Shown: positions 1 to 39,147 of the stretch, in pieces
Position numbering within the stretch: the first letter of the stretch is position 1
Layout of the letters: each line of letters begins with the position of its first letter
Assembly (NCBI GenBank): GCA_025350705.1
Contig: JANXXH010000014.1
Span: forward strand, 1 to 39,147
Direction: 5' to 3'
DNA length: 39,147 nucleotides
DNA from: Gallionella sp.
GTDB lineage: Bacteria; Pseudomonadota; Gammaproteobacteria; Burkholderiales; Gallionellaceae
Notes under the pieces: model-generated
What the model saw: only the letters and a program-made list of their open reading frames with translations
Database searches by the model: none
Told to the model about the DNA's origin: nothing
Program-made: the position numbers and the translations under genes

Positions 1-527
1 GCGATTTTGAATGAGAGCCAAAGACTAACAATGAAGCCGACAACAACGCCAAAAATTTGCACAACGAGGCTTGTCCATGGACTTCTTGCAAGCCCAGTCC
101 TTGTCCTGCATTTGGTTAACACCTCGTGAACAGCAGCAAATGATGCCTCAGCCCAGTCTTTATTGTCTGATGAAGCAACCAGGATACTGCGTGATGGCTC
201 TTTTGCATCAAGGCAGAGTTCAAGAAAGGCCCCAATGCTTCGGTTTGATGAAATCGCGTCCCCGGTCTCAACGGTGAAAATTATTCGCTCTACTTCGCCT
301 GCCTGATTGAAATACCTTAACAACTCATCAAGAGAGAATACTCGATATCCTTTGTTATCGAAGCGAATGATGTATGAAAAAAATGGACCCTTTCCTTGGG
401 GTACCTTTTCCTTTAGTTCAGCTACAAGCTGCGCGAAACGCTCCGCAAACACGTGGCTGATTTGCATTAACGCTTCAGCATCTGTGGAGACATTTTGAAT
501 GTGCTGATCTCGTAAGTAAAATGCCAT
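1..527 (-). CDS. Hypothetical membrane-anchored protein, 3' end cut by window edge
   Basis: I do not recognise this protein. The minus strand is open from an ATG at 527 to the left edge (175 codons, no stop in the window). A GGGAG ribosome site lies about five bases upstream of the ATG. The translation begins MAFYLRDQHIQNVSTDAEAL and continues as a soluble mixed helix/strand region of about 150 residues. A single hydrophobic segment follows near the cut end (VVQIFGVVVGFIVSLWLSF), so the protein is probably anchored by a C-terminal membrane helix with its N-terminal part in the cytoplasm. No catalytic motif is evident. The gene runs divergently from the ArsR gene at 811. The plus-strand ORFs opposite it are shadows. 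Confidence 0.7.
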   Translation of the reverse strand, partial: MAFYLRDQHIQNVSTDAEALMQISHVFAERFAQLVAELKEKVPQGKGPFFSYIIRFDNKGYRVFSLDELLRYFNQAGEVERIIFTVETGDAISSNRSIGAFLELCLDAKEPSRSILVASSDNKDWAEASFAAVHEVLTKCRTRTGLARSPWTSLVVQIFGVVVGFIVSLWLSFKI

Positions 528-746
528 CGTAACTCCCTATTCAATTTTGGGTATGATCTTGGGACTTTAGCATACCGAGAGAATCTAATCGCCTGAATGC
601 CCGCACATTCCTGCTATGCGCTAAATTCCGCTTTGTGGCAGCGCAATTATCTGTTGATCGTTCCGCCCCGTGCAGGTAACACGGGAGCTACAAATTCATA
701 AGCCCGCAATCTACCACCAAACCCCCACCCACGATAGGGAAGACTC

Positions 747-793
747 TTGACAGCCAACCGTTGTTAGGTGTAATTTACCATTCGGTTAATTAA
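747..793 (+). promoter_or_regulatory. Candidate promoter and operator of the arsR-AHSA1 operon
   Basis: A perfect TTGACA sits at 747-752. A weak -10 (TAATTT, 771-776) follows after 18 bases. The -10 overlaps an inverted repeat TAATT (771-775) / AATTA (788-792), which merges into the palindrome TTAATTAA at 786-793. ArsR-family repressors commonly bind AT-rich imperfect palindromes over their own promoter, so self-repression is a reasonable inference. The start codon at 811 lies 18 bases downstream. The rest of 528-746 shows no gene. Confidence 0.4.
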
Positions 794-810
794 GCGACAG
801 GTCTTTAAAG

Positions 811-1167
811 ATGTCATCCGATCACCTCAGCACCACCTTCGCGGCACTCGCCGACCCGACCCGCCGCGCGATCCTTGCGCGTCTCGCCTCAGGCGAGACA
901 TCGGTCACGGAGCTGGCCGCGCCATTCGAGATGACCACGCCTGCCGTGACCAAGCACCTCAAGGTTCTGGAGCGCGCCGGGCTGATCACGCGCAGCCGCC
1001 AGGCACAGTGGCGACCCTGCCAACTCAATGCGACACCGCTGCACGAGGTGGCCGATTTTATAGAACAGTACCGCCAGTTCTGGGAACAGAGTTTCGACCG
1101 CCTGGATAGTTATCTTCAAACCCTGAAAAAAAAGGAGAAGAAAAATGGACGCAAAAACAAAAAATGA
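811..1167 (+). CDS. ArsR/SmtB-family winged-helix transcriptional regulator
   Basis: A 118-residue DNA-binding protein, the normal length for the ArsR family. The N-terminus (FAALADPTRRAILARLASGE) is the classic first helix pair. Residues about 33-60 (VTELAAPFEMTTPAVTKHLK) form the helix-turn-helix, followed by the wing. The metal-binding ELCVCDL motif of ArsR/SmtB metal sensors is absent, so it belongs to the non-metal SdpR-like branch. That branch is often encoded next to AHSA1/SRPBCC genes, as here. The lysine-rich C-terminus (KKKEKKNGRKNKK) is read through the ribosome site of the next gene. The two ORFs overlap by 23 bases, which points to translational coupling. It probably represses its own operon; the inducer is unknown. 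Confidence 0.88.
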   Translation: MSSDHLSTTFAALADPTRRAILARLASGETSVTELAAPFEMTTPAVTKHLKVLERAGLITRSRQAQWRPCQLNATPLHEVADFIEQYRQFWEQSFDRLDSYLQTLKKKEKKNGRKNKK

Positions 1168-2128
1168 TTCAGCCAGCACCGCCGACCGCGAGATGGTCAT
1201 CACGCGCATCGTCGATGCGCCGCGCGAACTGGTGTGGGAAGCGATGACCAACCCGAAGCACGTAGTGAACTGGTGGGGTCCGAACGGCTTTACCAATACT
1301 TTGGAAAAAATGGATTTCCGCGTGGGCGGCGTATGGAAGCACGTGATGCACGGCCCCGATGGCAATGACTATCCCAACTTCAGCACCTTCACCGCCATCG
1401 TCAAACCGGAGCGCATCGAGTTTTTGCATGGCGGCACCAGCAAGGGCGACCCCGCCGTGCAATTCGATGCGACGTGGACTTTCGAGGCGCTGGGCAACCA
1501 GACCAGAGTGACCATACGAGCGGTCTTCCCGACAGTCGAGGCGTGTGACATCACGGTTAAAGTCTATAACGCGATAGAGGGCGGCAAGCAAACGTTGGCG
1601 CGCCTTGCGGACTACCTGCTCACTATGTCTGCCGGCAAAGACGGAATGGCTGCCGGCAAAGCCGATCTCGTCCTCACCCGCATCTTCGATGCGCCGCGCG
1701 AATTGGTGTGGGAAGCGCTGACAAATCCCGAGCACCTGATGCGCTGGTGGGCTCCGAAGGGCTGCACCACACCCTTCTGCAAAGTCGACCTGCGCATTGG
1801 GGGTAAGTTTCTCTACTGCATGCGGCTGCCCGAAGGCCGCGACATCTGGGGCATGGGCATCTATCGCGAAATCGTAGCGCCTTCGCTCCTGGTCTACACC
1901 GACAGCTTTGCAGATGCGCAAGGTGATCCGGTGCCGCCAGAACATTACGGCATGAGCGCCGGCCACCCGACCGAAACCCTTGTGACCATGAGCTTCGAAG
2001 AGCATGAAGGCAAAACCCGGCTCACGCTGCGGCATGGCATCCCTGAATCGGTCGAGGAGCGCAAAGGCACTGAACAAGGCTGGAGCGAGATGCTGGACCG
2101 GCTCGCCGAAGACCTGGCAAAGGCCTGA
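1145..2128 (+). CDS. Tandem-domain AHSA1/SRPBCC protein
   Basis: The protein has 327 residues and two consecutive SRPBCC (START-like, AHSA1/CalC) domains, at about 18-160 and 172-326. Each opens with the family signature: APRELVWEAMTNPKHVVNWW in the first and APRELVWEALTNPEHLMRWW in the second. Ordinary members have one domain of about 150 residues, so this is a duplication or fusion. The second copy resembles the single-domain protein at 3207 (shared IWGMGIYREIV / MWGKFVYREIV-type stretch), which suggests local duplication. SRPBCC folds hold a deep hydrophobic ligand pocket; no enzymatic residue set can be assigned. The ATG follows AAGGAG and lies inside the end of the arsR gene. A cytoplasmic location is likely because there is no signal peptide or membrane helix. 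Confidence 0.88.
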   Translation: MDAKTKNDSASTADREMVITRIVDAPRELVWEAMTNPKHVVNWWGPNGFTNTLEKMDFRVGGVWKHVMHGPDGNDYPNFSTFTAIVKPERIEFLHGGTSKGDPAVQFDATWTFEALGNQTRVTIRAVFPTVEACDITVKVYNAIEGGKQTLARLADYLLTMSAGKDGMAAGKADLVLTRIFDAPRELVWEALTNPEHLMRWWAPKGCTTPFCKVDLRIGGKFLYCMRLPEGRDIWGMGIYREIVAPSLLVYTDSFADAQGDPVPPEHYGMSAGHPTETLVTMSFEEHEGKTRLTLRHGIPESVEERKGTEQGWSEMLDRLAEDLAKA

Positions 2129-2170
2129 TCGCGCATATTCACCATCAACCTCACTTAAAGGACACCGACC

Positions 2171-2683
2171 GTGAATACCGTTTACCATTTCAACCCCAAG
2201 CTTGATCTCACATTCGAGCGCATCGTCGATGTGCCCAAGGAACTCGTTTGGCAAGCATGGACACAACCGCACCATCTCAAACAATGGTTCTGCCCTCTAC
2301 CATGGACGACAATAGATTGCGAAATCGATCTGCGTCCCGGCGGGATTTTTCGCACCGTGATGCGTTCACCGGAGGGGCAGGAATTCCCCGGTAGCGGCTG
2401 CTATCTTGAAGTGGTCGAAAATGAAAAACTGGTCTGGACGAATGCGCTCGGCCCCGGTTACCGCCCTGCTCCCACGCCTGTCGCCGAGGCGAATGCACAA
2501 CTCGAATTTTTCTTCACCGCAATGGTCACTTTGGCCGCGCACGGCAGCGGCACAAAATACACCGCAACGGTCATCCATGCCGATGAAGCCGGGTGCAAGA
2601 AACACGCGGCGATGGGATTCAAAGAAGGCTGGGGCAAGGCGCTCGATCAACTGGTTGCCCTCGCAAAAAAAATGCCGGCGTAA
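2171..2683 (+). CDS. AHSA1/SRPBCC domain protein
   Basis: A 170-residue single-domain member of the AHSA1-like SRPBCC family. The signature is [20 protein letters not shown] near residue 22, then the strand-rich pocket region ([20 protein letters not shown]), and a C-terminal helix ([19 protein letters not shown]) that closes the cavity in this fold. The start is GTG, placed eight bases after AAAGGA. It lies 42 bases after the double-domain gene in the same direction, so it is probably co-transcribed. The ligand is unknown. No signal peptide is present. Confidence 0.85.
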
Positions 2684-2724
2684 AATTGGACGAATCGATT
2701 CAACTCAGTCAGGGAGGAATGCAT

Positions 2725-3147
2725 ATGAAACCTCGAATCACCATGATTACCATCGGCGTGGATGATCTGGAGCGGGCGCTTCGATTCTATCGCGATGGCC
2801 TTGGCCTGAAGACGGAAGGCATTTTCGGCACTGAATTCGAATATGGTGCAGTTGCCTTCTTTGACTTGCAGGCTGGGCTGAAGCTGGCAATCTGGCCGCG
2901 CAAGAGCCTCGCCCAAGATTCGGGGCTTGCGCTATCCAGCCCGAGTCCCACAGAGTTCACACTCGGGCATAATGTCTCGTCCAAGGCAGAAGTTGATGCG
3001 GTCATGGAGCAGGCAAGAAAAGCGGGCGCCATGATCGTCAAGCCAGCTCAGGAAACATTTTGGGGCGGTTACGCGGGCTACTTCTCGGATCCCGACCGGC
3101 ATCTGTGGGAGGTCGTGTGGAATCCGCAGCTTCTGCCTGAGGATTAA
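2725..3147 (+). CDS. VOC (glyoxalase/bleomycin-resistance) family protein
   Basis: A 140-residue protein with the paired beta-alpha-beta-beta-beta modules of the vicinal oxygen chelate superfamily. The N-terminal strand and helix read TMITIGVDDLERALRFYRDG. The second module ends in GYAGYFSDPDRHLWEVVWNP, whose final Glu is the usual metal-ligand position. I chose the ATG at 2725 because GGGAGG at 2712-2717 is seven bases upstream. The in-frame ATG at 2719 is too close to that site, and the frame further upstream lies over the preceding gene. The gene sits between two AHSA1 genes, a combination often seen in ArsR-AHSA1-VOC clusters. Substrate and metal are unknown. Confidence 0.85.
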   Translation: MKPRITMITIGVDDLERALRFYRDGLGLKTEGIFGTEFEYGAVAFFDLQAGLKLAIWPRKSLAQDSGLALSSPSPTEFTLGHNVSSKAEVDAVMEQARKAGAMIVKPAQETFWGGYAGYFSDPDRHLWEVVWNPQLLPED

Positions 3148-3206
3148 TGCACAACAATACGACGCATCGGACGGCCCTGATGGGCCATTACAAAAGGAGA
3201 GGAAAC

Positions 3207-3704
3207 ATGAATGAAAAAAATAAAGAGTTCGTCATCTCGCGCGAATTCGATGTGCCGCGCGAGTTGATGTTCAAGGTATGGACCGACCCGGAGCACATGC
3301 AGCGCTGGTGGGGGCCGAAAGATTTCAAGGTGATACACAGCAAGATGGATCTCCGCCCCGGCGGGGTCTACCTTTACGGCATCCGCTCCCCCGACGGACA
3401 GGACATGTGGGGCAAGTTCGTTTACCGCGAAATCGTGAAGCCGGAGCGCATCGTGTTCGTCAATTCATTTTCGGATGAGAGCGGCGGCATAACACGTCAC
3501 CCGATGAGCCCGACCTGGCCGCTGGAATTGCTCAGCACAATCACGTTCACCGAACAGGCAGGCAAGACGACTGTCACAGTGCGCTGGCTGCCGCTGAACG
3601 CGACCGAAGAGGAGCGCAACACTTTCGAGGCCGGGTTCGATTCGATGCAACAAGGCTGGGGCGGAACGCTGGATCAGCTTGCCGGTTACTTGGCGAAGGC
3701 TTGA
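3207..3704 (+). CDS. AHSA1/SRPBCC domain protein
   Basis: A 165-residue single SRPBCC domain, the fourth such domain in the cluster. The signature is PRELMFKVWTDPEHMQRWWG, followed by KMDLRPGGVYLYGIRSPDGQ and a closing helix GWGGTLDQLAGYLAKA. The frame is open upstream to 3147, but the ATG at 3207 has a strong AAAAGGAGAGG upstream, so I place the start there. It is closely similar to the second domain of the 1145-2128 gene. It is the last gene of the group. A GC-rich imperfect hairpin (CCCCC/GGGGG, about 3747-3759) lies after it, but the T-run is ten bases further on, so a terminator is uncertain. Confidence 0.86.
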   Translation: MNEKNKEFVISREFDVPRELMFKVWTDPEHMQRWWGPKDFKVIHSKMDLRPGGVYLYGIRSPDGQDMWGKFVYREIVKPERIVFVNSFSDESGGITRHPMSPTWPLELLSTITFTEQAGKTTVTVRWLPLNATEEERNTFEAGFDSMQQGWGGTLDQLAGYLAKA

Positions 3705-3822
3705 TGCACCCTTGAGTCTCCAACACCATAGTTACAGGACGAGCTGCCCCCGCAGGGGGAGTCATCAATATTTTTTCGCCCTGCTCTGAATACTGTTTGC
3801 GCCCCGTTAGCGCGATTGGTTC

Positions 3823-3853
3823 GGATCAATTCGCGATTTTTATGGATCAATTC
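3823..3853 (+). repeat. Pair of 10-bp direct repeats, 21 bp apart, upstream of bcp
   Basis: GGATCAATTC occurs at 3823-3832 and again at 3844-3853. The start-to-start distance is 21 bases, two helical turns, so both copies face the same side of the DNA. The pair lies about 75-105 bases upstream of the peroxiredoxin start. It could be a binding site for a tandem-acting regulator. No protein can be named. Confidence 0.3.
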
Positions 3854-3928
3854 TTTGGCGCGGCATCATGATGCTTGCCTTTAGTGCGTTTTTTGACAAG
3901 AATGTCATCCTCTTTAGCGAATTCACTT

Positions 3929-4387
3929 ATGTCAGAAAACACAGTTGCAGATTTTTCCCTGCCCGCCACGGGCGATCAGACCTTCACCCTATCCGGCGCG
4001 CGCGGCAAACATCTGGTCATTTATTTTTACCCCAAGGACAATACGCCGGGTTGCACCACCGAGGCGCAGCAGTTCCGCGATCTGTATGCCAAATTCAAAA
4101 AAGTGCATTGCGAGGTAGTAGGGATTTCGCGCGACAGCCTCAAGTCGCACGAGAATTTCAAGGCCAGGTTCACGCTGCCGTTCGCGCTGCTTTCGGATAC
4201 CGATGAAATAGCGTGCAATCTGTTCGGTGTGATCAAACAGAAGAATATGTATGGCAAGCTAGTACGCGGCATCGAACGCAGCACCTTCGTGTTCGATAAA
4301 GCTGGCATACTACGTAAGGAATGGCGCGGCCTCAAGGCTGATGGCCACGCGCAGGAAGTACTGGATTTCGTAACAACCCTCAACTAA
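3929..4387 (+). CDS. bcp: Thiol peroxidase of the Bcp/PrxQ peroxiredoxin family
   Basis: A 152-residue cytoplasmic peroxiredoxin that reduces hydroperoxides at a cysteine thiolate. The AhpC/TSA thioredoxin fold is clear: YFYPKDNTPGCTTEAQQF carries the peroxidatic Cys42 with the upstream Thr/Pro environment. The resolving Cys five residues later in many Bcp proteins is replaced by Gln47. Cys61 and Cys96 remain as other possible partners, so it may work as a 1-Cys enzyme. The frame is open upstream (ATG at 3902 also possible), but family length and the MSENTVADFSLPATG start favour 3929; no good ribosome site is seen. The phoH gene begins nine bases after its stop, so it heads the housekeeping operon. 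A second, exported Bcp-like protein is at 36131-36685. Confidence 0.9.
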   Translation: MSENTVADFSLPATGDQTFTLSGARGKHLVIYFYPKDNTPGCTTEAQQFRDLYAKFKKVHCEVVGISRDSLKSHENFKARFTLPFALLSDTDEIACNLFGVIKQKNMYGKLVRGIERSTFVFDKAGILRKEWRGLKADGHAQEVLDFVTTLN

Positions 4388-4396
4388 AGGAAAGTC

Positions 4397-5800
4397 ATGT
4401 CTCCACGCAATAAAACCGACATCAAGCTGTTTGTGCTGGACACCAACGTGTTGTTGCATGACCCGACCAGCTTGTTCCGTTTTGAGGAACACGACATTTG
4501 CCTGCCGATGTTCGTGCTGGAGGAACTGGACAACAAGAAAAAGGGCATGACCGAAGTCGCAAGGAATGCGCGACAAGCCAGCCGCTTCCTGGATCAGATC
4601 GTCAGTGATGCCCCACACAAGATAGAAGAAGGCATCGCACTCGAATCCGCCGCGCACAAGAACTGCACTGGGCGTTTATTCCTGCAAACCAGTTTCGTGA
4701 AATATGAGTTGCCTCAGAATTTAGAGCTGGGCAAAGCCGACAACGCGATACTCGGCGTCGTCATCGGCCTGCAAAAACAACAGCCGGAACGTTCGGTGAT
4801 CCTGGTCAGCAAGGACATCAACATGCGCATCAAGGCGCGCGCGCTGGGTCTGGAAGCGCAGGACTATTTCAACGACAAGGTACTGGAAGACAGCGACCTG
4901 CTCTACACCGGCGTGTTGCCATTACCGGAAGATTTCTGGGAGCGTCATGACAAGGACATGAAGTCGTGGCAGAAGGAAGGCCACACTTATTACCAGATAA
5001 CCGGCCCGCTATGCGCGGCATTCTTCGTCAATCAATTCGTCTATCAGGAAAATGGCGTCGATCCGTTTTATGCCGTGGTGCTGGAGCAGAACGACCAGAC
5101 CGCCCTGCTGCGCACGCTGACCGATTACACCCACAGCAAGAACAACGTGTGGGGTATCACCGCGCGCAACCGCGAGCAGAACTTCGTGCTCAATCTGCTG
5201 ATGAATCCCGACATCGACTTCGTCACATTATTGGGACAGGCCGGCACCGGGAAAACCCTGCTGACACTGGCCGCTGGCCTGTTGCAGACGCTGGAAAACA
5301 AGCTGTATTCCGAGATCATCATCACCCGCGTGACGGTCCCGGTCGGCGAAGATATCGGGTTCCTGCCAGGCACCGAAGAGGAAAAGATGACCCCGTGGAT
5401 GGGTGCGCTGGAAGACAACCTCGATGTATTGAATAAATCCGACGATGAAGGCGGCGATTGGGGACGTGCAGCAACGCGCGATCTGATACGCTCGCGGATC
5501 AAGGTAAAATCGCTCAACTTCATGCGCGGTCGCACATTCCTCAACAAATATGTGATTATCGACGAGGCGCAAAACCTGACACCCAAACAAATGAAGACGC
5601 TGGTCACCCGCGCTGGTCCCGGCACCAAGGTGGTGTGCATGGGCAACATCGCCCAGATCGATACGCCTTATCTTACCGAAGGCAGTTCCGGTCTGACCTA
5701 TGTGGTGGACCGCTTCAAGGGCTGGGCGCACGGCGGGCACGTCACGTTGATGCGAGGCGAACGCTCGAGGTTGGCGGATTATGCTGGCGAGGTGCTGTAG
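4397..5800 (+). CDS. PIN-domain PhoH family ATPase/ribonuclease
   Basis: A 467-residue protein with two domains. Residues about 10-150 are a PIN nuclease domain with its acidic set intact: VLDTNVLLHDP, the Glu pair in VLEELDNKKKG, KADNAILG and SKDINMRIKA. Residues about 250-467 are a PhoH P-loop domain with Walker A GQAGTGKT near 282 and Walker B YVIIDEAQN near 385. This is the long PIN-PhoH (PhoH2/YlaK-like) architecture, not the short PhoH. Characterised relatives couple ATP-dependent RNA unwinding with RNA cleavage; activity here is inferred. AAAGGA precedes the ATG. msrB follows after six bases. Confidence 0.92.
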   Translation: MSPRNKTDIKLFVLDTNVLLHDPTSLFRFEEHDICLPMFVLEELDNKKKGMTEVARNARQASRFLDQIVSDAPHKIEEGIALESAAHKNCTGRLFLQTSFVKYELPQNLELGKADNAILGVVIGLQKQQPERSVILVSKDINMRIKARALGLEAQDYFNDKVLEDSDLLYTGVLPLPEDFWERHDKDMKSWQKEGHTYYQITGPLCAAFFVNQFVYQENGVDPFYAVVLEQNDQTALLRTLTDYTHSKNNVWGITARNREQNFVLNLLMNPDIDFVTLLGQAGTGKTLLTLAAGLLQTLENKLYSEIIITRVTVPVGEDIGFLPGTEEEKMTPWMGALEDNLDVLNKSDDEGGDWGRAATRDLIRSRIKVKSLNFMRGRTFLNKYVIIDEAQNLTPKQMKTLVTRAGPGTKVVCMGNIAQIDTPYLTEGSSGLTYVVDRFKGWAHGGHVTLMRGERSRLADYAGEVL

Positions 5801-5806
5801 GAACTG

Positions 5807-6223
5807 ATGGATAAACCCGTTGAAAAATCCGATGCCGAATGGCGCAACGAACTCACGCCCGAGCAATACCAGGTGTGCCGCCAGTGCGGCACTGAACCGC
5901 CGTTTACAGGCGCATATTGGGATTGCCATGATGCGGGAACTTACCGCTGCGTGTGCTGCGGAAACGCACTTTTCGATTCCAAAACAAAATTCGATTCCGG
6001 CAGCGGATGGCCGAGTTTCTGGCAACCCTTTAAACCCGAAAACGTCATGTCGCGCACCGACACCAGTCACGGCATGAAACGCATCGAAGTATGCTGCAAA
6101 CAATGCGGCGCACACCTCGGCCATATATTCCCAGACGGACCGCAACCCACCGGGTTACGCTATTGCATCAACTCTGCGGCGCTGATGCTCGACAAAAATC
6201 AACCTCTACCGCCCTCGCCATGA
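5807..6223 (+). CDS. msrB: Peptide-methionine (R)-S-oxide reductase MsrB
   Basis: A 138-residue enzyme that reduces the R-sulfoxide of methionine in damaged proteins. The zinc site is formed by two CxxC pairs, Cys48/Cys51 and Cys97/Cys100. The substrate pocket shows SGSGWPSFW and [12 protein letters not shown], and the catalytic cysteine is Cys120 in RYCINSAAL. Family members that recycle through an internal disulfide have a Cys in the GCGWPSF position; here it is Ser66, so recycling must use another thiol. The ATG is six bases after the phoH stop, and its own stop overlaps the yciB start (ATGA). No signal peptide, so cytoplasmic. It fits the oxidative-stress flavour of this operon. Confidence 0.95.
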
Positions 6224-6762
6224 AACTGCTGTTCGATTTATTCCCCGTCCTGCTATTCTTTGTCGCCTTCAAGTTTCAGGGCATTTATGTCGCCACGGCA
6301 GTAGCGATAGCCGCGACCATTATCCAGATCGTCTGGACCAAATTTCGGCACGGCAAGGTCGACACAATGTTATGGGTAACCTTTGCCGTCGTCAGCATAT
6401 TCGGCGGTGCGACCTTGCTGTTGCATGACGAGAGCTTCATCAAGTTGAAACCTTCCGTGCTGTACTGGGTATTTTCCGCAATCTTGCTGTTCTCGAACTG
6501 GCTGTTTAACAAAAACCTGATGCGCACCTTGCTGCATGAGAAAATCGCCCTGCCAGTGCATGCTTGGAATCGTCTCAACCTGAGCTGGAGCTTGTTCTTT
6601 GCCGTGCTTGGTTTTATCAATTTGTATGTGGCATTCAACTACTCGACCGACGCCTGGGTGAATTTCAAACTGTTCGGCTTCACCGGGTTGATGCTGGTGT
6701 TCATCCTGGCGCAAGGCCTGTGGCTGTCGAAATATGTGGATGAAAAGAAAGAACATAACTAA
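6220..6762 (+). CDS. yciB: Inner-membrane septation protein A (YciB/IspZ family)
   Basis: A 180-residue polytopic protein with about five membrane helices. The family start [18 protein letters not shown] is well kept, as are [17 protein letters not shown] and the central segment around [14 protein letters not shown]. YciB is linked in enterobacteria to cell-envelope synthesis and division; the molecular activity is not settled. I use the ATG at 6220 because it overlaps the msrB stop as ATGA and gives the usual family length; the frame open from 6091 is the msrB shadow. yciI follows after 14 bases. Confidence 0.94.
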
Positions 6763-6776
6763 TGAAAGCTTTATAG

Positions 6777-7079
6777 ATGTGGTACGCAATCATCGGGCAA
6801 GATGTGCCGAACAGTTTGGACAAACGCCTGGCGGCTCGACCCGCGCATGTTGCGCGCTTGCAAGAACTACAGAACCAGGGTCGCCTGCTGCTGGCAGGCC
6901 CGTTCCCTGCGGTGGATGCCGTTGATCCGGGCGCGGCGGGTTTCACCGGCAGCCTGATCGTCGCCGAATTTGCTTCATTGCAAGCCGCACAAGACTGGGC
7001 AAAAGCTGATCCTTACATCACGGCAGGTGTATACGCCGACGTTCGAGTGCAGCCGTTCAGAAAAACCTTCCCTCAATGA
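6777..7079 (+). CDS. yciI: YciI-family protein
   Basis: A 100-residue protein of the YciI/YCII family, a small ferredoxin-like dimeric fold. Recognisable parts are the N-terminal strand [10 protein letters not shown], the [20 protein letters not shown] helix with the conserved His24, AGPFPAVD, and [17 protein letters not shown] near the end. A His-Asp pair has been proposed as a catalytic dyad in the family, but the reaction in cells is unknown. It sits directly behind yciB, as in many proteobacteria. Its stop overlaps the start of the BolA-like gene (ATGA). Confidence 0.92.
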
Positions 7080-7342
7080 ATGAATGCGAAACAAAGATGC
7101 GCGCGCGACTCGTCATGCTTGATCCGGTGCAGCTGGAAATCATCGACGAAAGCCACAAACACGCCGGACATGCCGGTGCGCGGGACGGCGGCGGACATTA
7201 TGTACTGCGCATCGTCTCGGCGAAGTTTGTCGGCAATAATACGGTTGCGCGTCACCGTATGATATATTCCGCTCTTGGAGAGTTGATGAAGCGCGAAATA
7301 CACGCCCTCACCATACAGGCATATACGCCCGATGAGAATTAG
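7076..7342 (+). CDS. BolA-family protein
   Basis: An 88-residue protein of the BolA/IbaG family. Family marks are the helix [19 protein letters not shown] with conserved His residues, [20 protein letters not shown], and the C-terminal [14 protein letters not shown]. BolA proteins pair with monothiol glutaredoxins in Fe-S cluster handling and some bind DNA; which role applies here cannot be told. The first ATG (7076) overlaps the yciI stop, implying coupling. Nearby genes for protein repair and folding suit a stress-related role. Confidence 0.92.
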
Positions 7343-7377
7343 CGGTTAATTTTTAATTTATTGAAGGGAATTCAAGC

Positions 7378-8166
7378 ATGTTGAAAACTGGAAAATTTGC
7401 AGCACTGGCAATATTGAGCGCACTGGCGGTTAACACTGCTTATGCCGAGGACAAATCCGCCGCCATGGTAAATGGCGTTTCCATTCCACAGGCGCGTGTG
7501 GATGTGCGCGTCAAAATGGCTGCAGGACAAGGGCAGCCGGATAGCCCGGAGCTGCGCAAAGCGATCCGTGAAGATATGATCAGTCTCGAGTTGCTGACAC
7601 AGGAAGCAAAAAAAGCAGGAATGGACAAGGATCCCGAGGTCATTCAACAAACTGAACTTGCTGTCCAATCGGTTATGGTCGGTTCATTCGTGCAGGACTA
7701 TGCCAAGAAACATCAGCCCGGCGAAGATCAACTCAAGCAGGAATATGACAAGCTGAAAGTCACTCTCGGCAAAAGCGAATATAACGCGCGCCACATTTTG
7801 GTGGAGACCGAAGATGAAGCCAAAGCCATCATCAAACAACTGGGCAAGAACGGCAAGTTCGACAAGATCGCCAAAGAGAAATCCAAAGATGCCGGCTCCG
7901 CTTCCAAAGGAGGTTCATTGGACTGGGCTGTTCCGACTAATTTCGTTCCGCCTTTTGCCAACGCCCTGCTCAGCCTGAAAAAAGGCGCATACACCAAAGA
8001 GCCCGTGAAAACGCAAGATGGCTGGCATGTCATCAAGCTGGATGATGTACGCGCACTAAAAATACCATCGTACGAAGAACTCAAGCCGCAAATTCAACAG
8101 CGCATGCAGCAGCAAGCCATCCAGGAATATATAGCCGACCTGCGCAGCAAAGCCAAGATCGAGTGA
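7378..8166 (+). CDS. Periplasmic parvulin-type peptidyl-prolyl isomerase
   Basis: A 262-residue exported foldase. A Sec signal peptide covers residues 1-23 (cleavage predicted after NTAYA). It is followed by a SurA-like helical N-terminal part and a rotamase (PpiC) domain at about 135-235: NARHILVETEDEAKAIIKQL, GGSLDWAVPTNFVPPFANAL and QDGWHVIKLDDVR. The C-terminus is a charged helix. It would help fold outer-membrane and periplasmic proteins. The ATG is preceded by AAGGGA. It is the last gene of the bcp-phoH-msrB-yciB-yciI-bolA run and is closed by a strong terminator. It also lies directly upstream of the large surface-protein operon; a functional link is only speculation. Confidence 0.93.
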   Translation: MLKTGKFAALAILSALAVNTAYAEDKSAAMVNGVSIPQARVDVRVKMAAGQGQPDSPELRKAIREDMISLELLTQEAKKAGMDKDPEVIQQTELAVQSVMVGSFVQDYAKKHQPGEDQLKQEYDKLKVTLGKSEYNARHILVETEDEAKAIIKQLGKNGKFDKIAKEKSKDAGSASKGGSLDWAVPTNFVPPFANALLSLKKGAYTKEPVKTQDGWHVIKLDDVRALKIPSYEELKPQIQQRMQQQAIQEYIADLRSKAKIE

Positions 8167-8188
8167 CAATGATCCACCATCAATAAGC

Positions 8189-8222
8189 AAACAAAGGACA
8201 CCTCATGGTGTCCTTTGTTTTT
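8189..8222 (+). terminator. Intrinsic terminator after the parvulin gene
   Basis: A perfect 14-bp stem pairs 8189-8202 with 8207-8220 around a TCAT loop, and a T-run (8218-8222) completes it. It separates the housekeeping operon from the surface-protein operon. Confidence 0.9.
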
Positions 8223-8403
8223 CCAAGGCTTATAGTTGAATGCACTACCCTGCTTAGCTTCGCCGATAACCAGAATTTTTTCTGCGATTTCGTATCGGCA
8301 TATCCTTTTTTAGACGTTATTTCAACAAATTGCGTCAGTTTTTCGTCACCCAGCAACCAACCGCCCTCTCAACACTTAAAAGCCACATTAGAAACGGCAA
8401 CTA

Positions 8404-8482
8404 TTATCTTGATTTTTCATGATTTTTATAATAATAATATGCTTGGCATGCTCCATGCGTTTAAGTAATTAGGTGAATTACG
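8404..8482 (+). promoter_or_regulatory. Candidate promoter and leader of the surface-protein operon
   Basis: The stretch 8223-8482 has no convincing gene; an 87-codon ORF at 8205-8468 begins inside the terminator and has no family features. The DNA becomes strongly AT-rich after about 8390. A perfect TATAAT lies at 8427-8432, with a poor -35 (TTATCT, 8404-8409) 17 bases before it. Transcription would start near 8440. AGGTGA at 8471-8476 is the only ribosome-site-like sequence before the first gene. AT-rich leaders of this kind are often H-NS/MvaT-type silenced, which is speculation here. Confidence 0.35.
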
Positions 8483-8497
8483 ATTATTAAAAATATT

Positions 8498-9625
8498 TTG
8501 ATAAAGAATAATTTAATTAAAATTTTAAGCGTCGTTTTTAGCAGCCTTGCTTGCACGCTAAAAAACAAGGGGGTATCTATCCGATTTGCTGGCCGCCTCA
8601 TATCTAGCTCCCTCACCTGCCAACTCGGCGTGTGGGTTTGTCTGTTGATGCTAACACCACAACTCAGCTGGGCGGTCGGCACGACGGCCGGCACCACCAT
8701 CTCCAACTCGGCCTCGCTGTCATACAGCATTGGCGGGATAGCGCAAGCCAGCATCACTTCTGTAGCCGTAACATTACTGGTAGACGAGAAGATCAACCTG
8801 ACTGTGGTCGGCGGCGTCACTACCAGTGTGGCGACCCCTGCAACGGCCCAAGCGACTGCCTTTACTGTAACCAACAACTCCAATAGCGCTTTGGACTTCA
8901 GCCTGACGGTCACCTGGGCGATAGCAGGCGACAATTTCGACCCCACAGCTTGCAGCGCATTCGTTGAAAGCGGCGCTACAGCAGGCTATCAGGCAGCGCA
9001 GGATATTGCCACTTACATAGATGAGTTGGCAGCAGGGGCGACAAAAACGGTTTATGCAGTGTGTGACATTCCTGCTGCATTGGGTTCTGGCAACACCGGG
9101 CTGGTGGGCCTGACCGCAACAGCCCAAGGCAACTTCAATGCGACGGGATACGTCGCAACAGCCGGCGCTCTGGGTGGAGTCATGACAGAAACGGCTGGTG
9201 CGAATACAGCGAACGTGGACATCTTGTTTGCTGACATAGCCGGTACCGAGGATATCGCGCGCGATGCAAAACACTCCGCCCACAACACCTACTCTGTCTC
9301 AATTCCAACGCTGACAATCACCAAGACCGTTGCCAGCGTGCTTGATCCGAGTGGCGGGTCAGTAGTGATGCCCGGCTCGGTGATCACCTACCAGATCGCA
9401 GTCGTGCTCACCGGCGCAGGTACGATTACCGGCTTGGTGATCACCGACCCGTTGCCCGCCAGCACCACTTATGTTCCAGGCAGCATCACTGTGAATGGCG
9501 TAACCAAGACCGATGCCGTTGATGCCGACAATGCACAGTTTTCCGCCAATACCGTTAACGTCTCGCTGGGGAATGTTGCCGCCCCTGCGAGCATAACTAT
9601 TACTTTTCGCGCAACGATCAATTGA
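8498..9625 (+). CDS. Secreted DUF11-type surface protein (first of the operon)
   Basis: A protein of up to 375 residues whose function I cannot name. The start is uncertain: the annotated TTG at 8498 has no ribosome site, whereas an in-frame ATT at 8483 lies six bases after AGGTGA. There is no in-frame ATG before residue 49. The N-terminus holds two hydrophobic stretches; the second (VWVCLLMLTPQLSWA) ends in a signal-peptidase-like site. The mature part begins TTISNSASLSYSIGGIAQ, a motif repeated in the proteins at 10348 and 11660. Residues about 270-375 form a DUF11 (TIGR01451-type) beta-sandwich: LTITKTVASVLDP, MPGSVITYQIAV, VITDPLPASTTYVPGSITVN. It is homologous along its length to the 10348 protein. 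A 15-base gap leads to the next gene. Confidence 0.8.
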   Translation: MIKNNLIKILSVVFSSLACTLKNKGVSIRFAGRLISSSLTCQLGVWVCLLMLTPQLSWAVGTTAGTTISNSASLSYSIGGIAQASITSVAVTLLVDEKINLTVVGGVTTSVATPATAQATAFTVTNNSNSALDFSLTVTWAIAGDNFDPTACSAFVESGATAGYQAAQDIATYIDELAAGATKTVYAVCDIPAALGSGNTGLVGLTATAQGNFNATGYVATAGALGGVMTETAGANTANVDILFADIAGTEDIARDAKHSAHNTYSVSIPTLTITKTVASVLDPSGGSVVMPGSVITYQIAVVLTGAGTITGLVITDPLPASTTYVPGSITVNGVTKTDAVDADNAQFSANTVNVSLGNVAAPASITITFRATIN

Positions 9626-9640
9626 TTGAAGGAGACCACT

Positions 9641-10141
9641 ATGCGTATTGTTAATTTACTGCTAACCACCACCCTGCTCGCCTTGCTAAGCAGCTTTTCA
9701 TTTAACGTGCATGCAGCTGAAGGCGCGATCAAGCTGACCAGCATCGCACAAGTCGAAATCGAAGTTACCGACAAAAAGGGCAACAAAACGCTCAAGCGCA
9801 GCACCGTCACCAAGGCCGTTCCGGGCACAGAAGTCATTTACACCACCACTTTCAAAAATGTCATCAACAAACCGGTTGACAAAAACTTCGTCATCGACAA
9901 CCCGATCCCGAACGACAGCGAATACAAAGGCGGCAGCGCATTCGGACCAGATTGCGAAATCCTGTTCTCGGTGGACGGCGGTAAGCAATTCGGCCACGCC
10001 GAGGAATTGAAGATCAAGGATGCGGACGGCAAAGAGCGCACCGCACTCGCCAAGGAATACACGCACATCCGCTGGATTTATAAAAAAGAATTGGCAGCAG
10101 GGAAATCCGGCGAAGTCGGTTTCCGCGCTGCCATCAAATAA
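9641..10141 (+). CDS. Small exported DUF11-like protein
   Basis: A 166-residue exported protein with signal peptide MRIVNLLLTTTLLALLSSFS up to about VHA-AE. The mature part is a single DUF11-like beta-sandwich: VPGTEVIYTTTFKNVINKPV, NFVIDNPIPNDSEYKGGSAF and a final strand ELAAGKSGEVGFRAAIK. The stretch with SVDGGKQFG and YTHIRWIY matches the C-terminus of the adhesin at 17230-20034 (SNDGGVTWT, ITHIRVNPKG). I chose the ATG at 9641 because GAAGGAG lies seven bases upstream; the frame opens five codons earlier. Lysine and acid content is higher than in its neighbours. It may be a soluble or surface-attached subunit. No function is known to me. Confidence 0.82.
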   Translation: MRIVNLLLTTTLLALLSSFSFNVHAAEGAIKLTSIAQVEIEVTDKKGNKTLKRSTVTKAVPGTEVIYTTTFKNVINKPVDKNFVIDNPIPNDSEYKGGSAFGPDCEILFSVDGGKQFGHAEELKIKDADGKERTALAKEYTHIRWIYKKELAAGKSGEVGFRAAIK

Positions 10142-10153
10142 GGAGTTACCCAA

Positions 10154-10276
10154 ATGAATAAATTTTATTCGACTTACCCCGGACGTTTCATGATGACCGA
10201 GCCGATGACGGATCCACCGTGGATCCGCTCGCCATTTTCTGAGCGGGGACTGAAAGTAGTTGCGGGCCCGCCTTGA
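10154..10276 (+). CDS. Possible 40-residue small protein
   Basis: This short ORF begins ATG 10154 with an AGGAG site eight bases upstream, overlapping the stop of the preceding gene. The spacing is as good as that of the flanking genes. It starts MNKFYSTYPGRFMMTEP and ends KVVAGPP. It has no signal peptide and no recognisable family. A perfect 9-bp inverted repeat (10209-10227) lies within it. Either it is a genuine small protein, or the ribosome site marks the relic of a truncated gene. I cannot decide from one sequence. Confidence 0.4.
   Translation: MNKFYSTYPGRFMMTEPMTDPPWIRSPFSERGLKVVAGPP
10209..10227. repeat. 19-bp perfect inverted repeat inside the 40-codon ORF
   Basis: CGGATCCAC (10209-10217) and GTGGATCCG (10219-10227) are exact reverse complements around one central base. 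As DNA it could bind a dimeric regulator; as RNA it forms a tight hairpin. No T-run follows, so it is not a terminator. Confidence 0.6.
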
Positions 10277-10347
10277 CTGAAAACTTTTGTATCTGTTGTT
10301 TGCAACAAACCGTATTTTTTAGCAGTGCTTTTCTAAGGAGTATCAAA

Positions 10348-11637
10348 ATGAAATCGATTAAAACAAGCATATTATCCAGACTCGCCGCACTGTTGTTCGG
10401 TGCGGCGTTGTTTGGTTTGGCCTCACAAAGCGCGCTGGCGTTAACCCAGTCCGGCACATCCATCACCAACAAGGCAACGTTATCCTACTCGGTTGGTGCT
10501 GTGGTGCAAACCGTTATAGAGTCAGCGCCACTTGGAAACTCAACTGCCGGTGCAGGCGCCGGTACTGTGACCAGTTTCACAGTGGATGACAAAGTCAATT
10601 TGACGGTATCCAACGGAACTGCTGCAAACGTAGCCCCCGGCGCGACCAATGTAAATTCGACAAAATTTACAATCACCAACAATGGTAACGCCACTCAGGG
10701 TTACAACCTGACTGCGGCCAATACGGCAAGCACTACAGTGGGCGCAGGTGTTACCGACAACTTCGACTCGGGTGCGTTTTCGATCTACCTGAATACCGGT
10801 TGCGATGGAGTAACAGTCGGCGCTCTGGTTGCTGGTGGTGTTATTAATTCCGTGGCAGCAGGTGCTCCTGTTTGCGTGTTTGTTCAGGCTGCCAGCATCC
10901 CGTTAACCCAAGTAAACAACGATGCGGCGGTAATAACCCTGAAGGCCGTGACAACCTGGCCGAACCCATTGGCAGCAGCTGAAGAACCCGCCGCTGTAGT
11001 TGCAAATGCCGTGGTTCTCAATAACTCTGGCTCTGCAAATACAGCCGGTGTGGATGTCGTGTTTGCCGACATTGCCGGTGTGGCTGCTGGCGATGTGGCG
11101 ACCGATGGCGCTCATTCCGCCTATGGCGCGTACAAGGTGGCAACTGCCGTGCTTACTGTAACTAAAACTGCCACATTGTTGTGCGATGCGGTCAATGGCG
11201 TGACTAACCCGAAGAACATCCCGGGTTCCATGACGGGATGGACGATCACGATAAGCAATGGGGCGGCTGGTGCGCCTGCTACGCTGACAACCATTTCCGA
11301 TGCGCTTTCCGTCGCCCAGTTGACGTTAGATCTGGGTCAAGCTGCCGCACTGACTGTTCCAACCAATGCTGCAACCTGCATAGCAGGTCCTGGCACCAAA
11401 GGCTTCAAGGTGACGGTTCCGGTAGCGCGGATTCTGGGTGGATCTGCTGCTGGTTCCAATACCGTCAGCTATTTCACTACCGCGAGCGATGGGGACGGCG
11501 TTGAATTTACCTCACCCAATATCACGGCCACATTTGCCACCATCCTGCCTATCGATGGTGGTACCGGTCATGCTACGGCAGGGCTGTTGAATGCGGGTGA
11601 AAGCGTGTCGGTGATGTTCAACACCTTGGTGCAGTAA
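10348..11637 (+). CDS. Secreted DUF11-type surface protein (paralogue of the 8498 gene)
   Basis: A 429-residue exported protein. The signal peptide is residues 1-31 (MKSIKTSILSRLAALL... ALA), and the mature chain opens with GTSITNKATLSYSVGAVVQ. Shared blocks with the 8498 protein run along the whole chain: VDDKVNLTVSNG versus VDEKINLTVVGG, NTAGVDVVFADIAG versus NTANVDILFADIAG, then HSAYGAYKV and LTVTKTATLL. The C-terminal ~150 residues are DUF11-like. Composition is rich in Ala, Thr, Val and Gly, with few cysteines, typical of beta-rich surface proteins. The ATG at 10348 has AAGGAG upstream; the frame opens 25 codons earlier without one. It is probably a repeated structural unit of the surface system. 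Confidence 0.82.
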   Translation: MKSIKTSILSRLAALLFGAALFGLASQSALALTQSGTSITNKATLSYSVGAVVQTVIESAPLGNSTAGAGAGTVTSFTVDDKVNLTVSNGTAANVAPGATNVNSTKFTITNNGNATQGYNLTAANTASTTVGAGVTDNFDSGAFSIYLNTGCDGVTVGALVAGGVINSVAAGAPVCVFVQAASIPLTQVNNDAAVITLKAVTTWPNPLAAAEEPAAVVANAVVLNNSGSANTAGVDVVFADIAGVAAGDVATDGAHSAYGAYKVATAVLTVTKTATLLCDAVNGVTNPKNIPGSMTGWTITISNGAAGAPATLTTISDALSVAQLTLDLGQAAALTVPTNAATCIAGPGTKGFKVTVPVARILGGSAAGSNTVSYFTTASDGDGVEFTSPNITATFATILPIDGGTGHATAGLLNAGESVSVMFNTLVQ

Positions 11638-11659
11638 CAAGGGTGCAGTAATAAAGCAC

Positions 11660-14600
11660 ATGACGCACATAGCTACATCCATGCTCAACACCCGTCCGGC
11701 TTGCCGGGCGGGTGCTGGGCTTTTGCGTGTGTTGTCCCGGCTTGCCGGGGCAGCCCGCTTTTTTGTAGGCGCCCTGAAAGAAATCCAGTGCGTCTACAAA
11801 AAAGCGTTACTCATTTTTTCGCTGTGCATACTATCTTCTGCCGCGTTGTCTGCTACCACACCGAGCACGCTGATCAGCAACACCGCGACCGCTAATTACA
11901 CGATTGGCGTGACCCCGTTGTCCGGCACGAGTACGGCCAACGTAACCACTGCCGCTTGTACCGCCATCGGGGTGAAGATCGAGTTGTTGCAATACATCCC
12001 GCCTGCTCGTGCTGCTCAAGCTCCAGTAACTGCAAAGACTGAATCGGTGCAGCCAAGCGCGTACTCAGCCAGCGGCGCGCTTGCCGGGCCTTTTACCCCG
12101 CTTGCCAATCCGACCCTGCTGGGCAACGCCTTACCGACAGCGTTACCAGCCAGTCTGCTGCTCGCCCCGCTCAGCAATCCTTCTTCGGCTTACTTGCGCA
12201 ACGAGCCGATCTTTGTGCGCGTGACCAGCTTTGATGCGAATACCAATCCCGCCGTGGCCGACACCGTCGTGGTGACTTTGACCACCAGCGGCGGTGACAG
12301 CATCGTGGTACAACTGACTGAGACCGGGGTATCCACCGGGGTATTCGTCGGTGCAGTGCCCTCCAACACCGCAGGCCTTGTTATCAACGACGGCAACATC
12401 ACCGTATCGGTGCACAACGAAATCATCACCGGCACTTACACGGATAATTGCGCTGCCGCGGTCACCAGCACCAGCAACGCGCTGATGGACCCTTACGGCA
12501 TCCTGTTCGATTCGGCGACCGGCGTGCCGGTCAACGGCGCAACGATCAGCTTGGTCGATTCAGTGACCAGCTTGCCCGTCACGGTACACTGTGACGATGG
12601 AGTGACTGTGCTGACGCAACCGGTCATCTCCGGCTCGCCTACCAATTGCGACGCCACCATGATCGCGGGCGGATTCCGCTTCCCGCAAGTACCTGCAGGC
12701 AGCTTCAAGTTCGCAGTCACACCACCTCCCGGGAACGGCTTCCCCTCTGCTGTAGCGGCAGCAAGCCTGCCCGCCTCAGTCGGATCGCCGCTTGTCGCAC
12801 CTGTTATCTGGGGCAATCCGACTCCGATACTTGGCGGTTCTTATGGTGGCACTTTCTCGCTGTGGGGTCCGGCGCTGAAAATCGATATTCCGGTGGACTC
12901 CGGATTCACGGTCATGAGCATACAAAAAACCGCCGACAAAACCGTGGTCGGCACCGGCGAGTTTGTGCCTTACACACTCAGCATCGCCAACAACACCCCC
13001 GCACCTCTGGCAAGCGCACTGATCGCCGATCATGTGCCGCCAGGTTTCCGCTACCAGAAAGGTTCTGCCCGCTTGAATGGTGTGGCGATGCCTGACCCGA
13101 CGGTCTCCACCGATGCACGCACGCTCACCTTCAGCATCAACATCCCCGCAGCCAGTACCGTAGCTGTTAGGTATGTGCTGGAAGTGACTCCCGGTGCGCA
13201 CACCGGCACGGCTGAAAATACCGCTGCCGCCACCGGCGGCCTCACTTCCAACACTGCGCACGCCAGCGTGGTCGTGCGCGAAGATCTGTATCGCAACAAA
13301 TCTTTCCTGATCGGCCGCGTGATCGATGGTTCTTGCGACAAGATGGACAGCGATACAAAAGGTATGACTAACGCGCGCATCGTATTGGAAGATGGCACTT
13401 ACATATTGACCGATCAGGAAGGCCGCTGGCACATCGACAATCTGCGTCCTGGTACGCACGTGGTGCAGCTCGATCTGGATTCATTGCCCAAGGATTACGA
13501 AGTGGTCGCCTGCGAAAAGAACACCCGCTTTGCCGGACGCAAGTATTCGCAGTTCGTCAACCTGCGCGGCGGCACTCTCTGGCGCGCCGATTTCCACGTG
13601 CAAAAGAAAGCGCCCGGTTCTGTGCGCATCACGCAAATACTGAGCACGCAGCAACAAGATAACAAGACCGTCGTGTCGCTGGCATTGGAAAGCGGCGCCG
13701 ATGTGACCGGCTACTCGGCTACCGTGATGCTGCCGGAACTCGCCAAATATGTCCCCGGCAGTGCAAAGCTGAATGGCACACCTATCGCCGACCCAGACAA
13801 GGTCGATCAAGCACTGATCTTCCACAACCTTGCGCGCCCCACACAATGGCAGGATCAATATTCTTTTGCAGTTACTGACGTCGCGCCGAACGCGACGATC
13901 AAATCGCTGGTGCGCTTCACCCCGCCGGGCCGCGCCGCACAAAACATTCCCGTTGCGTCTGTCACCTTGGCCGATCATGCACCGGCCAGCGCGCAAACTT
14001 TTGCGAATGTGCTGGTCGAAGCCGTTGATGTTCGTCCACCAAAAACACCGCATGACGATGATCCTACCCATCTGCTGGAAATCCTGCCTTACGATGAAGC
14101 GTGGCTGGCCGGCGCGCAACCGGGCACCGAATGGTTGCATCCGCAGGAAACTTTCCTGCCTGCCCTGCCAGTCATCAAGGCTGCAATAAAACATGCTCCC
14201 GGCCAAACCACCAAGCTGAGACTGAACGGCGACGATGTCAGCCCGCTGTATTTTGACGGCGATAAAACCAATGCGGCACACACTGTATCGCTGGCCTTGT
14301 GGAGCGGTATCCACATCAAGGATGGAGACAACCGCCTGGAGTTGATCGTGACGGATGCCTCCGGCAAGGAAGTCAGCCGCACCATGCGCAACATCCATTA
14401 CTCGACTGCTCCGGATCACGTTGAATTCGTGCCGCAGCAATCCCGCCTGTTCGCCGACGGCAAGACACGCCCGATCATCGCCGTGCGTTTGTTCGACAAG
14501 GACGGCGTGCCGATCCGTCGCGGCGTCAACGGCGAGTTCATGTTGAACGAACCGTACCGCTCCTATGACCGCCGCGAAGGCATAGATCGCGAACCACTGG

Positions 14601-17230
14601 CCGGACGCGTCGGCGGCAAGGCACGCTTCGAGGTGAAGGGCGACGGCCTGGCGATGATCGAACTGGAGCCGACTACCCAGACCGGCGAAGCCGTCCTCAA
14701 CTTCCAGTTCGATGACAAGCGCAAACAGGAAGTACGCGCATGGCTGGAACCGGGACAACGCGACTGGATACTGGTCGGTTTTGGCGAAGGCACGCTGGGA
14801 CACAAGACCCTGTCCGGCAACATCCAGGAACTCCAGGCTGCAGAAGCCGATACTCAACTGTTCGATAATGACAAGCTGGCGTTCTACGCCAAGGGAAGCA
14901 TCAGGGGCGATTACCTGCTGACCCTGGCCTATGACACTTCCAAGGAAACAGGAAACAAATCGCTCAAGCAAGCCGTCGACCCGACGCAGTATTACACGCT
15001 GTATGCCGATGCGACCCAGGCGAATTTTGATGCGGCCAGCTCCAGCCGCCTGTATGTAAAACTGGAACGCAAACAGTTCTACGCGATGTTCGGCGATTAC
15101 GACACCGGACTGACCGTCACCGAGTTGTCGCGCTACAGCCGCACCTTGAACGGCGTGAAGAGCGAATACAAGGGCGAGACCGTGGGCTACAACGCCTTCG
15201 CCTCGGTCACTGCCCAAGCCTTCATCAAGGATGAGATCCCCGGCAACGGCACATCGGGCGTGTACAAACTATCGCGCGGCAACCTGATGGCCAACTCCGA
15301 CAAGATACGCATCGAGACCCGCGACCGCTTCCAGTCGCAAAACATCGTCAGCACGCAAAACCTGACGCGCTATCTTGATTACAACATCGATTACGACCAG
15401 GGCACTTTGACTTTCCGCGAACCGGTCGCCTCGCGCGATGGCAACTTCAATCCAACCTACATCGTCGCCGAATATGAATCGGCCGATCCTTCCGACCAGA
15501 AGGCAACCATGGGCGGACGCGGCAGTTTCAAACCGACCAAGCAACTTGAGATCGGCGCGACCCTGGTGCATGAAGGCACGGTGGGCGCAAGCGGAAATCT
15601 GTCAGGCATGGATGCCACTTACCAACTGGATGACAAAACCAAGCTGCGCGCCGAAGCGGCAGCGACCAACCGCGACATTGCAGGCAACCCTGTCAACGGC
15701 AATGCATGGCTGGGTGAAGTGACACACCACGAAGAACAGTGGGACACCAAAGTCTATGTACGCGAAGAGTCCGGAGGATTCGGCATTGGCCAACAGGCCG
15801 CCTCGGAGATCGGCACACGCAAAGTGGGAGTGGATGGCCGCTACAAATTATCCGATACGACACAACTGCAAGGCCAAACCTATCAACAAGACAGCCCGAC
15901 CAGCGGGACGAAAAACAACTTGGTGGAAGGACGCGTCGACAACACCATCAGCGACGCGCTGAGCGCCTATTACGGCGGACGCACCGCGCATGACCAAACT
16001 ACAGCGGGCAACGCGCAAAGCAATCAACTGCTCGGCGGCGCGGCATACACGATGATGGACAAGCGCCTTTTGTTACGCAGTGCGGCCGAGATCGGCGGCG
16101 GCAGCGCAGGCAGCAGCACGATGCCGAACCGGTTGATACTGGGTACAGACTACAAGGTGACCGAGCAAAGCAAGATCTTCGCCGAACAGGAATTCGCACG
16201 CGGCGAAAACATTTCCGCCAACACCACCCGCGCCGGTGTGCGCACCCAGCCGTGGTCGGGCAACGAGATGTCGGCCTCGGTGGGTGACAACATCACCAAC
16301 GACGCCGAGCGTTTGTATACCAACCTCGGCATGGTGCAACGCTGGCAGGTCACCGAACACTGGCAAACCAACTTCAGTGTCGATCGCAGCCAGACCCTGC
16401 ATAACACTGCCACACCGCTGAACTCCAACACCCCGTTGCCCTCAGGCTCGGGTGGCGTCTCGCAACTGCCTTCCGCAGCCGGGGACTACACCGCCTCGGC
16501 GGTATCTGCCGCTTACAATGACAAATTGTGGAGCTGCGACGGGCGCATCGAGATTCGCAATTCCGACCTCGACCAGCAAAGGAACCTGCAATTCGGCGCA
16601 CAGCGCAACCTCGATCAAGGCCGCTCGGTGGCTGCCGGTTACACGATGCGCCTGGTGAACAGCGCGATCCGCTATACGCGCAACAACGACCTGCGTTTGT
16701 CGTACGCACACCGTCCGAATGACAGCCAGTGGGTGTGGTTCGACCGCGCCGATTACATCACGCAGGCCACCGAGACCGCGGGTTCCTCGCTCAATGGCGC
16801 AAAACTGGTGAACAACCTGAACGCCAACTACCTGCCCACCCGCCATACCCAGATCGCGATGCAATACGGCGCCAAGTATGTGCAGGATCTCATCGATGGC
16901 ACCGACTACAAAGGCTACACCGACCTGATCGGTTTGGAAGTCCGCCACGACCTGACGCAAGACTGGGACATCGGCACGTTCGGCTCGGTGATGCGCTCGG
17001 TGAATTCCGGCGTGCGCAGCTACGGTTACGGGGTATCGGTCGGCTACAAGGTGGTGGACAACATGTGGCTGTCGATGGGCTACAACGCGCGCGGCATGGA
17101 TGACCGCGACTTCAGCAATGCATCCTATCGCGCGCAAGGCCCTTACCTCACGCTGCGCATGAAAGTGGATCAGGACACCTTCGGTTTGAACAAGAGTGGC
17201 AAAACAACCCGCCCGATGACTACTGAGTGA
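11660..17230 (+). CDS. Giant surface protein: DUF11/Ig-like modules joined to a C-terminal beta-barrel
   Basis: The ORF encodes 1856 residues; I cannot name its function. The start is uncertain: ATG 11660 and ATG 11681 precede two hairpins, and the Sec signal (KKALLIFSLCILSSAALSA, residues 47-65) lies far inside, so GTG 11729 or CTG 11774 may be used. After cleavage comes TPSTLISNTATANYTIG, the motif shared with the 8498 and 10348 proteins. Further modules are a prealbumin/SdrD-like start at about 277 (DPYGILFDSATGVPVNGATI), DUF11 at about 419-540, a second regulatory-like domain at about 550-615 (TDQEGRWHIDNLRPGTH), another DUF11-like domain at about 670-775, and an invasin-like Ig domain at about 920-1040. 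From about 1045 to the end, alternating amphipathic strands with Asn/Asp turns resemble an outer-membrane barrel, the last strand being YLTLRMKVDQDTF. It is probably the membrane anchor of the operon's products. Its stop overlaps the next start (TGATG). Confidence 0.82.
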   Translation: MTHIATSMLNTRPACRAGAGLLRVLSRLAGAARFFVGALKEIQCVYKKALLIFSLCILSSAALSATTPSTLISNTATANYTIGVTPLSGTSTANVTTAACTAIGVKIELLQYIPPARAAQAPVTAKTESVQPSAYSASGALAGPFTPLANPTLLGNALPTALPASLLLAPLSNPSSAYLRNEPIFVRVTSFDANTNPAVADTVVVTLTTSGGDSIVVQLTETGVSTGVFVGAVPSNTAGLVINDGNITVSVHNEIITGTYTDNCAAAVTSTSNALMDPYGILFDSATGVPVNGATISLVDSVTSLPVTVHCDDGVTVLTQPVISGSPTNCDATMIAGGFRFPQVPAGSFKFAVTPPPGNGFPSAVAAASLPASVGSPLVAPVIWGNPTPILGGSYGGTFSLWGPALKIDIPVDSGFTVMSIQKTADKTVVGTGEFVPYTLSIANNTPAPLASALIADHVPPGFRYQKGSARLNGVAMPDPTVSTDARTLTFSINIPAASTVAVRYVLEVTPGAHTGTAENTAAATGGLTSNTAHASVVVREDLYRNKSFLIGRVIDGSCDKMDSDTKGMTNARIVLEDGTYILTDQEGRWHIDNLRPGTHVVQLDLDSLPKDYEVVACEKNTRFAGRKYSQFVNLRGGTLWRADFHVQKKAPGSVRITQILSTQQQDNKTVVSLALESGADVTGYSATVMLPELAKYVPGSAKLNGTPIADPDKVDQALIFHNLARPTQWQDQYSFAVTDVAPNATIKSLVRFTPPGRAAQNIPVASVTLADHAPASAQTFANVLVEAVDVRPPKTPHDDDPTHLLEILPYDEAWLAGAQPGTEWLHPQETFLPALPVIKAAIKHAPGQTTKLRLNGDDVSPLYFDGDKTNAAHTVSLALWSGIHIKDGDNRLELIVTDASGKEVSRTMRNIHYSTAPDHVEFVPQQSRLFADGKTRPIIAVRLFDKDGVPIRRGVNGEFMLNEPYRSYDRREGIDREPLAGRVGGKARFEVKGDGLAMIELEPTTQTGEAVLNFQFDDKRKQEVRAWLEPGQRDWILVGFGEGTLGHKTLSGNIQELQAAEADTQLFDNDKLAFYAKGSIRGDYLLTLAYDTSKETGNKSLKQAVDPTQYYTLYADATQANFDAASSSRLYVKLERKQFYAMFGDYDTGLTVTELSRYSRTLNGVKSEYKGETVGYNAFASVTAQAFIKDEIPGNGTSGVYKLSRGNLMANSDKIRIETRDRFQSQNIVSTQNLTRYLDYNIDYDQGTLTFREPVASRDGNFNPTYIVAEYESADPSDQKATMGGRGSFKPTKQLEIGATLVHEGTVGASGNLSGMDATYQLDDKTKLRAEAAATNRDIAGNPVNGNAWLGEVTHHEEQWDTKVYVREESGGFGIGQQAASEIGTRKVGVDGRYKLSDTTQLQGQTYQQDSPTSGTKNNLVEGRVDNTISDALSAYYGGRTAHDQTTAGNAQSNQLLGGAAYTMMDKRLLLRSAAEIGGGSAGSSTMPNRLILGTDYKVTEQSKIFAEQEFARGENISANTTRAGVRTQPWSGNEMSASVGDNITNDAERLYTNLGMVQRWQVTEHWQTNFSVDRSQTLHNTATPLNSNTPLPSGSGGVSQLPSAAGDYTASAVSAAYNDKLWSCDGRIEIRNSDLDQQRNLQFGAQRNLDQGRSVAAGYTMRLVNSAIRYTRNNDLRLSYAHRPNDSQWVWFDRADYITQATETAGSSLNGAKLVNNLNANYLPTRHTQIAMQYGAKYVQDLIDGTDYKGYTDLIGLEVRHDLTQDWDIGTFGSVMRSVNSGVRSYGYGVSVGYKVVDNMWLSMGYNARGMDDRDFSNASYRAQGPYLTLRMKVDQDTFGLNKSGKTTRPMTTE
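11689..11764 (+). terminator. Tandem hairpins at the 5' end of the giant gene
   Basis: Stem 1 pairs 11689-11700 with 11703-11714 (12 bp, one G-T pair, TT between). Stem 2 pairs 11733-11741 with 11744-11752 (9 bp, one G-T pair). Both share the core CCGGCTTGCCGG. T-rich stretches follow each: CTTTTG after the first, and six T at 11759-11764 after the second. They look like one or two imperfect terminators between the 10348 gene and the signal peptide of the giant. They may attenuate transcription and would mean the true start lies downstream. Confidence 0.5.
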
Positions 17231-20034
17231 TGACTATGAAAAAACTTTTTAGAATATTTGTTCTGTTGGTGCCGCTGACCGGATTGGTTCTGTGGGGCGA
17301 GGATACCTATGCCGCCGCAGCTTGCACCTCCGTAGCTACAGGTAACTGGAGCGCGCAGACGACATGGAGCGCGGCCGGGACCGGATGCGCAGGGGCACCG
17401 GGTGGCATTCCGGGTGCAGCTGACAGCGTGACCATTGCTGACCTCACTACGGTTACTGTCGACGTCGCTTCTGCAGCCGCTTCGGTGTCGATTCCCGCAG
17501 GCAATCAATCTTCCACATTGCAACTTAGCTCCACGTTGAGCGTGGGAGGCGCCATCACCGTATACGGACCCACCGGCGGCGGCGCAACCAAGACTCTTAG
17601 CGTGGGTGCAGGCACCCTTAACGCCGCGAGTATCACCATCAACGGCGGCGGAGGTGGTGGTAACGCCGGAGTGGTAAGCGTGAGTACCGGCACCATCAAC
17701 GTCAGCGGCTCGATCGGCTTCGCGGGCACTGCTTCTGACACGCTGTTGACTTCCACCGGGGCCAGCACGATAAATATCGGCGGCGACCTCGGCAACGGGG
17801 GCACGCTCACCACCACCAAGACCGGCACCATTAATTTCAACGGCACGGTTGCGGCGCAAAACATGGGGGCATACACGACTTACAACAACGTCACCGTAAA
17901 CAACACCAACGGTGCAGGGGTGGTCACCCTGCTTGGCAACGCCGCCATGACCGGAGCGCTGACAGTTACGAGCGGTACGCTCAGCACTTCGACGTTCACT
18001 CTGGGCGTGGGGGGGAACTTCACTGTCAATGGCACCGTTTCAGGAACCGGCGCTATCACCCTGAGCGGCACCGGCACCACCATCGACGGAACGGGATCGG
18101 TGACCAACACCGCGACACTTACGGTCAGCACCAGCGCGAAATCAGTTCTCTCAACGGCCAACCTTACGATTGCCAGCCCGATCGCGATCTCCGGGGCTAT
18201 CACCGTCACCAACAATGGAATAATCACCACAACCGGGATCACCGGCTCGGTGCCCGGCTCGACGTGGGTAAACGCCGCGAATTCGACGCTGAATATTTCC
18301 GGGCCGTTACTGGCAACCGGCACATTGACCGCTTCGGCGAATCCCAACACTGTCAACTATGCCGGTGCGGCACAGACGGTAACGCTCCCTTCCGGTGCGC
18401 CGGCAACCTATTACCACCTGACGCTCAGCGGCAGCGGCGTCAAGACCCTGCCCGCGACCGCCATGACAATCTCGGGGAACTTCACGATGTCCGGGACGGC
18501 CACCACCACAGCTGCCGCTGCGCTGACGGTAGGTGGCAATTTCATCCTCGGTAGCGGTACCACGTTCACTGCAAGCACTTTCAACCATTCTGTCGCCGGC
18601 AACTTTACAAATAATGGCACCACCTTTACCGCGAACACCAGCACCATCACCCTGAATGGTGCTGCTGCTCAAGTTATTGGCGGCACGGCAGCAACCACTT
18701 TCAACAATCTGACGATCAACAATGCCAGCGGAGTAACGTTAGGCAACAGTCAGACCGTGAGCAGCACACTGACGCTGACTAGCGGCACGTTTGCAGTGGG
18801 GGCGTACACCCTGACTTTGAACGGCCCAACCATCGCAGGCACGCCCGCCAACCTGAGCACGACTTCCTCATCCAGCCTGGTGTTCGGCGGAACTTCAGCC
18901 GGTGTTCTGATACCGAGCAGCGTTGGCGCGCTGAACAATCTCACCATCAACAATGCCAACGGAGTCACGCTGAGCGGCAGTCCGGTGTTGAGCGGCACCC
19001 TGACGCTGACCAGCGGGATCGTTACCACCGGCGCAAACATTCTGGAAATAACATCGAGTTGCTCCACAGGTATAGTCGGTGCCAGCGCCACTACCTATGT
19101 GCTTGGTAATCTGAACCTCCATTATCCGACGCTGAATCCCGGTACCACCACCTGCACTTTCCCCATCGGTACTACGGGTGTTTACGCTCCTGCGGCAATT
19201 GCGATGGTCAACGTTTCATCCACGCTGGCGAACAGCAGCCTCACTGCACGTACTGACACACCCGACCATGTGGACACCACAGCAAACGCATCCGGTGTCA
19301 ATCCGGCCAAGAGCGTGAACCGTTACTGGACATTGACAGCCGGAGGTTCGTTGGCCTTTGCCACATACAACACCACCTTCACTTTTGTGGCCGGCGATGT
19401 CGATGGCGGCGCAGCCACAGGCAGTTTCATCATCGGACTCAAGAGCAGCGGCGTGTGGAGCTATCCGGCCATGGGCGCAAAAAACGCCCTCAACACCACG
19501 GCGACCGGCATGACCCAGGCGGGTGGATTCGGCGTGTTTGTCATCGGCGAGCGCATCATGCCTTCTCTCACGATACTTAAAACAGTAGCGGTGTATTCCG
19601 ATCCGGTGAATCTTCTGGTCAATCCGAAATTCATACCCGGCGCGGTCGCGCAATACGCCGTCATCTCCAGCAACTCCGGCGGCCCGGTGGATAACAATGC
19701 GACAGTCATCACCGATCCGGTTCCGGCCAACACACTGTTGTATGTTAATGACATTGGTGGCGCAGGCTCAGGACCCGTTCTGTTCACCCAAGGTGCAACT
19801 ACCAGCACACTGACCTACACCTTTACCTCGCTCAGCAATACGACCGACGACCTGTCATTCTCGAATGACGGAGGCGTCACATGGACTGCTGTACCGACAT
19901 TCAACGTGACAACTGGTTGCGATACCACCGTTCCGGCCATCACACATATCCGCGTCAATCCGAAGGGCGCATTTATCGGCAGCATCGGTCCCAATCCAAG
20001 CTTCCAGCTTACATTCCGTGTCTGTGTGCAATGA
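17230..20034 (+). CDS. Beta-helix-like adhesin with C-terminal DUF11-like domain
   Basis: A 934-residue exported protein. The signal peptide reads MKKLFRIFVLLVPLTGLVLW and ends near TYAAA. It is followed by GNWSAQTTWSAAG and PGAADSVTIADLTTVTVD, a start typical of bacterial secreted beta-helix proteins. Residues about 70-600 are Thr/Gly/Ser/Ala/Asn-rich short strands with clear internal repeats: LTINNASGVTLGNSQTV and LTINNANGVTLSGSPVL, each followed by a GTLTLTSG-type strand. The last ~160 residues form a DUF11-like domain (LTILKTVAVYSDP, VITDPVPANTLLYVNDIGG) ending in ITHIRVNPKG, like the small protein at 9641. No autotransporter barrel is present, so it must be anchored by a partner, plausibly the giant, whose stop it overlaps. 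ATG 17236 is an alternative start. Function as an adhesin is inference. Confidence 0.82.
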   Translation: MTMKKLFRIFVLLVPLTGLVLWGEDTYAAAACTSVATGNWSAQTTWSAAGTGCAGAPGGIPGAADSVTIADLTTVTVDVASAAASVSIPAGNQSSTLQLSSTLSVGGAITVYGPTGGGATKTLSVGAGTLNAASITINGGGGGGNAGVVSVSTGTINVSGSIGFAGTASDTLLTSTGASTINIGGDLGNGGTLTTTKTGTINFNGTVAAQNMGAYTTYNNVTVNNTNGAGVVTLLGNAAMTGALTVTSGTLSTSTFTLGVGGNFTVNGTVSGTGAITLSGTGTTIDGTGSVTNTATLTVSTSAKSVLSTANLTIASPIAISGAITVTNNGIITTTGITGSVPGSTWVNAANSTLNISGPLLATGTLTASANPNTVNYAGAAQTVTLPSGAPATYYHLTLSGSGVKTLPATAMTISGNFTMSGTATTTAAAALTVGGNFILGSGTTFTASTFNHSVAGNFTNNGTTFTANTSTITLNGAAAQVIGGTAATTFNNLTINNASGVTLGNSQTVSSTLTLTSGTFAVGAYTLTLNGPTIAGTPANLSTTSSSSLVFGGTSAGVLIPSSVGALNNLTINNANGVTLSGSPVLSGTLTLTSGIVTTGANILEITSSCSTGIVGASATTYVLGNLNLHYPTLNPGTTTCTFPIGTTGVYAPAAIAMVNVSSTLANSSLTARTDTPDHVDTTANASGVNPAKSVNRYWTLTAGGSLAFATYNTTFTFVAGDVDGGAATGSFIIGLKSSGVWSYPAMGAKNALNTTATGMTQAGGFGVFVIGERIMPSLTILKTVAVYSDPVNLLVNPKFIPGAVAQYAVISSNSGGPVDNNATVITDPVPANTLLYVNDIGGAGSGPVLFTQGATTSTLTYTFTSLSNTTDDLSFSNDGGVTWTAVPTFNVTTGCDTTVPAITHIRVNPKGAFIGSIGPNPSFQLTFRVCVQ

Positions 20035-20055
20035 TCATCTAACAAGGCATTCACC

Positions 20056-21051
20056 ATGAAAAAACCGGCATTCTTACTGTTATTTTCCTTGCTGCTGAAC
20101 AGTGTCCCCCTTGCACTAGCCGATGAAGAGGCACAGTCCGAATATTTTCAACAAATCACAGCGCTGCAACACCGCGCTGAAAAACTGGCTTCCAATGGAC
20201 TCGATTCGAACAATTATCATCTCGTCAAGTCACGCACCTGGCTGAACTTTGCCCTTAGCGAAGCATACGATAAGGATACCAGCGGATTCATCCCTGCCGC
20301 CATCGCACAAGCCGCGACATCGCTGGATGCATTGGAAAATAAACAAGCTGTCATCAGCATGGATACTCCGACACAAATATCGGGCAGCGAATCGGTGCGT
20401 CCAGATTTATGGGACAAGATCGCCACGCTGAAAAAACACACCAAGTTTTCGTGCGCACAGCGCCCCATCGCAGAAGCCGAAGTCTATCTGGTGTGGATAG
20501 GACACGAAAAATACGAATCCGGCTGGAGCCATGCAGAATCTTATGTGAACGGCGCCGAAGACCGTATTTACGCGGCAAAAGTGGCGATCGACAACTGTAC
20601 CCCGCCTGCTGTAAAACTGGCTCAGCCACCCCCGCCCCTGGAAAAAATCACACTTTCGGGTGATGCGATGTTCGCCTTTAATAGCGCAAAGCTGATCCCA
20701 TCCGCGTTGTGGCGCCTCGACACGCTGGCCGACGACATCAAGACGGCGGGGCAACTGGAAGAGATCCTTCTGGTCGGGCACACCGACAACATCAGCAGCA
20801 AGGGATATCCGAAACACAACCAGATAATTTCCGAACAGCGCGCCGAAAGCATCAAGGAATACCTGATCGGCAAAAACATCCCGGCTGAGAAGATTCACGC
20901 CAGCGGCGCAGGCTCGACGCAACCGTTGGTGAAATGTTCGACCAAACTAAAAAAAGCAAAGCTGGTCGCTTGCCTGCAGCCGAACCGGCGCGTGGAAATC
21001 ATTTTGCACGGAGTAAAAACAACCGCCGTCAACAAGGGGTCGGCAAAATGA
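20056..21051 (+). CDS. OmpA-domain peptidoglycan-binding protein, copy 1
   Basis: A 331-residue exported protein. The signal peptide is MKKPAFLLLFSLLLNSVPLA ending at ALA-DE. Residues about 25-185 form a helical domain I do not recognise (NYHLVKSRTWLNFALSEAY, VRPDLWDKIATLKKH) and include cysteines likely to pair. Residues about 200-325 are an OmpA-like domain: GDAMFAFNSAKLIPSALWRL, the GHTDN loop, EQRAESIKEYL and LQPNRRVEII. The Asp in GHTD and the Arg in QRA, which hold diaminopimelate of peptidoglycan in characterised OmpA domains, are both present. It would sit in the periplasm attached to the cell wall and may brace the surface assembly encoded upstream. AAGG precedes the ATG. It is the most divergent of three tandem copies. 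Confidence 0.9.
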   Translation: MKKPAFLLLFSLLLNSVPLALADEEAQSEYFQQITALQHRAEKLASNGLDSNNYHLVKSRTWLNFALSEAYDKDTSGFIPAAIAQAATSLDALENKQAVISMDTPTQISGSESVRPDLWDKIATLKKHTKFSCAQRPIAEAEVYLVWIGHEKYESGWSHAESYVNGAEDRIYAAKVAIDNCTPPAVKLAQPPPPLEKITLSGDAMFAFNSAKLIPSALWRLDTLADDIKTAGQLEEILLVGHTDNISSKGYPKHNQIISEQRAESIKEYLIGKNIPAEKIHASGAGSTQPLVKCSTKLKKAKLVACLQPNRRVEIILHGVKTTAVNKGSAK

Positions 21052-21107
21052 ATCGCTACACGGCTGTGCATAGCCAGGTAGAAAACTCACCGATGCATCA
21101 AGCATGA
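21048..21107 (+). CDS. 19-codon mini-ORF between OmpA-domain copies 1 and 2
   Basis: The mini-ORF starts at ATG 21048, overlapping the stop of copy 1 as ATGA. It ends at TGA 21105-21107, overlapping the start of copy 2 as ATGA. AAGGGG lies eight bases before it, while copy 2 itself has no clear ribosome site. The peptide (MNRYTAVHSQVENSPMHQA) has no known family. It probably serves to deliver ribosomes to copy 2 by re-initiation; a peptide function is possible but unsupported. Confidence 0.35.
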   Translation: MNRYTAVHSQVENSPMHQA

Positions 21108-22078
21108 TTAAAAGCACTCTCTCCCTGGTGTTCGTTATCCTGTTAGGGAGCATCTCCTTTGCCCATGCAGGCTATGAATCAAATGCCCAACAACTGCGAC
21201 AAATCGAATCTTTGCAGCTCCGCGCCGACAGGCTGACCTTCGGCAAGATCGGCCCGAACAATTACCATCTCGCCAAGGCTCACATCTGGCTGGATCTGGC
21301 ACGCAGCGAATATTACGAACTCGAAAGCGACGGCATTGTTTACGCCGCCACCACGCAAGCAGAGGCATTGCTGGATGCGCTGGAGAAAAAACAACCCAAC
21401 ATCACCATGAATACTCCGGTGCAAATATCGGGCAGTGAACCGGTGCGTCCCGATCTATGGGACAAGATCACCACGCTAAAAAAACACGTTAAATTTCCTT
21501 GCGGGCAACGCTCCGTCGCCGAAGCTGAAGTTCACCTGATATGGGCCGGACACATCAAACTGGAATCCAATTGGGGGCATGCAGAAGCATATGCGGACAG
21601 TGCGGAAGCGCTGCTCAAAGATGCTCAATCCTCCATCAACAAATGCGTTGCCAAGATGCCTGTCATTGAAAATGTCACGGTGTCCAGCGATGTGTTTTTT
21701 GCCGCTGGTGATGCGACACTGGAGCCGTCTGCGCCCGCGCGCATCAACCAATTGATCGACAGCATCAAGCTGGATACTATGCTGAAAGATGTCATGCTGA
21801 TCGGGCACGCCGACCGTCTGGGCGACGATAAATATCCAGAGCTCAATCAATTGATTTCCTTGCAGCGTGCCGAAAGCACCCAACAAATTTTGCTCGACAA
21901 GGGCATCCCGAAGGACAAGATACGCGTCAAAGGTTTAGGCTCGACCCAGCCACTGGTCAAGTGCTCGACGAAGCTGAGCAGGGCAGAGCAAATCGCTTGC
22001 CTTCAGCCGAACCGGCGCGGGCAAATTATTTTGCGCGGGGTAAAATTTGCGGGTACCCCTAAGGAGCCGGTAAAATGA
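21104..22078 (+). CDS. OmpA-domain peptidoglycan-binding protein, copy 2
   Basis: A 324-residue paralogue of the preceding gene with a signal peptide (TLSLVFVILLGSISFAHA-G). The helical N-terminal domain keeps NYHLAKAHIWLDLARSEYY, TPVQISGSEPVRPDLWDKI and RSVAEAEVHLIWAGH. The OmpA domain keeps the peptidoglycan-contact Asp (GHADRLG) and Arg (LQRAES), although GHTD has become GHAD. NRRGQIILRG closes the fold. It is much closer to copy 3 than to copy 1, including identical DNA stretches (for example around 21523-21566 and 22549-22592). It has no obvious ribosome site and is likely translated by coupling to the mini-ORF that overlaps its start. Confidence 0.9.
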   Translation: MIKSTLSLVFVILLGSISFAHAGYESNAQQLRQIESLQLRADRLTFGKIGPNNYHLAKAHIWLDLARSEYYELESDGIVYAATTQAEALLDALEKKQPNITMNTPVQISGSEPVRPDLWDKITTLKKHVKFPCGQRSVAEAEVHLIWAGHIKLESNWGHAEAYADSAEALLKDAQSSINKCVAKMPVIENVTVSSDVFFAAGDATLEPSAPARINQLIDSIKLDTMLKDVMLIGHADRLGDDKYPELNQLISLQRAESTQQILLDKGIPKDKIRVKGLGSTQPLVKCSTKLSRAEQIACLQPNRRGQIILRGVKFAGTPKEPVK

Positions 22079-22134
22079 AAAAATTCAAAGCTGCGATTAA
22101 TCTACCAATAATTTCACACATCAAGCATGATTAA
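22075..22134 (+). CDS. 19-codon mini-ORF between OmpA-domain copies 2 and 3
   Basis: ATG 22075 overlaps the stop of copy 2 as ATGA, and AAGGAG lies eight bases upstream. The frame runs over the start of copy 3 (ATG 22127) and stops at 22132-22134. The peptide MKKFKAAINLPIISHIKHD is unrelated in sequence to the first mini-ORF but has the same length and placement. Copy 3 has no ribosome site of its own. Confidence 0.35.
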   Translation: MKKFKAAINLPIISHIKHD

Positions 22135-23071
22135 AAGAGCCCTCTCTCTGGTGTTTGCTATCCTGATAGGGAACATTTCCCTTGTCCATGCAGACGGGGA
22201 ATTACTGCCCAAGCGACTGCAACAAATCGAAGCACTGCAACGCCGTGCAGACAAGCTGGCCTTCGGCGAGCTCGGTGCGGACAACTACCATCTCGCCAAG
22301 GCCCGCACCTGGCTTGATCTGGCACGCAGCGAATATTACGACAACGAAAACAACGGAATCATCCCTGACGCTATCGGGCAGGCAAAGACCCTACTAAATG
22401 CGCTGGAGAAAAGACAACCCGACATCACCATGGATACCCCGGTGCAAATAACGGGCAGCGAAGCGGTGCGTCCCGATCTGTGGGACAAGATCGCCACACT
22501 GAAAAACCACGTTAAATTTTCCTGCGGGCAGCGCTCTGTCGCCGAAGCCGAAGTTCACCTGATATGGGCCGGACACATCAAACTGGAATCCAGCTGGCGA
22601 CATGCGGAATCGTACACAAACCGCGCGGAAGAGCTGCTCAATGAAGCACTAAACTCTATCAACGACTGCGTTGCCCAGATGACGGCCATTGTAAACATCA
22701 CGCTATCAAGTAAAGTATTATTTGTCTTTAGCGAAACGAGGCTGAGACCACCCGCGCAACGACACCTCAACGAATTGGTCAACAGCATCAAGATGGCGAC
22801 TACACTGGATGAGGTCGTGCTGGTCGGTCACGCCGACCGCATTGGCATCGACAAATATCCTGAGCGCAGCCAATTAGTTTCCGAACAACGTGCCGAGAGC
22901 GCCAAACGATTCCTGGTCAGCAAAGGGATCCCGGCAGACAAGATACACACCAGCGGTGCGGGGTCATCACAACCACTGGTGCAATGTTCGACCAATCTCA
23001 GCAGGGAGAAGCAGATCGATTGCTTGCAGCCGAACCGACGCGTGCAAATAATTTTGCGCGGCAAGAAATAG
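22127..23071 (+). CDS. OmpA-domain peptidoglycan-binding protein, copy 3
   Basis: A 314-residue exported protein with signal peptide (LSLVFAILIGNISLVHA-D). The N-terminal helical domain keeps NYHLAKARTWLDLARSEYY and VRPDLWDKIATLKNHVKFSC. The OmpA domain keeps GHADRIG, EQRAESAKRFL, the Cys pair around CSTNLSREKQIDC, and NRRVQIILRG. Contact residues Asp and Arg for peptidoglycan are present. The 19 bases around its start (CATCAAGCATGATTAAAAG) are the same as those at copy 2, marking the duplication unit. It is the last gene of the surface operon and faces purL. Confidence 0.9.
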   Translation: MIKRALSLVFAILIGNISLVHADGELLPKRLQQIEALQRRADKLAFGELGADNYHLAKARTWLDLARSEYYDNENNGIIPDAIGQAKTLLNALEKRQPDITMDTPVQITGSEAVRPDLWDKIATLKNHVKFSCGQRSVAEAEVHLIWAGHIKLESSWRHAESYTNRAEELLNEALNSINDCVAQMTAIVNITLSSKVLFVFSETRLRPPAQRHLNELVNSIKMATTLDEVVLVGHADRIGIDKYPERSQLVSEQRAESAKRFLVSKGIPADKIHTSGAGSSQPLVQCSTNLSREKQIDCLQPNRRVQIILRGKK

Positions 23072-23170
23072 ATTTGAGCATGCACGAATACTGCACGCCT
23101 ATTGCTATCCGGTGTCGCCTCCAGAGGATCATGCGGAGTACCTTCCACACATATTTAGAAGAGCAATAAC

Positions 23171-23200
23171 ACGGCGACCATGCGGTCACCGTATTATTTT
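23171..23200. terminator. Likely terminator between the surface operon and purL
   Basis: ACGGCGACC (23171-23179) pairs with GGTCACCGT (23184-23192) around ATGC with one internal mismatch, and ATTATTTT follows on the plus strand. The two flanking genes converge here. The rest of 23072-23215 shows nothing else. Confidence 0.6.
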
Positions 23201-23215
23201 CATAAACTCAACCCC

Positions 23216-26200
23216 CTACCCAACCCACTTACGTGCATTCTGGAACATGCGCAACCATGCGCTGTTCTCCTGCCATACGCGCGGATGCCAGGAGTTCTGC
23301 ACGGCGCGGAAAACACGCTCGGGGTGCGGCATCATGATGCTGAAACGCCCGTCCGGTGTGGTGAGGCCGGTAATGCCTTGCGGCGAACCGTTGGGGTTGA
23401 GCGGATATATCACGGTCGCTTTGCCGCTGTTGTCCACGTAGCGCATCGTCACCAGCTTCTGCGCAGCTTTCAATTTCTTGTCGTCGCCAAAACGAAGTTT
23501 CAGTGAAGACTCATGCCCGCTTGCGGGCGTGATGTCGGAACTAAAATCGGCATAGCCTTCACCGTGCGACACGACGATAGGCATGCAGCTGCCCGCCATG
23601 TCTTTGAAAAACATCGACGGTGATTCCTGCACTTCTACCATCACGAAGCGTGCCTCGAATTGTTCGGACTGGTTGCGCGAGAAGTGCGCCCAGTTGTCCG
23701 CACCCGGAATGATCTCGTGCAGGTTGCTCATCATCTGGCAGCCGTTGCACACGCCTAAGGCAAAGGTATCTTGACGCTGGAAGAATGCCTCGAATTCGTC
23801 GCGTGCTCGCAGATTGAACAAGATGGATTTAGCCCAACCCTCGCCTGCACCCAGAACGTCGCCGTAGGAGAATCCGCCGCAGGCCGCGAAGCCCTTGAAA
23901 TCGGCCAGCTTCACGCGACCGCTGATGATGTCGCTCATGTGCACGTCCACCGTGGCAAATCCGGCGCGGTCGAACGCCGCCGCCATCTCCACATGGCCGT
24001 TCACACCTTGTTCGCGCAGGATGGCGATCTTGGGGCGAGTGAGCAGTAATGCACGCGATGGACTCTCGTTCGGATCATAAGTAAGCTTCACATGCAGTCC
24101 GGGATCAACTGCATCAAGCAGTCGGTCGAACTCTTGCTGCGCGCAGGCCGGATTGTCGCGCAGCTTTTGCATCCGGTAAGTGGTCTCCGACCAGATGCGT
24201 TGCAGCCTCACGCCGCTTGCGGAGAACACTGCCTGACCGTGATGCAAAATTTCGATCATGCCGGTTTTATTCAGCGTGGCGATCTTGTGTATGCCCTTCA
24301 GCCCCGAATCGCGCGCCAGTTCCATCACATGCTGCACATCGCGGTTGCGCACTTGTATCACTGCACCCAGCTCTTCATTAAACAAGGTACGCAGCGTGTC
24401 GCCATGCAGTTCGTCGAGACGGATGTCCAGACCGACATGTGAGGCAAACGCCATTTCGCACAGCGTCACGAACAAGCCACCATCGGAGCGGTCGTGATAG
24501 CCGAACAATTTATTTTCGGTATTCAGGTGTTGCACCAGCTCGAAGAATGACTTGAGAGCTATGGGGTCATCCACGTCCGGCGCGACATCGCCGACCTGCT
24601 TGTATACCTGCGCCAACGCCGAACCGCCCATGCGGTTCTTGCCATAGCCCAGATCGATCAACAGCAGCGTGGTATCGAGGTAAGCACCGAGCTGCGGTGT
24701 GACTGTGTGACGCGCATCAGGACAAGGTGCAAAGGCAGTCACGATCAGCGACAGCGGCGCAGTGACGGCCTTGTCTTCGCTGCCTTCTTTCCAAGTGGTC
24801 TTCATGCTCATGGAATCTTTGCCGACCGGGATGCTGATACCAAGCTGAGGACAAAGCTCCATGCCCACCGCGCGAACCGTATCGAACAGAGCGGCATCTT
24901 CGCCGTGATGTCCCGCCGCCGCCATCCAGTTCGCCGACAACTTGATGTCGCTGATTTTTTCGATGTGTGCAGCGGCAATGTTGGTGATCGCCTCGCCTAC
25001 CGCCATGCGTCCCGAGGCCGGGGCGTTCACCAGCGCCAGCGGAGTGCGTTCGCCAAGCGCAAAAGCTTCGCCGCGATTCGTATTGAAGCCCATCAGAGTG
25101 ACGGCGACGTCTGCCACCGGCACTTGCCAAGGGCCGACCATCTGGTCGCGCGCAGTCATGCCGCCCACGGTGCGGTCGCCGATGCTGATCAGGAAAGTCT
25201 TGTTCGCCACCGACGGCAATCGCAGCACGCGCTCGACCGCATCATGCAACTCGATCTTGGAAATATCGCAGGAATGCAACCGCGGAACTTCGCGCGTCAC
25301 ATTGCGCGTCATCCTCGGCGGCTTGCCGAGCAACACTGACAGCGGCATATGCACCGGATCATTTTTGAATGTGGTGTCATGCACGATGAGTTGATCGTCT
25401 GCCGTCGCGACACCCACCACCGCAAACGGGCAACGCTCACGCTCACAGAAGGCGCGAAATTCTTCCAGTCGTTCCGGCGCTATCGCCAGTACGTAACGCT
25501 CCTGAGACTCGTTGCACCATATCTGCTTCGGTGACATGCCGGTCTCGTCCAGCGGTATCTTGCGCAACTCGAAGTTCGCACCTCGTCCGCCACCATGCAC
25601 CAGCTCCGGCAGCGCGTTGGACATGCCGCCAGCACCTACATCGTGTATCGACAGGATCGGATTGTCCGCGCCCATCTGCCAGCAACGGTCTATTACCTCC
25701 TGTGCACGTCGTTGCATCTCGGGATTGCCGCGCTGCACAGAATCGAAATCCAGTTTCTCGGCGTTGCTGCCGGTGTCCATGCTGGATGCCGCGCCGCCGC
25801 CCAGTCCGATCAGCATGCCGGGACCGCCCAGATGCACCACCAGCGCGCCGACCGGCAGCTCGTGTTTGTGCGTGTGGATCGCCGCGATATTGCCGACTCC
25901 GCCCGCCAGCATGATGGGCTTGTGATAGCCGCGCATCTCGCCGCTGACGTTCTCTTCAAAGGTGCGGAAATATCCTGCCAGATTGGGGCGTCCGAATTCG
26001 TTGTTGAACGCTGCGCCGCCGATGGGACCTTCCAGCATGATCTGAAGCGCGGAGACGATACGTGAGGGTTTGCCGTAAGGCGTTTCCCAAGGCTGCACGA
26101 ACCCCGGAATATTCAGATTGGATACCGAAAAACCGGTCAACCCTGCCTTGGGCTTCGAGCCGCTGCCGGTCGCGCCTTCGTCGCGTATCTCGCCGCCGCT

Positions 26201-27151
26201 GCCCGTTGCCGCGCCGGCGAACGGCGCGATCGCGGTGGGATGGTTATGCGTCTCCACTTTCATCAGTGTATGCGTCAACTCATCGCTGAACGCATAGCCG
26301 CCGTCGGCGCGCGCATAGAAGCGCTCGACTCGCGCGCCTTCAATGACGGACGAATTATCGGAATACGCGACGATGGTGCCCCGCGGGCTGACCTTGTGCG
26401 TGTTGCGTATCATGCCGAACAGTGAGATGTCCTGCGCTTTGCCGTCGATCACCCAATCGGCATTGAATATCTTGTGGCGGCAATGTTCCGAGTTGGCCTG
26501 AGCGAACATCATCAGCTCGACATCGGTCGGATTGCGTCCCAGCTTCTGAAAGTTTTCCACCAGATATTCGATCTCGTCCGCCGACAGCGCAAGACCCATT
26601 TCGCGGTTAGCTTTCTCCAATGCCTTGTTGCCACCTATCAGCACATCCACGCTGGATAGCGGTTGCGGCGCGCCGTGCCGGAATATTTTTTCCACTGCAC
26701 CATCTATGGCGGTCAGCACTGTCTCGGTCATCCGATCGTGCAACAGCGGCAACACCGCCTCCTGCTCAGTCTTGCTCAGGGGCTTGCCGCCTGGAATGGT
26801 GAGGTAATACACTACGCCGCGTTCGATGCGCTTCACGCCTGACAATCCGCAATGCCGCGCGATTTCGGTGGCCTTGGTGGACCATGGCGAGATCGTGCCG
26901 AGGCGCGGCACGACCAGCAGGCGTTGATATTTATTTACGTCAGCAGGCTCGCCCGCCGTCTTGGCTATGCCCAGCACCTTATCCAGCAATTTGGCTTGCG
27001 CACCGGACAATTTCTCGCCTTTCAACTCGCTGAAATAACAATGGCGCGTATCCGCGGTGACAATGCCAGGGGCGGCATCTTCAATCGCGACACGGAGTTT
27101 TTCGAGACGGAAAGAAGATAAGGCCGGAATGCCGACAGAAACTTGAAACAT
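23216..27151 (-). CDS. purL: Phosphoribosylformylglycinamidine synthase (single-chain PurL)
   Basis: A 1311-residue cytoplasmic enzyme for the fourth step of purine synthesis: FGAR + glutamine + ATP to FGAM. It has the large proteobacterial architecture: N-terminal domain, linker, two AIR-synthase-like ATP domains ([55 protein letters not shown]), then a C-terminal class I glutaminase. The glutaminase nucleophile is Cys1135 in [12 protein letters not shown], with the histidine in MMPHPERVF. Length fits the family (about 1290-1340). ATG 27151 gives the usual MFQVSVG start; the five-codon TTG extension is unlikely. It diverges from nnrD, and overlapping -10 boxes lie between them. Confidence 0.97.
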
Positions 27152-27185
27152 GGCGATAGCAATCAAGAATAATTATCAGACCGCG

Positions 27186-27193
27186 ATTATACT
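27186..27193. promoter_or_regulatory. Overlapping divergent -10 elements (purL / nnrD)
   Basis: On the minus strand, 27191-27186 reads TATAAT, a perfect -10 for purL. On the plus strand, 27188-27193 reads TATACT, a good -10 for nnrD. The two hexamers overlap by four bases. No convincing -35 is seen for either. Bidirectional promoters with shared -10 regions are documented in bacteria. A plus-strand start near 27200 would exclude the ATG at 27194. Confidence 0.5.
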
Positions 27194-27226
27194 ATGCAGA
27201 CTTTGCAAACCAGGATCGAGTTACTT

Positions 27227-28072
27227 ATGAGCAAACGAATCGCTGAGATCACCCAAAAGCAAGTTGCCAGACTATTGCCGAAACGCCCGCGCGACAGCCA
27301 CAAAGGGCTATTCGGAACGGTCGCGGCGATCGGCGGATCCTCCGGCATGATCGGTGCCCCTCTCATGGCGGCTCGCGCCGCGCTCAAGCTCGGGGCAGGT
27401 TGCGTGCATGTCGGCCTGCTGGCGGAGAACGCGCCGAGCGTGGATATGCTTCAACCGGAACTGATGCTGCATTCGGCCTCCGATGCGCTGCACTTACCCG
27501 GAGTGGACGTGCTGGCGATCGGCGGCGGACTCGGCAACGACATGGTGGCGCAAAAGATGTTCTATGATGCCCTGCACAGCAAAGCAGCGCTGGTGCTGGA
27601 TGCCGACGCGCTGAATATCCTCGCGCAGAGCACCGAGCTGCACACCCTGCTATTGGCTCGCAAGAGCGCAACTGTGCTCACGCCACACCCCGGTGAAGCG
27701 GCAAATTTATTGGCTTGCAGCTCGAAAGTTGTGCAGACAGACCGCGTTGCAGCAGTGCAAAAACTGGCGCAAAAATTCGCGTGCAGCGTGGTACTGAAGG
27801 GCGCAGACAGCCTGTGCGTCACCAGCGACGGTAAATTGTTCGTGAACAAGACCGGCAATCCCGGCATGAGCAGCGCCGGCATGGGCGATGTGCTGACCGG
27901 CATGATCGCCGCCTTTATCGCGCAAGGACTGACGGCAGACCACGCAATGCTGTTGGCCGTGCATCTGCACGGTGCGGCGGGAGATGCGCTGGCTAAGCAA
28001 GGAACCGCCATCGGTATGACAGCCAGTGACGTTACCGAATGGGCGCGCTGGTTGCTGAATCATTGGCAATAA
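27227..28072 (+). CDS. nnrD: ADP-dependent NAD(P)H-hydrate dehydratase (YjeF C-terminal domain)
   Basis: A 281-residue ribokinase-like repair enzyme that dehydrates damaged (S)-NAD(P)HX to NAD(P)H. Visible motifs are SHKGLFGTVAAIGGSSGMIG near the start, VDVLAIGGGLG, LVLDADALN, TPHPGEAANLL and the nucleotide loop NPGMSSAGMGDVLTGMIAAF. The usual loop is GNPGMASGGTGDVL, so SAGMG is a mild variant with the catalytic Asp kept. The N-terminal NAD(P)HX epimerase domain found in fused YjeF proteins is absent, so an epimerase should be encoded elsewhere. I chose ATG 27227 because AGGA precedes it and because a TATACT box overlaps the earlier ATG (27194, adding 11 residues). Confidence 0.93.
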   Translation: MSKRIAEITQKQVARLLPKRPRDSHKGLFGTVAAIGGSSGMIGAPLMAARAALKLGAGCVHVGLLAENAPSVDMLQPELMLHSASDALHLPGVDVLAIGGGLGNDMVAQKMFYDALHSKAALVLDADALNILAQSTELHTLLLARKSATVLTPHPGEAANLLACSSKVVQTDRVAAVQKLAQKFACSVVLKGADSLCVTSDGKLFVNKTGNPGMSSAGMGDVLTGMIAAFIAQGLTADHAMLLAVHLHGAAGDALAKQGTAIGMTASDVTEWARWLLNHWQ

Positions 28073-28121
28073 ACTATTTCGCTTTGCCGATTCTTTCTCT
28101 ACGGCTTGATTTGCTTTGACC

Positions 28122-28877
28122 GTGAATTTTCCAATCGACATCTCCGAAGAATCCGGTGTGCGCTACCTGCACTTCGGCTCGACCTGGATACAAGGCGCGA
28201 TGCGCATCGCGCGCCCGTGGAATCTGGAGCTGGAATATACCCAGGAGATGATGGTTTCGTTGCTGCTGCGCGATGATTCACGCTGGCCGCGCAAGGTACT
28301 GACAATCGGATTGGGCACTGCTTCCCTGACCAAATTCCTGTATCGCAATCACCCGCTCGCGCATCTGACTGTGGTGGAAATCGAACCCGCCGTGGTCGCC
28401 GCCGCGCGGCAATTCTTCAAACTGCCTGAAGATCCCAAGCGCATCGATCTCGTCATCGGCGATGGTGCGGAATATATGCTGAACAACAACAATAGATTTG
28501 ACCTTATCCTGGTGGATGGCTTCGACGAAAACGCGCGTCCCGGTGCACTGGATACCTTGCCGTTCTATCAATCGTGTCGCGCGCACTTGAGCGATGACGG
28601 CATCCTGGCGGTCAACCTGCTCGCACGCAGTCGCGGCTTCGAGGCCAGTTCGTTACGCATCATGGAAGCCTTTTCAGATAGAGCATTGGTTTTTCCTTCA
28701 TGCGAAAGCGGCAATGCAATTGCGTTCGCGGCAGCAAGAAATCTTGTCAAAGTCTCTTTCAGCGACCTGAAAGAAAACGCGCTGGCGCTGAAGGAATCAA
28801 CCGGATTGAATCTGCTGCCCACGTTGGCGCGGCTGGCACAAGCCAAGACCTGCTTGAATGACACGCTGATGCTGTGA
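28122..28877 (+). CDS. Spermidine-synthase-fold (SpeE-like) protein
   Basis: A 251-residue Rossmann-fold protein of the spermine/spermidine synthase family. Recognisable parts are VRYLHFGSTWIQGAMRI at the N-terminus, the nucleotide-binding loop VLTIGLGTASLTKFLY, the acidic strand end VVEIEP, GDGAEYML and LILVDGFDE. In true aminopropyltransferases the catalytic Asp lies in a D-x-x-D segment; here the matching segment reads DGFDE, so an Asp is present but the context differs. The N-terminal beta domain is much shortened. It may be a methyltransferase-like relative rather than a polyamine enzyme. The start is GTG 28122 or TTG 28116; neither has a ribosome site. It lies 49 bases after nnrD. Confidence 0.78.
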   Translation: MNFPIDISEESGVRYLHFGSTWIQGAMRIARPWNLELEYTQEMMVSLLLRDDSRWPRKVLTIGLGTASLTKFLYRNHPLAHLTVVEIEPAVVAAARQFFKLPEDPKRIDLVIGDGAEYMLNNNNRFDLILVDGFDENARPGALDTLPFYQSCRAHLSDDGILAVNLLARSRGFEASSLRIMEAFSDRALVFPSCESGNAIAFAAARNLVKVSFSDLKENALALKESTGLNLLPTLARLAQAKTCLNDTLML

Positions 28878-28901
28878 CCCATCATGCGGCTTTGCTCCGC
28901 C

Positions 28902-28940
28902 CAAAAACAAAGGGCGGGGGATCAGCCCGCCCTTTGCTTT
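28902..28940. terminator. Bidirectional intrinsic terminator
   Basis: An 11-bp perfect stem pairs 28908-28918 with 28926-28936. Reading on the minus strand the stem is followed by GTTTTTGG, and on the plus strand by CTTTG. It lies between convergent genes and is stronger for the cytochrome gene. Confidence 0.85.
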
Positions 28941-28974
28941 GCAGCACTCTTCTCCTACATGACCTTGCGCAAAA

Positions 28975-29502
28975 TCAACTCTTTCTGCGCAACACCATCC
29001 TTTCCATCAAACCATCTTTCATGATGAATTGATGCTTGATCGCACCGAGCAGATGCACTACCACCAGAACGATCAATACCGTCACCAGCATTTCGTGAAC
29101 CTCGTGTGCAAACACATGTTCATAACCATCTTTCTTCGGCAGCAAATTCGCATTGCCTGCCAGAAGCGCTTTGCCAGCACCGCCTGAGACAAGTGTCAGC
29201 GCTCCGCTCACCGGCAACACGAACAGCACGGTATACAAAATATGATGGATACCCTTGGCTACTTTATCCATCGCCGTCTGCCCCAAGGGAGGCGGCATAC
29301 CATCTTTGCTGCGAAACAATAAACGCGTCACGGTCAACAATAGAACCGCGGCACCTACTGCAATATGCGTGATATATCCGGCCAACGTTGCCTTGCTATC
29401 TTCCGTTGCGTCAGCCAGGCTATCGCCAAGATACCAAGCGGCGATTAACAATGCCAAGGTCAGCCAATGAACGGTCACCATGCGCTTGCTGTATTGCTTC
29501 AT
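28975..29502 (-). CDS. Cytochrome b561 family protein
   Basis: A 175-residue inner-membrane dihaem b-type cytochrome with four membrane helices, the normal size. Helix 1 begins MVTVHWLTLALLIAAWYLG with haem-ligand candidate His12. Others are in ITHIAVGAAVLLL, GIHHILYTVLFVLPVSG and EVHEMLVTVLIVLVVVHLLG. Members move electrons from quinol or ascorbate-like donors, and some partner with superoxide or peroxide reduction; the partner is not apparent here. The gene is monocistronic. GGGGAG is eight bases before the ATG and can be covered by an RNA hairpin (see 29512-29543). Confidence 0.92.
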   Translation of the reverse strand: MKQYSKRMVTVHWLTLALLIAAWYLGDSLADATEDSKATLAGYITHIAVGAAVLLLTVTRLLFRSKDGMPPPLGQTAMDKVAKGIHHILYTVLFVLPVSGALTLVSGGAGKALLAGNANLLPKKDGYEHVFAHEVHEMLVTVLIVLVVVHLLGAIKHQFIMKDGLMERMVLRRKS

Positions 29503-29511
29503 ACTTTAACT

Positions 29512-29543
29512 CCCCAAATTTATGAAATAAGCCCAAATTGGGG
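29512..29543 (-). promoter_or_regulatory. Leader hairpin covering the cytochrome b561 ribosome site
   Basis: In the minus-strand transcript, CCCCAATTT (29543-29535) pairs with AAATTTGGGG (29521-29512) with one bulged base. The GGGG of the ribosome site GGGGAG lies inside the stem. The same 5' strand can instead pair with the adjacent TTTGGG. This gives two alternative folds, one hiding and one freeing the ribosome site. The rest of 29544-29745 is AT-rich and shows no gene. Confidence 0.4.
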
Positions 29544-29745
29544 AATCAATGAGATAGCCCCGTTTCTGTTAAGTTCCATTTATTTTGATAAGACCTCAAT
29601 TTACCATATCCTTGCTACGCCGCATTTGATATGGCCACTTTCAATTTATGGATTATAAAATAATTCACCGGGTACTGCTGCGATTTACTCTCTGACCGCT
29701 AACGCGGTATGCTGGCCGCATTGCATCGCAATGGTATAGAGCGAC

Positions 29746-32310
29746 ATGAGTACAGTCAACGACGAACAGCTAATCTCAGGGCTAAGCACGGCAGAAGCAC
29801 AAAGACGCCTGGCGGATTTCGGATACAACGAGTTGAACCCGCCCCTTCCACGCCACGTGTGGCACATCATTGCCGATGTGTTGCGCGAACCGATGTTCCT
29901 GTTGCTGATCTCGGCTGGTGGTATTTATCTGCTGCTGGGCAGTATCGGAGACGCATTGATGCTGCTGTTCTTCGTGGTGCTCGTCATAGGCCTGACCGTA
30001 TTCCAGCAGCGCAAGAGCGAACGGGTGCTGGAGGCGTTGCGCGACCTGTCCAGCCCGCGCGCACTGGTGATACGCGATGGCCAGCGTCAACGCATCGCTG
30101 GACGCGAGGTGGTGCAAGGCGATTTGATGTTGTTCAAAGAAGGAGATCGCGTCGCCGCAGATGCCGTGCTGCTTAGTTGCAATAGCTTGCTAGCCGATGA
30201 ATCCATGCTGACTGGTGAATCGGTTCCGGTGCGTAAACATGAAGGCAACAAAGACGCGATAGTTCAACAGCCAGGCGGGGATGATCAGCCGTTCGTGTAC
30301 GCAGGAACAGTACTGGTGCAAGGCAGCGGCATCGGACTGGTGACCGCGACCGGCAAGTCCGGCACCATCGGGCAGATCGGAAAATCACTGGAGAGCGCTC
30401 GATCGGGCATCTCGCCACTGCGCATCCAGACCGACAGACTGGTGCGTCGTCTGGCGATTCTGGCTGGCACACTATGCGTAGTGCTGGTGCTTGCCTATGG
30501 CATCGTGCATGACCACTGGCTCGATGCGTTGCTGGCGGGCATCAGTCTGGCGATGGCTGCATTGCCGGAAGAATTCCCGGTGATCCTGTCGGTGTTCATG
30601 GCGCTGGGTGCGTGGCGCATCTCGCGGCGAAACGTGCTGACGCGGCGGCTGGATGCGATCGAAACACTGGGCGCAACCACCGTGCTATGCGTGGACAAGA
30701 CCGGCACGCTGACCGAGAATCGCATGGTGATCCGCAAGTTGTATAGCGGAAATCAGATGCTGAATGTTGATGCCCACAGCGAGTTGCCGGAACCCTGGCA
30801 CGAGCTGGTGGAATTCGGCATCCTCGCCAGCGAGCGCGATCCGTTCGACCCCATGGAGCGCGCCCTGCACGAACTGGGCAAGCGCACCTTAAGCGGCAGC
30901 GAACACCTGCATGACGAGTGGCAACTGGTGCACGAATACAGCCTGTCACCGGAATTGCTGGCCATGTCGCACGTCTGGCAAGGCGATGGTCAGCCGCACC
31001 ACATCGTCGCGGCCAAAGGCGCGCCGGAAGCCATCATAGACCTGTGCCATTTATCCGAAGCAGAAGCTCGCGCTATCGAGCAAGTGGCCGCCGAGATGGC
31101 GGACCAAGGCCTGCGCGTGCTGGGTGTGGCGCGCGCAAAACTCAAACCCGGCCAAGGATCAGGATTGCAAACGGAGCAGCGTTGGCCGGCACAACAACAC
31201 GACATCGAATTTTATTTTGTCGGCCTGCTCGGCCTGCAAGACCCGCTGCGCGCGGATGCGCGGGAATCCATCGCGCTGTGCCACGAAGCAGGTATCCGTG
31301 TGGTGATGATCACCGGCGACCATGCGCGCACCGCGCAGGCGATTGCCCGCGAGCTGGGTTTACCATCCACGCAAATTTTATCCGGCAGCGAGATGGATAG
31401 CCTGTCAAATAAAGCATTGCGTGCGCGAGTGCGCGACGTGCAAGTATTCGCGCGCATCGTGCCGCAGCAAAAATTACGCCTCGTGGAAGCCTTCAAGGCC
31501 AATGGCGAAATCGTCGCGATGACCGGCGACGGCGTGAACGATGCGCCCGCGCTCAAGTCGGCACACATCGGCGTGGCGATGGGCAAGCGCGGCACCGACG
31601 TGGCGCGCGAAGCCGCCGGACTGGTGCTGCTCAACGACGACTTCGCTTCACTGGCCGCCACCATTCGTTTGGGGCGGCGCATCTACGACAACCTGCGCAA
31701 GGCGATGAGCTACACACTGGCGGTGCATATCGCCATCGTCGGCATGGCGCTGTTGCCGGTGCTGCTCGGATATCCGTTGCTGTTGCTGCCAGCACATATC
31801 ATGTTTCTGGAGCTCATCATCAACCCAACCTGCGCTATCGCATTCGAGGCAGAACCGGAAGAGTCCAACGTGATGCGTCGCCCACCGCGCGACCAGAACG
31901 AAATGCTGTTCGGCGGCAGGATCATGCTGGGCAGTTTATTGCAAGGCACGGCCGCATTGGCGGTTGCCGTGGCGATCTATGCCTGGTCGCTCAGCGCTGG
32001 CATGAATGAAGACACGGTACGCGCATTGGTGTTCGTTGCAATGGTAACGGGAAACATCGCGCTGATATTTTCCAACCGCACACTGGACACATTCGGAAGC
32101 AGCATCATGGAGCGCCGCAACCCGGCTCTGTGGTGGATAGTGCTGGGCGCCAGTGTCGTGTTAACGGTAGTCTTGAGCGTGCCGATGTTGCGCGGGTTAT
32201 TCCATTTTTCCGGTGAGGCGCTTCATATCCTGGGAGTTGGCGTGCTGGCGGCTCTCTGCGTACTGCTGCTCAGCACAGGAGTGAAGCACACGCTGGGAAT
32301 CAGAAAGTAA
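29746..32310 (+). CDS. Cation-translocating P-type ATPase
   Basis: An 854-residue inner-membrane pump of the P2-like group. The order is complete: N-terminal cation ATPase segment, two helices, actuator domain with TGES (MLTGESVPVRKH), helices 3-4, the phosphorylation loop DKTGTLTENR (Asp317), KGAPEAI in the nucleotide domain, MITGDHARTAQAIA, GDGVNDAPALKSAHIGVAMG, and six C-terminal helices (ten in total). The metal-transport CPC motif is absent. Helix 4 reads ALPEEFPVI where calcium pumps have PEGLP; helix 6 reads FLELIINPTCAIAFEAEP with Glu in place of the calcium-site Asn. Both changes match an uncharacterised bacterial subfamily, so the ion is unknown. No good ribosome site is seen. It stands alone in its operon. 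Confidence 0.93.
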   Translation: MSTVNDEQLISGLSTAEAQRRLADFGYNELNPPLPRHVWHIIADVLREPMFLLLISAGGIYLLLGSIGDALMLLFFVVLVIGLTVFQQRKSERVLEALRDLSSPRALVIRDGQRQRIAGREVVQGDLMLFKEGDRVAADAVLLSCNSLLADESMLTGESVPVRKHEGNKDAIVQQPGGDDQPFVYAGTVLVQGSGIGLVTATGKSGTIGQIGKSLESARSGISPLRIQTDRLVRRLAILAGTLCVVLVLAYGIVHDHWLDALLAGISLAMAALPEEFPVILSVFMALGAWRISRRNVLTRRLDAIETLGATTVLCVDKTGTLTENRMVIRKLYSGNQMLNVDAHSELPEPWHELVEFGILASERDPFDPMERALHELGKRTLSGSEHLHDEWQLVHEYSLSPELLAMSHVWQGDGQPHHIVAAKGAPEAIIDLCHLSEAEARAIEQVAAEMADQGLRVLGVARAKLKPGQGSGLQTEQRWPAQQHDIEFYFVGLLGLQDPLRADARESIALCHEAGIRVVMITGDHARTAQAIARELGLPSTQILSGSEMDSLSNKALRARVRDVQVFARIVPQQKLRLVEAFKANGEIVAMTGDGVNDAPALKSAHIGVAMGKRGTDVAREAAGLVLLNDDFASLAATIRLGRRIYDNLRKAMSYTLAVHIAIVGMALLPVLLGYPLLLLPAHIMFLELIINPTCAIAFEAEPEESNVMRRPPRDQNEMLFGGRIMLGSLLQGTAALAVAVAIYAWSLSAGMNEDTVRALVFVAMVTGNIALIFSNRTLDTFGSSIMERRNPALWWIVLGASVVLTVVLSVPMLRGLFHFSGEALHILGVGVLAALCVLLLSTGVKHTLGIRK

Positions 32311-32322
32311 TAATCAACAATA

Positions 32323-32346
32323 AAGCCGGTTGGACACACCCGGCTT
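32323..32346. terminator. Bidirectional terminator between the P-type ATPase and the barrel gene
   Basis: AAGCCGG (32323-32329) pairs with CCGGCTT (32340-32346) around a ten-base loop. On the minus strand TTTATTGTTG follows. Both flanking genes point toward it. Confidence 0.65.
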
Positions 32347-32368
32347 GATGTCACAAAGCAACTCCGCA

Positions 32369-33127
32369 TTAGAACTTGGCAGAAACCAGTGCTCCGATTC
32401 CGCGATCAGGGCTGCCGTTGGCAAACCCCTTGAGCACATAGCCTTGTATCTTTAGCTTCTTGTCGATCTTGTGACTTACATAAACCATAAGCTCCCGCTG
32501 CTCCCCCGTTGTCGCTGAAGGGCTCTGGGATAAATCCATCTCGGCACCGCCGCTTGTTTGCGCGGTGAATTGGTAGGCTCCCCCGAGGTATCCATAGGCC
32601 GCTCCTTGCATAGCAATCCCGGGAGGACTACCCAGAATCTTATAGCCCAACGAACCCATAGCGGTGAACTTACCCAAGCTTTGGTAAACATCCACTTGCG
32701 CCGCATAATCATCTTGACCCGAACCCAACCCCGCATCTGCCGTGGCCAGTTTAATTTTGCCGGTTAAATCTATAGCGGATTTTGATCCACTGCCTTCATA
32801 AACGTTGTAAGTTACTGCTGCGATCATGTCACCCAAGCCATATCGCGAAGTTGTGGTTTTGGTTGTGGTTGTGGCCATAGGGCCAATGCCGGGCACAACT
32901 CCGCTCGAACCGGAAATCCAAAGGTAAGGGACGGTCAACTTGAATAACCAATGGCCGGTCTCGCACTTACCGATTACCGGGATGGAAAGTATATTGGTGG
33001 TGTTGGCCGTGCCGTATTTGCCGGAACTAAAATCAAACCCGGTGGATAAAGTTAAGCTGCCATCAACAGCGCATGCGCCTTTCGCGATAAATGACGACAA
33101 CAAAATTATTACAAACTTGCTCTTCAT
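32369..33127 (-). CDS. Outer-membrane beta-barrel protein (transporter/MetA-like)
   Basis: A 252-residue exported protein with signal peptide MKSKFVIILLSSFIAKGACA-VD. The mature chain is built of alternating strands: GSLTLSTGFDFSSGKYG, HWLFKLTVPYLWISGSSG, SRYGLGDMIAAVTYNVYEG, SAIDLTGKIKLATAD and AAQVDVYQSLGKF. It ends in a C-terminal phenylalanine (GALVSAKF), the usual barrel-assembly signal. This pattern resembles the transporter/phenol-degradation MetA-like barrel family. Substrate unknown. I chose ATG 33127; the frame runs 25 codons further through a hairpin without a good start. A Thr-rich loop (TTTTKTTTS) is unusual. A single terminator-like stem separates it from the upstream gene. Confidence 0.82.
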   Translation of the reverse strand: MKSKFVIILLSSFIAKGACAVDGSLTLSTGFDFSSGKYGTANTTNILSIPVIGKCETGHWLFKLTVPYLWISGSSGVVPGIGPMATTTTKTTTSRYGLGDMIAAVTYNVYEGSGSKSAIDLTGKIKLATADAGLGSGQDDYAAQVDVYQSLGKFTAMGSLGYKILGSPPGIAMQGAAYGYLGGAYQFTAQTSGGAEMDLSQSPSATTGEQRELMVYVSHKIDKKLKIQGYVLKGFANGSPDRGIGALVSAKF

Positions 33128-33163
33128 GCAGTTAAGTTCTTTCAAATTATTAGGTAAAGAACA

Positions 33164-33194
33164 AATAACCCCCCGGTAAAACCGGAGGGTTATT
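33164..33194. terminator. Hairpin after the Arg/Glu-repeat protein gene
   Basis: Bases 33164-33177 pair with 33181-33194 around AAA, a 14-position stem with one C-A mismatch. On the minus strand TTGTTCTTT follows. It probably ends the 33237-33566 transcript, though partial read-through into the barrel gene is possible. Confidence 0.65.
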
Positions 33195-33236
33195 GGATGC
33201 ACTCCCGAAAAATAGGAGGTTATCTTAGTGTGCTAA

Positions 33237-33566
33237 TTAACGGCGACCCGCGCTTTCAGGACGCTCGGCTACTTCGGGACGCTCTGTCCTTTCGGGACGC
33301 TCCGCCCTTTCGGAACGATCGACACTGTGTTTTTCCGCCATTTCCGCACGCTTTTCTGCTATTCGCGTTTCGTTGGCTTCAATGTGTTTAGCGGCAGTTT
33401 GCAGACCTTTGTTGTCGGTATCCTTAGCCAGATTGTCACCGACGCTTTTCTCGGCCTGCTCAAGCGGCGCTTTTGTCGTAGTTGTTTCTTCAGCAGCATA
33501 GCTCACGCTTGCAGCACCCAATATAAATACTGCTCCAGTTACGATTGCAAATTTAGTTTTGTTCAT
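33237..33566 (-). CDS. Small exported protein with Arg/Glu/Pro repeats
   Basis: A 109-residue protein with signal peptide MNKTKFAIVTGAVFILGAAS ending at SYAA. The mature part is highly charged: a Thr-rich start, a predicted helical stretch (HIEANETRIAEKRAEMAEKH), then a C-terminal low-complexity tail of six-residue units AERPER, TERPEV, AERPES. The tail is coded by four 18-bp repeats. No family is recognised; it is likely an intrinsically disordered periplasmic protein. AAGGAT lies six bases before ATG 33566. The frame open upstream (MKGSV) lacks a site. The 168 bases between this gene and uup show no gene. Confidence 0.75.
   Translation of the reverse strand: MNKTKFAIVTGAVFILGAASVSYAAEETTTTKAPLEQAEKSVGDNLAKDTDNKGLQTAAKHIEANETRIAEKRAEMAEKHSVDRSERAERPERTERPEVAERPESAGRR
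33254..33325. repeat. Four tandem 18-bp repeats coding the charged tail
   Basis: Units lie at 33254-33271, 33272-33289, 33290-33307 and 33308-33325. The plus-strand core is TTCGGGACGCTC, varied at a few bases, the last unit most. Each unit encodes six residues, so unit gain or loss would keep the frame. Confidence 0.8.
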
Positions 33567-33734
33567 GACGGATCCTTTCAAATATATTAAATGTTCTTTG
33601 CATCGGTTTCACTCCGAAAAGCAAAATCTCTGTATGTTTATTCTACTACAAAGTCACCTTCAGAGATGATGTCCACTACAAAAAAAGCGAACCCGATATA
33701 ACGAAACAATCAGGCATAACTTCCGACAAACTGC

Positions 33735-35672
33735 CTAGCTCTTGCGTTTTTCCAGCTCTTCCCAACGCATCATCGCTGCCGAGACTTCTGCATCGATTTC
33801 TTCGCCGCGCGTCTTCAATTGCTTGGCTTGTTTGACATCGCTTCGAAAAATAGTTCCATCGGCAAGGTGCGCGGCAATATCGCTTTGCTCGCGCTCCAGC
33901 GCTTCGATGCGTTTGGGTATGTCTTCCAGTTCGCGCTGCTCCTTGAAACTGAGTTTGCTTTTTGCGCCTTCGCCTTTGTTGGGAGAAGGTGAGGCATTTG
34001 ATTTGCCGCTTCTACCCCCTCCTTCCCCCTGCATGGGGGAGGAAGCTTTGTTTGCAGCCGCGCCAGCCTGATATTTCTTCACACGCACCCAATCCTCATA
34101 GCCGCCGACGTATTCGATCAGCTTGCCATCTCCCTCGAAGGCGATGACCTGCGTGACCACGTTATCGAGAAAGGCGCGGTCATGGCTGACCAAGAACAAT
34201 GTTCCGTCATATTGCGCGAGCAGTTCTTCGAGCAACTCCAGTGTTTCGATGTCGAGATCGTTGGTTGGCTCGTCGAGCACCAGCACGTTGGCGGGCTGGG
34301 TGAACAGACGCGCCAGCAGCAGACGGTTGCGCTCACCGCCGGAACAGCTCTTCACCGGCGAACGGGCGCGCTCGGGCGGGAACAGGAAATCGCCCAGATA
34401 GCTGATGACGTGCTTCTTCTGCCCGCCGATGTCGACAAAATCCGAACCCTGACTGATGGTGTCGGCCAGCGTCGCATTGTCATCGAGCTGTTCGCGCAAC
34501 TGGTCGAAATAGGCAACCGATATTTTTGTACCGAGCTTTACCTTGCCACTATCCGGCTCCAGATTACCCAGAATGATTTTCAGCAGCGTGCTCTTGCCCG
34601 CGCCGTTCGGCCCGAGCAGTCCGATCTTGTCGCCGCGCTGGATGCGGCAGGAGAAATTGTCGATCAGCGTGCGTCCGCCATACGCTTTGCTGACATGCTC
34701 CAGCTCTGCAACCAGTTTGCCGGAACGCTCACCGGTGTCCACGCTCATCTCGACCTTGCCGACCTTCTCGCGGCGCGCGGCGCGTTCGCGGCGCAACTGC
34801 TCAAGCCGCAGCACACGACCCTCGTTGCGTACACGGCGAGCCTTGACACCCTGGCGTATCCACACCTCTTCCTGCGCCAGCACCTTGTCGAACTTGGCAT
34901 TCACTACCGCCTCGTCGCTCAGCATTCGTTCCTTGATCGCCAAATAGGCGGAAAAAGTGCCGGGAAAATTTGCCAATTTACCGCGATCCAACTCGACGAT
35001 GCGCGTGGCGACATTGTCCAGAAAACGTCGATCATGCGTGACGAACAATACCGCGCCGAGAAAATTATTCAGCAGTCCTTCCAGCCATTCGATCGAGGCA
35101 AAATCCAGATGGTTGGTCGGCTCGTCGAGTATCAGCACATCCGGTTCGGCCACCAGCGCCTGCGCCAGCGCAACGCGCTTGCGCTGCCCGCCGGACATAT
35201 CGCCGACGCGCTTGTCGGGGTCCAGATCCAGTTTGGCGATCGCGGTCTCGATGCGCGCTTGAACAGACCAGCCGTCTTGTGATTCCAATTGAGTCTGCAA
35301 GTGCTGCATCTCTTCCAGCAGTTTGTCAAAGTCCGCGTCCGGTTCGGCGAGCTGATGCGATACATGGTGATAATCGTGCAGCAGCTTTTGCAGCTTGCCC
35401 AAGCCTTTCGCCACTGCATCAAACACCGTGTCATCGGCATCCAGCACCGGCTCCTGGCTTACGTAGCAGATCCGTGCCGTGGGCTGACGCCATACCAGGC
35501 CGTCATCAAGGGTGCCTTGCGCCGCCAGCACGCGCATCATGCTCGATTTGCCGCCGCCATTGCGCCCGATCAGGCCGACGCGTTCGCCTTCATCAAGTTG
35601 AAAATCAGCATGATCCAGCAACGCAACGTGCCCAAAAGCAAGGCAGGCCTTGTCCAGCGAAATAAAAGGCAT
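33735..35672 (-). CDS. uup: ABC-F family ATPase Uup
   Basis: A 645-residue soluble protein with two ABC ATPase domains and no membrane helices. Domain 1 has GLIGRNGGGKSSMMRVL, signature MSGGQRKRVALAQ and Walker B VLILDEPTNHLD. Domain 2 has GLLGPNGAGKSTLLKII, CSGGERNRLLLARL and VLVLDEPTNDLD. The end is a coiled-coil C-terminal domain (LEDIPKRIEALEREQSDIA). ABC-F proteins act on ribosomes, and Uup also affects transposon excision and replication fork stability. The linker before the coiled coil carries an in-frame repeat insertion (about residues 541-568). No ribosome site is visible; the start is five bases after the stop of the membrane-protein gene, so coupling is likely. It is the last gene of the MFS-bcp operon. 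Confidence 0.95.
   Translation of the reverse strand: MPFISLDKACLAFGHVALLDHADFQLDEGERVGLIGRNGGGKSSMMRVLAAQGTLDDGLVWRQPTARICYVSQEPVLDADDTVFDAVAKGLGKLQKLLHDYHHVSHQLAEPDADFDKLLEEMQHLQTQLESQDGWSVQARIETAIAKLDLDPDKRVGDMSGGQRKRVALAQALVAEPDVLILDEPTNHLDFASIEWLEGLLNNFLGAVLFVTHDRRFLDNVATRIVELDRGKLANFPGTFSAYLAIKERMLSDEAVVNAKFDKVLAQEEVWIRQGVKARRVRNEGRVLRLEQLRRERAARREKVGKVEMSVDTGERSGKLVAELEHVSKAYGGRTLIDNFSCRIQRGDKIGLLGPNGAGKSTLLKIILGNLEPDSGKVKLGTKISVAYFDQLREQLDDNATLADTISQGSDFVDIGGQKKHVISYLGDFLFPPERARSPVKSCSGGERNRLLLARLFTQPANVLVLDEPTNDLDIETLELLEELLAQYDGTLFLVSHDRAFLDNVVTQVIAFEGDGKLIEYVGGYEDWVRVKKYQAGAAANKASSPMQGEGGGRSGKSNASPSPNKGEGAKSKLSFKEQRELEDIPKRIEALEREQSDIAAHLADGTIFRSDVKQAKQLKTRGEEIDAEVSAAMMRWEELEKRKS
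33967..34045. repeat. Two REP-like palindromes inserted in frame in uup
   Basis: Element 1: 33967-33974 pairs with 33982-33989 (eight positions, one mismatch). Element 2: CTTCCCCC around 34022-34029 faces GGGGGAGG around 34035-34042. Read on the coding strand they give SSPMQGEGGG and SPSPNKGEGA, the typical translations of short palindromic repeats scattered through betaproteobacterial genomes. Outside this insert the protein follows the Uup family. Confidence 0.65.
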
Positions 35673-35677
35673 GGTGT

Positions 35678-36130
35678 TTAAGGCTGGAGATTGGCGGCAG
35701 GCGGCAAGGTGGACTGATAAATAAATGACAGGCCGATGCCGAACAAGGCCAGCGATGGATACATAATTCCGATACTAAACGTGGAGAGCGCATCCACTGT
35801 GCCCGGATTTTGTATGCTCGAAATAAAGAATGGTAATACGTAAGTACCCAGCGCCAGCACGCTGCTCGCCAACACCAGGCCATGCCCCAGCTTATAACCT
35901 TTACCGCCTGGCTTGCCGGTGCCAGGTGGCAATTCACCCACCGTGTTGCGCAAAATTAACAGCACTGCCAATAATATCAGCGCAGCCACCAACCCGCCGT
36001 AGTGCCTGGCCGATGAGCCAGACATGCCTAGCAGGCCGAGCAATACTGTGCCGAGTTGCGCCAGGATAGTACTGAAGAAAACCTGCAAGGTCATATACCA
36101 ACCCACAAATAAATTTATCTTTGCCTTCAT
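35678..36130 (-). CDS. Four-helix inner-membrane protein of unknown function
   Basis: A 150-residue hydrophobic protein. Likely membrane helices are at about 10-36 (MTLQVFFSTILAQLGTVLLG), 43-62 (GGLVAALILLAVLLILRN), 82-103 (GLVLASSVLALGTYVLPFFI) and 118-140. A short polar loop, PPGTGKPGGKGYK, lies in the middle. I do not recognise a family. Its ATG follows directly on the stop of the peroxiredoxin gene, and uup starts five bases after its stop, so all are translated from one message. A link to envelope redox or transport through the neighbouring exported peroxiredoxin is only a guess. Confidence 0.78.
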   Translation of the reverse strand: MKAKINLFVGWYMTLQVFFSTILAQLGTVLLGLLGMSGSSARHYGGLVAALILLAVLLILRNTVGELPPGTGKPGGKGYKLGHGLVLASSVLALGTYVLPFFISSIQNPGTVDALSTFSIGIMYPSLALFGIGLSFIYQSTLPPAANLQP

Positions 36131-36685
36131 TTATAACTTGCTCCCATTTGGTTCTTTCTGCAATTTTTTCAGGTCTTCAATAATTTCTTTGGAGTGACGG
36201 GAAGTTTCCACACTCAAATAAACCTTGCTGATATTGCCCTTGGGATCAATCAAAAATGTATAGCGGCGCGCGACCTTAATCAACACCAGATTCATCAGAG
36301 CGCCATATCGCTCCGCAGTTTCGGTGGTTTTATCCGCCAGCAAAGGGAAGGACAAATGATTTTTTTTGGCGAAATCCGCATGACTGTTGGTATCGTCCAC
36401 ACTCACGCCGACTACCTGTGCGCCCAGCTCGGTGAGCTGGCTCAAATCATCGCGAAACGCACAGGCCTCCTGGGTGCAGCCGGGGGAGTCGTCTCTGGGA
36501 TAAAAATATAATACCAGCCACTTGCCGCGATATTCCTGCAAGGTATGCTGCTTGCCATTCTGATCAGGCAGATTGAAATCCGGCGCCGGCTTGCCTACTG
36601 TCGGCAATTCACCGGCACGCGCCGCACGCGCCACAAACAAAGCTGCGCATACCATTAGCGCCATAATTATCGTCAAGAATTTCAT
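36131..36685 (-). CDS. Exported Bcp/PrxQ-type peroxiredoxin
   Basis: A 184-residue peroxiredoxin with an N-terminal signal or anchor (MKFLTIIMALMVCAALFVA, cleavage likely after ARA at residue 24). The AhpC/TSA fold begins at GKPAPDFNLPDQNGKQH. The active site YFYPRDDSPGCTQEACAF holds both the peroxidatic Cys70 and the resolving Cys75, as in classical 2-Cys Bcp. Other marks are VVGVSVDDTNSHADFAKK and RYTFLIDPKGNISKVY. It would remove peroxides in the periplasm. ATG 36685 has GGAG seven bases upstream and overlaps the MFS stop (ATGA). The 38-codon extension upstream is MFS sequence. It complements the cytoplasmic Bcp at 3929, which lacks the resolving Cys. Confidence 0.9.
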   Translation of the reverse strand: MKFLTIIMALMVCAALFVARAARAGELPTVGKPAPDFNLPDQNGKQHTLQEYRGKWLVLYFYPRDDSPGCTQEACAFRDDLSQLTELGAQVVGVSVDDTNSHADFAKKNHLSFPLLADKTTETAERYGALMNLVLIKVARRYTFLIDPKGNISKVYLSVETSRHSKEIIEDLKKLQKEPNGSKL

Positions 36686-37911
36686 GTTATTTCTCCAATT
36701 GGTAAATTCCGAAAACTCCAGAAGTGCAGCAATAACACGCACAATAAGGCCAGCATCGCGGCAAATATAAATGCGGTATTGGCATTCCAGTAATGCCACA
36801 CCGCGCCGAACAACACCCCTGCCGGGATCGCACTTAAACCCATACTGAGATGATACCAGCCAAACGCTGTGCCGCGCTCGCCCTCATTTGAGTACAGACT
36901 GATCAGGGCACGCTCAGAGCCTTCTCCCAGGCCAATCAGTACGCCATATAGCACCGTGGCGACCCACAACCCCGAGTTGTGTTCGACCAATCCGAGCATG
37001 AAAAAACTCAGCGCATAGCCGGACCAACTGATAATCGTCAGCCGCCGCTTGCCGAACTTGTCTGCCAAGCGCCCGCCCAGCAACGCTGCGGCAGATTTAC
37101 TGATATTCAGCGTGGCCCAAAGAAACAACACCTGTACCAGGCTCATACCCAGTTCGTTGCCGCGCAACAAAATAAAAGTTTCTGACGCGCGCGCAAAGGT
37201 GAACAAAACCAGCACCCACAAATAGCGGCGCATATTTAGCGAAAGCGACAACCACGGTGAGGTAATTATGCGAGATGGCGCCCGCAACTTGTCGACTTCA
37301 ACTTTCACTTCTGCTTCCGGGCGCGGCGCTTCCCGCACCCCGAAAATCAGCACCGGCAATACCAGCAAGCCCGGCACGACCGACCATAAAATCACCTCTT
37401 TCAATGACCAATGCCCCCAGCTTAGTGCGGCAATGGCGAGTAGCGTGCCGCCCAACGCACCAGCGTTATCCATGGCACGATGGTAACCATAGGCAAAACC
37501 ATGGATGCTGGAATGCGTACTATCCGCCAGCAGCGCGTCACGCGGCGCACTGCGCAAACCTTTGCCGGCACGATCCAGGCTGCGCAGCAATAACAACATT
37601 CCCCAACTCGACGCCACACCCAACAACGGGCGCACTAAATTGGACAGCCCATAACCCCACACCATCAATTTTTTACGCCGCCCCGGCTTGCCGTCAGAGT
37701 AGCGGCCCGCCCATAGCTTAAGAAAACTCGCCGCCGCATCCGCCACCCCTTCCACCAAACCCAATATCACCGGCCCCGCGCCAAGCACAGTGGCGATTAA
37801 TATTGGAATAAATGGCGTCACCATCTCCGAAGCCAGATCATTCAGGAAGCTGACCAAGCCGATGGCGATCACTGTAGCCGGTAATTTGTGACGCGTTTTA
37901 AATTGGGTCAT
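36682..37911 (-). CDS. Major facilitator superfamily transporter
   Basis: A 409-residue inner-membrane protein with about 11-12 helices. MFS loop motifs are seen after helix 2 (GRYSDGKPGRRKKLMVWGYG) and in the second half (GGRLADKFGKRRLTIISWSG). The helix 4 motif DRAGKGLRSAPRDALLADS is typical of a broad bacterial MFS group of unknown substrate. The first gene of the minus-strand operon, it overlaps the peroxiredoxin start by four bases. The ATG has only a weak ribosome site. The substrate cannot be told. Confidence 0.9.
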   Translation of the reverse strand: MTQFKTRHKLPATVIAIGLVSFLNDLASEMVTPFIPILIATVLGAGPVILGLVEGVADAAASFLKLWAGRYSDGKPGRRKKLMVWGYGLSNLVRPLLGVASSWGMLLLLRSLDRAGKGLRSAPRDALLADSTHSSIHGFAYGYHRAMDNAGALGGTLLAIAALSWGHWSLKEVILWSVVPGLLVLPVLIFGVREAPRPEAEVKVEVDKLRAPSRIITSPWLSLSLNMRRYLWVLVLFTFARASETFILLRGNELGMSLVQVLFLWATLNISKSAAALLGGRLADKFGKRRLTIISWSGYALSFFMLGLVEHNSGLWVATVLYGVLIGLGEGSERALISLYSNEGERGTAFGWYHLSMGLSAIPAGVLFGAVWHYWNANTAFIFAAMLALLCVLLLHFWSFRNLPIGEIT

Positions 37912-37938
37912 GTCAGTCGGGTAGTGTTGAGCTAAAAT
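37910..37938 (+). promoter_or_regulatory. Candidate tRNA promoter
   Basis: TAAAAT at 37933-37938 matches the -10 consensus at five of six bases, and ATGTCA at 37910-37915 matches -35 at four of six with 17 bases between. Transcription would start near 37945, about 20 bases before the tRNA. It overlaps the divergent MFS start. Confidence 0.4.
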
Positions 37939-37966
37939 GTGAGGCGCTGCTTGCGTAGTTTAAGCT

Positions 37967-38041
37967 GTCCCCGTAGTTAAATGGATATAACCGGCCCCTC
38001 CTAAGGGTCAATTACAGGTTCGATTCCTGTCGAGGACACCA
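37967..38041 (+). tRNA. tRNA-Arg (anticodon CCU)
   Basis: A 75-base cloverleaf including encoded CCA. The acceptor stem GTCCCCG pairs with CGAGGAC with one C-A mismatch. The anticodon stem GGCCC/GGGTC encloses loop CTCCTAA, anticodon CCT, reading AGG. The T arm is CAGGTTCGATTCCTG. tRNA-Arg genes are frequent integration sites, but no integrase or repeated tRNA 3' end is visible in this window. Confidence 0.95.
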
Positions 38042-38140
38042 AATAATATCGCCGGTTCGAGAAAGGTAACTGACTATTGAAGAACCGCACTGCAAAATTG
38101 CGTTCCCCCTTACCTTAGTGGTTTCTCTTTGGGCACCCGC

Positions 38141-38602
38141 ATGAAGTCACTAGAACTTAAAATTCCACCTCCAGCCATCGCAGCTTTAAGCGCCGCTGCC
38201 ATGTGGGGAATTTCTTTGATTACACCTTTGCTTGATGTGCCCCTATTCACTCGCGTTTCCGCGGCAATAATATTCGCTCTGGCGGGGAGTGGCTTCAGCC
38301 TGGCTGGGGTCATTTCGTTCCGGCGCGCGAAGACGACAGTTAATCCTATGAAGCCAGAAACAGCCACATCGCTGGTTAGCACGGGCATTTACAGCGTGAC
38401 CCGTAACCCTATGTACGTAGGTCTTTTGTTGGTGCTTATCGCGTGGGCAGCCTATCTGTCCTCAGCTTGGGCTTTACTCGGTCCGCTGGGCTTCGTGCTC
38501 TACATAAGCCGCTTCCAAATTGCACCCGAAGAGCGTGTACTTTCCACGCTGTTTGGCTCTGAGTACATTGCCTATCAATCAAAGGCGAGGCGGTGGCTGT
38601 GA
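38141..38602 (+). CDS. Isoprenylcysteine methyltransferase-like membrane protein
   Basis: A 153-residue integral membrane protein of the ICMT/PEMT (DUF1295-like) methyltransferase group. About four helices are seen. The conserved C-terminal part holds GIYSVTRNPMYVGLLLVL and then PEERVLSTLFGSEYIAYQSK, the S-adenosylmethionine-site signature with its RNP-Y and E-E residues, ending KARRWL. Bacterial members methylate unknown lipids or isoprenoids. ATG 38141 is preferred to TTG 38129; neither has a clear ribosome site. The gene follows the tRNA by 99 bases. Confidence 0.88.
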   Translation: MKSLELKIPPPAIAALSAAAMWGISLITPLLDVPLFTRVSAAIIFALAGSGFSLAGVISFRRAKTTVNPMKPETATSLVSTGIYSVTRNPMYVGLLLVLIAWAAYLSSAWALLGPLGFVLYISRFQIAPEERVLSTLFGSEYIAYQSKARRWL

Positions 38603-38704
38603 TACTCAAAATCATTAAGAGGATAATCGAGCTAGCATCCTGTCGCTTATTCAGGCACCGTTGGTCAGCTGATTTTTTATGCAGAAACAATAGGGTAGGT
38701 TAAC

Positions 38705-38764
38705 ATGGCTTTCGATGGAACTCTTTTTAATCCTCTCTCTCATATCATCCCGTTACGACTTTAA
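38705..38764 (+). CDS. Possible 19-codon leader ORF
   Basis: MAFDGTLFNPLSHIIPLRL is read from ATG 38705, preceded by TAGG nine bases upstream. It ends 11 bases before the next small ORF. It may be a leader peptide or chance. The region 38603-38971 holds no larger gene. Confidence 0.2.
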   Translation: MAFDGTLFNPLSHIIPLRL

Positions 38765-38775
38765 AGAGGTGCCCA

Positions 38776-38895
38776 ATGAAAAGAGCTTATTTCGCAGTAA
38801 AAGAGAACGTTTCAGGATTCGTGCGTTGGTTCATTACCGGGATTCTGTCCATGCTTATTGCACTGCCTGCTTTCGCTTCTTTCAATACCATGTAA
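38776..38895 (+). CDS. Possible 39-residue exported or membrane peptide
   Basis: ATG 38776 is preceded by AGAGGTG at good spacing. The peptide begins MKRAYFAVKENVSGFVRW, followed by a hydrophobic stretch FITGILSMLIALPAFA that looks like a signal peptide or single helix, and stops after SFNTM. It could be a small membrane protein, or the surviving start of a broken secreted-protein gene, since almost no mature part remains. It converges on galE. Confidence 0.4.
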   Translation: MKRAYFAVKENVSGFVRWFITGILSMLIALPAFASFNTM

Positions 38896-38971
38896 CTTCC
38901 AAGTCCGCGTCGGCCTCTACTCCTCTCCCTGGCTGGCGCGGCATTCCATTCAAAAACGCTTTAGCTTCTTT

Positions 38972-39147
38972 CTAATATCCGTTCGGATTCATTTGTTGCC
39001 AGCGCCACGCATCACGGCAGATATGGTCAAGGTCATAGATGGCGTGCCAATCCAGTTCCTGCCGGGCATATCCAGGCTCCGCCCAATACGCAGCTAAATC
39101 TCCCGCTCGACGATCGACAATACGGTAGGGCACAGACCGTCCCGAGG
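38972..39147 (-). CDS. galE: UDP-glucose 4-epimerase, C-terminal end (cut by window edge)
   Basis: The last 57 codons of a minus-strand gene enter from the right edge and stop at TAG (38972-38974). The translation starts SGRSVPYRIVDRRAGDLAAY and ends DAWRWQQMNPNGY. The RR-GD-A block, the acidic AEP-YAR-ELDW block and the WRWQ..NPNGY terminus are the hallmark of GalE, which interconverts UDP-glucose and UDP-galactose for sugar use and surface polysaccharide. The start and the NAD-binding N-terminal domain lie outside the window. Plus-strand ORFs over this stretch are shadows. Confidence 0.88.
   Translation of the reverse strand, partial: SGRSVPYRIVDRRAGDLAAYWAEPGYARQELDWHAIYDLDHICRDAWRWQQMNPNGY

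Follow-up and report, generated by a model that had tools for sequence, protein, structure and literature searches.

A conserved DUF11 gene module around a giant predicted outer-membrane barrel in Gallionellaceae and other bacteria

Eight neighbouring genes, of which four (here termed A to D) form a conserved module, are part of a widespread and apparently undescribed envelope system. At its centre stands a giant predicted barrel, and full-text literature searches listed no account of such a system. DUF11 (PF01345), a domain with no assigned function, occurs here in a fixed four-gene module together with the barrel protein D, while present annotation labels the members 'DUF11 domain-containing protein' and 'OmpA family protein'. 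With a surface-type protein (E) and OmpA anchors, the module may serve protein export across, and docking at, the outer membrane, a reading that we hold tentatively and place somewhat short of probable.

The eight-gene unit and its surroundings

The window, the whole analysed stretch of 39,147 nucleotides, comes from a Gallionella sp.; the Gallionellaceae are an iron-oxidising family. Eight consecutive open reading frames, A to H, occupy the plus strand from 8498 to 23071 (ORF list), with intergenic distances, in order, of 0, 131, 22, -4, 21, 52 and 48 nt, and a hydrophobic segment resembling an export signal was seen by eye near the start of all eight proteins. This confirms the initial annotation, which described eight exported-protein genes on one strand with short gaps or overlaps.

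A (8498-9625, 375 aa, start provisional) and its exported paralogue C (10273-11637, 454 aa) share an N-terminal domain (profile comparison, probability 100). A has a C-terminal DUF11-type domain and ends in FRATIN, C in FNTLVQ. In A, a C-terminal TIGR01451 repeat scored 38.9 bits (NCBIfam, cut-off 24), and the Pfam DUF11 score fell below the cut-off of 24.6 in one scan (20.6) and above it in another (25.0); C gave no family match at E<=1. B (9626-10141) is a small exported protein of 171 aa with a single DUF11-type domain, a sub-cut-off TIGR01451 score of 20.2 and the ending FRAAIK. The giant D (11660-17230, 1856 aa, start provisional) carries a DUF11 domain at residues 420-526 (12917-13237; 31.3 bits, above the Pfam cut-off) and an N-terminal CarboxypepD_reg-like part with a sub-threshold score (28.7 bits against 32.3), followed by the predicted barrel region at residues 1067-1836 (14858-17167; structure model). 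E (17227-20034, 935 aa) joins a variable, repeat-rich N-terminal part to a constant DUF11-type C-terminal module (residues 779-935, 19561-20031) ending in FRVCVQ. Window E gave no significant family match, and the beta-helix once proposed for it was not recovered by any profile. The two DUF11 paralogues and the small DUF11-like protein named at the outset correspond to A, C and B, to which E has to be added on account of its C-terminal module. F (20056-21051, 331 aa), G (21104-22078, 324 aa) and H (22127-23071, 314 aa) each combine a D-associated N-terminal domain, which we name OmpN, with an OmpA domain (20668-20958, 21695-21985 and 22718-23011, respectively). Among the eight genes there is no enzyme or regulator, as had been noted; the same statement about transporters does not hold as firmly, for D may itself be one.

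On the 3' side the unit is flanked by a purL-like gene on the minus strand (by eye), and on the 5' side by a PpiC-type isomerase gene (7378-8166; Pfam search), both outside the unit. The PpiC gene also precedes the operon in relatives L041-L044, L064 and L066. It was rejected as a member of the system, having no match in distant loci (the ppiC profile returned 7 proteins); given this and a terminator-like stem on the minus strand between it and A (8189-8220), the PpiC locus is probably just the insertion site of the operon.

Conservation of the module

The order A-D is kept in Gallionellaceae, Sphingomonas, Thalassolituus, Desulfuromonadales and Nitrospirota, and the gene order of the unit recurs in genus-mates, so that the arrangement is more than chance. 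The relatives' survey comprised 97 loci, with the window excluded, and counts for D refer to 96 relatives; L048 has no D. L067 was excluded as a duplicate of the L041 contig (617,894 bases, matched by both); L009 and L068 (4,906 bases each) are apparently one contig, L060 shares coordinates with G168:C72, and the same-genome pairs L046/L049, L047/L050 and L051/L052 were all counted. Alignments A2, A3 and A4 hold 75, 61 and 46 chosen rows, a subset of the loci. Where at least 4 kb precede D, B was found in 72 of 78 loci, B and C in 70 and all of A, B and C in 55, a count that takes in near relatives and three same-genome pairs; B is thus the most regular companion of D. Across 398 Pseudomonadota genomes, a phylogenetically non-independent sample, B (E<=1e-20) occurred in 30 of the 39 genomes with a strong D (>600 bits) versus 8 of the 359 others.

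The genes had been proposed to form one unit, a proposal to be refuted by their independent occurrence in related genomes. The conserved order and the co-occurrence of B and D bear it out for A-D, which mostly occur together; beyond these four, E varies between loci and the OmpA genes may be missing. B also occurs without D in seven sampled genomes, strong B is missing in 27 of the 58 genomes with any D match, a full-length D stands with none of A-C within 6.7 kb upstream in L078, and barrel genes without A-C are likewise present in L052 and L054-L056. The system is found mainly in Pseudomonadota and Thermodesulfobacteriota/Myxococcota. On a plasmid of Acinetobacter haemolyticus, genes for a small DUF11 protein, a DUF11 protein, a giant, an OmpA protein and a further DUF11 protein follow in the same order, with the region ahead of D split into several short ORFs; the plasmid search returned 24 records, 2 of which cover 80% of the query.

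The giant predicted barrel, its anchors and the DUF11-type tails

The structure model of D (pTM 0.64) contains 41 predicted strands of at least 6 residues from residue 1067 onwards, the last 32 of which (from 1265) have at least 10 residues; this model count replaced an estimate from hydrophobic periodicity, which proved too noisy. D is accordingly predicted to be a giant, unusually large outer-membrane barrel, whose strands would close upon themselves. Window D gave no match at E<=1 to autotransporter or Usher families in Pfam or to SprA (TIGR04189) in NCBIfam, the last of these searches covering window D only; five relatives were without an autotransporter match at E<=0.1, and neither they nor window D matched a Pfam plug or barrel domain of TonB-dependent receptors. 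No SprA chain was among the matches listed in two PDB profile searches with D (both matches of the first search, 60 of 65 of the second). Some distant relatives carry a TonB-dependent receptor annotation.

F, G and H match OmpA (PF00691) at 60-64 bits against a cut-off of 27.2 and have the features of OmpA-type peptidoglycan anchors, including the motifs GH(T/A)D and QRAES, which we take to contain the conserved Asp and Arg of the family. OmpA domains are common in general. In 33 of 96 relatives an OmpA domain lies inside D itself, always N-terminal to the barrel (35 of 91 D proteins with a laxer profile), and Pfam confirmed it in two of them (L120, 3e-17; L147, 1.1e-10); the tie between OmpA and the giant is thereby shown to be real. 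A separate OmpA/OmpN gene near D, arranged as in the window, is present in 12 of 96 relatives, including L051 and L052 with the OmpN domain only and L046 with an OmpA gene about 6 kb away, whereas that of L045 lies outside the 7-kb limit. Internal and separate OmpA never coincide (0/96). A strict either/or of the two is ruled out by the 51 of 96 D proteins that have neither by our own profiles (some of them at contig ends), and the anchor is therefore not essential; every Sphingomonas D examined belongs to this last group. Because OmpA is fused ahead of the barrel in relatives, the N-terminal part of D is probably periplasmic.

The C-terminal module of E is constant and of the DUF11 type common to A-C, while its N-terminal domains are exchangeable, with Ice_binding, CshA_NR2, Beta_helix, SpaA_3, DUF7933, DUF11 and GEVED found across relatives; in six Sphingomonas loci E is little more than the module (154-176 aa). 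Thalassolituus alkanivorans (L120) has A-B-C-D with an E of 1013 aa, and Sphingomonas sp. Root710 (L101) has A-B-C-D with an E of 156 aa. The four groups also share a register at the carboxyl end (aromatic-x-V/A-x-I/V/L-polar), with F or Y at position -6 in 55 of 60 A, 72 of 78 B, 52 of 55 C and 33 of 38 E proteins (212/231 in total; one protein per locus and group, groups assigned by best profile). The register was seen in none of six control proteins, all distinct, of the DUF11 family and complete at the C-terminus, whose genomes lack D; five of them end with a hydrophobic stretch plus arginines. In a second, distant type (L049-L051, L057, L058), the proteins in the A and C positions end 1-3 residues past the register and the B-like proteins carry a tail; of the DUF11 proteins of the Acinetobacter plasmid only the last fits. 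Common descent of the DUF11 strand could be a simple source of the register; its presence in four protein groups suggests recognition.

Possible functions and likeness to known systems

In the export and docking reading, D would be a very large outer-membrane barrel whose DUF11-containing part would lie on the periplasmic side, tied to peptidoglycan by its own OmpA domain in some lineages or by separate OmpN-OmpA proteins (here F-H). A, B, C and E would cross the inner membrane by Sec, may be recognised by D via the C-terminal DUF11-type domain, with its last strand at the carboxyl end, and would then either traverse D or dock there, with E presenting its exchangeable domain outwards, putatively at the cell surface. 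Genes A-H revealed neither an energy source nor a chaperone or gate.

By analogy, D as a platform for DUF11-tailed surface proteins would resemble the logic of type 9 secretion (T9SS) and of chaperone-usher pili, although the SprA and Usher profiles did not match D. In the T9SS of Bacteroidota, the giant outer-membrane translocon SprA, a barrel of about 36 strands, is a candidate counterpart of D, for which 41 strands, 32 of them long, are predicted. D differs in uniting the predicted barrel and a DUF11 part in one chain, which in a third of relatives also includes OmpA, in its distribution, mainly Pseudomonadota and Thermodesulfobacteriota/Myxococcota, and in that no PorV, motor or ring gene was recognised in the unit. 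A passage of PMC10994853 describes T9SS substrates as targeted via a C-terminal beta-sandwich domain; the constant module of E and the register are candidate counterparts of this signal. The fullest version of our reading is doubtful: an undescribed, T9SS-like export system that arose outside Bacteroidota and spreads horizontally. Its barrel would exceed 30 strands, its peptidoglycan anchor would either belong to the barrel protein or be encoded nearby, and it would recognise DUF11-type C-terminal domains by their fixed register and display exchangeable surface proteins. As the module occurs in growable genera (Sphingomonas, Thalassolituus), the DUF11-type tail as an outer-membrane sorting or docking signal is directly testable; if the tail is such a signal, Pseudomonadota and other phyla would have a further protein export route.

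OmpA fused to D or encoded beside it, and a set of eight genes in which no motor, chaperone or ATPase was found, would suit a static envelope scaffold, with D as a peptidoglycan-tied outer-membrane strut that transports nothing, A-C as periplasmic decoration and E anchored. We consider this rather unlikely: a strut needs no barrel of the size predicted for D, the N-terminal parts of E are surface-type domains, and the common C-terminal register suggests recognition. A fibre of A and C polymerised by donor-strand exchange, with E as tip adhesin, B as cap or starter and D as usher, is quite improbable. Chaperone-usher pili do combine a large outer-membrane platform with an adhesin of constant C-terminal domain, as D and E may do, and A, C and D have a similar N-terminal strand motif (by eye); however, ushers have 24 strands, fewer than predicted for D, and both Usher (PF00577) and the PapD-type chaperone (PF00345, PapD_N) gave no match in the window's genome (87% complete), the E. 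coli control being positive for each. Archaeal filaments formed by donor-strand exchange are, according to a passage of PMC9715654, thought to assemble by a mechanism distinct from chaperone-usher, and speak for such a fibre. The formation of a fibre, sheath or S-layer, as suggested by the initial annotation, was not adopted as the main claim.

Type Va autotransporters consist of an N-terminal passenger followed by a C-terminal barrel of 12 strands, and the layout of D, with its long N-terminal extension ahead of the hydrophobic segment, is similar. That this part is shown outside through its own barrel is nevertheless very unlikely, as at least 32 long strands are predicted, a third of relatives have an OmpA domain of the peptidoglycan-binding type ahead of the barrel, and the two parts are separate genes in L052 and L054-L056. 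Least credible is an ordinary lineage-specific adhesin cluster with no common mechanism: unrelated repeat proteins contain DUF11 too, as seen in 7 of 10 genomes lacking D and often in the form of long arrays, and OmpA is widespread, but the conservation of gene order across phyla already disfavours it.

The AtaA-TpgA locus of Acinetobacter likewise pairs a surface adhesin with an OmpA-type anchor; F-H scored 66-72 bits against the TpgA model (cut-off 350), mostly over the OmpA part, and no trimeric autotransporter was recognised in the unit. Type 11 secretion was set aside, the paper richest in 'DUF11' text matches (PMC12282271) being, in the passages listed, mainly about DUF1194, a different domain.

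Scans of the window gave 3 promoter sites (3.2 expected) and 5 terminator sites (4.5 expected), so that a terminator-like hairpin followed by CCGCTTTTTT within the first part of the D reading frame (11731-11754, plus strand) is of note by its conservation alone. It is a possible attenuator separating A-B-C from D, through which A and C could become the more abundant structural parts.

Gene content and conservation of the module

Eight consecutive genes for exported proteins, A to H, form open reading frames at positions 8498-23071 of the forward strand, on one of the 161 contigs of a 2.69 Mb genome that is 87% complete. In profile scans, TIGR01451/DUF11 was matched by the C-terminal part of A and by the giant protein D (residues 420-526), the match of the small protein B stayed below the cut-off, and F, G and H each carry an OmpA domain. 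A CarboxypepD_reg match in D was sub-threshold, and the scans gave nothing significant for C and E. Profile comparison shows A and C to be homologous in their N-terminal domains (probability 100). It also relates to one another, in 10 of 10 pairs (probability 94.6 to 99.6), the domains at the C-termini of A and C, protein B, the end of E and D's DUF11 domain. Elsewhere in the window, an ArsR-like regulator and, after it, a run of several AHSA1/SRPBCC-like proteins were seen by eye at 811-3704, and an open reading frame at 8205-8468, which overlaps a terminator-like stem after the PpiC-type isomerase gene and has no Pfam match, is probably not a gene.

Among the matches listed, the closest named relatives of D belong to Gallionella and Sideroxydans, together with one zetaproteobacterial MAG contig. 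Within its own genus, a D relative is present in 10 of 61 genomes, nine of them of the close type. Around these genes the order A-B-C-D-E-OmpA is complete in four loci (L041-L044) and recurs in L045, where A falls outside the extracted stretch, and L046 and L047 hold A-B-C-D only. A profile of the C-terminal part of D had at least 554 matches in named genomes; the 80 best, which were retrieved, belong to Gallionellaceae, Comamonadaceae, Sphingomonas, Thalassolituus, Lysobacter, Woeseiaceae, Povalibacter, Mariprofundaceae, Desulfuromonadales, Desulfobacterales, Nitrospirota and others. Our locus survey comprised 97 loci, 96 with D and 78 with at least 4 kb before it. Among these 78, 72 have B and 73 have a DUF11-like protein immediately upstream of D; 70 have the two together, and the full A-B-C set occurs in 55. 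The eight without both are four in which the barrel is encoded by its own gene (L052, L054, L055, L056), one with nothing recognised within 6.7 kb before D (L078), and three that failed one of the two criteria (L096, L124, L131). By the survey criteria, B and C occurred without A in 15 loci; five of these (L049, L050, L051, L053 and L058) carry a distant second type of D.

The association of B and D was also followed in 398 Pseudomonadota genomes, drawn evenly, with thresholds of E<=1e-10 for D and E<=1e-20 for B. D was found in 58 genomes and B in 38; 31 had both, 27 D only and seven B only, in counts that include phylogenetically non-independent genomes. B accompanied a strong D (over 600 bits) in 30 of 39 genomes and was present in 8 of the remaining 359. 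In family f72, taken as zetaproteobacterial because its match in G168 (G168:C72) shares its coordinates with the L060 contig, 22 of 61 genomes have D. B stood without any D match in G174, G175, G203, G300, G317, G351 and G444; no D-sized relative lay near B in the stretches read for G317, G444 and G175, under longest-first gene calling, a procedure that may overlook short genes, as it did B itself in G444. B-like genes with no D relative nearby were noted at L149 7201-7686 and L151 6439-7581, in the near-complete genomes G317 and G175.

The predicted barrel of D and its OmpA linkage

An AlphaFold2 model of D residues 660-1856, built from a 75-row alignment, reached a mean pLDDT of 79.6 and a pTM of 0.64. 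It contains 41 strands of at least 6 residues, counted from residue 1067. The final 32, between 1265 and 1836, span at least 10 residues each, and we read the C-terminal part of D as a predicted barrel with 32 to about 40 strands. Most known barrels have fewer. No solved barrel matched D by sequence among the PDB profile matches listed; weak, sub-threshold Pfam matches of D relatives to outer-membrane barrels agree with the barrel reading.

An OmpA domain lies inside D itself in 33 of 96 cases, or 35 of 91 when the profile is less strict. It precedes the barrel, follows any N-terminal match that is listed, and nearly always has the usual motifs. Since OmpA domains bind peptidoglycan, the part of D before the barrel is most likely periplasmic. 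A separate gene of OmpA type or OmpN type (OmpN being the D-associated N-terminal domain of F, G and H) lies within 7 kb of D, in the same orientation, in 12 of 96 cases. Three more cases are the window itself, L045, where the gene lies past this 7-kb limit, and L146, a plasmid locus. Internal and separate forms were never found in the same locus (0 of 96), and by these profiles 51 of 96 D, some at contig ends and including every Sphingomonas D examined, have neither. At L051 11125-11805 and L052 1920-2546, OmpN without OmpA directly follows D, with a lipobox-like start by eye; OmpN may be the true partner of D, and OmpA an addition.

Variable N-terminal parts of E, a shared C-terminal register and known systems

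In own-genus loci, only about the last 160 residues of E are conserved, and its length varies from 935 (window) to 2866 aa. A profile scan of 17 E proteins, the window's included, found this constant end joined to very different N-terminal parts: Ice_binding (L060, L065), CshA_NR2 (L097), Beta_helix with SdrD_B (L082), SpaA_3 (L080), eight DUF7933 stretches (L066), nine DUF11 stretches (L099) and GEVED (L086). In six Sphingomonas loci (L101, L104, L122, L129, L134, L138) E has only 154-176 aa; other Sphingomonas frames at this position are longer, and their starts are unsure.

A, B, C and E end in a common register: F/Y at -6 (A 55/60, B 72/78, C 52/55, E 33/38), followed in most by V/A at -4, I/V/L at -2 and a polar residue at -1. 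The window's A, B, C and E all conform to it. None of the six distinct DUF11 proteins with a visible end from genomes without D does so; five of them end in a hydrophobic stretch and arginines, tails of the kind known as IPTL-CTERM. In the second type, the strand of proteins at the A and C positions stops one to three residues short of the C-terminus, and one E-like protein (L051) fits the register. The solved 123-residue 'OmpA-like domain-containing protein' PDB 9ifr_A, which may be a DUF11-type structure, weakly matched the C-terminal part of A (E 0.027) and B (E 0.33).

A giant barrel and a constant C-terminal domain on varied cargo, as laid out in the A-E locus, resemble type 9 secretion, in which the C-terminal domain of the substrates is a beta-sandwich of seven strands (PMC10994853). 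Neither the NCBIfam scan nor the PDB profile matches listed gave a match of D to SprA, the type 9 translocon barrel. The adhesin layout likewise recalls chaperone-usher pili, but the Pfam scan detected no usher in D, and the window genome, 87% complete, yielded neither an usher nor a PapD chaperone. Because these hallmarks were missing and no description of the gene set was found among the papers listed from the full-text literature, a body largely without subscription papers and bioRxiv preprints, we would call it a so far undescribed form of outer-membrane display or export system.

A hairpin at the start of D and possible movement between genomes

At the start of D, a terminator-like hairpin with a ten-pair stem followed by CCGCTTTTTT lies on the forward strand at 11731-11754, inside a frame that is open throughout it; the genome has a single copy of the full element. 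Comparable structures were found at 13 of 81 D starts scanned, one weak (L089) and 12 in Gallionellaceae, the latter including L041 and L067, which are one contig, and L043, whose hairpin has another position; control stretches inside D gave 1 in 324. L044 alone among the close-type Gallionellaceae scanned is without it; it is absent from L060 and L065 too. Differences between the stems of L046, L047, L041 and the window are paired changes by eye. The hairpin may be an attenuator through which less D than A-C is made.

On the zetaproteobacterial MAG contig, A to E are present (L060, 4577-14705), with a D nested among Gallionellaceae in a quick tree, a G+C content of 53-61% against 39-49% in the flanks, and an adjoining transposase-like frame, named by eye; either a recent transfer or a misbinned contig would account for this. 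On the Acinetobacter haemolyticus plasmid p4 (L146, 3276-15641), a similar series is annotated as small DUF11, short frames, DUF11, giant DUF11, OmpA and DUF11; it adjoins a transposase, and its part before D is cut into short frames. In Phyllobacterium (L148, 1-13520), a D-like protein carries the annotation TonB-dependent receptor; it and a DUF11 protein of about 3550 aa are followed by genes for a siderophore-interacting protein and exbB-exbD-tonB.
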